Shown one piece after another: positions 1 through 64,000 of a DNA stretch of 64,000 bases. The notes beneath the pieces were generated by a model, which searched no databases, was not told the origin of the DNA, and saw only the letters and a list, made by a program, of their open reading frames with translations. The position numbers and the translations under genes were made by a program. Positions within the stretch are counted from its first letter, which is position 1, and each line of letters opens with the position of its first letter. The DNA comes from Lachnoclostridium sp. Marseille-P6806 (GTDB lineage: Bacteria; Bacillota; Clostridia; Lachnospirales; Lachnospiraceae), in contig NZ_LR130576.1 of assembly GCF_900625025.1 (NCBI RefSeq), positions 124,001 through 188,000 on the forward strand, written 5' to 3'.

Positions 1-16
1 CATTGCCCGCGGGAAT

Positions 17-57
17 AAAAATTTCCAGGAAGTCCCATTACAGATATCAGGACTTCC
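17..57 (-). terminator. Terminator after the GH43 gene
   Basis: On the minus strand an 8-bp perfect stem (28-35 with 50-57) is followed by an AT-rich run containing five T residues (17-21). It lies just beyond the GH43 stop codon, as expected for Rho-independent termination. The bases that follow (1-19) recur nearly unchanged at 2167-2185. Confidence 0.7.
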
Positions 58-69
58 CGGAAAAATAGA

Positions 70-1950
70 TCACTTCATCTCTACGACGTCCCCGTGGGTG
101 ATGCCGCTTTCATTGAAGGCATCCACGCGCACCCAGTACTTTGCGGTGTCCGCGTCAATCGCCCGGATCTCAAGACTCTGCTGTCCGGGGTTCTGCTGCT
201 CCGCCTTCTGTGTTCTGAAGACGCGCCAGCTGTGATAGAGCTTGTCCGGATCGTGTCCCCAGAGAACTTCGCAGCCGGTGCCCTCACTCTTCCAGCTCAC
301 CACGGCGTTCCGGCGGTCTTCCCCGCGGACCGCGGTCACATCCGCCGCTTTCGCCGGCGCAGTCCCGTTCCCGAGGCCGAACACCCGAAGCCCGGACACA
401 CATGCCTTCTGGCCGTAAGGAAGCTCCGCCACGGTCAGACGGACATAGCGCACCCGCACGCCCTGCTCCCGGATGACAATGTCATGTGGCAGATCGGTCT
501 CCGCGGCCCGCTTGTCCTTCAGAATTTCAAAATGCACGCCGTCCACGCTCGTCTCTAACAGCCAGCGGGTGCGAAGCTTCCGCTTCTCGATATACCTTCT
601 CATTCCCGGGTCTCCGTGCAGCGCCGCGCCCTCCGGCAGCTCTTTCACCGCGCCGAAATCATCGGCAAAATTCACCTGTACGGCGCGCACGTCCTCCGTC
701 TCTCCGAGGTCGAGCGTCAGTACCTGCTGTGTGTCGTCCGCAGCCGCCCTCCACCAGTTCTGAACATTCTCATTCACGGCATTTGCGGCACATTTTGACG
801 TGCTCTCCTCACTCGATGCTGTGACCTTTTTTCCATAGGAGAGGAGCATCCACTCCGGCTCCGCAAAGGAGTCCGCAGCAAGCCGATCCGCATCCATCGG
901 CCAGTCGCCGTAGCGCTGATTGCAGAAGAGCTCTCCGTCCTTGTCGAATCCCACAGGCCAGATACCGATGCGCCGCTCGAAAGAGTGATTCACCGAGATC
1001 CGCATGGTCGCGGTGTGCCACCAGGCGCCCTCCCGGTCCTGCATCGTCGAGCCGTGGCCGGCTCCGGGCAGAAATCCGCCGGGTTCAAAAGAAAACGGAT
1101 TGTTTGCCGCCGGGTGGAACGGTCCTAACGGAGACTCTCCCTCATACACACCGTCAGAATAGATGTTGTACTCCGTGCCCGGGCAGGCATACTGGAGATA
1201 ATACTTCCCGTCATGCTTTGTCATCCAGGCACCCTCTATATAGGGTGCATCCGACAGGGCCCCTTTCAGCATGTTTCTCTGTGCTTCCGGAAGATGATTC
1301 AGGAAACTCTCCAGAGCCTCCGGCGTGACCTGCTCCGGCTGAATCTTCAGCTGATCCGCAATGCCGCGCAGGATCATGGTGCGGATTCTGTTCTCCCCTG
1401 TCTTCTGCTGATTGTTCTCACCGACCCTCTCATATCCGAGCCTCCTCCGGCCGTCTCCAATCAGCTCCTCCGGCTCGCCGATGCGGCGCATGGTTTTGGG
1501 ATCAAGCTCCACACCCCAGATCGGCGTCACATTGTTGCAGCCCCAGTAGAAATAAAGCCTGCCGTCCTCATTGAGGAACAAATCCGGATCCCAGAAATCA
1601 AACGTCCCCGGAATCTTCTCGAACTCCTCGGTTTCCGGATCCTTCGTCCGGTAGAAATCGCAGATTTCCCCGCGGCGGCTCGCGCAGAAATACATGTAGT
1701 CCCCGACAGCGCGGACATCCGGCGCGTAATCATATACCGGCATGTCATGAAGCGGCACCTGCCTCCAGTTCACCATATCATCACTGACCAGGAACCCACA
1801 GGTCATGCTGGGGAAAATATAGTACTTCCCCTTGAACAGGATCATCGAAGGATCCGCCGCCTCACGGTTCAGTGAGAACCCGCCCTCCGGTTTCTCGTTG
1901 AACTGATAACGGTAGCTCATGTTGACAGGATTACAGAAATATCGGCTCAT
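70..1950 (-). CDS. Glycoside hydrolase family 43 protein with discoidin-like and FN3-like modules
   Basis: 626 aa, with no signal peptide, so probably cytoplasmic. The N-terminal half is a GH43 five-bladed propeller. The three family acids can be placed as D33 (general base, in ADPSMI), D121 (in WDPDLF) and E239 (general acid, in YIEGAW). A helical insertion of about 70 residues (roughly 165-235) separates the second and third. Residues of about 370-525 resemble an F5/8 type C (discoidin) carbohydrate-binding domain, and about 535-626 look like fibronectin type III. GH43 enzymes release xylose or arabinose from plant glycans; the exact substrate cannot be read from the sequence. The gene sits beside a sugar ABC importer and its two-component regulator, so it probably processes imported oligosaccharides. 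A GGAGGG site precedes the ATG. Confidence 0.85.
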   Translation of the reverse strand: MSRYFCNPVNMSYRYQFNEKPEGGFSLNREAADPSMILFKGKYYIFPSMTCGFLVSDDMVNWRQVPLHDMPVYDYAPDVRAVGDYMYFCASRRGEICDFYRTKDPETEEFEKIPGTFDFWDPDLFLNEDGRLYFYWGCNNVTPIWGVELDPKTMRRIGEPEELIGDGRRRLGYERVGENNQQKTGENRIRTMILRGIADQLKIQPEQVTPEALESFLNHLPEAQRNMLKGALSDAPYIEGAWMTKHDGKYYLQYACPGTEYNIYSDGVYEGESPLGPFHPAANNPFSFEPGGFLPGAGHGSTMQDREGAWWHTATMRISVNHSFERRIGIWPVGFDKDGELFCNQRYGDWPMDADRLAADSFAEPEWMLLSYGKKVTASSEESTSKCAANAVNENVQNWWRAAADDTQQVLTLDLGETEDVRAVQVNFADDFGAVKELPEGAALHGDPGMRRYIEKRKLRTRWLLETSVDGVHFEILKDKRAAETDLPHDIVIREQGVRVRYVRLTVAELPYGQKACVSGLRVFGLGNGTAPAKAADVTAVRGEDRRNAVVSWKSEGTGCEVLWGHDPDKLYHSWRVFRTQKAEQQNPGQQSLEIRAIDADTAKYWVRVDAFNESGITHGDVVEMK

Positions 1951-1996
1951 AACTCCCTCCCAGTATCATAAATTTCAGTGCAATTTTACCATCCCG

Positions 1997-2037
1997 CTGT
2001 ATCACATTTTGATAATGTGTAGCTCTTTTTGATACAG
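1997..2037. promoter_or_regulatory. Nested inverted repeats upstream of the GH43 gene
   Basis: CTGTATCA (1997-2004) and TGATACAG (2030-2037) form a perfect 8-bp inverted repeat. Inside it, CACATT (2003-2008) pairs with AATGTG (2014-2019). The element lies 47-87 bases upstream of the GH43 start, where an operator or activator site would be expected. The protein that would bind it is unknown. Confidence 0.4.
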
Positions 2038-2044
2038 GAGTCAA

Positions 2045-2164
2045 ATACCCCGCAGCAAGCTACGGGCATGATCCAGCTTGTTTCTGATTTGTACGCTCCA
2101 AGGGGCGGGGTATCCCACCCTCGCGGCATTCGCCAAGGTGGACATGCCTGCATGTCCACCTTGG
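2045..2164. repeat. Palindromic intergenic element
   Basis: ATACCCCGC (2045-2053) is complementary to GCGGGGTAT (2105-2113). It is followed by a 15-bp palindrome with a 2-base centre (2133-2147 and 2150-2164). Such multi-hairpin units are typical of dispersed intergenic repeats. Only one full copy lies in the window, although its downstream flank (2167-2185) matches bases 1-19. Confidence 0.5.
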
Positions 2165-2192
2165 CTCATTGCTCACGGGAATAAAGGAACAG

Positions 2193-2227
2193 CAGGAAAG
2201 ACCAGATATTCCACTCAGTCCTTCCTG
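2193..2227 (-). terminator. Probable terminator of the sugar importer operon
   Basis: CAGGAAAGAC (2193-2202) and GTCCTTCCTG (2218-2227) form a 10-bp stem with one wobble pair. On the minus strand it is followed by a T-rich but interrupted stretch. It is 113 bases past the last permease gene. Confidence 0.45.
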
Positions 2228-2340
2228 TTGTCAAATCTTTTTCAATAGAGTTTTCCTGCGTCATCTCCCAGATGCGTCCCCAGACCTGCCGGAACTCCGG
2301 ACAGTGGAATCAGATCTGCCGCAGCGTCGGCCATATATAT

Positions 2341-3246
2341 TCATCCTTTCACACCGCCGAGAGTGATGCCCTTGACAAAATTGTTCTGAATAAACGGATA
2401 GACGATGACGATCGGCAGGACACCTACTACCGCCATGGCCATGCGGACAGAAACGCTCGGTATCGTGGCAAGTCCCTGCGTCGCCTGAGAGACCGTGCTG
2501 GCGTTCTGCGTCAGAGCCTGGATGTTCTGAATCATCCGGTTCAGCAGGTTCTGAACCGAATAAAGATCCGTGCGCTTGGTCAGGTAGATGTAGCCGTTCA
2601 TCCAGTCGTTCCAGTAGCCGATGCCGATGAATAGTGCGATTGTCGCAACGATCGGCTTGGCAAGCGGCAGTGCCACCCGGAAGAATGCCTGGAATTCATT
2701 GGCCCCGTCGATATAAGCAGCCTCCATGATTTCATCCGGAATGCCGGTGACAAAATAAGATTTCATCATCAGCACATTGAACGCATTGAGCATCAGGCTC
2801 GGAACAAGCAGGGCGAGGAACGTGTTCTTGATGCCGAACACCGTGGTGTAGTTGATGTACGTAGGTACCAGGCCTCCGTTAAACAGCATCGTGAAGAAAA
2901 CGATGAAGGTCAGAACACCGCGCCCCGGAAGGAACCGGCGGGACAGTGCATACGCGAGCAGCGTCGTGATCGTGAGTCCCACCGCTGTTCCGACAAGAGT
3001 CAGCACGATGGAGATCATATAGGCATGCGGCACGGAATTCCCGGATGAGAAAATGTAAGTGTAGGCATAGACGCTCCACTTGTGAGGCGTGAAGCTGTAC
3101 CCATCCCGGATCAGCGCGTCGTTGTCCGTGAAGGAAGAGATCACCATCAGGATGAGCGGAATGACCGCGCACAGAGAAATGATGATCATCACAATATTTC
3201 CGAAGATCTGAAACCGCCTCTCCGAGCGGATATTTTTGTTGTTCAT
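2341..3246 (-). CDS. Carbohydrate ABC transporter permease, YtcP/LplC type
   Basis: 301 aa inner-membrane permease of the CUT1 sugar importer family (MalG-like half), with about six membrane segments. The EAA-loop region that contacts the ATPase lies near the middle (GANEFQAFFRVALPLAKP). The C-terminus, ending in VKGITLGGVKG, is typical of YtcP. I chose the ATG at 3246 because AGGAGA lies 4-5 bases upstream; an earlier in-frame start would reach 3279 without a good site. It follows the LplB-type permease and the binding-protein gene in one operon. No ATPase gene is nearby, so a shared MsmX-like ATPase is the likely energiser (inference from this family). Confidence 0.9.
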   Translation of the reverse strand: MNNKNIRSERRFQIFGNIVMIIISLCAVIPLILMVISSFTDNDALIRDGYSFTPHKWSVYAYTYIFSSGNSVPHAYMISIVLTLVGTAVGLTITTLLAYALSRRFLPGRGVLTFIVFFTMLFNGGLVPTYINYTTVFGIKNTFLALLVPSLMLNAFNVLMMKSYFVTGIPDEIMEAAYIDGANEFQAFFRVALPLAKPIVATIALFIGIGYWNDWMNGYIYLTKRTDLYSVQNLLNRMIQNIQALTQNASTVSQATQGLATIPSVSVRMAMAVVGVLPIVIVYPFIQNNFVKGITLGGVKG

Positions 3247-3304
3247 ATCTCTCCTGACCGCTGCGGCCCAGCAGCGCAAACTGCTATCTTTCCATCCTCA
3301 AAAC

Positions 3305-4252
3305 TCAGAACAGCGCACTGTCGGGATCCAGCTTCCGGACCAGCAGATTTGCTCCGAGAACGAGAACAAAGCCGACCATGGACTGGTACACACCGGCGGC
3401 TGCCGACATCGAGATATCCCCGAGTTCCAGAAGTCCGCGGTACACGTAGGTATCGATGGTGTTCGTGACCGGGAGCAGTGCTCCGGAGTTCTGCGGTACC
3501 TGATAGAACAGGCCAAAATCCGAGTAGAAAATCCGTCCGACTGCCATCAGCGTCAGCATGATGATCGTAGGCCGGAGCAGCGGAAGCGTAATGTGGGTGA
3601 TCTGCTGCCATTTGGTGGCGCCATCGATTGCGGCAGCCTCATAATACCCGCGGTCAAAACCGATGATTGTGGATAGATAGATGATGCAGCTGTAGCCGAT
3701 ACCCTTCCAGAGATTCACAAAGACCAGGATGAACGGCCAGTATTCCTGCTTCTGATACCAGCTGACTGCTTCCCTGCCCAGCGGCTTCAAAATGGAATTG
3801 TTGATGAAACCGTTCTCCGGGGACAGGAAGGCGAACACCAGATAGGAGATGATAACCGCCGACAGGAGGTACGGCAGCAGAATCACGGACTGGTACGCCT
3901 TCTTCCATTTCGATGTCAGCTCCGAGAGAATGATCGCCACAAAGATGGCAAAAAACGTGTTCACCAATATGAATACGAGATTGTAGCAGATCGTGTTCCT
4001 CGTGATGATAAAGGCATCACTGGTGGCAAACAGGTACTTGAAGTTCTTGAAACCCGCCCATGGACTTCCATAAATTCCCTTCTTCGCATTGTAATTCTTA
4101 AACGCGAGAACGATGCCCGGCATGGGCATGTAGTTGTTGATAAAGAGATAGAGCAGGCCCGGAAGTGCCATGATATAGATCGGTATGGACCGCTTCATCA
4201 GCGATTTCTTCTTTGCCTTGGACATTACCGGTTGATTGACTGCGCGTGCCAT
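3305..4252 (-). CDS. Carbohydrate ABC transporter permease, LplB type
   Basis: 315 aa, MalF-like half of the importer, with about six predicted membrane segments starting near residue 25. The EAA motif region (EAAAIDGATKWQQITHITLP) is intact. It would form a heterodimeric channel with the permease at 2341-3246, delivering oligosaccharide captured by the lipoprotein encoded upstream. GGAGAGGA precedes the ATG at a normal distance. The 58-base gap to the next permease gene holds no terminator, so the two are co-transcribed. Confidence 0.9.
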   Translation of the reverse strand: MARAVNQPVMSKAKKKSLMKRSIPIYIMALPGLLYLFINNYMPMPGIVLAFKNYNAKKGIYGSPWAGFKNFKYLFATSDAFIITRNTICYNLVFILVNTFFAIFVAIILSELTSKWKKAYQSVILLPYLLSAVIISYLVFAFLSPENGFINNSILKPLGREAVSWYQKQEYWPFILVFVNLWKGIGYSCIIYLSTIIGFDRGYYEAAAIDGATKWQQITHITLPLLRPTIIMLTLMAVGRIFYSDFGLFYQVPQNSGALLPVTNTIDTYVYRGLLELGDISMSAAAGVYQSMVGFVLVLGANLLVRKLDPDSALF

Positions 4253-4300
4253 GGCATCCTCTCCGCTGCCTTACTGCAGCATACTCAATTCTTATATTGA

Positions 4301-4336
4301 GGCACCCGGCTCTGCAGAATGACTGAACCGGATGCC
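4301..4336 (-). other. mRNA hairpin between the binding-protein and permease genes
   Basis: GGCACCCGG (4301-4309) and CCGGATGCC (4328-4336) form a 9-bp stem with one wobble pair in the 174-base gap. There is no T-run, so it is more likely a stabiliser or partial block that keeps binding-protein mRNA in excess, as in other CUT1 operons. Confidence 0.4.
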
Positions 4337-4426
4337 TGCTGATGTCTTGTCTCTTTACCTGCCGCCATGTCAGAATGCTGATTTCTGTGACCCGCATGCC
4401 TGAAGGCTTCTGCAGCTGTCCGCTAT

Positions 4427-6100
4427 TTACTCCTTGCCGTTGTCCTTAGCCCAGGCGTCCAGTGCCTCCTGCTTTGCCTGCATATAGGTTTCCAGGCCGG
4501 CATCCTTCAGAGCGGACTCCATCTCCGGGATGAGCTTCTCCGGGTTCTCGAAGCCGAGCTCGAGCTGATCGCGGTACTGGGTATAAACGTTCGTCAGAGC
4601 CGTGTACTCGGATGCCACCTCGCTGTTATCGAAGATGAATCCCATGCCCTTCGACACATCACACTTCTCGTTGAAGGTCGCGGTCTTTTCCCAGACATCG
4701 AGGTCATTGCCCTCCCAGATATCGGCGATGAACTGATTCGGCATCTCCCAGTTGACATTGTTGTAATACTCGGAGTTGGAGGCATCGACACCATCTGCAA
4801 AGGTGATGTGTCCGTCATCCGTCTTCTGATATTCCACGCCTTCCTCACCCCAGCAGAGCAGATTTGAAAGAACCGGATCCGTGTAGAAGGCATTCAGCAG
4901 CTGCATGGCTGCAACCGGATCTTCCGTCTGGGAATTGATGCACCAGGGCATCGAGTTACAGGTGTTGGAAGCGGAGAAATTCTCGCGCCCGATCTGGAAC
5001 ATGACCATCGGCTGACCGCAGAGGTTGCTCTCCTGCGCCTTGATGCCGGGCTTCAGAGCGGTCTTATAGGCCATCAGGCTTCCCGCCTTGACTGCCGGGG
5101 TGGTTCCGGTGGTGTCCGTCAGTGCATCCTTGGAGAAGTAGCCAGCCTGATTCCACTGATACATCTGCTTGCAGATTTCCATGTACTGATCGCTGGAGAA
5201 GAGATCCTCCACCGTCAGACTGTTCATCGGATCAAGCAGGGAACCGAAGTAGTCGCCTCCGATCGCATCCACTGGCATGCACTGCCCGACGACCGTTCCC
5301 TTGTCGGTCATGAACACCGTCTTGTCCGGGTATTTCTCATGAAGCTGCTTGAAAATATCCGTGATGGTGTCGTAGTCGGTGTAGATCCACTCGTCACCGT
5401 CGTTCTCATACATGGAGTTGTAATCATACCCGATGCCGTCAAGATACTGCTGCGCGATGGAGATGCCGAAGAGCCCCTGTCCCTGCTCCTTCTGGGAAGT
5501 GATACCGTAGAAGCCTCCGCCGACGACATCCGCGTACAGATACTGCTCCGGAACGACCACCGCAATGCCCTGGCCGTATTTTGCGAAGAGGTCATCCTCA
5601 TACATGTCATAGAGATAACCTTTATTGACGCAGGGGGAGAAGCCGACGGAAACCGCATTGAACAGATCCATCTGCTCACCCGAAGCCAGCATCAGATTCA
5701 TGTTCTGCGCATAGCTCGCCATGTCCATGATCTGGAGCTCCACGTCCACACCGAGCGTCTCCTCCGTGCGCTCCGAGATCTTCTGGGAGATCCGCTCAAT
5801 ACCTTTCGGCGTCCCGGCAAAATTCATGAAGCCAACGACCAGAGTCGGATAACTGCCGGAATCCTTGCGCTCCTGAATCGCATCAATGGCATCCTGCGTG
5901 GTGGGGTAGCCGTTGACATCTTTCAGATCTTCTGATCCTGCCGCCGTCGTTCCCGCAGACGATGCCGCCGTGCTCTCACCACTTCCGGAATCTGCAGCCG
6001 GTGTGTCCGATGTGCTGTCGGAATTTCCGGCTCCGCATCCTGCCAGCATCGCCGCTGTCATGACTCCTGTGAGAACCACTGCCAGAACTCTCTTCTTCAT
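4427..6100 (-). CDS. Extracellular sugar-binding lipoprotein of the ABC importer
   Basis: 557 aa. The N-terminus is a lipoprotein signal: MKKR, a hydrophobic stretch, and lipobox LAGC with C22 as the lipid-modified residue. A Ser/Thr/Gly/Asp-rich linker of about 35 residues follows. The rest is a family 1 solute-binding fold of the large LplA/YtcQ type usually paired with LplB and YtcP permeases. It is the first gene of the importer operon. GGAGGG lies ahead of the ATG, and a -10 box is at 6274-6279. The ligand is unknown; the linked GH43 enzyme suggests a xylo- or arabino-oligosaccharide. Confidence 0.9.
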   Translation of the reverse strand: MKKRVLAVVLTGVMTAAMLAGCGAGNSDSTSDTPAADSGSGESTAASSAGTTAAGSEDLKDVNGYPTTQDAIDAIQERKDSGSYPTLVVGFMNFAGTPKGIERISQKISERTEETLGVDVELQIMDMASYAQNMNLMLASGEQMDLFNAVSVGFSPCVNKGYLYDMYEDDLFAKYGQGIAVVVPEQYLYADVVGGGFYGITSQKEQGQGLFGISIAQQYLDGIGYDYNSMYENDGDEWIYTDYDTITDIFKQLHEKYPDKTVFMTDKGTVVGQCMPVDAIGGDYFGSLLDPMNSLTVEDLFSSDQYMEICKQMYQWNQAGYFSKDALTDTTGTTPAVKAGSLMAYKTALKPGIKAQESNLCGQPMVMFQIGRENFSASNTCNSMPWCINSQTEDPVAAMQLLNAFYTDPVLSNLLCWGEEGVEYQKTDDGHITFADGVDASNSEYYNNVNWEMPNQFIADIWEGNDLDVWEKTATFNEKCDVSKGMGFIFDNSEVASEYTALTNVYTQYRDQLELGFENPEKLIPEMESALKDAGLETYMQAKQEALDAWAKDNGKE

Positions 6101-6152
6101 AAACCTTATTCCCTCCTGCCGCTCCCGCGGCTCCTGTCTGCAACCCAGTCCA

Positions 6153-6190
6153 AGAGAATCAGACTTGCTGGTTGCCTCTTCTGATTCTCT
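6153..6190. other. Hairpin in the 5' leader of the importer operon
   Basis: AGAGAATCAGA (6153-6163) and TCTGATTCTCT (6180-6190) are perfect 11-bp complements separated by 16 bases. The site lies in the untranslated leader of the minus-strand operon and could affect mRNA stability or attenuation. Confidence 0.45.
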
Positions 6191-6254
6191 CCTGACCCTC
6201 TTCCGAGTCTTTTCCTTTTTCTGACTTCCGGGCTGCCGGGCGCCGGCCGCTCCC

Positions 6255-6283
6255 TTGCGTTTCCACTGACTACATTATAAAAT
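6255..6283 (+). promoter_or_regulatory. Promoter for the yesM-like/yesN-like pair
   Basis: TTGCGT (6255-6260), a 17-base spacer and TAAAAT (6278-6283) fit a sigma-A promoter reading towards the sensor kinase. It overlaps the divergent importer promoter, so the two transcription units may compete or be regulated together. Confidence 0.5.
6274..6279 (-). promoter_or_regulatory. -10 box of the importer operon
   Basis: A perfect TATAAT on the minus strand lies 174 bases before the binding-protein start. No good -35 box is seen, which fits an activator-dependent promoter; the AraC-type regulator encoded next door is the obvious candidate (inference). Confidence 0.5.
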
Positions 6284-6361
6284 GAGAACAGTTTTCACGG
6301 TGGCACAATTCTTCGATGTTTGTGTATTTTTCTTATTTTCGTGGAGTGGAGGGGCATCTCT

Positions 6362-8239
6362 GTGGGCAAACTGCATCTCAATTCCTACTCCTTCCGTGGA
6401 AGGCTCCGTCGCTTTTTTTATCTTCTCTACCTTGTGTTGATCGTAGTCCTCCTGATTTATACGTTCTACATCACAAGACTCCTGCTCCGGAATGCCTCCA
6501 CACAGCAACGGCAGTCCCTGCATCTCTACTGTGAACAGACGGGAGAGTCCCTGAAGGATCCGAAGACCTATCTCCTGAACCTGAATTCCTACAGCCTCGA
6601 TCTCAGTGTGGCTGCCACGCGCTCCCGGCAGGAGGAGATCTATAACAACCTCATCAACATACGCAACCTCTTCCAGCAGAACGTACCGTCCTTCTCCATG
6701 ATCGGCGGCTTCTATGCCTATTTTCCGAGGAATCAGGCCTTCGTGGAATCCAACGGCAGCGGCTACAACTCCGCTGACCTGTTTCCCGCCTGGCTGCGGA
6801 CGCAGCTCCGGGAGAATGCTGATTTGGCAGAGAAGCTGCAGAATGAAAATTCGCGCTGGGTTCCGGTCAGTTATCAGGAACAATGGTATTTTGTCCTGCT
6901 GTGCAGACAGAATGAGAGCTATGTCGGTGCTTTCATCGATTCCGATTCGGTGACAGACCGCTATGAAAAATCCGGAGGAGCCGGCAGCATCACATTCTTC
7001 ACCGACAAAAACGGTTGCACTGTCTGTGTCAATGGCATATCTGAGGAAGAGCAGACATCCGGGTCTGATATGGCGGAAACACTGACATCCGCAGAAGGAC
7101 GGATCCTCCCCGCTGAAGTTGCACTTTCCCGTACCCTGGAAAATTTTCAGGTTCTGTCTGTGAATGGCACGCGGTATCTGGTGCAGAGTGAGCCAACCGG
7201 TTTCAGTGATCTCTACCTCACAGTCATGACCCCCTACACCAGTATCACCGGAAACTTTCTCGTGGCTCTGAAGCTGCTGCTCTTCCTGTTCGTCCTCTCC
7301 CTCGCCGTGTTCTTTGCTGCCATCCGCTGGTCCGTCCGGCAGCTCGCAAAGCCGGTCGATCTCCTGCAGGAAACCACCTCTGCCATCTCCGCAGGAGACA
7401 TTCACCGCCGGATTGATACGTCCACGATGCGGGCAGAAGAATTCATTGATATCGGAAACGCCTTCAACAGCATGGTGGATACGATGGAACAGCTCCGAGT
7501 CGATGCCTATGAGAACGAACTCGAACGGCGTTCCCTGGAGCTCAATCTGCTGAAGTCCCAGGTCTCACCCCATTTCTTCATCAACTGCCTTGGACTCATA
7601 GATCTGATGGCGGACGGGACGACTGAGCACAGTGCCATCATTCATCAGATGATCGAGCGGCTCTCCAGGCATCTGCGCTACATACTGCGAGCCAGAAACC
7701 GGGTCCCCCTGTCGGAGGAGCTGGAATACGAGCAGAACTACACTGAAATGACGCGCCTGCGTTTCCCCGGCTGTCTCACCGTTGTCTTCGACATTGCTCC
7801 GGGTGCAGAGAACGCGGAGGTCTTCCCGATTCTGCTCATGAATTTCACGGAGAACACATTCAAGCACAATCTTGTCATGGGGGAGCCTCTCTCCCTGACC
7901 GTCCGGGCCACCGTGGAAGAGAGTAATGGAGAACGGAGGCTGCATCTGATCCACATCGACTCCGGAGAAGGTTTTGCCGCCGATTTCCTGGCAAAATTTA
8001 ATGAGCTCGCAGCATCCGACAAGCCGGACTGGTCAGCACAGATGGAGGGCTTCCACATCGGAAACTGGAACGTGATCCGGCACCTGAAGCTCGTGTATGG
8101 AGAGACCGCATCCATCCGCTTCTCCAATAAGCCGGGTTCCGGCGCGCGCATCGATATTGACATTCCGTATCGGGAATACCAGCCGGAGGTGTCGCCATCC
8201 GCGGAATCACACGAAGCACGATGGCAGACTTACGACTGA
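6362..8239 (+). CDS. Sensor histidine kinase, YesM type
   Basis: 625 aa membrane kinase. Its order is TM1 (about 18-40), an extracellular sensing region of about 250 residues, TM2 (about 298-322), HAMP, a His_kinase domain with the phosphoacceptor in SQVSPHFFIN (H404), and an HATPase_c domain. I start it at GTG 6362, because GGAGGGG ends exactly 7 bases upstream; the longer frame from TTG 6320 lacks a binding site. The response regulator follows after 37 bases. Such pairs sense a sugar, or its loaded binding protein, and switch on the neighbouring importer; that role is inferred from position and family. Confidence 0.9.
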   Translation: MGKLHLNSYSFRGRLRRFFYLLYLVLIVVLLIYTFYITRLLLRNASTQQRQSLHLYCEQTGESLKDPKTYLLNLNSYSLDLSVAATRSRQEEIYNNLINIRNLFQQNVPSFSMIGGFYAYFPRNQAFVESNGSGYNSADLFPAWLRTQLRENADLAEKLQNENSRWVPVSYQEQWYFVLLCRQNESYVGAFIDSDSVTDRYEKSGGAGSITFFTDKNGCTVCVNGISEEEQTSGSDMAETLTSAEGRILPAEVALSRTLENFQVLSVNGTRYLVQSEPTGFSDLYLTVMTPYTSITGNFLVALKLLLFLFVLSLAVFFAAIRWSVRQLAKPVDLLQETTSAISAGDIHRRIDTSTMRAEEFIDIGNAFNSMVDTMEQLRVDAYENELERRSLELNLLKSQVSPHFFINCLGLIDLMADGTTEHSAIIHQMIERLSRHLRYILRARNRVPLSEELEYEQNYTEMTRLRFPGCLTVVFDIAPGAENAEVFPILLMNFTENTFKHNLVMGEPLSLTVRATVEESNGERRLHLIHIDSGEGFAADFLAKFNELAASDKPDWSAQMEGFHIGNWNVIRHLKLVYGETASIRFSNKPGSGARIDIDIPYREYQPEVSPSAESHEARWQTYD

Positions 8240-8276
8240 GACATAATGCTCCGGAAAGCACAGAGGAAACAGAATT

Positions 8277-9830
8277 ATGACTCTTCTTCTTGTAGATGAT
8301 GAATATCTGATGGTGGAAGCCATCCGGAAACGGATTGAAGATCTGCATATCCCGGAGCTTACGGAGATCCGTACCGCTTACAGCGCGGAACAGGCAAAGC
8401 GGGTCTACGCCGCAGAGCCGGTGGATATTCTGGTGACAGATGTCGCGATGCCGAGGGAGGACGGCCTCTCCCTGGTGAAATGGGTGCGGGAGCAGGGCTC
8501 CCCGTCCGTCAATCTGCTGCTCACCGGACATGAGGATTTTGTCTATGCAAAATCTGCGATTCATCTCCAGTGCTTCCGCTATATTCTGAAGCCGATCAAT
8601 GTCGATGAACTGGCAGAGGCTCTCCGCGATGCGGCAGCTCTGTGCCGAAAACAGCAGGAGGAGAAGAATGCATCCGCCTCCGCCGTGTCCGACCGCATCG
8701 ACAGATTCTGGCAGGAGATGCTGTCCGGCGGGCTGCATCCCGGATCCGAGGATGTGAACCTGCGTCTTGCCCAGATCGGGCTTGGTGAAGGGTACACTGC
8801 TTTTGACTTCTGCTTCACGCTTCTCCGGGTGCAGCCTCTGCGCGGCGATGCCAGGGATATCCTGCAGAGTGTCCCTGCTTCGGAGCTGCATCGTGTCGTC
8901 CGTTCCGTTTTTCAGAAACAGCTGCATTTTGTCACGCTGCAGCTGGGTTCCTACATCCTGATCTCAGACCCTGCAGAGGAGGCCGGCACTCTGCCTCTGC
9001 TGGACAGGACACTGGAGCTTCTGACAGAGAGATGGCCGGACTGCCGTTTCGTCCTGTATACGATGGATTCCATGCCGGGAGGGGCCGCCTACTATGTCTG
9101 TGAACTTCTGGAGCGCTGTGCCGCAAGCTTCATCGCGACAGAGAATGCCGTGATCGCGGAGGATGAGCTGCAGAAGCTCACCCGCCCCGTCTCCGATATC
9201 GCGCTTCCGACGGCAAAATGGGCCGATTGGCTGCTGGCCGGAAGGATAGACGATATCCTCATGGAACTGCGGGCAATTCTGCTCCACGAGGGGCGCATTC
9301 TGTCCTCCAGGCGCCTCACCTGCATCTATTATGACTTTCTGAATATGACATTCCGTGTTATGGCGGAGAGGCATATCGGCATCTCCACTCTCTCCGTCCA
9401 CGCCAATATAGTAGAGACTACCTCCTCCGCGGAAAATCTGCTGCACTGGGCTTCTCGCATTCTTGCCAGTGTCACGCAGGCATCTGCGAAGAGTGCATCT
9501 TCCGATTCCGTCATACAGGCGGCAAAGCAGTATATATCACAGCACCTCGACGATCCCGACCTGTCCCGGAACAGCATCGCCGGGGAGATCCATATATCGC
9601 CCGATTATCTGTCCTATCTCTTCCACAGAGAGACCGGAACCGTGCTGTCCTCCTACATCACGGAACAGCGCATTGAGGCATCAAAAAAGCTCCTGCGCAC
9701 AACGCAGGAACCTCTGACAGACATTGCTCTCGCCGTCGGCTACGCCGACAGCACCTACTACTGCAGGCAGTTCCGAAAAGTGACCGGTCAGACACCGGGA
9801 GCCTACCGCAGCAGCATGAAAAAGAAGTGA
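8277..9830 (+). CDS. Response regulator with AraC-type DNA-binding domain, YesN type
   Basis: 517 aa. The receiver domain is at 1-125, with acidic residues D7/D8, phosphoacceptor D55 (in LVTDVAMP) and the conserved Lys in LKPIN. A middle region of about 270 residues has no recognised fold. A double helix-turn-helix AraC domain fills the last 100 residues (the ISPDYLSYLFHRETG and YADSTYYCRQFRKVTG segments). It is partner to the kinase just upstream and the likely activator of the divergent importer operon and perhaps GH43. The 3' end abuts the copA remnant on the opposite strand, with no clear terminator between them. Confidence 0.9.
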   Translation: MTLLLVDDEYLMVEAIRKRIEDLHIPELTEIRTAYSAEQAKRVYAAEPVDILVTDVAMPREDGLSLVKWVREQGSPSVNLLLTGHEDFVYAKSAIHLQCFRYILKPINVDELAEALRDAAALCRKQQEEKNASASAVSDRIDRFWQEMLSGGLHPGSEDVNLRLAQIGLGEGYTAFDFCFTLLRVQPLRGDARDILQSVPASELHRVVRSVFQKQLHFVTLQLGSYILISDPAEEAGTLPLLDRTLELLTERWPDCRFVLYTMDSMPGGAAYYVCELLERCAASFIATENAVIAEDELQKLTRPVSDIALPTAKWADWLLAGRIDDILMELRAILLHEGRILSSRRLTCIYYDFLNMTFRVMAERHIGISTLSVHANIVETTSSAENLLHWASRILASVTQASAKSASSDSVIQAAKQYISQHLDDPDLSRNSIAGEIHISPDYLSYLFHRETGTVLSSYITEQRIEASKKLLRTTQEPLTDIALAVGYADSTYYCRQFRKVTGQTPGAYRSSMKKK

Positions 9831-9835
9831 TTGAC

Positions 9836-10460
9836 TCCAGACCAGCGAACTTGCAGCCCGCCTCATCGACGGCCTTGCTGATCTCCGCCTCCGGAACGTC
9901 CCTGCTCGTCGGGTTCTGACGTATAGGCGATCCGCACTTCTTCGATCGTGAAATCCGCCACGGCATCCGCAATGTCAGGAATCTTCTTCAGAGCCGTGCT
10001 CACGTGTCTTTCACAATTATGGCACATCAGGCCTTTCACCGTTACGGTTCCGGTGTGCGCCCCGGCGGGAATCCGAAGCTGCGGAGCAGGTTGTTCCGAA
10101 CCGGCTGCCGATGCCTGCGGCGATCTCTCCACCGGGCACTGCTGCGCACTGTCCGAAGAACTGCTCTTATCGGATGCCTGCACGGATCCGGCGGCCTGTG
10201 CCATGCCTGCTGCCTGCGCGGATTCTTCCCCCGGACTGCACGAGAGCACTTCCATCGTCCGGCAGCGCCCTATGGCGGAGCGGTCGGTCATGCGACGCGT
10301 CATGCACCTTGAAGAGATTCAGGCGCAGCGCATTCCTGCAGACGGTGAAGCTCGAGATAGTCATGGCCGCGGAGACGATCATCGGATTGATGCGGACATT
10401 CGGGTACACGCCTGCGGTGACCTGGATGAGAATCACGTTGCCTTCTAAACGGGAAATGTT
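9836..10460 (-). pseudogene. copA: Remnant of a copper P-type ATPase C-terminus with HMA domain
   Basis: Only the last part of a CopA-like gene remains, broken across frames. Codons around 10436-10310 give the last membrane segment (NPMIVSAAMTISSF followed by NALRLNLFK). A second frame (about 10303-9905) gives a low-complexity linker and a heavy-metal-associated domain with the CHNC metal motif in VKGLMCHNCERHV. A third frame (about 9905-9840) gives the end of that HMA domain (DVPEAEISKAVDEAG). At least two frameshifts are needed, there is a stop just upstream (10461-10463), and the ATPase core is absent. A C-terminal HMA domain is common in clostridial CopA. The gene is non-functional here. 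Confidence 0.75.
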
Positions 10461-10500
10461 TCAGATTTGCTTAAGAACGTGCCATAATATTGACACTACC

Positions 10501-10550
10501 GGGCGGACTCCGGACTTGCACCGGTTAGAAACGTGCGCCGCCGGGCGCAC
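10501..10550 (-). mobile_element. Probable 5' fragment of a group IIC intron
   Basis: Read on the minus strand, the sequence starts GTGCGCCCGGC at 10550, then a GGCGCAC complement, then a GGTGCAAGTCCGG segment. This is the usual 5' end and early domain I pattern of bacterial class C group II introns. It begins two bases after the T-run of the uraA terminator, and class C introns are known to insert directly behind Rho-independent terminators. No catalytic domain V or reverse transcriptase follows, so it would be a truncated relic. Confidence 0.4.
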
Positions 10551-10552
10551 AC

Positions 10553-10601
10553 AAAAAAACGGCGTCCCCGTTTCCCAATTTTATGAGAAACGGCGGACGC
10601 C
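10553..10601 (-). terminator. uraA terminator
   Basis: A GC-rich stem of about 14 bp (10561-10574 with 10587-10601, one bulge) is followed on the minus strand by seven T residues (10553-10559). It lies 44 bases after the uraA stop codon. Confidence 0.9.
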
Positions 10602-10645
10602 GCCTGCCTGTTCTGTATTCGCCTGTATGACATTCCCGTCAGCGC

Positions 10646-12037
10646 TTAATGCTTCTTTCCCTTTCCTTCCTCCGCCAGATTTTCCCCCTGCGCAATCTGG
10701 AAGTCAACGCCGGTATCGTTCGGTGTCTCCTCCATAAAATTGTAATCCTTGCCGGGCAGAATCGCATTCAGCATGATGCCGACAAAGGAACCGACCGCAA
10801 GACCGGAAAATTTCAGGGCGACGCCGCCGACCGTGAAGCCGACCGAGCCGGCCGCGCTGTAATTGATTCCGATCGAGAGCACGAGAATCATCGCTGCAAT
10901 GATGACGTTGCGGGTTCTTGTGAAGTCCACATGCGTCTCGACGATATTGCGGACACCGACTGCGGAAATCATGCCGTACAAAACCAGAGAAATACCGCCG
11001 ATGGTCGCCGCCGGCATTACCTCGATGATGGCCGAAAACTTGGGGCAGAATGAGAGAATGATCGCGAACACGGCCGCAAGGCGGATTACACGGGGATCAT
11101 ATACGCGGGTCAGCGTCAGCACGCCGGTATTCTCCCCGTAGGTTGTGTTGGCCGGAGCGCCGAAGAGAGAAGCTACCGTTGTCGCAAGGCCGTCTCCGGT
11201 CAGCGTTCTGTGGAGGCCGGGATCCTTGATGTAATTCCGGTTGACCGTAGAGGAAATGGCCGAAATATCGCCGATGTGCTCCATCATCGTCGCAAAGGAA
11301 ATCGGAACAATCATGATCACCGAGGAGAGCAGCATCGAGGTATCGGCTTTGCCGCTGCTCCAGATGCCGAAAACCGTGCGGTTCCAGTCGAGAGGGAGGC
11401 CTACCCACGCCGCCTCGCGGACCGGCGTGAAGTCAATAATGCCCGCAAATGCCGCGACCAAATAAGAGCCCAGCACGCCGAGGATGATCGGGATGATCTT
11501 GATCATTCCGCGGCCCCAGATATTGCAGATGATGATAATGAAAATCGCGACCAGCGCCACGCCCCAATGCGTCGAGGAGTTGTTCACCGCGGACTGGGAG
11601 AGATTAAGGCCGATGGCAATGATGATCGGACCTGTGACGATGGGCGGGAAATAGCGCATAACCTTTTTCGCACCGAACACCTTGAAAAGAGCGGCAAGAA
11701 TAAGGTACATCAAGCCTGCGACCGCTACGCCGAAGCAGGCGTAGGGAAGAAGCTCCGGCTCCTTGTTCGGCGCAATGGCCGCATAACCGGCAATGAACGC
11801 AAACGATGACCCCAGAAAGGCCGGCACCTTTTTCTTGGTGATCGCATGAAACATCAGTGTGCCGATTCCGGCGAACAGGAGCGTCGCGGACACGCTGAGG
11901 CCGGTCAGAACAGGCACAAGCACCGTCGCGCCGAACATGGCGAACATATGCTGAAGACCGAGAATCCCCATCTTTGCAGTTCCCAGTGCTCTGGCGTCGT
12001 AGATCGGCTGATCGCCGAGCTTTGCTCTACTACTCAT
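10646..12037 (-). CDS. uraA: Uracil permease (NCS2 nucleobase:cation symporter)
   Basis: 463 aa polytopic membrane protein with about 12-14 hydrophobic segments. Family marks are PVLTGLSVSATLLFAG near the N-terminus, the buried substrate-site helix with MEHIGDISAIS, and the FGAPANTTYGENTG segment. The last two place it with uracil rather than xanthine/guanine carriers of NCS2. It imports uracil with protons. It is transcribed alone: a strong terminator follows it, and a terminator-like hairpin stands between it and the sortase gene upstream. Confidence 0.92.
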   Translation of the reverse strand: MSSRAKLGDQPIYDARALGTAKMGILGLQHMFAMFGATVLVPVLTGLSVSATLLFAGIGTLMFHAITKKKVPAFLGSSFAFIAGYAAIAPNKEPELLPYACFGVAVAGLMYLILAALFKVFGAKKVMRYFPPIVTGPIIIAIGLNLSQSAVNNSSTHWGVALVAIFIIIICNIWGRGMIKIIPIILGVLGSYLVAAFAGIIDFTPVREAAWVGLPLDWNRTVFGIWSSGKADTSMLLSSVIMIVPISFATMMEHIGDISAISSTVNRNYIKDPGLHRTLTGDGLATTVASLFGAPANTTYGENTGVLTLTRVYDPRVIRLAAVFAIILSFCPKFSAIIEVMPAATIGGISLVLYGMISAVGVRNIVETHVDFTRTRNVIIAAMILVLSIGINYSAAGSVGFTVGGVALKFSGLAVGSFVGIMLNAILPGKDYNFMEETPNDTGVDFQIAQGENLAEEGKGKKH

Positions 12038-12334
12038 AACTTACACCCTCTCTTTCTGTTTCGGAACATACAGAAACTGCACATGCCGACATCTCGCGCA
12101 GCGCGCTCGTAACCTCGCTCGACGGCGGCGGCCGGCGCTGCGGCAGTGCATGGCTCTTTGCCCGCACAAAAAAACACGTGCAAGGAAGCGATTTCTTTGC
12201 TTCCCGACGTGTTTTATCTTTGCTTTTGGTCCGCTGGCGAGCGCAGCGCAGCTTTAATTTTCATGCTCTCTTCCGGCCTGTGCAGTGACGTGATCCGTTA
12301 TCCTGTCCTATTCTAGCGACAGACTCTCGTCCCG
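12038..12334 (-). other. Intergenic leader between sortase and uraA
   Basis: 297 bases with no gene. The main feature is the hairpin at 12168-12215. No convincing promoter was found between that hairpin and uraA. I found no purine riboswitch match and no clear PyrR-binding loop. Confidence 0.5.
12168..12215 (-). terminator. Terminator or attenuator upstream of uraA
   Basis: AAAACACGT (12171-12179) pairs with ACGTGTTTT (12207-12215), with an inner GGAAGC/GCTTCC stem. On the minus strand it is followed by seven T residues (12168-12174). It ends the sortase transcript, or acts as an attenuator in a long uraA leader; the sequence alone does not decide. Confidence 0.7.
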
Positions 12335-13222
12335 TCAAGGAGAAATATGCCGTCCGATCAGCGCCGCGTGTACGAGAAAACGCTCCACATGCCTTGAACC
12401 GGAGCAGGTAGAGAGCGTCAGCAACCTGGGTCTCGCATGGAAATCGATCTCTTCCTCCGGCTTGTACAGCGACCGTTCGCGGATTTTCGCAAGATAGGCA
12501 TCATACCCCTCTTCGCCATCAAAGCCCGCGTAGCTGTCGCTCGCGTAATCCGTCACATAGCAGGAAAAAATCTCATACTTCAACACCGCATCCGGAGTAT
12601 AGAAATAGCAGTAGGGATCCGACGCACAGAGCTCCGGCTCCTGCACAAAGCGCTTGAGGCTCCCGAACATCGTTCCGTTGCGCATATTGTGGCCAAAGAC
12701 AAACGTATTCGCATCCGATAAATCCTGTGAGGCCGTATAATCGAGAAAAATAGCTCCCGCCGCATTACGGGTGCCCTCAAAGGTCGTCGTCAGATAGGTA
12801 TCATAGTCCTCCGCGGCAACCACCGGGTAGCGCAGCTTCAGCGCCGGCACATAGAGAACACCGAGGAAACGGCTGTTGATCCGTCTGTATTCCTCGTAAT
12901 CTATCACAAAGTCGGGATAGCGGAACTCTGTCTCCACACCGGCCCAAGGCCCGTCCTCTGCGGGTTCGGAGGCTTCTCCTGTCGCCGCCGGTGCCGCCGG
13001 CTCCTCCGGCAGACTTTCTCTCGCCGTCACCAGCGCGTCCAGCGACGCATATTCCGCCTTCGCCGCCTGATACTCATGCTGCATGCAGAGCAGCCAGACC
13101 GCGCCGGTCACAATAAGGAGCACGCCGGCCGCCGGAACAAAAACGCGGAGAAAGCCGCGGGGCCTCTCCGCTTTCCTCCGAGCAGCCCTCTCCTCCTTAT
13201 TCTCCGGTTTCTCTGCTGTCAT
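12335..13222 (-). CDS. srtB: Class B sortase
   Basis: 295 aa. A basic N-terminus and one membrane anchor (about 24-46) precede a Glu/Pro/Ala-rich spacer and the catalytic sortase B domain. The triad is visible: H178 in VFGHNM, C273 in LSTCSGS and R281 in HVERF. Class B sortases attach specific proteins to the cell wall or build pili. ATG 13222 is used, with GGAG upstream; the gene overlaps the 3' end of the preceding gene by about 26 bases, which indicates coupling. No LPXTG or NPQTN-type substrate is encoded in the window, so its target is elsewhere. Confidence 0.88.
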   Translation of the reverse strand: MTAEKPENKEERAARRKAERPRGFLRVFVPAAGVLLIVTGAVWLLCMQHEYQAAKAEYASLDALVTARESLPEEPAAPAATGEASEPAEDGPWAGVETEFRYPDFVIDYEEYRRINSRFLGVLYVPALKLRYPVVAAEDYDTYLTTTFEGTRNAAGAIFLDYTASQDLSDANTFVFGHNMRNGTMFGSLKRFVQEPELCASDPYCYFYTPDAVLKYEIFSCYVTDYASDSYAGFDGEEGYDAYLAKIRERSLYKPEEEIDFHARPRLLTLSTCSGSRHVERFLVHAALIGRHISP

Positions 13223-13946
13223 CAAAAAACTGCTCCGTCCGGTTCACTTCCTCCGCCGCGCGGTTCACGGCATCCTGCACCGTCTCCATCGCATCGTCCG
13301 CGACAGCCGCGGCAGCAGACGCCGCCTCTTCCGCTTTCTGCTCGAAAGCCTCTGCCGCGCCGTTTTCGCCGGCCGGCTTCTCCGCCTCCTCCTGCTTCTC
13401 CCGGCAGGTCGTATCAACGGTGCTGTATGTCTTTTCACCCTTGCTCAGAATATCCCGCACCTGTCCCGCGGAATCCACCATGGTATCCCGGAAACGCACC
13501 GCAGTCTCTCCCATGACATGAAGAATATCCTCGCCCTTTGGCCCGATGTTCTCGCGGACCTTCGGCATTACATCCTTTTTCACCTTTTCCGCCGCGGCAT
13601 CGGCCCCCGCTTTCAGCGTGGTATATGCGCGCGCCGCAAGCGCTGCTGCATCCGCCGCCATACTCTGCGCTGCGGATTCCGCCGATGCCTTTTCGCTGTC
13701 CGGGGTCTCCTCTTTCTTTTCCTCTGCACACCCCGGACCCTCATCGGCAGTGTCTGCGCTCTCTCCAAAAGCCGTCCGGTTCTCCTCAGCCGGCTCTCCG
13801 GCATCCGGTGCTGTCTTCGCGTCCGCAGTCCCCTCTCCGGTGACGCCCTCCGCTTTCTTCTCCGAATTTTTCAGGTATCCGTACACACCTGCTGCAGCTG
13901 CGCCGAAGACGGCGGCTCCCAAAAGCAATCTGCTGATTCTGCCCAT
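13197..13946 (-). CDS. Small membrane-anchored Ala/Glu-rich protein
   Basis: 249 aa, not recognised as a named family. An N-terminal hydrophobic segment (about 4-24, with RLLLGAAVFGAAAAG) is followed by a long charged, Ala/Glu-rich region likely to form coiled coil, much like YtxH-type stress proteins. Cysteines at two positions and repeated EEA/AEE patterns are visible. It is translationally coupled to sortase B, so it may act with it, but it has no sorting signal. Function unknown. Confidence 0.65.
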   Translation of the reverse strand: MGRISRLLLGAAVFGAAAAGVYGYLKNSEKKAEGVTGEGTADAKTAPDAGEPAEENRTAFGESADTADEGPGCAEEKKEETPDSEKASAESAAQSMAADAAALAARAYTTLKAGADAAAEKVKKDVMPKVRENIGPKGEDILHVMGETAVRFRDTMVDSAGQVRDILSKGEKTYSTVDTTCREKQEEAEKPAGENGAAEAFEQKAEEAASAAAAVADDAMETVQDAVNRAAEEVNRTEQFFDDSRETGE

Positions 13947-14137
13947 TTTTTACATCCTCCTCTTCCCTATGCGGCACACACGGCGGATATTCTTCATCCG
14001 AAAGACACCGCCCTGCGGTCTGTAACATTGTATTTATCTTACTCTATTTTCAGACAGAATAAAATGACGGGGCTATAAAATATTGATAAACGAAACATGA
14101 ACAGAAGGGGCCGCCGGGAGGTGCCGCACAGATACGC

Positions 14138-14166
14138 TTGAAAGCGCGCGCCCTCCATGCTATATT
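14138..14166 (+). promoter_or_regulatory. tetR promoter
   Basis: TTGAAA (14138-14143), a 17-base spacer and TATATT (14161-14166) form a near-consensus sigma-A promoter. The start point falls at about 14173, just before the operator-like palindrome. Confidence 0.65.
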
Positions 14167-14177
14167 AGATTTCAATA

Positions 14178-14190
14178 GACCGATTCGGTC
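14178..14190. promoter_or_regulatory. Putative TetR operator
   Basis: GACCGATTCGGTC is a perfect palindrome around one central base, within a longer imperfect repeat. It lies about 5-17 bases after the predicted start of tetR transcription and 31 bases before its ATG, the usual place for self-repression by a TetR protein. Confidence 0.6.
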
Positions 14191-14221
14191 AATGAATGCC
14201 GTGACGGTATGACGATCTGCT

Positions 14222-14833
14222 ATGAACGAAAAATTTTACGATCTCAAAAAAGAAAAACAGGACCGTATCATCAACGGCGCACTTAAAATTTTTGCGCTGA
14301 ACGGCTATAAGCATGCCAGCACCGACGATATCATCGCGGAAGCACGGATCAGCAAGGGGCTGCTCTTCCATTATTTCGGGAGCAAGATCGGTCTCTATGA
14401 GTTTCTGTTCGGCTACGCCTCCCGTTTTGCCGTCGTCGAGCTCCGCTCTGGCGTCTCGCGGAGCGAGCGGGATTATTTTGAGATCCAGCGGCGCATCACG
14501 GCCTCCGAGGCTGCGCTCGAAGTCCAGTATCCTTATATCACCATGTTCCTCGACTCTGTACTCCGCGAGACCTGCGAGGAAGCGCTTTCCGCCATCGCTG
14601 ATTCCCGCACCCTGGTGGCGCTCTGCTACGAGGAGCTCCTTTCCGCCGCCGATCTTACGCTGTTTCAGAACGAGGACGACGCCGATAAGCTGACCCAGAT
14701 CATCTCCTACACCAAGCAGGGACTTCTCCGCGCGCATCTGGGCGATCCGCTGTACCGCCCGAAAGATATGGAGGACGAGATCGACAACCTCCTCGATTTT
14801 CTGCGGGCTCACTTTTTTGCCCGCGAGTCCTGA
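14222..14833 (+). CDS. TetR family transcriptional regulator
   Basis: 203 aa, the usual length. The helix-turn-helix lies at about 15-60 (RIINGALKIFALNGY, then ASTDDIIAEARISKGLLFHYFGSK). The C-terminal ligand and dimer domain is variable, and the ligand cannot be predicted. The promoter and palindrome upstream indicate autoregulation. The divergent neighbour is the Ala/Glu-rich protein and sortase pair, 275 bases away, which is a candidate second target. Confidence 0.88.
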   Translation: MNEKFYDLKKEKQDRIINGALKIFALNGYKHASTDDIIAEARISKGLLFHYFGSKIGLYEFLFGYASRFAVVELRSGVSRSERDYFEIQRRITASEAALEVQYPYITMFLDSVLRETCEEALSAIADSRTLVALCYEELLSAADLTLFQNEDDADKLTQIISYTKQGLLRAHLGDPLYRPKDMEDEIDNLLDFLRAHFFARES

Positions 14834-14852
14834 CCTGACGCCGCCCCGGGCG

Positions 14853-15662
14853 TCACTTCTTCATCCGGTGGGGCGCATCCGCGGGATACCCGCCTTTCAG
14901 CTTCTGCATGCCCCTCTGCAGCGCATCCCTTGAATTTTTCCAGTCCTTATCTGCATTCTGATAATCAAACTTTTCGATCATCCAGTCCACATCACCGGTC
15001 AGCCTTGCCAGATTATCCTGCATGAGACGGAACACGGCGCGGTAAAATTCCTCTCTCTCCGCCTCATCGAGGCAGCGCTGCGCGGCCTCGCAGAGATCGC
15101 CGAAATGCGGGATGCAGAACCCTTTTCCCTCTTCGATCTTCCGGCGGAACTCCGGATCTTTCTGCCACAGATAAAAAAATGTCTCCACATATCTTTTCTT
15201 TGTGTTCTCGATCTGTCGGCATACGAAGCAGCTCTTCTCCCGCGCGGCGGTCCATGCCGCGACAGAATCACGACGTCCGACCGGAGCTCCTCCCGTCTCC
15301 TCCGTGCGGCTCCGGAGCTTCCGGAAAAGTCCTGCCGCACCCTCCGCGGACGTCTTTTTCCCCTCGGTCCGATGCGCTGCGATTTCCGCCTCCAGCTCCC
15401 GCCGCACCGCGCGCAGATGCGTGGAAAGAATCCATGCGCTCCCCAGCGCATTGCCATAATCGAACATCTGCTTGAAATGGCGGCGGCAGAAGCCCTCCCG
15501 GTCCGTCATGGCACGGATGTCCTGCTCCATATAGGAGGAGCTGTTTCCGAGTGTGAAATCCAGCGCGTCCTGTTCTATTTTGCGCTCTGCAAAGCAGAGC
15601 GGACATTCATCTCCCGCGGCGACCGCATCGTTCAGCGGAATGGTATACAATTTCTCTTTCAT
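14853..15662 (-). CDS. DUF6062-like protein with repeated Cys/His motifs
   Basis: 269 aa, cytoplasmic, function unknown. It matches what I know of the DUF6062 family. The sequence contains two similar halves: CPLC then GFCRRHF (about 20-65), and CFVC then GFCIPHF (about 145-190). The CxxC and C-x2-H patterns look like metal-binding or redox sites. It starts at ATG 15662 with GGAGG 5-6 bases upstream. Its 5' region carries the TGCTTCGGCATGGAGG motif also found before guaB, dapB, lysC and the AlgD-like gene. It follows mocR closely and may be the last gene of the same transcript. Confidence 0.65.
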   Translation of the reverse strand: MKEKLYTIPLNDAVAAGDECPLCFAERKIEQDALDFTLGNSSSYMEQDIRAMTDREGFCRRHFKQMFDYGNALGSAWILSTHLRAVRRELEAEIAAHRTEGKKTSAEGAAGLFRKLRSRTEETGGAPVGRRDSVAAWTAAREKSCFVCRQIENTKKRYVETFFYLWQKDPEFRRKIEEGKGFCIPHFGDLCEAAQRCLDEAEREEFYRAVFRLMQDNLARLTGDVDWMIEKFDYQNADKDWKNSRDALQRGMQKLKGGYPADAPHRMKK

Positions 15663-15698
15663 GATAATCCTCCATGCCGAAGCGCTCCCCAGCGAGGC
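15663..15698 (-). promoter_or_regulatory. Ribosome-proximal TTCGG motif before the DUF6062-like gene
   Basis: Minus strand: GCCTCGC, a 7-base gap, then GCGCTTCGGCATGGAGG and the start codon. This is one of six related start-site leaders in the window. The GC-TTCG-GC core can form a UUCG tetraloop hairpin directly before the Shine-Dalgarno site. Confidence 0.5.
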
Positions 15699-15704
15699 GC
15701 GCGC

Positions 15705-17267
15705 TCACGACAGCCATATGCCTCTCAGTACACGCACGCCCTCCCGTATCTCTTCCGGCGAGAGCGCCGCATAACCGAGAAGAATCGCGGGATAACAGAT
15801 CTGTTCCCTGGGAAGACGCTCCGGCGGCACAGCAAAGTTCTCCGAGAGCGGATAGATACGAACGCCGGCGGCACATGCCTCACGCTCCAGCGCTTTTTCT
15901 TTTTCCATACACTTCTCCGGCGGCATCTCCTGCCTCTCCCGAAGCAGGAGATGGAGCCCTGCGCCCTCCCCCAGCAGCGCAAAGCGGGAAGAAAAGTCCC
16001 GCAGCTCCCGTATCATGATGTCGTGCTTCATGCGGTACCGATTGCGCATCCGGTTGAGATACCTCTCAAAAAAACCGCCGCGGAGAAAGCCGTCGAGCTG
16101 CCTCTGATCCAGTCTCGAAACGGTCGATGAAAAAAAGCGGAAGCGCTCATGGTATACCCTCGCAAGAGCGGGCGGCAGAATCATGTAGCTGACCCGGATT
16201 GCCGGAGCGATCGCCTTGGAAAAAGTCCCGATGTAAATAACGCAGCCTGCCGTATCGGAAGCCTGCAGCGACGGAATCGGCCGTCCGCGGTAGCGAAACT
16301 CCGAGTCATAGTCGTCCTCGATGATCCAGCGGTCCCTGCCCTCCGCCGCCCACGACAGAAGCTCGAGCCGGCGCGCGATCGGCATCGTCACCCCGGTCGG
16401 ATACTGGTGGGCGGGCATGACATAGGCCAGAGAGCAGTCTCCGCTCCTCAGGGAGGAAACCTGCATCCCGCTCTCGTCCATCCCCGCCGGAACAATGTGG
16501 TAGCCCACCGATTCAAAGATACGGCAGGCCCGGCGGTAGGTCGCATACTCCATGCCGATCCGCCTGTCTCCGCCGAGGATTTCCCGCAGAAGAAGCAGAA
16601 GAAAATCGTTTCCCGCCCCGATCACGATCTGCTCTTCCGAGCAGCACACGCCGCGCGACAGATACAGATAGCGCGCAATGGTTTCACGGAACGAAAGATC
16701 CCCGTTCGGCTCTCCCAGCGAGAACATCTCGGAATTGGCGTCCACCAGCGTGTTGCGGCTGATTCTCTTCCATGTCTGATAGGGAAAATGGGACATATCG
16801 ATGCGGCGGGGCGAAAAGTCGATGCGCGGCCGTTCCTCCCGTTCTCCGCAGCGCTCCTCCCGCCGGGCTCCGGCTTCCTCCCGACGGGCGCCATTCTCCT
16901 CCCGTCGGAGGCCGGTCCCCTCCCTCCAGACACCATCCTCTTCCGGCGGCTCCGAGCTCTCTCTCCTTAGCCCGTCCCGTGCGTTTCGCTCTCTCTTCTC
17001 CGGAAAGGAAAAAAGATTCTCGATATCGCACACAAAATATCCCCGGTTTCTTTTCGGCTCGATATAGCCCTCCGAGAGAAGCTGGTCATAGGCGCTCTGC
17101 ACCGTGCTGCGGGCAATCGAAAGGAATGAGGCGAGAGCGCGCGTCGAGGGGAGCCGTTCCCCCGGGCGCAGCCTCCCCTCACGGATCCCGTTCCTTATGA
17201 AAAGATAGATCTGTTCATAGAGACAGCTCCCGCCGGAGCTGTCCAGCGTGATATTCAGCTCCTGCAT
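15705..17267 (-). CDS. MocR/PdxR-type regulator (GntR helix-turn-helix plus aminotransferase fold)
   Basis: 520 aa. An N-terminal GntR winged helix (about 10-80, with GERLPSTRALASFLSIARSTV) is joined to a type I aminotransferase-like domain (about 155-520). The PLP-binding Lys is K351 in GTFSKAIAPA, and D318/D319 lie in IIEDDYDSEF. Members often control pyridoxal phosphate or amino-acid metabolism. The linker (about 100-148) is an expanded Arg/Glu-rich tract with repeats of a GARREE-like unit. The start overlaps the 3' end of the GT4 gene by 13 bases, so it is translated as the tail of the exopolysaccharide operon. Its target is unknown. Confidence 0.88.
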   Translation of the reverse strand: MQELNITLDSSGGSCLYEQIYLFIRNGIREGRLRPGERLPSTRALASFLSIARSTVQSAYDQLLSEGYIEPKRNRGYFVCDIENLFSFPEKRERNARDGLRRESSEPPEEDGVWREGTGLRREENGARREEAGARREERCGEREERPRIDFSPRRIDMSHFPYQTWKRISRNTLVDANSEMFSLGEPNGDLSFRETIARYLYLSRGVCCSEEQIVIGAGNDFLLLLLREILGGDRRIGMEYATYRRACRIFESVGYHIVPAGMDESGMQVSSLRSGDCSLAYVMPAHQYPTGVTMPIARRLELLSWAAEGRDRWIIEDDYDSEFRYRGRPIPSLQASDTAGCVIYIGTFSKAIAPAIRVSYMILPPALARVYHERFRFFSSTVSRLDQRQLDGFLRGGFFERYLNRMRNRYRMKHDIMIRELRDFSSRFALLGEGAGLHLLLRERQEMPPEKCMEKEKALEREACAAGVRIYPLSENFAVPPERLPREQICYPAILLGYAALSPEEIREGVRVLRGIWLS

Positions 17268-18484
17268 CCCTGCGCCCTGTCGTCAAATTCTCCACGGAAA
17301 AAGCGAGCATAGCCGTCCAGAAGCGCCCGGCTCGTCTGATCCCAGCTCAGCTCGCGGAGCACCCGGTTTCTGCCGAACTCTCCCATACGCCTGCGCCGCT
17401 CCGGGGCTTTCAGAAGAATTTCGATCTTGTCCGCAAGATCCTCCGCATTGTTCCGCTCGGCGTAGAGGGAGGCCTCCCCCGCGGAATAACGCCCCTCTTT
17501 CAGATCGAACTGCACGATGGGCTTTCCGAGCGCCATGTATTCGAGAATCTTGTTCATCGTGCTCATGTCGTTCATCCGGTTATACTCATCGCAGTTCACG
17601 CACACATCCGCCGTGTTCAGATATTCCAGCATCGGACCGTCGGGAATCCGCCCCGTGAATTCCACGCAGTCGCCAAGTCCCATTTCCTCCGCCTGACGCC
17701 GCAGCTCCTCGAGATGCGGCCCGTCTCCCACAACGCCCCAGAAAATATTGTTCTCATGCTCCCTGACATAGCGGGCCGCTCTGAGGAGGTACTCCACGCC
17801 CTCCTGCTGCCCGATCACGCCGACATAGCCGACCATATAGGGATAGCCCCGCCGGAGCTTCGGTACCGGCTCCACGATCCGCATGCGGCTGATCTTCGGC
17901 CCGCTCCGCAGGACGATGACCCGGTCCGGATCCATCCCGCCGCGCCGGATCGCGACCTCGCGGTAGCTCTCATTGGTCACAAAGGCAAAGGCCGCATGAC
18001 GGTAGGTCTGCCGCTCCAGCCAGAGCTGGCTCCGGTAAAGCAACCCCGAGCTCCGGCCGAATTTCGCCTCAAAGAGCTCCGGACACACATCGTGATGATC
18101 GAACACGTAGCGGACGCCGCGGCGGCGGAACCATGACGCCACCATATAAATATCATCCGGGGGATTGCAGCCCTGTATGACGTCAAAGCCTACCTCGCGG
18201 TAAACCCGCCGCGCCAGTCTCAGCTCCTCGCGGAGCGCGCAGAAATATTCGCGGGCATAGCCGAACGCGCCGTTTCCCTCCGGCGGCATATCATGCCGGT
18301 AAATATGAACGCCCTCAAAAAGCTCATACTCCCTGCGGAAGTCCTTGCCCTTCGGGCAGATCACCGACACCGTATAGCCCGCGGCCGTCAGCGCCTCCGC
18401 CTCCTGCCACACGCGGGTGTCAAACGGCACCGGAAGATTTTCCACAATGATAAGAATTTTGCCTTGTTCCGTTTTCCGATTCAT
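17255..18484 (-). CDS. Glycosyltransferase family 4
   Basis: 409 aa GT-B enzyme. An N-terminal Rossmann-like acceptor half (ILIIVENLPVPFDTRVWQEAEAL) is followed by a GT4 donor half with VGYVGVIGQQEGVEYLL, VGDGP and the E-x7-E region in NKILEYMALGKPIV. It is cytoplasmic, adding a sugar from a nucleotide donor to the lipid-linked exopolysaccharide repeat unit. GGAGAG precedes the ATG. Specificity is not predictable. Confidence 0.88.
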   Translation of the reverse strand: MNRKTEQGKILIIVENLPVPFDTRVWQEAEALTAAGYTVSVICPKGKDFRREYELFEGVHIYRHDMPPEGNGAFGYAREYFCALREELRLARRVYREVGFDVIQGCNPPDDIYMVASWFRRRGVRYVFDHHDVCPELFEAKFGRSSGLLYRSQLWLERQTYRHAAFAFVTNESYREVAIRRGGMDPDRVIVLRSGPKISRMRIVEPVPKLRRGYPYMVGYVGVIGQQEGVEYLLRAARYVREHENNIFWGVVGDGPHLEELRRQAEEMGLGDCVEFTGRIPDGPMLEYLNTADVCVNCDEYNRMNDMSTMNKILEYMALGKPIVQFDLKEGRYSAGEASLYAERNNAEDLADKIEILLKAPERRRRMGEFGRNRVLRELSWDQTSRALLDGYARFFRGEFDDRAQGCRS

Positions 18485-18539
18485 ATTTCTCTCCGCCGGC
18501 GCCGAACTGACACCGGTTCCGCACTCCCTCCGGCCTGTA

Positions 18540-20384
18540 TTAACCGGCCGTCACATCAAAGATCCGCATCCACTTTTCCAGACAGATATAGCGGAATATT
18601 CCGATATCGTCCCTGCCCGAAAGGAGCGTTTCCCAGTCGGACAAGAGCCGCTCCCGATCAATGTACTTCGCCGTCCGGCAGTCCTCTTCAAAGAGCTTCC
18701 GGTACTCTTCCTCATGCCGGCGGAGCCATCCGAGCTCGGGCGTGTAAAATCCGATCTTGTCCTTTCTTCTCCGTATGAGCTCCGGCATGTCCAGCGCCTT
18801 TCGCAGGATCGCCTTGGAATAGCCCCCCGCGATCTTGGCGTCCAGCGGAAGCTTCATGGAAAACTCCACAAGCCGCCAGTCCAGAAACGGCAGACGGTCC
18901 TCGATGGAGAACGCCATGGAATTCCGATCCACATAGCGCAGGAGAGCGGGCAGCACGATGCGCTCGAAATCATTCAGAAGAAAGCGCCCGCTGTCGCGGT
19001 AGCTGCTCCGCAGCTCCCTCTCCGCAAAGGAGAGCTGCAGATACCGCCGCTTGATGTCTCCCCGGCCTTTCCGTCCCGCGCCGAGGAACTGGCGGAGCAT
19101 GCTCAGATCCTGCCGCAGAGAGGAATTGGCCTTGCGCATGTACGGGAGATAGAGGAACGCCTCGCGGAGCGCGGCAAGCGGCCTGCCTCCCCGCAGAAGC
19201 CGGCGGATGTAGTAGACTCTCGCCTTGCGGTAGCCGCAGAGCAGCTCGTCCGCCCCCTGCCCGTCCATCAGAACCCTCGCCCCCTGCTCGTGCGCCAGCT
19301 TCATAACCCGGTAGGAGGCGTACATACTGGTCGAGACAAAGGGCTCGTCCTGCATGTATATCAGATGATCCAGATCGCGGAACAGCGCCTCTCCGTCCGG
19401 CTCCGTGATATAGCTCTCGGCGCCGGTACGTTCTGTCACCGCACGGATATAGACGCTCTCGTCGCTGGGGCTGCCGGGATAGCAGGTCGAAAATGTCTTC
19501 TGCACACCGCCGTCCCCGAGCTGCCGCCGGATCTCACACACAATCGCCGAGGAATCAAGCCCTCCGGAAAGGCAGCTCCCCACCGGGACATCCGACCGCA
19601 GACGCAGGCGCACCGCGTCGCGAAAGAGCTCGCGGAACCGCGAAACCTTTTCCTCGCCCGCGCCCCCCGTCAGGACCTCCTCATACTCCAGCCGGTAGTA
19701 GGGCCGGAGCTCCCGGCTTCCGTCCGCGGACAGCTTCATCTGGAAGCCCTGCGGCAGCCGGTACACACCCTCCAGAAAGGTCTCCTCCGTGCAGTCCACA
19801 AAGCCGTTCACAAGATAATCCAGCACCGCGGCGTCATTGGCTTTCCGCGGGATCCCGTCCGCCCGGAGCAGAGCCTTGAGCTCCGAGGCAAAGACGAACG
19901 CTCCGGGAAGCTCCGTGTAATAAAGCGGCTTCACGCCGTAGCGGTCACGGGAGAGAAAGAGGCTCCTCTCCTCCCTGTCGTAGACCGCAAACGCCCAGAA
20001 GCCGTTGAACTTATTCTGACACGCCTCCCCCCAGCGGGAGAAAGCCGCAAGAACCACCTCCGTGTCGGTCCCCGTCACAAAGCGGCAGCCCTCGCTTTCC
20101 AGCTCCTCCCGCAGCTCGACATAATTGTATACCTCCCCGTTGTACGAGAGGATGTAGCGCCCGTCCGCACTCTGCATCGGCTGATGCCCCCGCGCCGTCA
20201 GATCGAGGATCGACAGGCGCACATGCCCGAGGCTCACGCCGCCGCGGCCGGATATGCTCTCCGAAAAGACGCCCTCATCATCGGGTCCCCGGTGCCGCTG
20301 CGCGCGGTTCATCTCCCCGACCGTATTCTCCCTGTCCCCCGGACAGCGCCCATGTAAATCATAAATTCCGCAGATACCGCACAT
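18540..20384 (-). CDS. asnB: Asparagine synthase-like glutamine amidotransferase
   Basis: 614 aa. It starts MCGICGIYD, so C2 becomes the N-terminal nucleophile of the class II glutaminase domain (about 1-200). The synthetase domain carries the PPi-loop signature SCLSGGLDSSAI and LMDGQGADELLCGY. It could make asparagine, but its place between two GT4 genes in a polysaccharide operon favours a WbpS-like role, turning a sugar carboxyl group into an amide. That fits the uronate-forming dehydrogenase in the same operon. AGGA precedes the ATG, and the gene starts 3 bases after the preceding GT4 stop. Confidence 0.85.
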   Translation of the reverse strand: MCGICGIYDLHGRCPGDRENTVGEMNRAQRHRGPDDEGVFSESISGRGGVSLGHVRLSILDLTARGHQPMQSADGRYILSYNGEVYNYVELREELESEGCRFVTGTDTEVVLAAFSRWGEACQNKFNGFWAFAVYDREERSLFLSRDRYGVKPLYYTELPGAFVFASELKALLRADGIPRKANDAAVLDYLVNGFVDCTEETFLEGVYRLPQGFQMKLSADGSRELRPYYRLEYEEVLTGGAGEEKVSRFRELFRDAVRLRLRSDVPVGSCLSGGLDSSAIVCEIRRQLGDGGVQKTFSTCYPGSPSDESVYIRAVTERTGAESYITEPDGEALFRDLDHLIYMQDEPFVSTSMYASYRVMKLAHEQGARVLMDGQGADELLCGYRKARVYYIRRLLRGGRPLAALREAFLYLPYMRKANSSLRQDLSMLRQFLGAGRKGRGDIKRRYLQLSFAERELRSSYRDSGRFLLNDFERIVLPALLRYVDRNSMAFSIEDRLPFLDWRLVEFSMKLPLDAKIAGGYSKAILRKALDMPELIRRRKDKIGFYTPELGWLRRHEEEYRKLFEEDCRTAKYIDRERLLSDWETLLSGRDDIGIFRYICLEKWMRIFDVTAG

Positions 20385-20387
20385 AGC

Positions 20388-21545
20388 TCACATCCTGTCT
20401 CTTTTCTGCGCCCCGGTAAGCTCTGCCCCGGTAAGCTCTGCTTCAGTAAGCTCGCAGAACGCCGATGCCGTGTGTTCCCATGAAAAGCGATCCCGGAGGG
20501 TTTTCGCGTCGCGGGAGAGCTCTTCCGCAGACGGAGGCTCCGCCGTGATCCACTCCTCGATTTCCGCAAGGCTCCCGCACAGCCTGTGCCCCGACAGCCC
20601 CTGCAGCGTCACGGACGGGCCAAGGCCGGCAAACGCCGCCACGGAGGTTTCGTAATAGACGGCCTCCATGATCGCCATGCCGAAGATTTCCTCCCGGTTC
20701 GTATTGACAAAATAATCCGAGAGCACATAGAGCTTCCAGATCTCCGGAAAGGCGACCTGATCGATGATGCGCAGCTCTTTCTCCAGACCGTATTCCCGCG
20801 TCCTCTCCTCCATCGCCTCCCGGAGAGGCCCCCGTCCGACGATCAGGAGGCGGAAGCGTTTTCTGTCCCTGACATCCCGGAGGATTTCCAGAAGATCGAG
20901 CGGGCGCTTGTAATCCTCGAGCTTCGCAATGCAAAGGAGCACCACGTCCTCCGGAGCATAGCCGTACTCCCGGCGAAGCGCCTCCCGGTCGGCCTGTCTG
21001 AAATCGCTTTTGAGCGAGGCCTCATCGAGCCCCACCGGCGTGACCCGGATCTCGCTTTTCACCCCGAGACGGCGCAGCTCCCAAAGCGCCGATTCCGTTT
21101 TGGCAAGAACCGGCACCCGGCGATAGAGGCGCAGCGTCCCGCGGCGGAACAGCCAGTTCATGATATGCCCGTGCAGATTTTCGTAGACGCTGTGCGTCGT
21201 GCCCACGTAGGGCACAAAGACAATCCCGCGGCGCCGGCAGAAGCGGTACACATGAGGCAGAAACTGCTGCTGATCCGAAAAGCAGAGAAGACCGTCCATG
21301 TCTCCGTCCAGCACGGAGCAGCGAAGCCAGCCGTGCGCGCCGATATGACGGAGCGGAATATAACGGACGACAAGATTCTCAGCCGGCTCGCAGACCTCCG
21401 CGGGCTCCCCGCAGGGTACGCCCTTGTAGACCGTGACCGTATGCCCCATGCCCGCAAGCGCGCGGCCCAGACCGATCTCCTGACTGTTATAGAAGCCTCT
21501 TTTTCCGAAGCCATTTGTCATCGTGCAGAGAATACCCAGCTTCAT
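20388..21545 (-). CDS. Glycosyltransferase family 4
   Basis: 385 aa GT-B enzyme with an N-terminal MKLGILCTMTNGFGKRGFYNS and a donor half containing LLCIAKLEDYKRPLDLLEIL, IVGRGPL and NREEIFGMAIMEAVYYE. ATG 21545 is preferred over a longer frame to 21596 because it begins right after the GT2 stop (7 bases) and aligns with the family start. The C-terminus ends in a short direct repeat (ELTEAELTGAELTGA), apparently a small coding-repeat expansion. Confidence 0.86.
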   Translation of the reverse strand: MKLGILCTMTNGFGKRGFYNSQEIGLGRALAGMGHTVTVYKGVPCGEPAEVCEPAENLVVRYIPLRHIGAHGWLRCSVLDGDMDGLLCFSDQQQFLPHVYRFCRRRGIVFVPYVGTTHSVYENLHGHIMNWLFRRGTLRLYRRVPVLAKTESALWELRRLGVKSEIRVTPVGLDEASLKSDFRQADREALRREYGYAPEDVVLLCIAKLEDYKRPLDLLEILRDVRDRKRFRLLIVGRGPLREAMEERTREYGLEKELRIIDQVAFPEIWKLYVLSDYFVNTNREEIFGMAIMEAVYYETSVAAFAGLGPSVTLQGLSGHRLCGSLAEIEEWITAEPPSAEELSRDAKTLRDRFSWEHTASAFCELTEAELTGAELTGAQKRDRM

Positions 21546-21552
21546 AGCGAAA

Positions 21553-22464
21553 TCACCGTCTCCCGTTCCCGGATAACGCCCTGACGCGCAGCGCATTCAG
21601 AAGCCCGAACGGAACCCTTTCCCGCCGCATGAGGCAAAGCACCTTTGCCGCCGTACCAGGGCCGAAGCCCTGACGGAGCGCCATGCGGGTAAATTTCCAG
21701 CCTCCCTGCGAAAGGCTCCTGTAATCCTTTTTGCTGAGATGATCAAGAAGAAAGCGGCAGTACCGCGCGTCCGCGTCCGCACTGACAAGAAATGCCGCCG
21801 CATCCTGCGAGCGGCTGAGCGAGGCCCCGCTCGTCGTAATGCAGTACACCACATCCGGAAAGGCCTCAATGCTGCGGGCAAAAAAGCCGCTCCTTACGGA
21901 AAACATGACGTCCTCCGACACCCGGATCGTGTCGAAGCGGATCGCATGCCGCTCGATCAGTCCGCGCCGGATCATCCGGAAGCAGGGGCCGTAGGTCTTA
22001 TAGCGAAGCTGCAGCTCATTCCGGTGCGAGGGGCTGCGGACATAATCCTGCACCAGCCTCTCATAGCTCAGGTGCCGGTCCGCCGTCTGTTCCGTCCCCT
22101 CCAGAACGCTCGTGGGACAGAAGTAGACGATGTCCGCCGCGGACGAAAGATGCGCCGCAAAGCAGGCAAAGGCCCCGTCCGTGAAGAAGTCGTCCGAATC
22201 CGCAAAAAGCACCCACTTCCCCCGGGCCGCGTCGAGTCCCATATTGCGGGCAACCCCCGCGCCCTTTCCGGGCCCCGGATTTTCGAGAAAGACGCCGCCT
22301 CGCCGCTCTACCGTCTCCCGCAGCCGGCATATCTCATCCGCCGCCCCGCTCCGGTCGTCCACGACGATCAGCTCGATCCATGTCTCCTCCGGTATGGAGG
22401 AAAGAAGCCGCCCGATCCGGTCAAACGCCCGGTAATGCGGCACAATGATGCTAAGCTCCGGCAT
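21553..22464 (-). CDS. Glycosyltransferase family 2
   Basis: 303 aa GT-A enzyme: PELSIIVPHYRAFDRI, nucleotide-site VVDDRS, and the metal motif ADSDD in WVLFADSDDFF. The GAGGAGG site lies 8 bases before ATG 22464 and only 2 before ATG 22470, so 22464 is chosen. It is part of the exopolysaccharide operon and probably adds one sugar of the repeat. The donor is unknown. Confidence 0.86.
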   Translation of the reverse strand: MPELSIIVPHYRAFDRIGRLLSSIPEETWIELIVVDDRSGAADEICRLRETVERRGGVFLENPGPGKGAGVARNMGLDAARGKWVLFADSDDFFTDGAFACFAAHLSSAADIVYFCPTSVLEGTEQTADRHLSYERLVQDYVRSPSHRNELQLRYKTYGPCFRMIRRGLIERHAIRFDTIRVSEDVMFSVRSGFFARSIEAFPDVVYCITTSGASLSRSQDAAAFLVSADADARYCRFLLDHLSKKDYRSLSQGGWKFTRMALRQGFGPGTAAKVLCLMRRERVPFGLLNALRVRALSGNGRR

Positions 22465-22477
22465 CCTCATCGCCTCC

Positions 22478-24058
22478 TCACGGCGTCTCCTGCGCGCGGC
22501 ACGACAGCCCCTGCAGATAGGTCTGATCCTCCGCGCGTACAATAAAGCCCGCCTCCTCCGATGCCCCCGGAGCGATCTCGCTGTTCCACGAGAGCCCCGT
22601 GATCAGAAGACCGCTGTCCAGCGTCTGATACTCTGCACTCCAGCTTTCGGACAGCAGTGCCTCCTCATCGAGCCCCGCCTCCGCCTGCCAGCCGGGCAAC
22701 GTCGTTTTTCCGATATTGGTGACGCGGAGCACAAACTTCGTATAGCTCCTGCCGTCCTTTTCCCAGCAGTCCTCGGTCCGGAGCTCCGCGCGGAGCCGGC
22801 CCTCCTCATCCTCCGCCCGGATGCTCTCCTTTCGGAGCGGAGCCGTCCGACGGTGCGTGTACTTCTCCAGAAGCCAGCGCCCCTGCTCCGTCAGATCCTC
22901 CGGCGCGAGCGCCGTCATCTTTTCGCAGGAGGGCGCAAGGAGCGAGCTCGAGGCGGGCAGGTTGGACAGATTATAACACCCCCGCCCCACTAAGTAGCGG
23001 TCAAGGAGCGAAAGCCAAAGGTCCCCCTCCTTGCTGTTGACGGCTCCGTCTCCCGTCTGCTCGCTCAGGGCAAATTCCGAAACGATGACGGGAAACGACC
23101 GCTCCAGAGCCGCCTCGAGCTCCCTCTGACGCTCCTCCTTGTGGGACGCCGCGTAAAAATGATAAGCATAGAGCAGATTCTCTTCGGAAAGCGGCTTCTC
23201 CATCGCCTCCATGAGGCTCCCCGACCAGTCCGGCGTTCCCACAATGATCACGGCCTCCGGCGCATGCCGGCGGATCGCGGGGATGATCCTCCGGGCGTAG
23301 CTGCGGATATTGTCCCAGCTTCCGCCTCTCCCGTTCGGCTCATTGCATATCTCATACAGGATATTCTCCTGCCCGGCATACGTCCCGGACACAGCGGAAA
23401 AAAATTCCTCCGCCTCCGCCTGTCTTCTGCGCGGATCGCCGTCCTCCAGAACATGCCAGTCGACGATCACGTACAGGCCGAGCTCCGAGGCAAGACGTAT
23501 CCCTCTGTCCAGCAGCTCCGCCGGAGCCTCTCCGTCCGGCGCCGTCACTCCCGAAAGTGCGCCCGGCGGCACGGCAATGCGGATCGTATTGACATTCCAC
23601 TCATCCCGCATCCACGCAAAAATATCCCGGTTGATATAGCGGCTGTCCCAGCGGAAATCCACGAGGGCGACGCCCTGCATGAGAAAGCGCTCGCCGCAGC
23701 CGTCAAGAAGCGCCCCGTTCGTCACGCGGAGCGCTCCATGACGGGCAAACGGAGACAGCTCCTCCGCGGGTCTCCCCCGCCTGCCCGCAAAAAGCCATTC
23801 GCCGATGCTCCGATAAAATCTCGGGCAGTTCCCCGTCCGGAAGTCCGGATGAAAGCCTGAATAAAAGCCTGAATATCGAAGAAAAAGGATGAGTAGGGCC
23901 GCAAGGGCAAGCACCCCGGCAAGCCTCCGCCGCCGTCCGCCCGCAGACCGTTCCCGCGGGGAAGAGGAGCGCTCCGCCCCGGAGGCCCCCGGCGCGGAAT
24001 CAGAAGTCGGTTTTTTCGATGTCTCTCTGTATTTTCTCATTCTGCTTCCGATTGACAT
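22478..24058 (-). CDS. Membrane-anchored glycoside hydrolase family 5 with C-terminal cellulose-binding-like module
   Basis: 526 aa. A basic cytoplasmic head, one membrane anchor (about 46-60) and an extracellular GH5 (cellulase/mannanase clan A) domain (about 105-400). The catalytic acids are E240 in YEICNEPNG (acid/base) and E328 in IVSEFALS (nucleophile), with the family W-H pair in IVDWHVLE. Residues of about 425-526 resemble a CBM2/CBM3-type beta-sandwich (TNIGKTTLPGW and GLSWNSEIAPGAS). In a polysaccharide operon it probably trims or edits the product during export. The gene overlaps the AlgD-like gene by 59 bases; a start at 24040 is also possible. Confidence 0.82.
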   Translation of the reverse strand: MSIGSRMRKYRETSKKPTSDSAPGASGAERSSSPRERSAGGRRRRLAGVLALAALLILFLRYSGFYSGFHPDFRTGNCPRFYRSIGEWLFAGRRGRPAEELSPFARHGALRVTNGALLDGCGERFLMQGVALVDFRWDSRYINRDIFAWMRDEWNVNTIRIAVPPGALSGVTAPDGEAPAELLDRGIRLASELGLYVIVDWHVLEDGDPRRRQAEAEEFFSAVSGTYAGQENILYEICNEPNGRGGSWDNIRSYARRIIPAIRRHAPEAVIIVGTPDWSGSLMEAMEKPLSEENLLYAYHFYAASHKEERQRELEAALERSFPVIVSEFALSEQTGDGAVNSKEGDLWLSLLDRYLVGRGCYNLSNLPASSSLLAPSCEKMTALAPEDLTEQGRWLLEKYTHRRTAPLRKESIRAEDEEGRLRAELRTEDCWEKDGRSYTKFVLRVTNIGKTTLPGWQAEAGLDEEALLSESWSAEYQTLDSGLLITGLSWNSEIAPGASEEAGFIVRAEDQTYLQGLSCRAQETP

Positions 24059-25373
24059 TGATGTTTCCCCAGCTCAGCCCCTCATAATTGCCCTCATAGT
24101 CGAGCCGGTCATACTGGCGTACCAGATCCACAAGAATCCTGCCCGGGCAGTGTTCCGGAATATCCCGGAATTCCTCCTCCCGGTTGGCGATCACAATCAC
24201 ATCGCCGAACGCGAGCACCTCCTCCCGGTCGTCCGTGATCAGATCCAGAAGATAACCGTATTTCTTCTTCAGAAGCTCCGCGCCGACGCCGGTTTTCCAC
24301 GCGCGGAAGACATTCCGGTCGTAGATGCGGACAAGGTATCCCTTTCCGAGCAGGCTCTGCACAATCTCCATGATCGGGCTGTAACGAAGATCGTCCGTTC
24401 CGGACTTGAATGCCAGCCCCATGATACCGATTTTTTTCTTCCCTTTTGACTCGATGATCCGCAGGGCACCGGCTTTCTGGATTTCATTGGACGCGTGAAT
24501 GGAGCTGATCACCGGCGCGTCCACATACAGATCATGGGCCAGCGTCGTAAATGCGCGGAGATCCTTGGGAAGACAGGAGCCGCCGTAGGCAAAGCCCGGT
24601 CGGAAATAGTACGGGGAGATATTGAGCTGCGTGTCCCTGCAGAAAATATCCATCACCTTGGCGCTGTCGATATTCAGCTTTTTGCAGATATTCCCCACCT
24701 CATTGCCGAACACCACCTTGAGAGCATGGTAGGTGTTGTTGACATATTTCATCATTTCCGCGACTTCAATATCCGTCGAAATGAATTCCGCATCCATCGG
24801 CCGGTACAACTCGCGCAGCACGTCCGCCGCCCGTGAGCTTTTCGTTCCGACCAGCGTAAGGGGCGGATTCATGAAGTCCCTGACCGCGGACCCCTCGCGG
24901 AGGAACTCGGGGTTTGACACCACGGCAAAATCCCTGTTCGCCGTCTTTCCGGACACCTTTTCGATGATTTCCGTCACGTTCCGGTTGGTCCCCGGAAGCA
25001 CCGTACTCCGGATCACCACGATATGAAAGCTCTTTTTCTTCCTGAGCGCATCCCCGATTTTCTTGGCCGCCTGACAGATGTAATCCAGATTGAGATGCCC
25101 GTGGCCGGTCGTCGGCGTTCCCACCACAATAAAGGTAATATCCGTGCCGAGAACTGCCTGCTCCGGATCCTCCGTCGCCGTAAGGCGCCCCGCCTCCCAC
25201 TGCCCGCGTGTCAGCTCCTCGATCTTCTCCTCGATAATCGTCGGCATACCGCGGTTGATGAGAGCCACCTTTTCCGGCGAAATATCATAGCCGATGACAT
25301 GATGTCCCATCGACGCGCAGCACACGGCGCCCACACAGCCCACATAACCAAGTCCGAAATAACTGATGTTCAT
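24000..25373 (-). CDS. Nucleotide-sugar dehydrogenase, AlgD (GDP-mannose 6-dehydrogenase) type
   Basis: 457 aa. An NAD-binding Rossmann domain (GLGYVGCVGAVCCASMGH) is followed by the central dimer domain and a C-terminal UDP/GDP-sugar domain. The catalytic cysteine is C267 in FAYGGSCLPKDLRAF; in Pseudomonas AlgD it is at nearly the same position. From memory, STVLPGT, NPEFLREGSAVRD, YYFRPGFAYGGSC and FKSGTDDLR resemble AlgD more than UDP-glucose dehydrogenases, so the product is probably GDP-mannuronate; UDP-glucuronate cannot be excluded. The start at 25373 has AGGAGG upstream and the TTCGG leader motif. Confidence 0.82.
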   Translation of the reverse strand: MNISYFGLGYVGCVGAVCCASMGHHVIGYDISPEKVALINRGMPTIIEEKIEELTRGQWEAGRLTATEDPEQAVLGTDITFIVVGTPTTGHGHLNLDYICQAAKKIGDALRKKKSFHIVVIRSTVLPGTNRNVTEIIEKVSGKTANRDFAVVSNPEFLREGSAVRDFMNPPLTLVGTKSSRAADVLRELYRPMDAEFISTDIEVAEMMKYVNNTYHALKVVFGNEVGNICKKLNIDSAKVMDIFCRDTQLNISPYYFRPGFAYGGSCLPKDLRAFTTLAHDLYVDAPVISSIHASNEIQKAGALRIIESKGKKKIGIMGLAFKSGTDDLRYSPIMEIVQSLLGKGYLVRIYDRNVFRAWKTGVGAELLKKKYGYLLDLITDDREEVLAFGDVIVIANREEEFRDIPEHCPGRILVDLVRQYDRLDYEGNYEGLSWGNINVNRKQNEKIQRDIEKTDF

Positions 25374-25407
25374 TTTAATCCTCCTGCCGAAGCACCCCCG
25401 GCGAGGC
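25374..25407 (-). promoter_or_regulatory. Ribosome-proximal TTCGG motif before the AlgD-like gene
   Basis: Minus strand: GCCTCGC, a 6-base gap, GTGCTTCGGCAGGAGG and then the start codon. It overlaps the 3' coding end of the ydjC-type gene, so here it cannot be a free-standing leader and must work inside the operon mRNA. Confidence 0.45.
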
Positions 25408-26190
25408 GAGCGCCGCGTAGGTTGTCGTCCTCTCCGCCTGCTTCATAAGACGGGAAAGCCTGCTCTCCAGCTCCTCTCCGACGGCAAAGCCGTCGTCCGC
25501 AAACCGCTCCCTGTCCACAAGCACGCCTCTCCTGTCATAATCGGGATGAACCATGATTTCATTCACCCCCTCGTACAACGCCGCGTAATCCGTAATCCCG
25601 CCCATATGCCGCGTCGTCACAAAGCTCCCTGCCAGAGCGCGGTTATACCGTCCCCAGACGAAATTCCTCAGCAGGCCGTAATCCTCGGCGTTCTTATGCA
25701 GGCGGCACTTCTGGATCCCATATTCCCGCAGCACCTGCGCAAACACCGGCGTAAGCCGGAGATTTGTGTGCACATGATGATGGGAATCCGCGTGGCTTGG
25801 CTTCACGCCCTGCCCGAGCAGGCGCTTTGCCTGCGCCCGGAGCTCTCCGCGCAGCGCCTCTTTCTCCGCCCGGGTAAGCGGGATAAAATTGGTCCGCCTG
25901 TCCCGGAAATATCCGCTGAATTCCCAGCCGTTCCTCTCTCTGCGCACAAAGCGGCTGAAAGAGCACAGCTCTTTCGTGAGAGGGCGCCCCTCCGTCAGGT
26001 TGAAATGTATCCCGATTCTTCCGGCAAACTCCATATCGCCCCGGATCAGCCCCAGCGCCTCCGCCTCGGCCGCGCCGCCCGCCAGCATGGTCGTGTCGGT
26101 GATAAGTCCCCGACGGAACGCCTCATAAATCGCCCCCGTGCATGAGGCGCTCTGCCCGAAATCATCGGCGTTGATGATCACCGTGATCAT
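25375..26190 (-). CDS. YdjC/ChbG family carbohydrate deacetylase
   Basis: 271 aa. The metal-binding signature is clear: VIINADDFGQS at the N-terminus, H in GIHFNLTEG, and the His cluster HADSHHHVHTN. Family members remove acetyl groups from N-acetylated sugars such as diacetylchitobiose. In this operon it may deacetylate an amino sugar of the polysaccharide. It overlaps the preceding glycosyltransferase by 4 bases (ATGA) and ends one base before the AlgD-like start. Confidence 0.88.
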   Translation of the reverse strand: MITVIINADDFGQSASCTGAIYEAFRRGLITDTTMLAGGAAEAEALGLIRGDMEFAGRIGIHFNLTEGRPLTKELCSFSRFVRRERNGWEFSGYFRDRRTNFIPLTRAEKEALRGELRAQAKRLLGQGVKPSHADSHHHVHTNLRLTPVFAQVLREYGIQKCRLHKNAEDYGLLRNFVWGRYNRALAGSFVTTRHMGGITDYAALYEGVNEIMVHPDYDRRGVLVDRERFADDGFAVGEELESRLSRLMKQAERTTTYAALASPGVLRQED

Positions 26191-26969
26191 AGTCCTGCTT
26201 CCTTTCCGTCCGGGAGCCTAATCTCACCAAATTCCTCCTCCAGACCGCTGATCGGAAGCCTACGCCGGAAGAACAGCTCCGCCCGCCGTTTCCAGCCGAG
26301 ATCTCCTCCCCCCAGCCTCGAATGATTATCGCCGGTATCCTGCACATAGATCGTCGAAGGAAACGGGAGACGCTCCAGCGGCCTCCCCTGCGCCCGCAGA
26401 AGCTCCGGAACCTGCCGGTGCGGCCGGCGTATCACCCATTTCTCCCGCGGCGAGTCGTCCCAGAGATCCCGGGGCAGCTCCGGCGGGAGCTCCTCCGGCT
26501 CATAATGCACGATGGCGCAGGAACCGCAGACCCGGTGAGGCGCGCGGATCTTCCTGCAGCAGTCCGAGCCGTCGCGGTACAGATAGGCGCTGGCGGACAG
26601 AAAGCCGCTTTTCCCCGGATGCGCCGCGGCATAGGCCGCGATCCGGTGCGAAATGAGATCGTCAGCATCCACAAGCATCACATAGCCGCCGCCCAGCTCA
26701 CGGACCCGGCGCGCGATCATCGACACCTTCCACCCCTTGTCCAGCATCATCTCCTCCCGCGAGGCCGGATACGGCGTCTCCGCGCGGAGGAACTCCACCC
26801 GCGGATCCGTGCGCAGCCCCTCCGGGATATCGTGGCAGGCCACCAGCACTTTGAATTCGGGCGACGTCTGCCGGCAGACGGAGCGGAGCGTCCGTTCAAA
26901 CTGCGCGGACACGCGCCCCCAATCCCGGGAGACCGCCTTGGCCCGGAGCGGCACTCCAAAATAAATCAT
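26187..26969 (-). CDS. Putative glycosyltransferase (GT-A like)
   Basis: 260 aa, family uncertain. It begins MIYFGVPLRAK, and has a GT-A-like metal motif VDADD in YVMLVDADDLIS and a conserved core around TLRSVCRQTSPEFKVLVACHD. ATG 26969 is preferred because GGAGG lies 5-6 bases ahead, and it gives the typical ATGA overlap with the flippase stop (26966). A longer frame to 27323 is not used. It is probably a sugar transferase of the repeat unit, with no specificity visible. Confidence 0.7.
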   Translation of the reverse strand: MIYFGVPLRAKAVSRDWGRVSAQFERTLRSVCRQTSPEFKVLVACHDIPEGLRTDPRVEFLRAETPYPASREEMMLDKGWKVSMIARRVRELGGGYVMLVDADDLISHRIAAYAAAHPGKSGFLSASAYLYRDGSDCCRKIRAPHRVCGSCAIVHYEPEELPPELPRDLWDDSPREKWVIRRPHRQVPELLRAQGRPLERLPFPSTIYVQDTGDNHSRLGGGDLGWKRRAELFFRRRLPISGLEEEFGEIRLPDGKEAGL

Positions 26970-28471
26970 GACTTCCTCCATGGGAGCATCAGCACCCCGA
27001 TCACGGCTCCGGTCACAAGGGCCCCCGCCCCCGCCTTGACGATGAGCGCCGTCCATGTGAGAGCCGCCGGCAGCGCCCGCGCAAGCAGCAGCGCCGCTCC
27101 CGCTCCTGCGAGGAACGCCGCGATGTGGCGCAGAATGACCGGATAGAACGTTGTGAGCTTCACCCCCATACAGTGCGCCGCGTAGAGCGGCGTATCGATG
27201 AAATGCACGCCGTTCAGCGCCAGCGTCGTCAGCACCACGGCGTAGGCCCCCATCTGCGTGCGGCGGAGCAGCAGATACATCGCCGCGACATTGGCCGCTC
27301 CCATCCCGAGGGTGATAAAGCACGGCACGCGGAGCTTTTTGGTCAGCGTAAATACGTAATAAAGAGGATTGACCACGCCGACCGAAACATCGCTCAGCAG
27401 AACAATGATGCAGAGCGTATAGATAAACGGAATATTCTGCTCCGGGATCCAGAGCGAGAGAAAATCCCTGCCGCAGACCAGAAACACAGCGATAATCAGG
27501 CTGCTGAACGCCCCGGTGAAGCGCATGGTTTTCTTATAGAGCGCAATCTGTTCGCTCCGGCGTCCCGCGGCATACAGCAGAAGCTGCTTCGGCTGAAAGG
27601 ACTCGCTGACCCTCTTGACGAGGGAATAGCAGATCATTCCGATGTTTTTCGCAATGGAGATCTCTCCCAGCACCGTCGCGTTCAGGAGCAGATCCGTGAT
27701 CAGCAGATCGAGGCCGCTGTTCAGCACGTCTCCCATATTGTTGAGAGAATTCCATATCCCCGCCGTCACCAGCTCGCGGACCGCCCCGAGCGAGCACGCC
27801 TCCCTGCGAAAACGCAGCTCCGGCGTGAACTTCCGCGTCACGCCCCGGTAGCGGACCAGCAGATAGAGAGATGCCGCGGCATAGGCGATTCCCACATACC
27901 ACACGCGCGGCGCCAGCAGCGTGCAGAGAAGGAGCGCCGCGAGAGCCTGCAGGATATATCCCCCGCTCCGGATCCTCTCCGCAATATCGAGCCGGTTGGC
28001 AATGAACGCAGAGCTGTTATAGGCCGTCCGCAGGAGCGTCAGAAAGTAATTGACCAGAATGGCCGCAAACAGAATTTTCACATCCGTCCGAAGCTGCTCC
28101 GGAATCCGGATAAAATCCTGAAGCCTCGCGATCAGCGCCGTTCCGGGAATGAGGAGCGCCACGGAGAGCACTAGATTCCCCGCCGTCACGGAGGAGAAAA
28201 ATTCATTCGCCCTCTTCTTCTCCCCCCGATGATAGGCGACGGAAATAAAGCGCGACGCATAAGTATTCAGGCCGATGGCGATAATATCGATGTAGCTGGT
28301 AAACGTCATCGCGAGCGAAACAAAGCCGTAGGCCTCCACCCCGATATTGCCCGTGATATAGGGCGTGATGAAAAAGTTCATGAGGTAGTTGATGAGGACC
28401 GCCGCAATGGACCAGACCATATTCATGAAAATAGCCCGTTCATCACCGCCGGACCTATCTTCTCTTCTCAT
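26966..28471 (-). CDS. Polysaccharide flippase, Wzx-like (MOP superfamily)
   Basis: 501 aa with 12-14 hydrophobic segments, starting with an N-terminal WSIAAVLINYLMNFFITPYITGNIG typical of Wzx-type flippases. It would move the lipid-linked repeat unit across the membrane. ATG 28471 has GGGAG 6 bases upstream and overlaps the VanZ gene by 17 bases. Confidence 0.85.
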   Translation of the reverse strand: MRREDRSGGDERAIFMNMVWSIAAVLINYLMNFFITPYITGNIGVEAYGFVSLAMTFTSYIDIIAIGLNTYASRFISVAYHRGEKKRANEFFSSVTAGNLVLSVALLIPGTALIARLQDFIRIPEQLRTDVKILFAAILVNYFLTLLRTAYNSSAFIANRLDIAERIRSGGYILQALAALLLCTLLAPRVWYVGIAYAAASLYLLVRYRGVTRKFTPELRFRREACSLGAVRELVTAGIWNSLNNMGDVLNSGLDLLITDLLLNATVLGEISIAKNIGMICYSLVKRVSESFQPKQLLLYAAGRRSEQIALYKKTMRFTGAFSSLIIAVFLVCGRDFLSLWIPEQNIPFIYTLCIIVLLSDVSVGVVNPLYYVFTLTKKLRVPCFITLGMGAANVAAMYLLLRRTQMGAYAVVLTTLALNGVHFIDTPLYAAHCMGVKLTTFYPVILRHIAAFLAGAGAALLLARALPAALTWTALIVKAGAGALVTGAVIGVLMLPWRKS

Positions 28472-29156
28472 GCACCACTCCCGAAAGGAGGCAGACCGCC
28501 CAGCCTCCGAGTGCCGCCCCCGCCGTGTTGGCGGCAATGTCCATGATATCGCACTGACCGAGCCTCAGCATAAGCTGCACCGACTCGATAAACGCCGAGA
28601 GCATCAGACCGCCGATGGCGGCAGGAACAAAATTTTCCGGCTTTTTCCTGTCAAGAAAGGTCACAAGCACGCCGAACGGGACAAAGAGCAGCACGTTCCG
28701 GAACGCATGCCTGAGCCAGTAGGACGAGAACGCCTCCGAACGCCCCGGGCCCGACAGGATATTCGTCATCCGTATCACTCTGTCCTGCTGCTCTCCGCGG
28801 GAGAGGAGCGTCAGCGAAAAGATCAGCGCGACATACAGCAGGAGAAACAGCAGAGCCTCCCGCCGGATTGTTTTCCCGGAACGAAGCAGCGTCGGAAGCG
28901 ACCGAAAGAAGAAAAACGCCGAGCCGGCAACGAGAAGTCCCGTCAGCAGAAGCTCCGTGCCTCCCAGCAGGGCGGACAGGTACAGCACCGCGGCAGAGAC
29001 GCCGCCGAAAATCACAAACAGCGTCAGTGCAATCGCAGGCGCCGCCCGGCGGTCACGGCAGCGCGAAAGGAGCTTTCCAAGAAAAATGAAATATCCGCAC
29101 AGCAGAACAATTCCGCAGAGAATCAGCTGTGCCGGCTGTATGTCGTTTCGTCCCAT
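28455..29156 (-). CDS. VanZ family membrane protein
   Basis: 233 aa with about five membrane segments. The VanZ-like core is in the second half (RNVLLFVPFGVLVTFL, ESVQLMLRLGQCDIMDIAANTAGAALG). VanZ-like proteins occur in many Gram-positive surface-polymer loci, but their chemistry is unknown. ATG 29156 overlaps the preceding polymerase gene by 34 bases. Longer reading to 29447 would lie inside that gene and is not supported. Confidence 0.8.
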   Translation of the reverse strand: MGRNDIQPAQLILCGIVLLCGYFIFLGKLLSRCRDRRAAPAIALTLFVIFGGVSAAVLYLSALLGGTELLLTGLLVAGSAFFFFRSLPTLLRSGKTIRREALLFLLLYVALIFSLTLLSRGEQQDRVIRMTNILSGPGRSEAFSSYWLRHAFRNVLLFVPFGVLVTFLDRKKPENFVPAAIGGLMLSAFIESVQLMLRLGQCDIMDIAANTAGAALGGWAVCLLSGVVHEKRR

Positions 29157-30418
29157 ATCCTGCGGATTCTCCCCCGGGAGGCAGGCTTCTGACAGGCCGC
29201 TCCCATCGCCATAAAGAAAAACAGCGTGAAATAATTGTAGGTTCCAAAGGCCCGCTCCGTGAGTCCGTGCATCATCGTATGGAGAAGAAAGGCGCTGCAG
29301 AAGAGGTACTGCGGTTCCGGCAGCTCCCGTATTCTCTTCGTCGCATCGAGGAGCATGACAAAATACGCCGCGATGCCGAAAAGCCCCGTGTTCAGCCAGA
29401 ATTCCAGCAGAACATTGTGCGCCCCCGTCGTCATCATCGAGCCCCATGAATCCCGCTTGAAGCCGGAATGGTACAGGGCGACCGCCCGCGCATCGCGCCA
29501 GAACATTTCATAGCCGTAGCCGGTCCATGTATGTGTCTGCAGCATCATGGAAATAATGCGCCTCCATAATACCGTCCGTCCCGTCAGCGTCGCGTCTTTC
29601 CCGATGAGTGCAAAGGCCGGCCCGAAAACCGGCAGCAGCGTCAGGGCAAAGACGAGGAAGCCGACGCTCACCAGAATATACAGCAGTCCCGGCCGGAGTC
29701 TCCCGGAAACACCGCGCCGCTTTTCGATCAGCAGGATGTACCAGACCGGCACCACCGCAAACAGCACTGCGCCTGCCGCGCGGCAGGAGATCAGAAGCAC
29801 AATCTGCAGCGCAAGAAGGGTAAGAAAAGGAATGCCCACCGGGCGTCCCTCGTCTCTTCGGATGCGGTAGAGAACCATCTGCATCAGGATCCCGCAGGAA
29901 AACTCCCCGGCCGCAGTATTTTTGGTCGGCAGAATCCCGATAAAGGCTCCGCTCCCGCGGTCGAAAGCCGTCTGGGGCGACACGGCGATCATCAGAATCG
30001 ACGCAGCCAAAAAAAGAAACTGTGCATAACAGACCAGCTCCAGGAGCTCCCCCAGCTCATAGCGTTCCACCAGCCAGAGGGCAAAGAACACCGTGACGGA
30101 GAAGCGCAGACAGGTGATCAGCTGCGCCCCCGGATACCGCGTAACCAGCATAGATTCCAGAAAAAACACCGCCGTCAGCAGATAGACCGACCGATATCGG
30201 GGCCGCATACGGATAAGACGGAGCTCCTGGAAGCTCTCTCCGCTCGAAAGCAGCATGACGGCGGCCTGCAGGACGAAAGCGGCATATTCCGCTGCCGTCT
30301 CCGCCCCCTCGCCGATAAAGCCCGCATAACTCCCCGGAAAGCCCAGACTGACCAGTGTGACAAAGATGACGATCACATCATAAATTCGATTCTTTTCTGT
30401 CCGTGTCAGAGCGTTCAT
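29123..30418 (-). CDS. O-antigen polymerase/ligase family membrane protein (Wzy-like)
   Basis: 431 aa with 10-12 hydrophobic segments. The Wzy_C signature region is visible: GRTVLWRRIISMML, THTWTGYGYEMFW and GAHNVLLEFWLNTGLFG. Proteins of this type polymerise lipid-linked repeat units outside the membrane. ATG 30418 is preferred, with GGAGG 11 bases upstream; an alternative start is at 30439. It overlaps the 3' end of the chain-length gene by 41 bases. Confidence 0.84.
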   Translation of the reverse strand: MNALTRTEKNRIYDVIVIFVTLVSLGFPGSYAGFIGEGAETAAEYAAFVLQAAVMLLSSGESFQELRLIRMRPRYRSVYLLTAVFFLESMLVTRYPGAQLITCLRFSVTVFFALWLVERYELGELLELVCYAQFLFLAASILMIAVSPQTAFDRGSGAFIGILPTKNTAAGEFSCGILMQMVLYRIRRDEGRPVGIPFLTLLALQIVLLISCRAAGAVLFAVVPVWYILLIEKRRGVSGRLRPGLLYILVSVGFLVFALTLLPVFGPAFALIGKDATLTGRTVLWRRIISMMLQTHTWTGYGYEMFWRDARAVALYHSGFKRDSWGSMMTTGAHNVLLEFWLNTGLFGIAAYFVMLLDATKRIRELPEPQYLFCSAFLLHTMMHGLTERAFGTYNYFTLFFFMAMGAACQKPASRGRIRRIWDETTYSRHS

Positions 30419-32039
30419 CCGCCTGCTTTCCTCCGGCATCCGGCCCTTTCCACGAGCCGTCCATTCCCATCCGGATCAGCGCATCCACCGCGTCCTCGTC
30501 GGAAATTGCCGCCGTGCTCTCCGGCTCCGGCGCCGTCTCATCCAGGCTGGCCAACGGATCGCGGTACGCCGTCCTGTGGTGCTCCTCCGGCCGGTACTCC
30601 TTTGAGAATCCCCCCATGGCTGCCTCCCGCAGCCTCTTCTCGCGCGCCTTTTCCGCAGCCTCGGCCGCTTCTGCCTCCAGGCGGTTCCGGGCGACGCTCA
30701 CCGGCTGTCCGTTCACAATGCTGCCCAGCATGCGGATGCCGGATTTTTCAAGCTTCTCAATCGCATTCTCGATGTCTGTCAGCGTCGCCTGATCATAGCC
30801 GATCATGAACAGCGCCGCGTCCGCCACCTGATTGAGCGAAAGGACGTCCGAAACCTGGCCGACGGGCGAGCTGTCAATGATCACATACTCGTAGCGCGTC
30901 TTCATCATCTCAAGAAAGCTGAACAATGTTCCATCGAGCGTGACGGCATTGTGCTCCAGAATCAGGGGGAGCACATCGAGAAAGCCGTCCACGGTTACAA
31001 TCGCCTCCTCCGGCGTCGCCTCTCCCTTATACAGAGCATTCAGCGAATGGCTGTAATCCGGAGCGGAAAGGAAAAGGCTGCCGAGGCTGGGCGCCCTTTT
31101 GTCCAGATCAACCAGCAGAACTCTGTGCTCCATCTCCGCGAGCCGCAGCGCGATATTGGCCGCCGCCGTCGTCTTGCCCTCACCGTCCATGGTCGAGGTG
31201 ATATAGAAGCAGTGATGCTTTTTCTTTGAACCGAGGAGATTGCGGATGATGTATGCGGAAGCCGCAAAATTCTGTTCCACGGCCGCCCCGTGCCGGCCAC
31301 CGGACGGCGTTCCCCGTCTGCCGGCCGTCGCCTCCCCTTTCGGAATGATTCCGATGGTCTCCATATTCAAAATCTCACCGACATCCTTCGTGTTGATCAG
31401 CGTCGGACGCATCAGCAGGTCAAGCAGAGCTACGCCGATCCCTGCGAGCAGACCCACGCCCGCCAGCACGCCGATCATCAGGTAGAACGAAGCGGCGCCG
31501 AGACGCCGGCCCGCCACCGGCTCGTCGATCACTGCCACCGAGCCCACCTTAAGCGTCTCCGGCAGGACCGTGCGGGAGACCTCGAGTATCGCCGTCATGA
31601 GCGAAACGCCCTCCTCCGCATTCTTCCAGTCGAGCGTGACCTCGATGATCTGCGTATCATTGTAGCGCGACAGCGTCATGCTTCTCGCCACATCTCTCGG
31701 AGAAACATCCCGGATCCCGGTCGCCGAAATGGCCTGCTTCAGGACTCTCTCACTCTTCATGACATAGCCGACCGCATCCGCCATATCCTCAGCCAAATAG
31801 AAGTCTCCGGTCGTGATCGTCTCATTGTTTGAGGTGAAGTTTCCGTTCATCACCTGCGCCGTCACGGCAAAGGAACAGGTGATCTCATAATTTCTGCTGT
31901 TCCCCCGCAGGTATGAGATCGCTGTCATGGCGGCGCCGGTCCCCATTCCGAGGATCGTCAGCGCAAGCATCAGCTTCCAGCGCTTCCCCATGGCATAAAG
32001 CAGATCTCCAATCCGAATTTGCACGCCGCTGCTGTTCAT
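30378..32039 (-). CDS. Chain-length determinant fused to a BY-type tyrosine kinase (Wzz-Wzc like)
   Basis: 553 aa. The Wzz part spans two membrane segments (about 22-42 and 184-208) around an extracellular region. A cytoplasmic BY-kinase follows, with Walker A in STMDGEGKTTAAAN, Walker A' in VLLVDLDKRAPS and Walker B in YVIIDSSPVGQ. In many Firmicutes these two parts are separate proteins; here they are fused. The C-terminal tail is charged and has only two tyrosines near EYRPEEHHRTAYRD, not the usual Tyr cluster. It should control polymer length together with the polymerase encoded next. Confidence 0.88.
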   Translation of the reverse strand: MNSSGVQIRIGDLLYAMGKRWKLMLALTILGMGTGAAMTAISYLRGNSRNYEITCSFAVTAQVMNGNFTSNNETITTGDFYLAEDMADAVGYVMKSERVLKQAISATGIRDVSPRDVARSMTLSRYNDTQIIEVTLDWKNAEEGVSLMTAILEVSRTVLPETLKVGSVAVIDEPVAGRRLGAASFYLMIGVLAGVGLLAGIGVALLDLLMRPTLINTKDVGEILNMETIGIIPKGEATAGRRGTPSGGRHGAAVEQNFAASAYIIRNLLGSKKKHHCFYITSTMDGEGKTTAAANIALRLAEMEHRVLLVDLDKRAPSLGSLFLSAPDYSHSLNALYKGEATPEEAIVTVDGFLDVLPLILEHNAVTLDGTLFSFLEMMKTRYEYVIIDSSPVGQVSDVLSLNQVADAALFMIGYDQATLTDIENAIEKLEKSGIRMLGSIVNGQPVSVARNRLEAEAAEAAEKAREKRLREAAMGGFSKEYRPEEHHRTAYRDPLASLDETAPEPESTAAISDEDAVDALIRMGMDGSWKGPDAGGKQADERSDTDRKESNL

Positions 32040-32042
32040 AGT

Positions 32043-33785
32043 TTATTTCTCCGTTTCAGAAGTCTCTGCACCATGCTGCACCGTTTCCGCGCTCTTTTTT
32101 CCCCTACGCGCTCTTCCTCTGCGGATCGCCGCTGCAAAGCGGCGGAGAAGCCAGATCAGCAGGAACAGCGCAGCGGCTCCTGCCGCAATGGCCGCCGCGA
32201 GTACCGCGGCTCCCGGGAGTGTCACGACGGCAATGTGGATCTCCTGCACGCCGGCCGTATCCTGCACCGTGAAGTCAAAGCGCCTGTTCTGTCCTTTCCC
32301 GCTCAGAATATAGTAATTTCCGGCTTTCAGAGCTGTGAACATTCTGGCGGATACCGCCGAGCTCCACTGCTCCACAAGGCGTCCTCCGCTTTCATACAGC
32401 GCAAGCTCCCTGCCCTCGATCGGCGTTCCCCAGATCTGATCCACCGCACTGACGGAAACCCGCAGCATCCGATTGGTCAGCTCCGCCGTCTTCGTCGTTT
32501 TGCCATCGATCCGGCCGCGTGCATCCACGGCAATCCGATCCGGCTGCACCGCCGCGGCATAGTCGCCTGTCGACGAAAGCTGACGCACCTCATATTCCGT
32601 GCCTTTTTCAAGATCTGTCAGCGTGATCTTTCCTGCGGTATCGGTAGTCAGCGTCTGCACCTCGCCCGTACGGTTCTCCGTGATCTCATAAACCGCGCCG
32701 GCGATCGGCATGTCCGGATACAGCTCATCCGTCAGATGCAGAACGATGCCTGTTTTGGAGACCTGCGCCATCGTAACGACTGCTCCGGCCGCCTCGGCGC
32801 CGACCTTCCCGGGCCTCGGTCCCGCCGCCTCCGCTTCCGTTTTCTTTTTCACCGTAACCGGAATAGCCGCGGCCACGGATGCATAATATTCCGGTATTTC
32901 CGTCTGCTTCAGAGAATACTTGCCAAGATAGAGCTCGATGCTCTCTCCGTAGCCGGTATCGTCCAGACGGATGGTGTCGACTACGCTCCCTTTCTCATAG
33001 CGGACCGTTCCGTCCTTTGTGGTCACCGCCTCCGCCGCGACAACGTCAAAGGCCGCGCCGCCGACGGCCTCTCCACTCCCCGCATCCTCCATCTGAACCC
33101 GAATGATGTTTCTGGATGGGGACATCTCCACCTGAACAAGAAGGGGATCGGGCCAGTCATAGAGCTGATCAACCGTAAACTCCGTATTCGGCGCAATGTC
33201 GTAGCCCTCCGGGGCCGTGAGATCCCGGAGATAATAATTCCCCTGATATACCTTTTCCGGCAGATAATAGCTGCCGTCCCGCCGGGTCGCGTACTGCCGA
33301 TAGGAGATCTTTTCCGGATAGTAGGTGTTCAGGATCTCCATCGCGCCGTTTTTCTCATACAGCTCGAACGTAATGTCCGAAATACGTATCCTGCGCTTTG
33401 TCTCCTCGTCGACCACCTCGACATAGACCGCCGATTTGATCCCCTCGTCCTCGCCCGGCCGATCTCCCTCTTCGTCCCCGTTTCCGCCGCCTCCTCCGCT
33501 CTCTATGGTGATCACATTCGTAATTCCCTCTCCCGCACCGTCATTTTCGGATTCGCCGATCTGATCCCAGCTGTTTCCTTCGCTTTTTTCCTCTGTCGCC
33601 CCGGTTTCAGTGGTGTCCGTATAGCCATTCGTGATATCCCCCTCGATCGTAGCCGGCGTATACAGCATATAGAGCAGAAGAAGAATCATGATCAGCAGCA
33701 GAATCAGAAGCAGCGCCGTCATCAGATCCGACGAGGACTGCCAGAAATTGATCTCTTCACCGTGTCTTTTGTTTCTCTTTTTCAT
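32043..33785 (-). CDS. MotB/ExbD-like membrane protein with Cna-B-like extracellular domains
   Basis: 580 aa. The N-terminus (INFWQSSSDLMTALLL) matches the start of MotB-type ion-channel subunits, with D20 at the place of the proton-carrying Asp at the head of TM1 (about 22-42). MotB would continue into an OmpA-like wall-binding domain. Here there is an acidic linker (45-117) and then about four beta-rich segments resembling Cna-B/SpaA prealbumin-like repeats (about 118-220, 227-310, 345-440, 441-520), then TM2 (about 524-548) and a basic cytoplasmic tail. No LPXTG signal is present. It lies 9 bases after the channel-EAL gene, its obvious partner. The domain combination is not one I know. Confidence 0.75.
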   Translation of the reverse strand: MKKRNKRHGEEINFWQSSSDLMTALLLILLLIMILLLLYMLYTPATIEGDITNGYTDTTETGATEEKSEGNSWDQIGESENDGAGEGITNVITIESGGGGGNGDEEGDRPGEDEGIKSAVYVEVVDEETKRRIRISDITFELYEKNGAMEILNTYYPEKISYRQYATRRDGSYYLPEKVYQGNYYLRDLTAPEGYDIAPNTEFTVDQLYDWPDPLLVQVEMSPSRNIIRVQMEDAGSGEAVGGAAFDVVAAEAVTTKDGTVRYEKGSVVDTIRLDDTGYGESIELYLGKYSLKQTEIPEYYASVAAAIPVTVKKKTEAEAAGPRPGKVGAEAAGAVVTMAQVSKTGIVLHLTDELYPDMPIAGAVYEITENRTGEVQTLTTDTAGKITLTDLEKGTEYEVRQLSSTGDYAAAVQPDRIAVDARGRIDGKTTKTAELTNRMLRVSVSAVDQIWGTPIEGRELALYESGGRLVEQWSSAVSARMFTALKAGNYYILSGKGQNRRFDFTVQDTAGVQEIHIAVVTLPGAAVLAAAIAAGAAALFLLIWLLRRFAAAIRRGRARRGKKSAETVQHGAETSETEK

Positions 33786-33794
33786 CGTATCCGC

Positions 33795-35378
33795 TTATGC
33801 CTCACCCCGACTCTCCTGCTGCATGAGTTTCTCATATTCCTCCACGGAAAGCGGCTTGGAGAAATAATATCCCTGTCCCTGCGTACAGCCGTTCTTGCGA
33901 AGAAGATTAAGCTGCTCCATATTTTCAATACCCTCGGCAACGATATTCAGACCCAGCTTCTTTGCCTGCTCCAGAACCACTCCGATGGAACTCCGGGAAT
34001 TTTCGCTCTCCAGATAGCGCAGATCAAGCTTGAGGCAGTCCGCGCCGATATGCCCGACCGCATTCAGCGAAATAAAGTCTCCTGCGAAGCCATCCACCGC
34101 CACCTGGAATCCCTCGTCCATGAGACGGGACTCGATCTCAAGACAGACACTGTGCGTCATAAGATAAGCGTTTTCTGCAATCTCAATTTCAAGATACCGG
34201 GGAGGAATCCGGTACTTCGTGCGCATTGAGGAAAAAAAATCCGGCACATCGAGAGCAAGCACATCCATTCTGGTCACATTGACCGATATAGGGAGGATAC
34301 GCATTCTCTGATCCATCCAGATGCGGATTCTGGCACACACCGCTTCCCAGATATACTGATCCAGCTTGGTGATATAGCCGTTGTTCTCCAATACCGGAAT
34401 AAAGGTTCCGGGGGAAAGCATCCCGAGCGTCGGATGGTTCCAGCGGACCAGGGCCTCCGCACCGACCATCTTTCTCGTATTCAGATCATAGCGGGGCTGC
34501 AGTAAAAAAACAAACTCGCCGTTCTTAAGCCCCTCCAGAATCTGCGGCATGAGAATCTGCTCATTGTGCGATACCATTGCCGTCGCCGCCGACCCCGTAG
34601 CGGAAGAAGCTGCCGAATAGCCGGGATTTTTCGGAAGCCTGTTCAAAAGCTCGATCACCCGACGGCTCTCCTTTCTCTCGCGGTATCTTGCCTGTTCCTC
34701 CACCGTGGGAATCACCTGCTTATGAAATTCCTCCGTAAAGAAATCAAGCTCCCGGAGCATCATATTCCACGATACCTTGTGTATGATATTGAACAGGATG
34801 GAGAGAATGACGCCGGAAATCGACGTATAAAACGCGGTTTCGATGCCCGCCAGCAGGGTCTGGACGCTGATAAGAGCCGCATTGACCGAGCCGAAGCCGA
34901 CGTTCTGCAGGCCGAGAATCAGTCCGGTGAACGTCCCGAGGATGCCGAGTCCGGTCAGCGTTCCGGGGATCTGCCCGATGACTCCCTGCCAGCTCCGGAC
35001 CGCGAGCACGTCCTCGTTGATATAATCCTCCACATCGCTGAGGATCTGTCCGGATTCCTGCTGTGTCCGCAGCTTATCGCGGTATCCGTCAAACAGACGG
35101 TTCAGCGTCCGCTGATGGAAGATATTCTCCATCCGGGAAAAGGCCGACCATACGGAATCCGACTGAACCTCCTCTGCACTCCGTATGCTCCGCACGCCGC
35201 GCCGGAAACCCGATGCGAAAGAAAGCGTCGGAAACAGCCCCACAACCACCCCAAGCAAAAGAATCGCCAGCATCACCGCAGCAAAGACAAGCGAAATGGA
35301 ATCCGGCGAATACGCGGCAAGAAAGCCGCCGGCGATCAGCATGACCGCAATTCCCAGATTTGTCAGAAGTCTCAGCAT
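33795..35378 (-). CDS. MotA/TolQ/ExbB channel protein fused to an EAL domain
   Basis: 527 aa. Two N-terminal membrane segments (about 6-24 and 29-48), a cytoplasmic loop, then the MotA/TolQ/ExbB core with GTLTGLGILGTFTGLILGLQ and ETAFYTSISGVILSIL (about 116-230). After a short Ser/Ala linker comes a complete-length EAL domain (about 272-516). EAL residues kept: E308 (EALVRW), N367, E397, D429, K450, D452, E482 and Q502. The second Asp of the DDFG metal motif is Gly (VDGFAGD), so c-di-GMP hydrolysis is doubtful and binding more likely. ATG 35378 is chosen (GGTGA 5 bases ahead); the ATG at 35390 lies inside the conserved leader motif. Confidence 0.85.
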   Translation of the reverse strand: MLRLLTNLGIAVMLIAGGFLAAYSPDSISLVFAAVMLAILLLGVVVGLFPTLSFASGFRRGVRSIRSAEEVQSDSVWSAFSRMENIFHQRTLNRLFDGYRDKLRTQQESGQILSDVEDYINEDVLAVRSWQGVIGQIPGTLTGLGILGTFTGLILGLQNVGFGSVNAALISVQTLLAGIETAFYTSISGVILSILFNIIHKVSWNMMLRELDFFTEEFHKQVIPTVEEQARYRERKESRRVIELLNRLPKNPGYSAASSATGSAATAMVSHNEQILMPQILEGLKNGEFVFLLQPRYDLNTRKMVGAEALVRWNHPTLGMLSPGTFIPVLENNGYITKLDQYIWEAVCARIRIWMDQRMRILPISVNVTRMDVLALDVPDFFSSMRTKYRIPPRYLEIEIAENAYLMTHSVCLEIESRLMDEGFQVAVDGFAGDFISLNAVGHIGADCLKLDLRYLESENSRSSIGVVLEQAKKLGLNIVAEGIENMEQLNLLRKNGCTQGQGYYFSKPLSVEEYEKLMQQESRGEA

Positions 35379-35477
35379 AATAGTCACCATCCCGAAGCAC
35401 TTTATTGATCAAGGACTATTTGGGCTTCGGCACAAACAGCCGTGTAAAAATCAGCGTATCCGCATGAATTTTTACAC
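35379..35477 (-). promoter_or_regulatory. Structured 5' leader of the channel-EAL gene
   Basis: Minus-strand order: a 10-bp perfect inverted repeat (35468-35477 with 35442-35451); a hairpin with stem 35433-35441 / 35413-35422 and a 10-nt loop (35423-35432, read TGCCGAAGCC); then GTGCTTCGG (35392-35400), complementary to the loop, right before the GGTGA ribosome site. Homologous arrangements precede guaB and dapB. Confidence 0.7.
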
Positions 35478-35518
35478 TGTCCTCCATTCCGTTCTTCTCC
35501 TGACCGGACAGGCAGCGC

Positions 35519-36564
35519 TCAGAAACGCCCCAGCATAAACGGCGCGAACCGCCGGATCAGATACGCAGGAACCGCGCAGAAGAAATAGACTGCGGCCGCA
35601 AGTCCGGCCGCCCCGCACCAGCCATTGTCCGCAGCGGGCCAGATACGGAGCACCGCGCGCACGGCAATTCCCTGCAGAAAAAAGTAAGAAAGCGTGTTCT
35701 GGCCGATCCACAGCACCAGCTTCCAAAACTGTACGCGCATGGCCGGAATCATCCCGGCAGGCAGTGCCCCCGCCGTCTGCCCGCCGCAGCGGGCGGCACA
35801 GAGACTCCGACAGCTGAGCGCAAGGGCCGTGGTTCCGACGAAAGACTGCAGTGCGAACACGACGCCGCTCTGATACTCCTGCGCATGGATGTTCACCGTA
35901 TTCGGCCACAGGAGCTGAATCCCAGCATACACCGCCCACAGAAAGAGAGGAAACCAGACGGAAGAAATCACCGCCGGAAGCCTTTTCTCCATGAGGCGGA
36001 ACCAGTAGCCCATACAGAAGAACGGAAGCAGCACGCAGGCCTGTTCGGCCTGCCATGGCAGGTTCCAGCCAAGACGGATGAACAGAATTCCCGCAGCCGC
36101 CGAAAGAAGCACAAAGACGGGCAAAAGCCGCCGTCTCCGTCTCTCCTCTCCCGCGAGATAAAAGAACAGATAAAACAAGAGCTCCACCGAAAAAAGGGCG
36201 GCCACAAACCACATGGATTCGCGATGTCCGCTCCTTTCAAAGAGAAGTCCCGTCAGTCTGGCACGCAGCGTATCCTCTCCGAAAAGCGCCGATTTCAGAG
36301 AGCCGATCAGTCCGAAGAGCCAAACCGGAACGACCAGCCCTTTCCATTTTGCGAGGAGAAACGCCCCTGCATCGCGTTTCGGTTCCCAGAGATATCCCGA
36401 GACCCACATGAAGCCCGTGAGAAAAAGGGAGTGTAAAAGCGGTCAAGCGCCGGTGCCTGGATCTCCGTGTGCTCCAGTATCACAAAATACATGCACAGGC
36501 TCTTCATGAGATCCAGCCACTCGATCCTTTGGATATACGTCCCCTCACGCTCCCGGCTCTTCAT
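35519..36564 (-). pseudogene. Acyltransferase 3 family membrane protein, frameshifted in a T-run
   Basis: Two overlapping frames together give one acyltransferase-3 protein of about 348 aa. The first (from ATG 36564) has the family N-terminus IEWLDLMKSLCMYFVILEH with the catalytic-type His, down to YTPFF. The second (from about 36420 to the stop at 35519) continues FLTGFMWVSGYLWEP with nine or so membrane segments. The frames meet in a run of five T (36422-36426); six would restore the frame. So it is a slippage-prone site, a genuine inactivation or a base-call error. It would O-acylate the polysaccharide. It begins 6 bases after glnS. Confidence 0.75.
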
Positions 36565-36570
36565 AACGCG

Positions 36571-38280
36571 TCACCGCTCAGGCAGAACAAAGCTGCTCTT
36601 GAGTCCGACGATCCGGTTGAACACGGGCGCGCCGTCCCTCGAATCCCTGCTGTCGCAGCAGAAGAACCCGCTGCGCACGAACTGGAAGCGGTCATACGGC
36701 TTCGCCGCGCCGAGTTCCGGCTCCACATAGGCGCGGCACACCGTCAGCGAATGCGGGTTCAGATTGAGGGATCCGTCCTCATTGTATACCCCTTTCTCTT
36801 CGTCGATCAGGTTTTCATAGAGACGGACCTCCGCGGGGACAGCCGCCGCAGCGCTGACCCAGTGGATCGTGCCTTTCACCTTGCGTCCGTCCGCAGAATC
36901 GCCGCCCCGCGTCTCGGGGTCATATGTCGCATGAACGACCGTGACATTGCCGTCCGCATCCTTTTCACAGCCGGTGCAGGTCACAAAATAGGCGTTCATG
37001 AGCCGCACCTCATTCCCCGGGAAGAGGCGGAAATACTTCTTCGGCGGAAGCTCCATGAAATCCTCCCGCTCGATCCACAGCTCGCGGCCGAACGGCAGCT
37101 CGCGGGAGCCGAGCTCCGGATTTTCCTTATTGTTCTCAGCGGTAAGAAGCTCGGTTTTTCCCTCCGGATAATTGTCGATCACCAGCTTTACCGGATCGAG
37201 CACCGCCATCTCGCGCCGGCAGGCCGTCCTGAGGTCCTCCCGGATGCAGTATTCCAGCATGGCGTAATCCGAGGAGGACTGTGCCCTGGAGATGCCGGAC
37301 AGCTCGACAAAGCGCCGGATCGACCCGGGCGTGAAGCCTCGGCGGCGCAGGCCGCTGATCGACACAAGGCGGGGATCGTCCCAGCCGTCCACGATATGAT
37401 CTTCAACGAGTCTCTTGATATAGCGCTTGCCCGTGACAACATTGGTCAGATACATCTTGGCAAACTCGATCTGACGGGGAGGATTCGGGAAAATTCCCGG
37501 CTCCCGGACCACCCATTCATACAGCGGACGGTGATCCTCGAATTCCAGCGTACAGATCGAGTGCGTCACGCCCTCAAAGGCATCCTCCAGCGGGTGAGCA
37601 AAATCGTACATCGGATAGATGCACCACTTGTCCCCCAGATGGTGATGATGAAGATGCGCGACCCGGTACAGAATCGGATCCCGCATATTGATATTGGAGC
37701 TGGCCATGTCGATTTTTGCGCGCAGAGTCTTTGTGCCGTCGGCAAACTCCCCGTCCCGCATTCTCTGAAAGAGGTCGAGATTTTCCTCCGCGGAACGCCC
37801 GCGGTTCGGATCGCACCGGCCCGGTTCCGTCAGAGTCCCCCGGTATTCGCGGATCTCCTCCGCCGTGAGGTCCGAGACATACGCCTTTCCCTGCCGGATA
37901 AGGAGCAGCGCCACCTCGTACATCTGATCGAAATAATCGCTCGCAAAGAACAGGCGATCCTCATAGTCCGCTCCCAGCCAGCTCACATCCTCCTTGATCG
38001 ACTCCACAAATTCATTCTTTTCCTTTGTGGGATTGGTGTCGTCAAAACGCAGCGAAAAGGTTCCGCCGTACTTTTTCGCCAGTCCGTAGTTCAGCAGAAT
38101 TGACTTCGCGTGTCCGATATGAAGATAGCCGTTCGGCTCCGGAGGGAAACGGGTCTGCACATGGTCGAAGCGTCCCTCCGCAAGATCCTTTTCGATCTCG
38201 TGCTCAATGAAATTTCTGCTCTCTCTGATCTCCGCCGTCTCTGCGGCGCCGTTCTCCCGGCAATTCATGTCTTCGCTCAT
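36571..38280 (-). CDS. glnS: Glutaminyl-tRNA synthetase
   Basis: 569 aa class I synthetase charging tRNA-Gln. HIGH motif: [15 protein letters not shown]. The GlnRS-specific segments [28 protein letters not shown] and YCIREDL are clear. The usual MSKRK second signature is replaced by [11 protein letters not shown], which I believe occurs in other Lachnospiraceae GlnRS. The C-terminal anticodon-binding beta-barrels are complete (HPxx-like [20 protein letters not shown]). Start MSEDMN. Having GlnRS means tRNA-Gln need not be made by the amidotransferase route. Confidence 0.93.
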
Positions 38281-38299
38281 GTTTTTCCGTCCTCTGCCG

Positions 38300-40418
<2,119 letters not shown>

Positions 40419-40451
40419 ACGCTTTGCTCCCTCCAGACTAGAATTGAAACC

Positions 40452-40480
40452 ATACTATAACAATGGAAAAGGCATTGCAA
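40452..40480 (-). promoter_or_regulatory. Promoter of the DUF6106-like gene
   Basis: Minus strand TTGCAA (40475-40480), 17-base spacer, TAGTAT (40452-40457): a good sigma-A promoter 34 bases before the start codon. Confidence 0.65.
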
Positions 40481-40526
40481 GGCGTTTTTCTGATTCTTAT
40501 GCGCTTTATAAGTTATTCTTATATTA

Positions 40527-41459
40527 TTACTGCGCCGGACCGCCCCAGAGAAAGCCGATGATGCCGGCGGCGGCCGCCGTGTGCTCAGATGTCGTCAGAA
40601 CGCCGACGAGCCCCGCGGTATCCCGGTACAGCGAAAACTCGTCCGCATAGGGAGCCTCGTTCAACATGATTCCCACCGGCACCGGATCCTCCATATCCGC
40701 CGGGTCGGGCAGCTCGAACACGCCAACCTTTTCCGACTCTGCGGCGGCCTCCGCCTCCGGGCTCAGCGCGCCAAACACATACGCCGGGTTCTCCGCCGCG
40801 TCTTCTCCGGCGGCAGCCGCTTCCCCTGCGTCCCCTGTCTCTGCGGCGCTCTCTGTCGTACTGTCTCCGCCCGCACTCTCTGCTTCGCTGCCAGCCGCAG
40901 ATTCTTCCGCCGCGAGCTCTTCCTGCCCGCCGTCCAGCGACGCCCGCTCGACATAATAGAGGTTCGACCCGAACGCTGCGAGCTCCTCCTCTGAAAATAC
41001 GGTGCGCAGATCCGCAAAGGCCCCCGCCCGCACATAACTCTCGAAATTATACGCGTCCGCGGCGAGGACATCGAGATCCTTGGCCGCCACATAGGCGAAA
41101 ATCTTCTCCTGCGCCGCCATCTCCGCCTGATCCCGCGCGCCGCCGGGCGTGATGCGGCTCATCATGTCGAGCGTGACCGACTCCTTTGAAAGATCGATCC
41201 CTGCCGCCTCCGCCATCCGCTCCGTGACGGCATCGTTCTCCATCATGGCGGCCTCGTCCTCGACGTTCAGAAAAATAACGCTCGCCGCCTCCGGCTTTCT
41301 CGTCGCAATGCTGTAGGCCGTGCTGCCGATCATCACCGCACCGAGAATCACGAGCACGGTCTGCCAGCGGTAATAGTCCCAGAACCAGACAAGCTGCGCC
41401 CGCAGTCCCTTTCCCTTGAGGCTCTTTCTCTGCTCGCGAATCTCATCCGATAATGCCAT
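40527..41459 (-). CDS. Single-pass membrane protein of unknown function
   Basis: 310 aa, not recognised. A charged N-terminus with WFWDYYRW before one membrane segment (about 34-52), then an extracellular domain beginning with VIFLNVEDEAAMMEND. The middle (about 180-245) is a low-complexity Ala/Glu/Gly/Ser tract. The end (VGIMLNEAPYADEFSLYRDTAGLVGVLTTSEH) is ordered again and is probably the rest of the same domain, so the tract is an insertion. It lies between lysC and the DUF6106-like gene, with nothing to indicate a pathway. Confidence 0.7.
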   Translation of the reverse strand: MALSDEIREQRKSLKGKGLRAQLVWFWDYYRWQTVLVILGAVMIGSTAYSIATRKPEAASVIFLNVEDEAAMMENDAVTERMAEAAGIDLSKESVTLDMMSRITPGGARDQAEMAAQEKIFAYVAAKDLDVLAADAYNFESYVRAGAFADLRTVFSEEELAAFGSNLYYVERASLDGGQEELAAEESAAGSEAESAGGDSTTESAAETGDAGEAAAAGEDAAENPAYVFGALSPEAEAAAESEKVGVFELPDPADMEDPVPVGIMLNEAPYADEFSLYRDTAGLVGVLTTSEHTAAAAGIIGFLWGGPAQ

Positions 41460-41514
41460 ATCTCATCTCCCTGCACCGGCGCCGCGGCCCGTCAGACCGC
41501 CCCGCCGGCGGCTC

Positions 41515-42858
41515 TCAGATCTGCGTCGTCACAAAAATATCGTAAATAGCCCGGATCGCCGTCTCGAAATCGTGATTCTCCACCCCGACGATGATATTGA
41601 GCTCCGACGAGCCCTGATCGATCATCCGGACATTGACATGGGCATGCGCCAGCGCGGAGAAGATGCGGCCGGCCGTTCCCCGCATGGACTTCATCCCGCG
41701 TCCCACGACGGCAATCAGCGCCAGATCCGAGTCGATTTCGATGGAGTCCGGCTTTACTCCGCGGTGAATGGCGGACACCACGCGCTGCTCCCTGTCCATG
41801 AATTCGCTCTCATGCACGACGACCGTCATGGTGTCGATGCCGGAGGGCATATGCTCGATGGACATGCCGTTCTCCTCAAAGGCCTGAAGCACCTTGCGGC
41901 AGAAGCCGATCTCGGAATTCATCAGCGCCTTGCTGACGATTACCGAGCAGAAATCTTTCTTGCCGGCGATGCCGGTGATCACATACTGCGATTTCTGGCA
42001 GGTACTCTCGACGATCCACGTCCCCTCGTCTTCCGGGCGGTTCGTGTTGCGGATGTTGATCGGAATGCCCTCGCTCCGCACCGGAAAAATCGCCTCCTCA
42101 TGGAGCACGGACGCTCCCATGTAGGACAGCTCCCGGAGCTCCCGGTAGGTGATCGTGTCGATGCTCTGCGGGTCGCTCACGATTCTGGGATCCGCAACCA
42201 TGAAGCCGGACACGTCCGTCCAGTTCTCATATACGTCCGCCTTGGCCGCCCGCGCGACCAGAGAGCCGGTGATATCAGAGCCGCCGCGGGAAAAGGTCCT
42301 GACCCTGCCGTCCGCGCCGCACCCGAAAAACCCGGGAATCACCGCCCGCTCCGTGCGCCCCAGTCTTTCCCGGAGCATCTGGTTCGTCTTCTCCGCATCC
42401 AGCGTACCGTCCTCGCCGAAAAAGATCACCTCCTGCGCGTCGATAAATTCATAATCCAGATACGCCGCCATCAGGATCCCGTTCAGATACTCGCCGCGGG
42501 ACGCCGCGTAGTCCCTCTCCGGCCGCGTGCGCAGCGCCTCTTCTATTTTTTCAAATTCCGGTTCGAGTGAAAACGGCCGATTCTCGTCTTCCGGCGCTTT
42601 CAGGGAGAGACCGTCGATGATCTCCTGATAGCGCACGCGGATCTGTGCCAGAATATCGGAGAAATCTTTTCCCGCCGCCGCAGCGTCATACAGACTGTAC
42701 AGCAGATCCGTGACCTTGACATCCCCGGGGAAACGCTTTCCGGGCGCCGAGGGGATCGCATAGACCCGCGACGACTCTGCCCGGACGATTTCGCCCACCT
42801 TGCGGAACTGCTCTGCATTGGCGAGCGAACTCCCGCCGAATTTCACAACCTTTTTCAT
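41515..42858 (-). CDS. lysC: Aspartate kinase
   Basis: 447 aa. It phosphorylates aspartate, the first step to lysine, threonine and methionine. N-terminal MKKVVKFGGSSLA carries the ATP-binding motif. The kinase domain has FSRGGSDITGSLVARA. Two ACT domains at about 300-447 (EIGFCRKVLQAFEENGMSIEHMP and VVGRGMKSMRGTAGRIFSAL) suggest feedback control by lysine or threonine. ATG 42858 is used because GGAGG lies 5 bases ahead; the ATG at 42870 is within the TTCGG-type leader. hom is the next gene upstream in the operon. Confidence 0.93.
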   Translation of the reverse strand: MKKVVKFGGSSLANAEQFRKVGEIVRAESSRVYAIPSAPGKRFPGDVKVTDLLYSLYDAAAAGKDFSDILAQIRVRYQEIIDGLSLKAPEDENRPFSLEPEFEKIEEALRTRPERDYAASRGEYLNGILMAAYLDYEFIDAQEVIFFGEDGTLDAEKTNQMLRERLGRTERAVIPGFFGCGADGRVRTFSRGGSDITGSLVARAAKADVYENWTDVSGFMVADPRIVSDPQSIDTITYRELRELSYMGASVLHEEAIFPVRSEGIPINIRNTNRPEDEGTWIVESTCQKSQYVITGIAGKKDFCSVIVSKALMNSEIGFCRKVLQAFEENGMSIEHMPSGIDTMTVVVHESEFMDREQRVVSAIHRGVKPDSIEIDSDLALIAVVGRGMKSMRGTAGRIFSALAHAHVNVRMIDQGSSELNIIVGVENHDFETAIRAIYDIFVTTQI

Positions 42859-42892
42859 TTTTTCCTCCATGCCGGAGCACTCTGCGCGAGGT
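42859..42892 (-). promoter_or_regulatory. Ribosome-proximal TTCGG-like motif before lysC
   Basis: Minus strand ACCTCGC, a 5-base gap, GTGCTCCGGCATGGAGG and then the start. The TTCG of other copies is TCCG here, still a member of the UNCG tetraloop class with TGC/GCA flanks, which supports a hairpin. Confidence 0.5.
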
Positions 42893-42927
42893 ACAGGCGG
42901 CGCAGACTGCCGCAGTTTCTCTTCCCG

Positions 42928-44139
42928 TCAGCGCAGCACACGGATGCGGCTTCTCAGTCCGGGAAGCCCCGCCGCCCGGTCCGCGAACTCCGCCTCACTG
43001 AGCTCGCCCGTGAGAAATACAAGCTCGTCCTGCCCTGCGGAGAGCTCCTGCATTCCCTCTCCGAAAAGAGCGGCGGCACGCTCCCTGTCCTCTGCCGCGG
43101 TACGCACAAGGAAAACGCCCCGGCGCTCCCCGATGGGAGCCGGCTCCGTCTTTTCTCCGTTCTCCCAGCGCACCGGAATCCAGCGTCCCTCATTCAGCGC
43201 CAGCTCCAAAACATCCGAAACTACCGCGCTTGCTGTCGGGTATCTCCCCGCTCCCTGCCCGTAGAACATGACGTCGCCCACCATATTACCACGGATCAGC
43301 ACGCCGTTAAATACATCGTTTACCATCGCCAGCGGAGATGAGAGCGGAACGGCGAACGGCGCCGTGAGAACCATGGGCCTGCCGTCCCCTTCAAAGCAGC
43401 TCACGCCGAGGAGCCGCACCACGCAGCCGGCGGCCCTTGCCGCCGCGAAATCCTCCTGCGTGACCGCTGTGATCCCCTCGCAGTACACATCCTCGTAGGC
43501 GAACGTCCTGCCTGCCGCAAGAGAGGTCAGAATGGCGATTTTGCGCCCGGTGTCATGCCCCTCCACATCCGCCTCGGGATTCTGCTCCGCGTAGCCTTTC
43601 TCCTGCGCCTCTTTCAGCGCCGCATGAAAGTCCGAGCCGAAGCGCTCCATCTTCGTCAGAATGTAATTGGTGGTGCCGTTGAGGATCCCCACGACGGATT
43701 CGATCCTGTCCTGCGCAAGGCAGTTCTCCAGCGGACGGATGAGCGGAATGCCGCCCCCGACGCTCGCCTCAAAGAGATAGCTGCAGTGATGCTCCCGCGC
43801 CGCGGCAATGAGCTCCGGCCCGTATGCCGCCACCAGCTCCTTATTGGAGGTACAGACGCTGATGCCCTTTTCCAGCGCTCTCTTCGTAAACTGGTAGGCC
43901 GGCTCCTTTCCGCCCATGGTTTCGCAGATGATGCGGATCTCCGGGTCTTCCAGAATCCGGTCGAAATCATGCACGATGCGGTCCCCGTAGGGGCTGTCCG
44001 GAAATTCTCTCAGATCAAGAATATATTTTATATGGATTTCTCCGGGAACACGCTCCCGTATCCTGTCGGCGTTCCGATCCAGCAGCTCTGCCACGCCGCT
44101 GCCGACAATGCCGAATCCGAGTATTGCTGCTTCTGTCAT
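42928..44139 (-). CDS. hom: Homoserine dehydrogenase
   Basis: 403 aa. It reduces aspartate semialdehyde to homoserine with NAD(P)H. Dinucleotide motif AAILGFGIVGSGV at the N-terminus, SNKELVAAYGPEL, and the homoserine-binding signature with GILNGTTNYILTKM and AEQNPEADVEGHDTGRKIAIL. The last 70 residues form a weakly conserved ACT-like domain. AAGGA precedes the ATG. It lies directly upstream of lysC, so the two first branch steps are co-expressed. Confidence 0.93.
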   Translation of the reverse strand: MTEAAILGFGIVGSGVAELLDRNADRIRERVPGEIHIKYILDLREFPDSPYGDRIVHDFDRILEDPEIRIICETMGGKEPAYQFTKRALEKGISVCTSNKELVAAYGPELIAAAREHHCSYLFEASVGGGIPLIRPLENCLAQDRIESVVGILNGTTNYILTKMERFGSDFHAALKEAQEKGYAEQNPEADVEGHDTGRKIAILTSLAAGRTFAYEDVYCEGITAVTQEDFAAARAAGCVVRLLGVSCFEGDGRPMVLTAPFAVPLSSPLAMVNDVFNGVLIRGNMVGDVMFYGQGAGRYPTASAVVSDVLELALNEGRWIPVRWENGEKTEPAPIGERRGVFLVRTAAEDRERAAALFGEGMQELSAGQDELVFLTGELSEAEFADRAAGLPGLRSRIRVLR

Positions 44140-44160
44140 TACTGTTCCTTTCCGCCTGCG

Positions 44161-44604
44161 CTATTCTCTGCCCGTGACGCGGAGCCTGCGGACACCGTCC
44201 AGCCCCTCGATCTTTTCAAGCATGTTGTTGATGTTGTCCGTATCCTCCAGAATCTGGAAGCTGACGCTGAGGGAGGCCACCCCGTTGAGCGGTATGCTCT
44301 GATGGATGGTCAGAATATTGGCGCGGCTCTCCGAGATAATTCCCAGCATGTCCGCAAGCAGCCCCCGCTCATCGTTGATTTCACAGAAGATCGTGAGCGT
44401 CGTTCCCTCCGAGCTGTCACGAAACTCCTCGACGTCATCGGCATATTTATAGTACGTGCTCCGGCTGATCCCCACGGCGTTTGTCGCCTCGTTGACCGTC
44501 CGTGCCCTGCCGGATGCCAAGAGCTTATTGACCTCCACAACTTTCTGCAGAACCTCCGGAACCGCCCTCTTCTGTATCAGATAATAGCCGGTATTCTTCG
44601 TCAT
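44161..44604 (-). CDS. ACT domain protein, PheB/UPF0735 family
   Basis: 147 aa. It starts MTKNTGYYLIQKRAVPEVL, with a helix-turn-helix-like segment (TVNEATNAVGISRSTYYKYADDV) followed by an ACT domain (TLTIFCEINDERGLLADMLGIISE). ATG 44604 is used because AGGAG lies 4-5 bases ahead and the length matches the family. Known homologues sit beside homoserine dehydrogenase, as here, so an amino-acid-responsive regulatory role is likely. Confidence 0.88.
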   Translation of the reverse strand: MTKNTGYYLIQKRAVPEVLQKVVEVNKLLASGRARTVNEATNAVGISRSTYYKYADDVEEFRDSSEGTTLTIFCEINDERGLLADMLGIISESRANILTIHQSIPLNGVASLSVSFQILEDTDNINNMLEKIEGLDGVRRLRVTGRE

Positions 44605-44756
44605 GCCGCTCCTCATCATCCCTCCGCCCGCCGCGCGGAACAGATAAAATCCACACCCCGCGGCAGCTCCTCAGCCGCCCGCGGAAGTCCCCTTGCCGCG
44701 GACATTTGTGCGCCGATGGGGGATATCGTAACATCCGAAAGCGAGAAATGCAAGCA

Positions 44757-47261
44757 CTATTCTCTGCGGTTCCGTTCCCCATCCTCTCTCCGGCCCCGTC
44801 TCCGCAGGCACGGAAGAATCAGAAAAAGCGCCGAGAGAAACGAGACCGCGCAGGCCGGGTACAGCCCCGCCGGCAGATAGCGGAATTCTATGCGGTGCTC
44901 TCCCTCCGGCACGGGGACCGCGATCATGCCGTAAGCCACGCGCTCAATCTCCGTCCTTTTTCCGTCGACAAACGCCGTGAAGCCCCTGTCATAGGGAACC
45001 GAAAAAACGACCAGATTCGGCTGCGGAAGCATGGCGGTCTCCGCCGCAAAGCCCGACGGTGAAAACGTGACCGAGCGGCAGGCGCTCTCCGCCCGTTTCA
45101 TACATTCCGAAAAAAAGTCTTCCAGACTGATATCCGCAGGAATATCCGCGGCGCTCTCCTCGGAAAGCAGACCGCCGAAGCGTTCGATCTGCTCCCTCGT
45201 GAGAATGAGGTCGCGGACGAGGAGACGGTCAGCCCTCTCATCCTTTTTCATCGCATCGTAGCTCTCCTCGCTGATACAGCGCTCGAACGTAAAGCCCATC
45301 GGAATCACGTAACGGTTCCGGTAGATATTGTGGCCTCCCGTCCCCTCGTCCCTGCCCGACGCGATCCGGACAAAGCCCGGCAGGCCGCCGCTTGCCGTAT
45401 AGCCGTCCTCCGAGCCGACGATCCCGTTCTCGATGTAATAGCCGAGCGACAGGAGCGCACGGATCCCGATGCGGTCAAAGGGATACGACGACTCCACCGT
45501 CCTTACCATCCCGATTCCCTCAAAGATGCGGAAAATCGACGGGTGCACCGTGCTCGCAAAGCAGTGGATCGTCGGATAACCCCACACCATCTCATAATTG
45601 GTATCTGCACCGCCGGTCTCCACCCGGACATAGCCCGCCGTCTCCGGCAGCTCCGGTCTCGTTTCCAGAAGCTGCTGTCTCCATTTCACCCCTCCGCTTC
45701 TTGCGATCAGCCGGTTTCCGTTGCCGAGCACCGCCGCCGTACAGAGCACGCAGCCCGCCATGACAAGGTTCAGCTCCATTCTTGTGATCTGCCGCGGAGG
45801 GCTTTCCTGTGATCCGCGGCCCGTCTTTCTTCCGGAAAACACAAGCCATGCCGGAATAAAGAGCGAGAGAACGGACACAAGGAGCTGCACGAGGAAGAGT
45901 TCCTCATTCTTCACCGCAAAAAAACTGCTCCACCGGCTCTCCTCCGGGACCGGGAGCCATGCACAGAACGCAATGAGAAGAAGACCTCCCGCCGAGACGG
46001 CAAGCCCTTTCCGCAGCGCCCCCGTATCATTCTCCTCCAGCGCTTTCGCGGTCATCCCCGCCATGAGGAGAACCGGAAGATAAAACCATCTCGCATAATA
46101 TTCCTGATTCAGCGCCGAAAAAAGCGCATTCCCCGCCGGGATAAGTGCCATGAGAAGAAGCAGGCAAAGGAGACGCCTCCTCCAGTCTCTTCCCCTCCCC
46201 CGCGTCATGCAGAATGCCGCCGCTCCCGTGACCGAGAAGCCGGGAAGATAGGCGGAGAGAGAGGCGTTCCGGACCGTATCGTTTCCAAAAAGGGTGCTCT
46301 TCGCAATGAGATCCGGGACGAGGAAAAAGCTCTTCAGAATGGCGGCGGGCGTCGTCGGCTCCGGATAGACAAGGAGATCCCTGCCGCCAAGAAGCTCGCT
46401 GATCCGCGTGTTCCCGAGCAGCCCGTCCGCGGCCTGCACGAGGTACCCTGCGGCCAGCCACAGTCCGAGAAGAAAAGACAGCACAATGCGGCCAAGCTCC
46501 CCGCCGATGCAGCGAAGCGCTCCTCTCACGCCCAGCTCCCGCCGCCTCTCATAAAAGCGCGCATGGCGAACAAAATAATAGAGCGCCAGAAAAACCGCCT
46601 CTCCCGTAAAAAAGTAATAATTGAGAACCGCCATGAACGCCGTCATCAGAGAAAAGCCTCTGAGGATCTTCCTCTCACGGAGACCCTCGCAGAAGCGGTC
46701 AAAGCTCAGCAGATACAGCGGAAAAAACGCCGTCACGTCATGAAAGTGCTGAAAAACGATATTGCAGGCCTGAAAGCCCGAGAAAGCATAGAGCATCGCG
46801 CCAAGGAGCGCCGCCCGGTGCGTGCGCGTCTGCGTCCGCAGCCACGCGTAGGCAAGGGTCTGCGCCGTGCCGCAGCGCAGCGCCATGAGAAAGGGCAGCA
46901 GAAAGGGCACCGCCTCCTCCGGAAACGGAATCGTCATCCAGAAGAACGGACTTCCCCAGAGGTAAAACGCAAAGGAGCCGCCCATGCTGCCTCCCAGATC
47001 CACCTGCGGATTCCAGAAGAGAAAGCCCCTGCGCACCGCCCGGTGTGCCATGATATAAAAGGGAACCTGCTGAACATTGTAGTCGCCGTAATAGAAAAAG
47101 ATCCCCCTATGCCATATCATGAACGGGACGGCGCAGACCATATACATGGCGGCGCCCAGAATGAAAATGCGCAGATACCGATTCCGGAGCAGTCCGCGGA
47201 TGCACTCCCGCAGAGCCCCCGGACGGAGGATATGATGCTTGTCGTGTGATTCCATCTTCAT
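44757..47261 (-). CDS. YfhO family membrane protein
   Basis: 834 aa with about 12-14 membrane segments and a C-terminal extracellular region. Family signs are FYYGDYNVQQVPFYI, FLFWNPQVDLGGSMGGSFAFYLWGSPF near the N-terminus and a final anchor followed by RRR. YfhO-type proteins are GT-C-like and take part in glycosylation of teichoic acids or other surface polymers. It is transcribed away from yerC. Confidence 0.88.
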   Translation of the reverse strand: MKMESHDKHHILRPGALRECIRGLLRNRYLRIFILGAAMYMVCAVPFMIWHRGIFFYYGDYNVQQVPFYIMAHRAVRRGFLFWNPQVDLGGSMGGSFAFYLWGSPFFWMTIPFPEEAVPFLLPFLMALRCGTAQTLAYAWLRTQTRTHRAALLGAMLYAFSGFQACNIVFQHFHDVTAFFPLYLLSFDRFCEGLRERKILRGFSLMTAFMAVLNYYFFTGEAVFLALYYFVRHARFYERRRELGVRGALRCIGGELGRIVLSFLLGLWLAAGYLVQAADGLLGNTRISELLGGRDLLVYPEPTTPAAILKSFFLVPDLIAKSTLFGNDTVRNASLSAYLPGFSVTGAAAFCMTRGRGRDWRRRLLCLLLLMALIPAGNALFSALNQEYYARWFYLPVLLMAGMTAKALEENDTGALRKGLAVSAGGLLLIAFCAWLPVPEESRWSSFFAVKNEELFLVQLLVSVLSLFIPAWLVFSGRKTGRGSQESPPRQITRMELNLVMAGCVLCTAAVLGNGNRLIARSGGVKWRQQLLETRPELPETAGYVRVETGGADTNYEMVWGYPTIHCFASTVHPSIFRIFEGIGMVRTVESSYPFDRIGIRALLSLGYYIENGIVGSEDGYTASGGLPGFVRIASGRDEGTGGHNIYRNRYVIPMGFTFERCISEESYDAMKKDERADRLLVRDLILTREQIERFGGLLSEESAADIPADISLEDFFSECMKRAESACRSVTFSPSGFAAETAMLPQPNLVVFSVPYDRGFTAFVDGKRTEIERVAYGMIAVPVPEGEHRIEFRYLPAGLYPACAVSFLSALFLILPCLRRRGRREDGERNRRE

Positions 47262-47307
47262 TTTACCTGTGAATCTTATTCCCGTCTTTTTACTCTTTAA
47301 CTCCGCC

Positions 47308-47336
47308 TTTACTTTAGCGCGGTGAAATGTTAAAAT
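47308..47336 (+). promoter_or_regulatory. yerC promoter
   Basis: TTTACT (47308-47313), 17-base spacer, TAAAAT (47331-47336), 39 bases ahead of the start codon. It lies in the 114-base divergent gap between yfhO and yerC. Confidence 0.55.
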
Positions 47337-47375
47337 ACAGTCATCATTTTACAGGGACAGGAAAGAAAAATAAAC

Positions 47376-47663
47376 ATGAATAAAAAAATACAGACCGAAT
47401 CCGTAAATCAGTTATTCGACGCCGTCCTGAGCCTGAAGAACCGCGAGGAATGCTACCGCTTCTTTGAGGATCTGTGCACGGTAAAGGAACTTCTCTCCCT
47501 CTCCCAGCGTCTCGAGGTGGCCTCCATGCTCCGCGAAAACCGCACCTATCTGGAGATCGGCGAGAAAACCGGCGCCTCCACGGCGACGATCAGCCGCGTT
47601 AACCGCTCTCTCAGCTACGGCGAGGACGGCTACGATCTCGTGTTCCGCCGGATCGGGCAGTAA
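47376..47663 (+). CDS. YerC/TrpR-related DNA-binding protein
   Basis: 95 aa, the normal length for YerC/YecD. A TrpR-like fold with LFDAVLSLKNREECYRFFEDLCTVKELLSLSQRLEVA and the helix-turn-helix YLEIGEKTGASTATISRVNRSL. Its targets are unknown in most species. It is a single-gene unit with its own promoter and terminator. Confidence 0.92.
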   Translation: MNKKIQTESVNQLFDAVLSLKNREECYRFFEDLCTVKELLSLSQRLEVASMLRENRTYLEIGEKTGASTATISRVNRSLSYGEDGYDLVFRRIGQ

Positions 47664-47933
47664 AAGCGTGTTATAAACAATACTATGCCATTCAGCCCAT
47701 TCCGGGCGGCCGCGAATGCCGGCCAGGCGCCCCGGAATGGACTCAAAAAAAAGAACCGATGCCTCGCATCGGTTCTTTTTGTTACTAATCTCTCAAAAGC
47801 ATACTGCTTATCTTAAAAACATAAAGGGTACTTGCCTGTCCCGTAAGAAACCACTGCAAAATCCGCTATCTATTTAAGAAAGGCACTCTGTTCTGATCTA
47901 TTAGCCTCTTGTCTTCCGAAAGATTTCTGATCA
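47664..47933. other. 270-bp convergent gap between yerC and csp
   Basis: No gene. It holds a long GC-rich hairpin (47697-47706 with 47731-47740, plus an inner GGCC pair), then the bidirectional terminator at 47745-47781. The rest (47782-47933) has no feature I can name; no strong terminator of its own is seen for csp. Confidence 0.6.
47745..47781. terminator. Bidirectional terminator between yerC and csp
   Basis: AAGAACCGATGC (47751-47762), a 3-base loop and GCATCGGTTCTT (47766-47777), flanked by A-run and T-run. It ends yerC on the plus strand and can stop csp read-through on the other. Confidence 0.92.
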
Positions 47934-48134
47934 TCAGATCTTAGAAACGTTGACCGCCTGAGGCCCCTTAGCGCCCTCGATCACGTCGTACTCAACAGCC
48001 TGGCCCTCATCGAGAGACTTGAAGCCTTCCATGTTCAGACCGCTGTAATGTACGAACACGTCCTTGCCCTCGCTGTCAGAGATGAAGCCATAACCTTTCT
48101 GGTTGTTGAACCACTTAACGGTACCCTTGTTCAT
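47934..48134 (-). CDS. csp: Cold-shock protein
   Basis: 66 aa single OB-fold RNA chaperone. RNP1 is in [10 protein letters not shown] and RNP2 in DVFVHYS, both intact. GGAGGTAAC precedes the ATG with ideal spacing. A leader of about 70 bases lies between the predicted promoter and the start, which suits the temperature-controlled mRNAs of this family. Confidence 0.95.
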
Positions 48135-48211
48135 TGTGTTACCTCCAAAAAATAAGAAAAAATAATGTTCTGCCGTACCTCATCTGCATTTCTGTACAGC
48201 AATTTGAAAAT

Positions 48212-48240
48212 AGCATATAAAATCTGAAAAGTAAAGTAAA
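48212..48240 (-). promoter_or_regulatory. csp promoter
   Basis: Minus strand TTTACT (48235-48240), 17-base spacer, TATGCT (48212-48217), in an AT-rich patch unlike its GC-rich surroundings. Confidence 0.5.
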
Positions 48241-48316
48241 ATTTTCATACAAAAAACACAAAATTTACGGACGGAAAACCGCGGAAAGCAGCGGCGGCAG
48301 CCATGCGTGCGGCGTC

Positions 48317-49147
48317 TCACAGCGCAGCCGTGCAGGCTGCCGCGAGCTCCTCCAGCGACAGGCTCCCGCCAAAGAGAGAGAGAGCACTCCCTACGGTCAC
48401 ATCCAGCCCCTCTCCGCCGCGGCGGCGGATCTCCGCGATATCTTCCGCCGAGCGGATGCCGCCCGCATAGGTCACGGGAAAGGCGGGCTTCCCGGAGCGC
48501 TCCCGCTCCCGCTGCCAGCCCCCCAAAAGCTCCGTCACGGCAAGCTCCGCACCGGCCCTCTTTCCCTCCGCATCCACCGCGTGGATCAGAAACTCGCCGC
48601 ACTCGGCGGAGAGCTGATCCAGAAGCTCCGGTCCGACGACAAGCTCTGTCGGTCTCTGCCAGCGCTCTGTCATCACAAGATAGCTTCCGTCCTGCTGCCT
48701 GCGGCAGCTCAGGTCGAGCACCAGCCTCTCCCGCCCCGCCGCGCGCTGCATCTCCCCAAGGCGCCGCTCATCGAGCCGGCCGCCGCGGAACACATAGGAG
48801 GTCACAATGACATGGGACGCTCCCGCGGCAAGAAAGTCCTCCGCCGTCTCCGCCGTAATGCCGCCCCCCGCCTGCATTCCCCCGGGGTAGGCCGCCAGCG
48901 CGGCAAACGCCTCTCTCCGGTCCGCCTCGTAGCGCTCCGGGCTCTTTTCGGCTGCATCAAGAAGAATGACATGCCCTCCCGAGAGCTTCTTCTCCCGGTA
49001 GAGCGCCGCGTAATATGAAGCCCCGTGCGCGGAAACATAATTCTCCTGCACCGCCCCGGGACGCCCGGCCTCCCCGTCACAGAGAGTCCCGCCGACGATC
49101 TGCTTTACCTTTCCTCCATGAAGATCAATACAGGGACGAATCCGCAT
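48317..49147 (-). CDS. hisA: ProFAR isomerase (HisA) of the eukaryotic-like type
   Basis: 276 aa TIM barrel for the fourth step of histidine synthesis. It starts MRIRPCIDLHGGKVKQIVGGTL, with the first catalytic Asp in CIDLHGG; the second half has HAVDAEGKRAGAE and VTYAGGIRSAEDIAEI. The insert pattern, length and VKQIVGGT segment resemble yeast His6 rather than the usual 240-aa bacterial HisA. No other his gene is near. GAGAGAG precedes the ATG. Confidence 0.85.
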   Translation of the reverse strand: MRIRPCIDLHGGKVKQIVGGTLCDGEAGRPGAVQENYVSAHGASYYAALYREKKLSGGHVILLDAAEKSPERYEADRREAFAALAAYPGGMQAGGGITAETAEDFLAAGASHVIVTSYVFRGGRLDERRLGEMQRAAGRERLVLDLSCRRQQDGSYLVMTERWQRPTELVVGPELLDQLSAECGEFLIHAVDAEGKRAGAELAVTELLGGWQRERERSGKPAFPVTYAGGIRSAEDIAEIRRRGGEGLDVTVGSALSLFGGSLSLEELAAACTAAL

Positions 49148-49222
49148 TTCTCTCTCCCGCTTCCGCCCGGACGCCGTTCTGACCGGACATCATTCTGCCG
49201 AGGCGCCGCTCCCGTTCAGGCG

Positions 49223-51187
49223 TCACTCCTGCTCAATGATCACGCCGTCCCGGTAGCATTGCAGAAGCTGCTCGAGCTGTGCAATCTGTATCTGCAGCTC
49301 CTTTCCGGTGTCCGTCTCCTCTACAAGGCGCCGCTTTGTATAGGTCTCGATGAACTGAGAATCCGACAGAATATCCTTTTCGCTGCGGATCGCCTCCTCT
49401 GTGGACTCAAAAAACTCGTGCTGCACGAGGCGCATCCCGTGAGAATTGGCCACCAGCGTATAGCCGGCAATGCCCGTTTTGGTGTGATAGGCCTTGGAAA
49501 AACCGCCGTCGATCACAAGGAGCTTGCCGCCGCATTTGACCGGCGACTCGCCCTTTTTCTGCTCCACCGGCACATGGCCGTTCACGATGTGCGCGTGCTC
49601 TCTGCCTCCCAGACCGAATTCCGCAAGTATCCCGTCCACAATGCGCTCCTCGTTGCAGAGACGGTAGTAGGCGTTCTTCTGCTCCCTGTGGGTCGCCTTG
49701 TCCTCCACGAAATACCGTTCGAAGGTCGTCATTCGGTTCTTTCCGAATACCGGAGAGCAGGGGCCGCACCAGATGTACCAGATAAGATCAAGTCCCCTGC
49801 GCCGTAGCGCCTCATCGTGATTCTCGAAATAGGCCTTGCGGGCATAATACTCAAGCGCGTCATAGAGCGCCCGCCCGCGGTAGGCGGTCCCGTCGATGAC
49901 AAAGGACTGGAAGCTCCCGTCCTCGTCCATCGGCACGCAGCCGTGATACAGAAGATTGGAATTGCAGGTTTTATAGAGACTCCCGTTCGTATAGAGGAAG
50001 CGCACATGCCTCTGCAGCTTGTCGCTCCTCCGGAACGCCGTCACAAGCCGCTTCATGCACAGCGCCTCCGCAGCGGTGTAGGCGTAGGGATCCGCCGCAT
50101 CCAGCGTCGGGAGCTCCGCATCCCGCAGCGCATGCCAGACGCCGTCGATGCAGACCCGCTTCCCCTCCGCGTCGATTTTGTCAAGCAGCAGCCGGTCGTC
50201 CATCCCGTATTCCGGATGCCGGCGCAGAATCTTTCCCTCCGCCTTGAACTGGAGAATCGTGACCGCCTTGTGCATGCGCATATCGAGCGCGAGATCCCTG
50301 ACGTCATAATCCTCATCGTAGCGGATGGCAAAGGCGCTGTTGTTCACCTCGTCCGGGTACAGCTCCATGGCGAGCTTCGCCAGAGGGATCAGATTGATAC
50401 CGTAGCCCTCCTCGATCGTCCCGAGGTGCCCGTAGCGGGCCGCCATGCGGATCACGTTGCAGATGCAGGCCTCGGAGCCGGCTGCAGCCCCCATCCACAC
50501 AATGTCATGGTTGCCCCACTGGATGTCCACCGAGTGATAGCGGCAGATCGCGTCCATGATGATATGGGGCCCCGGACCGCGGTCATAGATATCTCCCACA
50601 ATATGAAGATGATCGATGACAAGCCTCTGCACCAGCTCGCAGAGAGCCACGATAAATTCCTGCGCCCGGTCGAGGCGTATGATCGTATAGACAATTTCGT
50701 GATAATAGGCCTCTTTGTCCGAGATCTCCGCTTTCTCCGTGATCAGCTCCTCGATCACATAGGCAAATTCTCTGGGCAGAGCCTTGCGGACCTTGGAGCG
50801 CGTGTACTTGCCGGCAACCCGCCTGACAATCGCGACGAGGCGGAACAGCGTGACCTTGTACCAGTCGCCCGGATCCTCCTCGTCCGCAAGCACCAGTTCC
50901 ATCTTTTCCCGCGGGTAATAGATGAGCGTTGCAAGGCCCCTCTTCTCCCGGTCGCTCAGCGTATTGCCGAACTCCTCGTCGATCTTGGTGCGTATCGTTC
51001 CGGAACCGTTTTTCAGCACATGGAGAAACTGCTCGTTCTCCCCGTGCACATCCGTCAGGAAATGCTCTGTCCCTTTCGGCAGATTGAGGATCGCCTCCAG
51101 ATTGATGATCTCCGTCGAAGCAGCGCCGATTGTCGGGAACTGGCGCGATAGCGCGCGGAGAAAATCGAGCTGTGTATCTGTCATCAT
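49223..51187 (-). CDS. fbp: Fructose-1,6-bisphosphatase, class III
   Basis: 654 aa metallophosphatase-type enzyme typical of Firmicutes, removing phosphate from fructose 1,6-bisphosphate in gluconeogenesis. Metal-site motifs are in order: FLTDVHGENEQ, HIVGDIYDRGPGPH, WGNHDIVWMG and later NGHVPVEQKKGESP. It starts with tandem ATG codons. Transcribed alone; dapB follows after 35 bases. Confidence 0.94.
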   Translation of the reverse strand: MMTDTQLDFLRALSRQFPTIGAASTEIINLEAILNLPKGTEHFLTDVHGENEQFLHVLKNGSGTIRTKIDEEFGNTLSDREKRGLATLIYYPREKMELVLADEEDPGDWYKVTLFRLVAIVRRVAGKYTRSKVRKALPREFAYVIEELITEKAEISDKEAYYHEIVYTIIRLDRAQEFIVALCELVQRLVIDHLHIVGDIYDRGPGPHIIMDAICRYHSVDIQWGNHDIVWMGAAAGSEACICNVIRMAARYGHLGTIEEGYGINLIPLAKLAMELYPDEVNNSAFAIRYDEDYDVRDLALDMRMHKAVTILQFKAEGKILRRHPEYGMDDRLLLDKIDAEGKRVCIDGVWHALRDAELPTLDAADPYAYTAAEALCMKRLVTAFRRSDKLQRHVRFLYTNGSLYKTCNSNLLYHGCVPMDEDGSFQSFVIDGTAYRGRALYDALEYYARKAYFENHDEALRRRGLDLIWYIWCGPCSPVFGKNRMTTFERYFVEDKATHREQKNAYYRLCNEERIVDGILAEFGLGGREHAHIVNGHVPVEQKKGESPVKCGGKLLVIDGGFSKAYHTKTGIAGYTLVANSHGMRLVQHEFFESTEEAIRSEKDILSDSQFIETYTKRRLVEETDTGKELQIQIAQLEQLLQCYRDGVIIEQE

Positions 51188-51226
51188 CGTGTCACTGCCT
51201 TTCTGAAAAGAACAGACCCGGGGGTC

Positions 51227-51982
51227 TCACCCGATCACATCCTGCATATCATACTGTCCCGCCGGCTTCCCCGCAAGGAATTTCGCCGCCGCAACGGCTC
51301 CCTTGCCGAAAATCGCGCGGCTGTACGCGCGGTGCGAGAACGTGATCGTCTCGTCCGTCCCCGCAAAAATGACGTCGTGATCTCCCACAATCGTGCCGCC
51401 GCGAACCGCCGAAACGCCGATCTCCTTTTTCGGCCGCTTTTCCCGCCGCGACGTGCGGTCCGTGACGATTTCGTAATCTCCTCCGACCGCCTCATTGCAG
51501 AGCTCCGCGAGAGACACCGCCGTGCCGCTGGGCGCATCCAGCTTCTGGCTGTGGTGCTTCTCCACAATTTCAATATCGAAGCCCTCTGCCGCAAGAGCCG
51601 GCGCCGCTTCCCGGAGAAGCCGGAAAAGCATGTTGATGCCAAGCGACATATTCGCGGATCGGAGCACCGCCGTCCGCTCCGTCGCCTCGCTCAGCTTCGC
51701 CAGTCCCTCCCCGGAGAGCCCCGTCGTGCACAGAACGACCGGGAGCTTTCGCTCCGCGCAGTATGCAAGGAGTCCCGGAACCGCCGCCGCACTCGAAAAG
51801 TCGATCACGACATCCGCCGGTTCATTCACCTCCGCCAGCTCACGGTACAGCGGAAAACCGCCGTACGCATCCCCGAACGCATCGACGCCCGCCGCGATCT
51901 CCGTATCCGGATCCGCCGCCGCAAGCTCCGCAATCACCCGTCCCATCCGCCCGCAGGCGCCGTGAAGCAATATTTTTATCAT
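51227..51982 (-). CDS. dapB: 4-hydroxy-tetrahydrodipicolinate reductase
   Basis: 251 aa. It reduces the DapA product with NAD(P)H on the way to diaminopimelate and lysine. N-terminal MIKILLHGACGRMGRVIAE (dinucleotide site) and the catalytic segment EKHHSQKLDAPSGTA are intact. ATG 51982 has GGAGGAA upstream; a longer frame into the leader is not used. A terminator separates it from dapA, and a structured leader precedes it. Confidence 0.95.
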   Translation of the reverse strand: MIKILLHGACGRMGRVIAELAAADPDTEIAAGVDAFGDAYGGFPLYRELAEVNEPADVVIDFSSAAAVPGLLAYCAERKLPVVLCTTGLSGEGLAKLSEATERTAVLRSANMSLGINMLFRLLREAAPALAAEGFDIEIVEKHHSQKLDAPSGTAVSLAELCNEAVGGDYEIVTDRTSRREKRPKKEIGVSAVRGGTIVGDHDVIFAGTDETITFSHRAYSRAIFGKGAVAAAKFLAGKPAGQYDMQDVIG

Positions 51983-52042
51983 AAAATTCCTCCATGCCGA
52001 AGCGTCTTTTGCGAGGCAATTTGGGCTTTGACACAAATTGCC
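51983..52042 (-). promoter_or_regulatory. Structured 5' leader of dapB
   Basis: Minus strand: a perfect 9-bp stem (52034-52042 with 52015-52023) and a 10-nt loop (52024-52033, read TGTCAAAGCC); GCCTCGC overlapping the stem's 3' side (52011-52017); then GCTTCGGC (51996-52003), complementary to the loop at 7 of 8 positions counting one wobble, right before GGAGG. It is the third copy of the leader seen at guaB and the channel-EAL gene. Confidence 0.7.
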
Positions 52043-52045
52043 CTG

Positions 52046-52095
52046 AAAAAAACAGCCACCCGCTCACCAGCGGAAATTCCAGCCGGCGCGGGTGG
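52046..52095 (-). terminator. Terminator between dapA and dapB
   Basis: CCACCCGC (52056-52063) pairs with GCGGGTGG (52088-52095), with a further inner stem, followed on the minus strand by seven T residues (52046-52052). It sits just ahead of the dapB leader, so it may be a plain terminator or an attenuator coupled to that leader. Confidence 0.8.
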
Positions 52096-52110
52096 TCCTG
52101 TTCACCGTTC

Positions 52111-53004
52111 TCAGCCACGGAGCAGCCCGAGCCTCTGCATCGCCCTGCGCAGACACTCCGTATGCTCCGGCGTCAGATCCGTAAGCGGAAGACGGAGCGC
52201 GCCGGCGTTGTAGCCTAGCAGATCCACCGCTTTCTTCACCGGGATCGGGTTGACCTCGCAGAACAGCACCTCGAAAAGCTCCTCCATATCTCTCTGAAGC
52301 TTCGCCGCACCGGCGACGTCCCCCTCAAAGAAGCGGAAGCACATATCGTGCATCTTCTGCGGCGCCACATTGGCCACAACGGAGATCACGCCCAGCCCTC
52401 CCATGGACAGGAGAGGCACGACCTGATCGTCGTTCCCCGAATACAGCTCGATATTGCCGTCCGTCAGGCTCATCAGCTTCACGATCTGGCTGATGTTGCC
52501 GGACGCCTCCTTGATGCCCACGATATTGCTGACATCCCTCACCAGATGGGCCGCCGTCTCGGGCTGAATGTTATTGCCTGTGCGGCTCGGCACATTGTAC
52601 ATGATATTCGGGATCCCGGTCGCCTCGGCGATCATGCGGAAATGACGGTACACGCCCTCCTGCGTTCCCTTGTTGTAGTAGGGAGCCACCAGAAGCAGCG
52701 CATCCGCGCCATCCTCCTCCGCCTGCCGGGACAGAGCCACCGCAGTTCTTGTGCAGTTGGAGCCGGTACCCGCAATGACCGGAACTCTATGGCTGACATG
52801 ACGGATGCAGAAGCGGACGACCTCCTCATGCTCCTGCTCGGTCATCGTCGCCGCCTCCCCTGTGGAGCCGCACACAACAATCGCATCCGTTCCATGATCG
52901 ATCTGGAAGTCAATAAGATCCGCAAACGCCTCATAGTTGACCGCCTCATCCTCACGGCGATAGGGTGTCACAATCGCAACCGCCGAACCCTTAAATACTG
53001 ACAT
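52111..53004 (-). CDS. dapA: 4-hydroxy-tetrahydrodipicolinate synthase
   Basis: 297 aa TIM barrel condensing pyruvate and aspartate semialdehyde. The Schiff-base lysine is K165 in GIKEASGN, with Y136 in IMYNVPSRTG and the VCGSTGEAATM loop. ATG 53004 has GGAGG 5 bases ahead. Its start overlaps the cobO-like gene by 14 bases. Confidence 0.95.
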   Translation of the reverse strand: MSVFKGSAVAIVTPYRREDEAVNYEAFADLIDFQIDHGTDAIVVCGSTGEAATMTEQEHEEVVRFCIRHVSHRVPVIAGTGSNCTRTAVALSRQAEEDGADALLLVAPYYNKGTQEGVYRHFRMIAEATGIPNIMYNVPSRTGNNIQPETAAHLVRDVSNIVGIKEASGNISQIVKLMSLTDGNIELYSGNDDQVVPLLSMGGLGVISVVANVAPQKMHDMCFRFFEGDVAGAAKLQRDMEELFEVLFCEVNPIPVKKAVDLLGYNAGALRLPLTDLTPEHTECLRRAMQRLGLLRG

Positions 53005-53515
53005 ATCTGCCTCCATACTGAGCCTCACCCGCGCCGCGCTCCGTGACGACTCTCGTCACCTCATCCGCAAGCCGGAAGATCTCTTCATTTCTCGTGATGC
53101 CGGTCATGACGATATCGGTTCCGCCGCGCTTCTCCACAAGCTCGCCGAGCTCCTGCACCGTTGCGATCTCATTGTCCACAACCGCCAGAATCTCGTCGAG
53201 CACCAGAAGATCACACTCCGCTGTGTTCAGAATCTTCCGCGCAAAGCATATGCCGTTCCGGATCGCCGCCGCATCCTCCTGCTTCTCCTGATCCGAGCGC
53301 TGATCGAAAGGAAGCCTTGATTTCTCAAATCGGAAAATCCTGAGCTCCGGCTCAAGCCGCTCCAGAAACGGGGACTGATCCAGCCCCTCTCCCTTGAGAA
53401 ACTGAATCACCATGACGTTCTCCCCGCGGACCGCCCTCTGCAGGGCGATGCCCAGCGCCGCAGGCGTCTTGCCGTGTCCGCTGCCCGTATAGATACTGAC
53501 CCTGCCTGTCGCCAT
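52991..53515 (-). CDS. cobO: Corrinoid adenosyltransferase, CobO/BtuR type
   Basis: 174 aa. P-loop in IYTGSGHGKTPAALGIAL; the segments VMVIQFLKG, DLLVLDEI and DIVMTGITRNEE match CobO-type enzymes that transfer adenosyl from ATP to cobalt corrinoids. The Pro after the P-loop Thr replaces the more usual Thr. ATG 53515 is used because GGAGG lies 6 bases ahead. No other cobalamin gene is nearby. Confidence 0.85.
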   Translation of the reverse strand: MATGRVSIYTGSGHGKTPAALGIALQRAVRGENVMVIQFLKGEGLDQSPFLERLEPELRIFRFEKSRLPFDQRSDQEKQEDAAAIRNGICFARKILNTAECDLLVLDEILAVVDNEIATVQELGELVEKRGGTDIVMTGITRNEEIFRLADEVTRVVTERGAGEAQYGGRYVSI

Positions 53516-53535
53516 TTTCATCCTCCGCGCCGTGT

Positions 53536-53581
53536 CCGAGTCAACGGTATCCTGAAAACCGAGTCAACGATATCCTGAAAA
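53536..53581. repeat. Two tandem 23-bp repeats between cobO and argS
   Basis: Units 53536-53558 and 53559-53581 (CCGAGTCAACG, A or G, then TATCCTGAAAA) differ at one position. A third partial copy of the TCAGGA end, inverted at 53598-53606, gives a 9-bp stem with the second unit. The array lies in the cobO 5' region, just before its ribosome site. Confidence 0.7.
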
Positions 53582-53619
53582 AAATCTATCACACTTTGTT
53601 TTCAGGAACAAGTATGAGG

Positions 53620-55449
53620 TCACATCCGCTCCGGCGCCTCAAAGCCGAGAACCGAAATGCAGGCCTCCAGGACGCCGAGCGCAAGGCCGAGCAGCGCAAG
53701 CCATCCGTCCCGCTTCTCCCTGTCCGCCTCGGAGAGGATCTTCGTTCCGTGGTAGAAGCTGTTGAATTCATTCGAGAGTCCGTAGATGTAGGAGCATATT
53801 CTGTGAGGGGCCTTTTCCTCCCACGCGCTCTGCATGACCTCCCCGAAGCGGGCGAGCGTGATCTGCAGGCTCTTTTCGGCAGGGCTCTGCGCCTCCCGGA
53901 TACCCGTCCCGCAGGAAGCGGTGCCGTCGCAGGAGGCTCCTCCCGGTTCCGCGCCCGCGGCGCCCTCTGCGGCGGCCGGCGCTTCCGCAGCCGCGCGGTG
54001 CAGTATCGACTTGATCCGCACCATGGTGTACAGGATGTACGGCCCCGTATCGCCCTCAAAGGAGCAGAATTTGTCCATATCAAAGATATAATCCTTGGAG
54101 CTCTGGTTTGAGAGATCTCCGTATTTCAGCGCCGCGAGCGCCACCTGCTCTGCGGTGCGGCGCGCTTCCTCTTCGGGAATATCCTCGTTGGAGCGGATCT
54201 TTTTCAGCATCTCCTCATTGATGTCCGCGATCAGCGTCTCAAGACGCATGACGCCGCCCTGCCTCGTCTTGAACGGTTTTCCGTCCTTTCCGTTCACCGT
54301 GCCGAAGCCGATATGCGTCAGCTTCACATGTTCCGGAACAAGCCCGGTCTTTCTCGCCGCACGGAACACCTGCGTGAAGTGGAGCTCCTGCCGCTTGTCT
54401 GTGACATAGAGCAGCTCGTCCGGCATGATCGTCGTCATGCGGTCCTGTATCGTCGCAAGATCGGTCGTCGTATAGAGCGCCGCGCCGTCAGATTTCAGCA
54501 GTATGCAGGGTGGCAGCTCCTTTGCGTCGCTCTCCTCTGCGACATCGATCACCAGCGCGCCGTTGCTCTCGTAGGCGCAGCCCGCCGACCTTATGCGCTC
54601 CACCATGCCTGGGATGATGTCGTTCACCGCAGACTCGCCGTTCCAGAGGTCAAAATCGACATCCAGCGCCGCATAATTCTTCCGGAGATCCGCGACGGAA
54701 ACCTCGATGATCTTCTGCCAGAGCGCATAATAGCCGCGCTTTTTCTCCTGCAGAAGATGCGTCGCCTCCATGGCCTCCCCGTAATACGCCTCATCCTCCT
54801 TGGAGCGTGCGCTCGCCGCCGGGTAGATCTCCTCGAGATCGCTCACCGTAAAGGGCGCTTCCTCGGGATATTCCCCGGCAAAGCTCTCGTCAAAATAGGG
54901 CAGCTCCGGGGAGCGGTGCCGGAGCTCCGTGATCACAAGCCCCATCTGCAGGCCCCAGTCGCCCATGTGGATATCGCCGATGATCTCATGTCCGTTGTAG
55001 CGGCCCATGCGCTTGAGCGCCTCGCCGATCACCGCGGAGCGGAGATGCCCCACATGGAGGGGCTTCGCCACATTCGGCCCGCCGTAATCGAGTACGATCC
55101 TCTGTTTTTTCTCCGGCTCCGGAAGACCGAATTTCGCACACACTCTCTCGCTGTTCAGATACGCCGCGAGAGCCTCCTCTTTCATCCGGAAATTCAGAAA
55201 GCCGGGTTTTACCGCCTCGGCGGACGCGAGTACGCTCTCCGGCGCGGCCATCAGCCGGACCGCGACCTCCTCCGCAATCAAAAAGGGCGCCTTGCGGTAT
55301 TGCTTCGCCCCGGTCATCGCCCCGTTGCACTGAAACTCACAGAGGTCCGGCCGATTGGAAATCGTCGTGCGCCCGAGCGCCGCATCGTAGCCCGCAGCCG
55401 CAAAGGCCTGCCCGACCTCCTCTGAAATCATATCCAACAGCTTCTGCAT
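53620..55449 (-). CDS. argS: Arginyl-tRNA synthetase
   Basis: 609 aa class I synthetase. HIGH-like motif in NVAKPLHVGHLRSAVIG; family segments LDYGGPN, GDWGLQMG and FKTRQGGVMRL. Between the catalytic core and the C-terminal DALR anticodon domain there is an Ala/Gly/Glu-rich insertion of about 37 residues (about 495-530). ATG 55449 is preferred, with AGGAG 7 bases ahead. It overlaps nothing downstream; queH ends 3 bases from its start. Confidence 0.94.
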   Translation of the reverse strand: MQKLLDMISEEVGQAFAAAGYDAALGRTTISNRPDLCEFQCNGAMTGAKQYRKAPFLIAEEVAVRLMAAPESVLASAEAVKPGFLNFRMKEEALAAYLNSERVCAKFGLPEPEKKQRIVLDYGGPNVAKPLHVGHLRSAVIGEALKRMGRYNGHEIIGDIHMGDWGLQMGLVITELRHRSPELPYFDESFAGEYPEEAPFTVSDLEEIYPAASARSKEDEAYYGEAMEATHLLQEKKRGYYALWQKIIEVSVADLRKNYAALDVDFDLWNGESAVNDIIPGMVERIRSAGCAYESNGALVIDVAEESDAKELPPCILLKSDGAALYTTTDLATIQDRMTTIMPDELLYVTDKRQELHFTQVFRAARKTGLVPEHVKLTHIGFGTVNGKDGKPFKTRQGGVMRLETLIADINEEMLKKIRSNEDIPEEEARRTAEQVALAALKYGDLSNQSSKDYIFDMDKFCSFEGDTGPYILYTMVRIKSILHRAAAEAPAAAEGAAGAEPGGASCDGTASCGTGIREAQSPAEKSLQITLARFGEVMQSAWEEKAPHRICSYIYGLSNEFNSFYHGTKILSEADREKRDGWLALLGLALGVLEACISVLGFEAPERM

Positions 55450-55451
55450 AA

Positions 55452-56198
55452 TCATTCTCCTGTATCTGCTTCGTTTCTATATCCGCGTCCGCGCGAAAAT
55501 TCACAGCCGCAGTAATCCTGCCGATAGAGCCCGTACTGCTCCGACAGCCGGATGGAACGGAGATATCCGTCCCGTTTCTTAAAATCGGACGGGAGAAAAG
55601 AGAGACGGCTCCCCGGATGCTCCGACCGTATCTTTTCCGCCGCCCTCTCGCCGATCGCATTGAGCCGGGAGGCGTCTTTTCTCGGCGAGATCGTGAGCGT
55701 CGTCGTAAAGAAATCAAAGCCATGCTCCCACGCGGCCTCGGCCGTTCGGTTAAGACGAAGCGCAAAGCATCCCGTGCAGCGCTCTCCGCCCTCCGGCGCG
55801 TCCTCGAACCCGGCCGCCATCGAAAGAAAGCGCTCCGGATCGTAGGGGGCCTCCAGAATCTCGATACGCTGTGCCGCCGGCGTGGAATTCATCCCCGCGC
55901 GAGTAAAGACCGCCTGCCGCTCCTCGGGGGAGGAGAGGCGCGACGCCTCCTCCACCTGACGGTTGTACTCGGCGATCAGCCGCCGCTCCTCTTCCTTTCG
56001 CCGCTCATATTCCCCGTCCGCCGTGATGTTCGGATTGTAATAATACACCGTCAGGCGGAAAAATTCACGCAGAAACTCGAGACAGTAGCTCGAGCAGGGC
56101 GCACAGCAGACGTGGACAAGGAGGGTCGGCGTCCGCCCCTCGCGCTGTGCCTGTCCGATGATGTTTTCCGTCTCGCGGCGAAAATTCCGTTTATTCAT
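55452..56198 (-). CDS. queH: Epoxyqueuosine reductase QueH
   Basis: 248 aa. It makes queuosine from epoxyqueuosine in tRNA, the non-QueG route. Conserved Cys clusters are visible: LVHVCCAPCSSYCLEFL at the N-terminus, ERCTGCFALRL in the middle and RQDYCGCEFS at the C-terminus, the expected iron-sulfur and redox sites. It sits between carB and argS in the same direction. Confidence 0.92.
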   Translation of the reverse strand: MNKRNFRRETENIIGQAQREGRTPTLLVHVCCAPCSSYCLEFLREFFRLTVYYYNPNITADGEYERRKEEERRLIAEYNRQVEEASRLSSPEERQAVFTRAGMNSTPAAQRIEILEAPYDPERFLSMAAGFEDAPEGGERCTGCFALRLNRTAEAAWEHGFDFFTTTLTISPRKDASRLNAIGERAAEKIRSEHPGSRLSFLPSDFKKRDGYLRSIRLSEQYGLYRQDYCGCEFSRGRGYRNEADTGE

Positions 56199-56227
56199 AG
56201 CTCCGCTTCTTCACAGCTTCCGTTTAT

Positions 56228-59200
56228 TTACAGCTTTGCCGCATCGACAATCCCGATCTCCTGTGTCTGCGCCGCATGCTCCAGAGAGGAGACCAGCGCC
56301 GCCGCCGTATCGAGGGAGGTGATGCAGTTCACGCCCGTCTCGATGGCGGTCCGACGGATCAGGAAGCCGTCCCGGTTCTTGTCCCGTCCCTGCGTCGGCG
56401 TGTCAATGACGAGATCGATGCGGTGCCCGAGCAGCAAATCCATGACCGTCGGCGATTCCTGCCCGATGCGGTTCACCTGACGGGCGCGGATCCCGTTCTC
56501 TTTCAGGACATCCGCCGTCCGCCTCGTCGAATAGATGATGTAGCCGAGCCTTTCATAGCGCCGCGCGATTTCAATGATCTCGCCCTTGTCGGCGTCCTTT
56601 ACCGTGACGATCATCTGCCTGTGCCGCGGGAGACGGACGCCCGCGCCGAGAAACGCCTTGTAAAGCGCCTCGTCAAAGGAGCGGGAAATTCCGAGACATT
56701 CGCCGGTGGACTTCATCTCCGGCCCGACCGAGATCTCCGCCCCGCGGATCTTCTCGGTGGAGAAAACCGGCATCTTGACCGCATAATATTCCGATTCCGG
56801 CTGCAGGCCGGGCGTGTAACCGAGCGCCCGCAGCTTTTTGCCCATCATGACATCCGCCGCAAGATCCACGATCGGGATCCCCGTCACCTTGCTGATATAG
56901 GGCACCGTCCGGGAGGAACGGGGATTGGCTTCGATGATATAGACCTCGTCTCCCACGGCAATGAACTGCACGTTGATGAGACCGATGATGTCCAGCTCCC
57001 TTGCAAGGCGCTTCGTGTACTCGGCGATCTGCTCCCTGACGCGCCCGCTGAGCGATTTTGCGGGGTACACCGAGATCGAATCCCCGGAGTGAACGCCGGA
57101 ACGCTCAATGTGCTCCATGATGCCGGGAATCACGATGTCCTCGCCGTCGCACACCGCGTCGACCTCGGCCTCCGTCCCCTGCAGATATTTGTCGACGAGA
57201 ATCGGATGCTCCTGCTCGTAGCGGTTGATCACCGCCATAAACTGTTCGATCTCCTCATCCGAGAGCGCGATCTGCATTCCCTGACCGCCCAGAACATAGG
57301 AGGGACGCACCAGAACCGGATAGCCCAGCCGGTTCGCGACGCTCTTCGCCTCCTCCGCGGTGAACACCGTCGCGCCCGCCGCTCTCCGGATCCCGCACTT
57401 CTGCAGAACCTCGTCGAAAATCTCGCGGTCCTCCGCCGCATCCACGTCTTTCGCATCGGTTCCGAGGATCGGAACTCCCATGCGGATGAGATCGGCCGTC
57501 AGCTTGATCGCCGTCTGCCCGCCGAACTGCACGACCGCATAGTCCGGCTTTTCCACATCGACGATATTCTGCACGTCCTCCGGCGTGAGCGGCTCAAAAT
57601 AGAGCTTGTCCGCAATGTCGAAGTCCGTGGAGACCGTCTCGGGGTTGTTGTTGATGATGACCGTCTCGTATCCCGCCCGGCGGAATGCCCATGTGGCATG
57701 CACCGAGCAGTAGTCGAATTCGATTCCCTGTCCGATGCGGATCGGGCCGGAGCCCAGAACCAGAACCTTTTTCCTGTCCGTCCGCTCCGCCGCAGCTTCG
57801 TTCTCCTCCTCCGGGCCGCCGTAGACCGAGTAATAATACGGCGTCTGCGCCTCGAACTCCGCCGCGCAGGTGTCCACGATCTTGTAGGCGGCCGTGATCC
57901 CCCACGCCAGCCGCCGCTCCCGCACGGCGGCCTCGTCAAGGCCGGTAAAGCGCGCGATCACGCCGTCCGGAAACTCTGCGTATTTCGCCTCCGTAAGGAG
58001 CTCGCGCGTGAGCTCCGCTCCGCCCCGCCCGATTCTGCGGAGCTTTTCCTCCACGCGCACGAGATGCGCGAGCTTGTCGATGAACCATTCGTCCACCATG
58101 GTGATCTCGTGGATGGTTGCGGCCGAAATGCCCTTGCGCAGCGCTTCGGCAATGACCCAGAGGCGCTGATCGTCGACCACGGTGAGGCGCTTGAAAAGAT
58201 CCTCTCTCGAAAGGCCGGAGAAGTCATAACTCGAAAGGCAGTCCACATGCTGCTCAAGCGAGCGGATCGCTTTCATGATGCCGCCCTCGAAATTATTGCT
58301 GATCGCCATAACCTCGCCGGTCGCTTTCATCTGCGTGGTGAGCGTGCGCTTCGCCGTGATGAACTTGTCGAAAGGAAGCCGCGGGAATTTGACCACGCAG
58401 TAATCGAGCGCCGGCTCGAACGACGCGAAAGTCTTACCCGTGATGGCATTGCGGATCTCGTCGATGGTGTAGCCCAGAGCGATCTTGGCCGCCACCTTGG
58501 CGATGGGATAGCCGGTCGCCTTGGAGGCCAGTGCCGAGGAACGGGACACGCGCGGGTTGACCTCGATCACACAGTACTCAAAGCTCGTCGGATGCAGCGC
58601 GAACTGTACATTGCAGCCGCCCGTGATTTCGAGCTCGCTGATGATGTTCAGCGCCGCCGTGCGGAGCATCTGATATTCCTTGTCGCTCAGGGTCTGGGAC
58701 GGCGCCACGACGATGGAATCGCCGGTATGCACGCCGACCGGATCGATGTTTTCCATATTGCAGACGGTGATGCAGTTTCCTGCGCCGTCGCGCATCACTT
58801 CATATTCGATCTCTTTCCAGCCTGCGATGGAGCGCTCCACCAGAACCTGTCCCACGCGGGAGAGGCGCAGACCGTTTTCGAGGATGCGGCGAAGCTCCGC
58901 CACATTGTGCGCGATCCCGCCGCCGGAGCCACCCAGCGTATAAGCGGGGCGCAGAACGACCGGATAACCGATCTTCTCCGCAAACGCGACACCGTCCTCG
59001 ATGTTCTCAACCACCTCGGAGGCCGCGACCGGCTCCCCGATCTTCTCCATGGTTTCCTTGAACAGCAGGCGGTCCTCCGCCTTTTTGATCGTGAGGGAGC
59101 TCGTCCCGAGAAGGCGGACGCCTTGCGCTGCAAGAAAGCCCGATTCCTCGAGCTCCATGCCGAGATTCAGTCCGGCCTGTCCTCCCAGCGTCGGGAGAAT

Positions 59201-59447
59201 GCTGTCCGGCCTTTCTTTCTCAATGATCTTTTCCAGAACATCCACGGTAAGAGGCTCGATGTAGACCTCATCCGCAATCTCCTTATCCGTCATGATGGTC
59301 GCCGGATTGGAATTGACCAGACAGACCTCAACCCCCTCCTCCCTGAGGGAGCGGCAGGCCTGCGTTCCCGCGTAGTCGAACTCCGCCGCCTGTCCGATGA
59401 CGATGGGACCGGAGCCGATAACCATTACCTTATGTACATTGGGATTT

Positions 59448-59455
<8 letters not shown>
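56228..59455 (-). CDS. carB: Carbamoyl phosphate synthase large subunit
   Basis: 1075 aa, full length. Two homologous ATP-grasp halves start MPKNPNVHKVMVIGSGPIVIGQ and KVLVLGSGPIRIGQG (about residue 555), and the allosteric MGS-like domain closes the protein (about 935-1075). It makes carbamoyl phosphate for pyrimidines and arginine with the small subunit carA. Its start overlaps carA by 8 bases. Confidence 0.96.
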
Positions 59456-60674
<1,219 letters not shown>

Positions 60675-60841
60675 GTTTCGGAAATCTCCATTCTGAATGA
60701 TCGGCGCGCTGCGCCGGCCGTCCGCAGGCCCCGCCGCAGAAGCGCCGTCCGGCTCCGCACCGGGCCCCGCCCTCGCGGCAGCAGCCCATCGGGCATATCC
60801 CGCTGGGCTGCTGCAAGGAAGCGCGGAATACCGCCTGCCGT
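60675..60841 (-). other. Intergenic region between purL and carA with a long hairpin
   Basis: 167 bases. GCAGCAGCCCA (60778-60788) and TGGGCTGCTGC (60804-60814) are perfect 11-bp complements with a further CGGG/CCCG pair inside. No T-run follows. It may end purL transcripts poorly, or belong to a carAB leader; I saw no clear PyrR-binding loop. Confidence 0.5.
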
Positions 60842-63800
60842 TTACAGGAAGTACTGCACGCCGCTCTCGAATATCTTCATATCCTGACGGCCGACAATAT
60901 TGACGGCCACACCCTCTCCCCGTCTCTCGCTGTGACACATCTTGCCGAGAACCCGTCCGTCCGGAGAGGTGATGCCCTCGACGGCAAAATAGGAGCCGTT
61001 GGGATTCCACTCCGCATCCATAGACACATCCCCCTGCGGGTCACAGTACTGCGTTGCGATCTGTCCGTTCGCAAACAGCGCCCGTATCGTCTCCTCCGGC
61101 GCGACAAAGCGCCCCTCTCCGTGAGATGCCGGATTGACGTACACGCCGCCGAGATCCGCCTCCTGAAGCCACGGACTCTTGTTGGAAACGACGCGCAGGT
61201 ACTGCTCCCTTGAGATGTGGCGGCCGATGGTATTGAACGTCAGCGTCGGCGAGCTCTCGCTCTGACCGTCTGTGATCTGCCCGCCGGGCACAAGCCCCAG
61301 CTTGATCAGCGCCTGAAAACCGTTGCAGATTCCGAGCGCCAGACCATCCCGCCCGTTCAGAAGTCCGTCCACCGCCTCCCGGATCGCGGCGTCACGGAAC
61401 GCCGTGGCAAAAAACTTCGCGGAGCCGTCCGGTTCGTCTCCGGCTGAGAAGCCGCCGGGGAACATGACGATCTGCGCCTGTTCAATGCCCTTGCGGAACA
61501 GCTCGACCGAGCGCCGGATATCCTCCGCATCCCGGTTGGCAAACACGCAGGTGACCGTTTTCGCGCCGGCCCGCTCAAAGGCGGCGGCGCTGTCATACTC
61601 ACAGTTGGTTCCGGGGAATACGGGAATGAACACCGTCGGCTGCGCCAGCTTATGCGAGCACAGCACCACGCCGTTGTACTTGTTTCCCTCCTCCGCATTC
61701 GGTGCGTCCGCCGCGTCATAAAGCGGAGATTCCACCTCTCTCCGGTCCGCGTCCGCCGCCGTCGGGAACACCTTTTCCAGCGTCCCCTGCCACGCCGCGA
61801 CCGCCTCCTCCAGCGTGACCTCCCGATCCGCCCATGAGAAGACCGCTCCCGACCGCTCCGAGCGGCCGGTTGTCGTACCGATCACACGGAAAGCGCCGCA
61901 CTCCCAGTCGAGGCTCTCCAGCCGGTCCGCATCCTCCGGCGTCATCTCCGCAAGGATATTGCCGATACCGTTTGCAAAGAGTTCCTCCAGATCGAGTTTG
62001 CCGTCGAAGCGGATGCCGTAATGGTTTCCAAAAGCCGTCTGAGCGGCAGCCGCCGCAATGCCGGAGCAGCCCTCCGCCTGCGCGGAAAGAATCTGTCCCT
62101 CCCGCATCAGCTCCGTGATTCTCTGATAGAGAACCAGAACATCGGCATAGACCGGAATATCGTAGTCGTCCCGGTTGATCCGGAACTCAACAAGAACATT
62201 CCCCTCGTCCTTGATCTCATTGGTGATCACATCGTCAAGCCGCGCCACGTCCACCGCAAAGGAGACAAGAGTGGGCGGCACATCAATGTCATTAAAGCTC
62301 CCGGACATGGAATCCTTGCCGCCGATGCTGGCAAGCCCGTAGCCGATCTGCGCGTCATAGGCCCCCAGAAGAGCCGCAAAGGGCTGCCCCCAGCGCTTCG
62401 GATCCTCCGACATGCGGCGGAAATATTCTTGGAATGTGAAATGCACGCGGGAGGTCTCGCCGCCGGACGCCACAATCTTCGCAAGAGACTCCGTCACCGC
62501 GTAAATCGCGCCGTGATACGGACTCCACGAGGAGAGGTACGGATCAAAGCCGTAGCTCATCATGGTGACGGTATCCGTCATCCCGCCGAGAACCGGGAGC
62601 TTTGCGATCATGGTCTGTGTTTGGGTGAGCTGATACTTCCCGCCGAACGGCATGCTGACCGTGCCAGCTCCGATCGAGGAGTCGAACATCTCCACCAGCC
62701 CTTTCTGCGAGCAGGTGTTCAGATCCGCGAGCTGCGCAAGGAACGCGCCCTCAAAATCATCCTCGTCCGCGTCGATCTTCTCTGCCACCGCTGCGCAGGC
62801 AATCCGCTCGAGGTAGTTGTGCGTCTCCGACGGAGATTCCACCTCGACCGAGCACTCCTGATGCGCGCCATTGGTATCAAGGAAGCGGCGGGAAATGCTG
62901 ACCACCTCGTCTCCGCGCCATAAAAGCGTCAGATACGGCTCTTTTGTGACGACCGCGAGAGCCGTCGCCTCGAGGTTTTCCTCCGCCGCAAGAGCCATAA
63001 AGCGCTCTCTGTCTTCCGGAGCCACGACCACGGCCATCCGCTCCTGCGACTCTGAAATCGCCAGCTCCGTCCCGTCGAGGCCGGCGTATTTCTTCGGCAC
63101 CAGATCCAGATCCACCCGGAGCCCCGCCGCCAGCTCGCCGATCGCCACCGAGACGCCGCCTGCGCCGAAATCATTGCACTTCTTAATAAGATGCGCCGCC
63201 TCCGGCCTGCGGAACAGGCGCTGTAGCTTCCGCTCCGTGGGCGCGTTGCCTTTCTGGACCTCCGCGCCGCAGGTCGAGAGGGATTTGGTCGTATGCGCCT
63301 TGGAGGATCCCGTCGCGCCGCCGATCCCGTCCCGGCCGGTGCGTCCGCCGAGCAGAATGACGATATCGCCGGGCGCCGGGCTCAGTCTCTGCACGCTGCG
63401 CCGCGCCGCAGCGCCCATCACCGCGCCGATCTCCATGCGCTTTGCCATGTAGCCCGGATGATAGATCTCGCGGACATGACCCGTCGCAAGCCCGATCTGA
63501 TTACCGTAGCTGGAATAACCGGCTGCCGCTCCCCGGACCAGCTTCTTCTGCGGCAGCTTGCCCTTTAACGTTTCGGACACGGGAACCGTGGGGTCGGCCG
63601 CGCCGGTGACGCGCATTGCCTGATAGACATAGCCGCGCCCGGAGAGCGGGTCGCGAATCGCGCCGCCGAGGCAGGTCGCCGCGCCGCCGAACGGCTCGAT
63701 CTCCGTCGGATGATTGTGCGTCTCGTTTTTGAAAAAGACCAGCCACTCCTCGCTCCGGGGACCGTCCCCGTAATCGACCTCCACCGGCACGACGACCGTG

Positions 63801-64000
63801 CATGCATTATTCTCCTCCGACTCCTCCATATCCGTGAGCTTGCCGTCCGCTTTCAGCTTCTTCATGCCCATCAGCGCGATATCCATCAGGCAGACATATT
63901 TGTCCTTCCGTCCCTGATACAGCTCGTCAAAGGTATCGCGGTAGCTCCGATAGCTCAGCTCCATCGGCGCCGAATAATAGCCGTCGTCGAACTGCACCTC
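60842..64000 (-). CDS. purL: Phosphoribosylformylglycinamidine synthase (N-terminus beyond window)
   Basis: About 1052 codons of the single-chain enzyme are present, and its N-terminus lies beyond base 64000. The two AIRS-like halves are recognised by FKNETHNHPTEIEPFGGAATCLGG and by GGKDSMSGSF. The C-terminal PurQ-like glutaminase has FPGTNCEYDSA, MFPGGFSAGDEPDGSAKF, nucleophile Cys in LGICNGFQALIKLG and SHGEGRF. It makes FGAM from FGAR, glutamine and ATP in purine synthesis. The large fused form is normal for many clostridia. Confidence 0.94.
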   Translation of the reverse strand, partial: EVQFDDGYYSAPMELSYRSYRDTFDELYQGRKDKYVCLMDIALMGMKKLKADGKLTDMEESEENNACTVVVPVEVDYGDGPRSEEWLVFFKNETHNHPTEIEPFGGAATCLGGAIRDPLSGRGYVYQAMRVTGAADPTVPVSETLKGKLPQKKLVRGAAAGYSSYGNQIGLATGHVREIYHPGYMAKRMEIGAVMGAAARRSVQRLSPAPGDIVILLGGRTGRDGIGGATGSSKAHTTKSLSTCGAEVQKGNAPTERKLQRLFRRPEAAHLIKKCNDFGAGGVSVAIGELAAGLRVDLDLVPKKYAGLDGTELAISESQERMAVVVAPEDRERFMALAAEENLEATALAVVTKEPYLTLLWRGDEVVSISRRFLDTNGAHQECSVEVESPSETHNYLERIACAAVAEKIDADEDDFEGAFLAQLADLNTCSQKGLVEMFDSSIGAGTVSMPFGGKYQLTQTQTMIAKLPVLGGMTDTVTMMSYGFDPYLSSWSPYHGAIYAVTESLAKIVASGGETSRVHFTFQEYFRRMSEDPKRWGQPFAALLGAYDAQIGYGLASIGGKDSMSGSFNDIDVPPTLVSFAVDVARLDDVITNEIKDEGNVLVEFRINRDDYDIPVYADVLVLYQRITELMREGQILSAQAEGCSGIAAAAAQTAFGNHYGIRFDGKLDLEELFANGIGNILAEMTPEDADRLESLDWECGAFRVIGTTTGRSERSGAVFSWADREVTLEEAVAAWQGTLEKVFPTAADADRREVESPLYDAADAPNAEEGNKYNGVVLCSHKLAQPTVFIPVFPGTNCEYDSAAAFERAGAKTVTCVFANRDAEDIRRSVELFRKGIEQAQIVMFPGGFSAGDEPDGSAKFFATAFRDAAIREAVDGLLNGRDGLALGICNGFQALIKLGLVPGGQITDGQSESSPTLTFNTIGRHISREQYLRVVSNKSPWLQEADLGGVYVNPASHGEGRFVAPEETIRALFANGQIATQYCDPQGDVSMDAEWNPNGSYFAVEGITSPDGRVLGKMCHSERRGEGVAVNIVGRQDMKIFESGVQYFL

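Follow-up and report, generated by a model that had tools for sequence, protein, structure and literature searches.

Certain gut bacteria seem to possess a machine of three genes, with an ion-motor pair related to ZorA-ZorB encoded together with a polysaccharide co-polymerase. In the window, by which is meant the whole 64,000-nucleotide stretch of DNA analysed here, a sequence-only reading had described two of these genes as a pair, but the true unit is larger and is a trio of motor A subunit, MotB-like subunit and co-polymerase (Table 1). Whether the trio works as one envelope machine, with an ion-driven motor powering or gating the co-polymerase under the control of c-di-GMP or of a tyrosine kinase, is in our judgement evenly balanced. 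Known motors of this superfamily serve flagellar rotation, gliding, secretion, the energising of the outer membrane and phage defence. Among the matches listed for open-licence PubMed Central there was no description of such a motor with an EAL domain or with polysaccharide, nor was any tie between such an ion motor and a polysaccharide co-polymerase found in print there. If the proposal is true, capsule or exopolysaccharide assembly in Clostridia would be supplied with energy directly and switched directly by c-di-GMP, and nature would offer variants that seem to have swapped motor, kinase and c-di-GMP control for each other.

The three-gene unit and its distribution

The motor gene of the window probably has its true start at 35378. 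Searches of the window and of eight EAL-type loci gave no known RNA element at gathering scores ahead of the gene run. Two pairs of inverted repeats lie in 35300-36600 and are unremarkable.

Table 1. The trio and the genes annotated beside it, in window positions
Feature	Position	Strand
ZorA/MotA-like motor subunit, EAL domain at the C-terminus	33795..35390	-
MotB/ZorB-like subunit; at the N-terminus a TM helix bearing Asp20, then a Gly-rich linker, four beta domains resembling SpaA/Cna-B, and a C-terminal TM helix followed by a tail	32043..33785	-
Wzc/CapAB-like polysaccharide co-polymerase with BY-kinase domain (the constant third gene)	30378..32039	-
Wzy-type polymerase (Wzy_C / O-antigen ligase family)	29123..30439	-
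VanZ-like membrane protein	28455..29447	-
Wzx-type flippase (Polysacc_synt)	26966..28537	-
YdjC-like protein	25375..26190	-
UDP-glucose/GDP-mannose dehydrogenase	24000..25373	-
GH5 cellulase-family protein with CBM2 domain, within the gene run	22478..24058	-
Glycosyltransferase family 2	21553..22542	-
Glycosyltransferase group 1	20388..21596	-
Asparagine synthase-type amidotransferase	18540..20384	-
Glycosyltransferase group 1	17255..18484	-

The trio was found in 15 of 15 loci whose contig was long enough, with the co-polymerase always the next gene, and these loci represent three or more families of Clostridia; the two motor genes were together in every locus seen. These loci are the window, nine of ten named homologues and five genomes in which the motor has no EAL domain. 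The tenth homologue, L082, sits on a contig that stops too early and does not figure in the counts of partners and co-polymerases or in the tree. The motor genes of L082, L083 and L084 are near-copies of one another, so the 15 loci amount to about 14 independent ones. Strong co-polymerase matches (at least 268 bits) numbered 16 in 15 genomes and 15 of them adjoined the motor, while the sixteenth (L108) lies at a contig start whose overlap with a trio contig from that genome is 87 identical bases long. All remaining matches scored at most 77.2 bits, except for one of 102 bits, which is the latter half of a frameshifted gene in G017.

In a class sample of 391 genomes, with three co-polymerase candidates scored per genome, the motor was present in G000, G461 and G767 and a strong co-polymerase in precisely these three, the next best reaching 124 bits; a fourth motor match (G776) was an ordinary OmpA-type pair. 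The probability of such co-occurrence by chance, with kinship ignored, is 1e-7, rising to 1.3e-5 when the query genome is dropped. Motor and co-polymerase distances were correlated (0.91) across 13 systems, a set without the near-copy L084 and without L087, whose gene is broken. Two genomes (L105 and L107) have the trio alone, flanked by two tRNA genes. When ordinary ZorAB-like loci of 5.6-19 kb were searched by tblastn, such a co-polymerase was found in 0 of 11, and in both of the two trio controls. Polymer assembly, one of the outputs suggested earlier, has genomic support because the constant neighbour of the motor is a polysaccharide co-polymerase, though shared inheritance is no proof that the two touch.

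The motor core and its membrane-anchored partner

The predicted single-chain model of the motor-EAL protein has a core at residues 1-248, a low-confidence linker at 249-275 and the EAL domain at about 275-528. PF01618 matches the core at 3.3e-8 (33.8 bits, above the cut-off of 22.9), and a profile built from ten motor cores matched the ZorA structures 8vvn (4.3e-15) and 8qyd (7.5e-13), so that by sequence search ZorA chains are its nearest solved relatives; the structure-search rows (VIA, Foldseek) given for the MotA-EAL model are EAL structures. The fusion of a MotA/TolQ/ExbB core to an EAL domain was read correctly, the core being ZorA-like. The motor-EAL gene is the sole MotA_ExbB match in its own genome and a flagellar stator was rejected on this ground.

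ZorA T147 and S184, which we take to be pore-lining, align with T153 and S190 of the motor (read off the printed alignment), and the latter two are conserved in 15 of 15 trio members. The N-terminal helix of the partner is matched by the ZorB N-terminal profile and carries Asp20 in 14 of 15 trios. Core, helix and pore residues together make ZorA-ZorB, the motor of the Zorya antiphage system, the closest solved relative, and support an ion-driven type of motor as originally claimed. ZorA-ZorB has been solved as 5:2 complexes in which a Ser/Thr ring encircles the ZorB Asp (PMC11890865, excerpt). The exception among the trios is L089, which has Ala in place of Asp20 together with T189A, yet retains all three genes; ion flow there may be dispensable, or the system may be decaying.

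The differences from ZorA-ZorB are substantial. Where ZorA has a long cytoplasmic tail the trio has an EAL domain or nothing, where ZorB has a peptidoglycan-binding domain it has SpaA arms with a further TM helix, and the trio motor has a linked co-polymerase. The ordinary ZorAB-like pairs found in the same bacterial family share the two-gene layout and 27-36% core identity with the trio motors, but form a separate clade (100/99 support) and, unlike the EAL-bearing motors, have a tail without an EAL motif in 14 of 14 loci of the order sample.

The partner has a predicted hydrophobic helix at each end in 15 of 15 trios. SpaA domains were found in all 15 and OmpA in none, against OmpA in six of six ordinary ZorAB-like partners scanned. 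MotB-like subunits can thus exist without a wall anchor, and the four Cna-B/SpaA segments, Asp20, second membrane anchor and missing OmpA domain of the sequence-only reading have all held up. Display of the arms as adhesins found no direct support, as LPxTG is absent and each end of the protein is a predicted membrane helix. The arms have pilin-type folds; a sortase-dependent pilin was rejected, as LPxTG was searched for and absent in 15 of 15 trio partners, and the Lys/Glu/Asn pattern of isopeptide bonds, judged by eye, is not conserved in the arms. The kinase of RUG087 has a SpaA-type domain after it, on the presumed cytoplasmic side, which fits poorly with SpaA domains as exclusively outside arms.

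The EAL domain and the co-polymerase

The EAL fold is present in the motor-EAL protein. Across ten motor EALs (L082 left out) the second Asp of DDFGTG is lost in every one, to Gly in nine and Ser in one, whereas it is kept in all ten control EALs, a set from which L032 and L033 were left out and in which L035 ends before the last three positions. Loop 6, which is essential for EAL activity (PMC12943098, excerpt), departs from the usual form in all ten motor EALs and also in one control (L006). Most EAL ligand residues are gone in L088. E312, N371, D433, K454 and Q506 are retained in 9 of 10 motor EALs, and R316 and E486 in 10 of 10, in ligand roles that we assign presumptively by alignment. 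Because the second catalytic Asp is lost, the motor EAL is, as far as its residues tell, probably a c-di-GMP receptor rather than an enzyme, and the suggested cutting of c-di-GMP is unsupported. Nor is the EAL domain an essential part of the unit, since it is missing in five trio genomes. Control by c-di-GMP is plausible. GGDEF proteins were found in 16 of 16 genomes, and it counts against the proposed machine that the five with EAL-less trios also hold many of them. The degenerate EAL receptors FimX and LapD, both among the structural matches, likewise combine an EAL fold with lost catalytic residues, unlike the present domain in that theirs is not fused to an ion-motor subunit. LapD binds c-di-GMP and does not cut it. 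The same has been described for FimX (PMC12943098, excerpt).

The co-polymerase has two predicted TM helices (23-41 and 187-205), Walker A, A' and B motifs and an AAA_31 match above the Pfam cut-off, and its structure matches are VpsO (4.7e-17), CapA1/CapB (3e-14) and Wzc (1.3e-8). Pfam Wzz was not among the matches of the window co-polymerase and its NCBIfam matches were all below cut-off; TIGR01006 covers residues 7-234 at 1.5e-11, but with only 44 bits against a cut-off of 296. Two TM helices and a BY-kinase domain are shared with the PCP-2 co-polymerases Wzc and CapAB, from which the trio protein differs in adjoining an ion motor and in lacking the Tyr-rich tail in 10 of 10 EAL-bearing members (at most 2 Tyr per 20 residues in the window). 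The maximum number of Tyr per 20 residues of kinase tail was 0-3 in the ten EAL systems, 4-6 in all five EAL-less ones and 6-8 in six of six controls (six of seven second-tier co-polymerases, the split L119 being left out), a contrast that comes from about two clades and may represent one event, and in which 3 versus 4 Tyr is a narrow gap at the edge. The Walker A lysine of the kinase is lost in 4 of 10 EAL systems, two of them near-copies and L088 among them. Drift to pseudokinases is known for the BY-kinases EcpK and HfsB (PMC12004946, excerpt).

A possible mechanism and its alternatives

From homology and the pore residues we infer that five MotA-like subunits ring a MotB-like dimer at its pair of N-terminal helices to give a ZorAB-type ion-driven motor. 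The force generated at Asp20 would be delivered within the outer face of the membrane, since the MotB-like subunit has no wall-binding domain and, after its flexible linker and the four beta domains of pilin type, returns to the membrane with a second helix. Its presumed recipient, by contact and in a direction that we likewise postulate, would be the co-encoded co-polymerase/BY-kinase, whose cycle of assembly and opening the motor strokes might drive or gate; in this way they would set how long the polymer of the Wzx/Wzy pathway becomes, or its export or release. In most known members the degenerate EAL that each motor subunit carries on its cytoplasmic side would bind and sense c-di-GMP and switch the motor; EAL-less members keep the Tyr-rich co-polymerase tail, so tyrosine phosphorylation may do the switching there. 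Co-polymerase assembly and disassembly are normally governed by a tyrosine-phosphorylation cycle. A bolder and somewhat doubtful proposal is that the trio is a third mode of running a Wzx/Wzy machine, in which a motor run by ion-motive force and physically coupled to the co-polymerase through membrane-anchored pilin-type arms replaces this cycle and c-di-GMP on the dead EAL of each motor subunit is the throttle.

Precedents for parts of this mechanism exist. We know of no co-polymerase partner, EAL domain or pilin-type arms in the AglRQS motor of Myxococcus. With Nfs/Exo it is, like the trio, a motor of the same superfamily handling surface polysaccharide, but there the polymer is moved around the spore via the Nfs complex (PMC3858216, excerpt). 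ExbBD-TonB and TolQR-TolA are ion-driven and pass force to a third membrane protein (PMC12505986, excerpt), as the trio would to its co-polymerase, although they act on the outer membrane.

Several other readings must be weighed against a motor-driven co-polymerase. The trio might be a sensor rather than a power unit, its outside arms sensing polymer or surface contact, core and EAL relaying this to the co-polymerase/kinase and ion flow being a mere trigger. The motor core has a sensing role in Zorya, the kinase domain would be a natural output, and L089 retains the unit without Asp20. Zorya also uses the same core for defence and not for propulsion (PMC11890865, excerpt). However, Asp20 (14/15) and the Ser/Thr pore residues (15/15) persist across divergent members, and with the Walker A lysine lost in 4 of 10 EAL systems (two near-copies) kinase signalling is not the common output; this reading is unlikely, though the least so of the alternatives. 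A surface-motility or adhesin machine similar to AglRQS, moving arms or secreted polymer along the cell with the polysaccharide as slime or track, is less probable again. It would draw on the pilin-type folds of the arms, on the lack of a further MotA_ExbB protein in the same genome and on the Agl motor's transport of glycan strands on Myxococcus spores (PMC3858216, excerpt), but the arm protein has predicted membrane helices at both ends and neither LPxTG nor OmpA, those neighbours with a named function are polysaccharide genes and in two genomes the trio has only tRNA genes on either side.

That the EAL is an active phosphodiesterase, with the motor just a membrane anchor for a local c-di-GMP sink next to the polymer machine, would suit the retention of E312, N371, D433, K454 and Q506 (9/10) and E486 (10/10). 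It is decidedly unlikely given the residue losses, namely the change of the second DDFGTG Asp to Gly or Ser in 10 of 10 where controls keep it in 10 of 10, and the altered loop 6 (10/10, though also in L006), a loop essential for activity (PMC12943098, excerpt); five trios, moreover, have no EAL. Lastly, that a polysaccharide locus has captured a divergent antiphage system of Zorya type is suggested by matches of the PADLOC and NCBIfam ZorA/ZorB profiles to the core (PADLOC ZorA1 2.5e-18, ZorB1 1.5e-6), but cut-offs and context make it very unlikely indeed. The best NCBIfam ZorA score was 58.3 bits against a cut-off of 100 and that of ZorB1 19.2 against 400, the Pfam-scanned neighbours are polysaccharide genes, two trios lie between tRNA genes, and the ZorA tail and the ZorB OmpA domain are both replaced, whereas the same PADLOC search gave ZorA, B, C and D matches for the true Zorya I of L043, a distant genome.

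The co-polymerase as third gene

The sequence-only reading had taken the motor-EAL gene and its MotB-like partner for a pair, but a co-polymerase/BY-kinase is the third gene in every locus with enough contig (15/15), and the real unit is this trio, not the motor pair alone. The original observation thus stands confirmed, its interpretation upheld in part and turned in a new direction. The window co-polymerase matches the solved structures of VpsO (4.7e-17), CapA1/CapB (3e-14) and Wzc (1.3e-8); the Wzz profile was not among the matches of its Pfam search. Sixteen strong matches to it (at least 268 bits) were found in 15 genomes and 15 adjoin a motor, while the sixteenth (L108) is a contig start sharing 87 identical bases with the trio contig L080. 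The remaining matches reached 77.2 bits at most, except one of 102 bits that is the second half of the frameshifted gene of genome G017. The trio co-polymerase forms a distinct kind.

In a class sample of 391 genomes a strong co-polymerase was found only in the motor genomes G000 (the query genome), G767 and G461, the next best match being 124 bits, and the chance of such 3/3 co-occurrence is 1e-7 (1.3e-5 when the query genome is left out), kinship being ignored in both. Inspection by eye of seven second-tier co-polymerase loci revealed no adjoining arm or motor gene, and tblastn against 11 loci with ordinary, ZorAB-like pairs (5.6-19 kb each) found such a co-polymerase in none, with 2/2 controls recovered. 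Distances of motor and co-polymerase were correlated (0.91, 13 systems, Mantel p 1e-4 without species-history correction). Five genomes of family f66 have a trio with a motor subunit of only 246-278 aa, without EAL, and two of these (L105, L107) sit between two tRNA genes. The GH5/CBM2 protein of the window is possibly a polymer-trimming enzyme.

Coordinates of trio loci and neighbouring features
Contig	Positions	Feature
L105	7199-11325	EAL-less trio
L105	6977-7050; 11391-11462	flanking tRNAs
L107	2616-6633	EAL-less trio
L107	2403-2476; 6685-6756	flanking tRNAs
L081	13312-15669	co-polymerase, two additional hydrophobic helices at far C-terminus
L089	8885-10957	co-polymerase, two additional hydrophobic helices at far C-terminus
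L089	7199-8866; 5634-7199	genes of the system with Asp to Ala and T189A
L089	1911-4823	970-aa protein, EAL-like start (by eye), upstream of motor genes, RUG12517
L087	13067-14403	co-polymerase gene over two frames (G017/RGIG5178); frameshift or assembly error
L080	3790-6117	RUG087 co-polymerase with apparent SpaA-type extension
L108	1-966	co-polymerase match at contig start, RUG087
Window	22478-24058	GH5 cellulase-family protein with CBM2 domain, within polysaccharide gene run
L043	2339-14455	type I Zorya in a distant relative (PADLOC ZorA, B, C, D matches)

Motor, arms and force

A profile of ten motor cores matched the solved ZorA chains 8vvn (4.3e-15), 8qyd (7.5e-13) and 8vvi (6.1e-7), which are the only convincing solved relatives; a glutamate transporter, next in that search at 0.003 or worse, was taken as chance. 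NCBIfam and PADLOC both call the motor genes ZorA-like and ZorB-like, NCBIfam with scores under its cut-offs. In the printed alignment T153 and S190 of the window fall on ZorA T147 and S184, which line the ZorA pore, and both window residues are kept in 15/15 systems, Asp20 in 14/15. PMC11890865 describes a ring of Ser/Thr packed around the ZorB Asp in Zorya. The relatives and pore residues favour the ion motor that had been proposed, which would be a 5:2 assembly conducting ions. The sole Asp20 exception, L089, has Ala in its place and T189A in the motor subunit; its motor is possibly dead or driven differently. All three of its genes are still open despite these changes.

The SpaA arms first read from the window are confirmed in 15/15 trio partners, OmpA being found in 0/15 of these and in 6/6 ordinary partners scanned. 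The trio partners all lack a wall-binding domain and have a second membrane helix (15/15), which suggests force transfer inside the membrane; the MotB-like subunit would hand the force to the two-helix co-polymerase, presumably in contact with the motor. TolQR hands force to TolA and ExbBD to TonB, and the likeness lies in transfer within the membrane to a third protein, in the trio the co-polymerase. This picture is resisted by the RUG087 co-polymerase, in which the kinase appears to be succeeded by SpaA-type domains (in L080, Pfam 3.3e-8) expected inside the cell. These domains are like those carried by the MotB-like subunit, and another co-polymerase of this kind comes next.

Kinase tail and control

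In the accepted view, PCP-2 co-polymerases alternate between an octameric and a monomeric state, driven by phosphorylation of their Tyr-rich tail; pseudokinase variants are also known (PMC12004946). The maximum of Tyr per 20 residues past the kinase domain was 0-3 in EAL-bearing systems (10/10), where L080 is cut by the contig end and L087 was counted in the second frame, whereas it was 4-6 in EAL-less systems (5/5); second-tier controls had 6-8 (6/6). The Walker A lysine is substituted in 4/10 EAL-bearing systems (L080, L083, L084, L088), but retained in 5/5 without EAL. These losses fit a replacement of kinase control by control through the motor and c-di-GMP, which the EAL domain would bind. 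The contrast in EAL, tail and Walker A may represent one divergence event.

Distribution and known systems

One scan of genome contigs gave 12 loci, two of them ordinary pairs and ten of MotA-EAL type. The ten are all from metagenome-assembled genomes, with ruminant gut stated or implied in the records, which name Lachnospiraceae, Ruminococcaceae, Oscillospiraceae, Christensenellaceae, Erysipelotrichaceae and Blautia; two double as sampled genomes (L087 is G017, L088 is G461). Low counts in samples that overlap one another indicate that the system is rare: a strong partner match in 2/62 of the genus, a core match at E 1e-12 in 15/392 of the order (only the own genome being of the MotA-EAL/trio kind, the EAL motif absent from the other 14 loci), a motor match in 4/391 of the class, one an ordinary pair, then 1/398 of the phylum, 5/98 of the family of G767 and 1/6 of that of G461. 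Yet it occurs in at least three families (f1, f34, f66). A tree of 29 cores split 15 trio systems from 14 ordinary ones by a branch with 100/99 support.

The nearest functional precedent is the AglRQS motor of Myxococcus, which carries glycan strands (PMC3858216). A survey of MotAB relatives (PMC12505986) places ZorAB as a remote homologue, and a term search of that text found neither 'polysaccharide' nor 'c-di-GMP'. Open-licence literature yielded neither a MotA-EAL fusion nor a motor-linked co-polymerase, and the trio is a real, rare and conserved machine, undescribed within the literature searched. ZorAB-like pairs recur in Lachnospiraceae (L037, L038, L039, L040, L041, L042, L091), where no adjoining Zorya effector was obvious by eye. 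Next to the type I Zorya of L043 lies a protein of 1470 aa that begins with a P-loop-like stretch.
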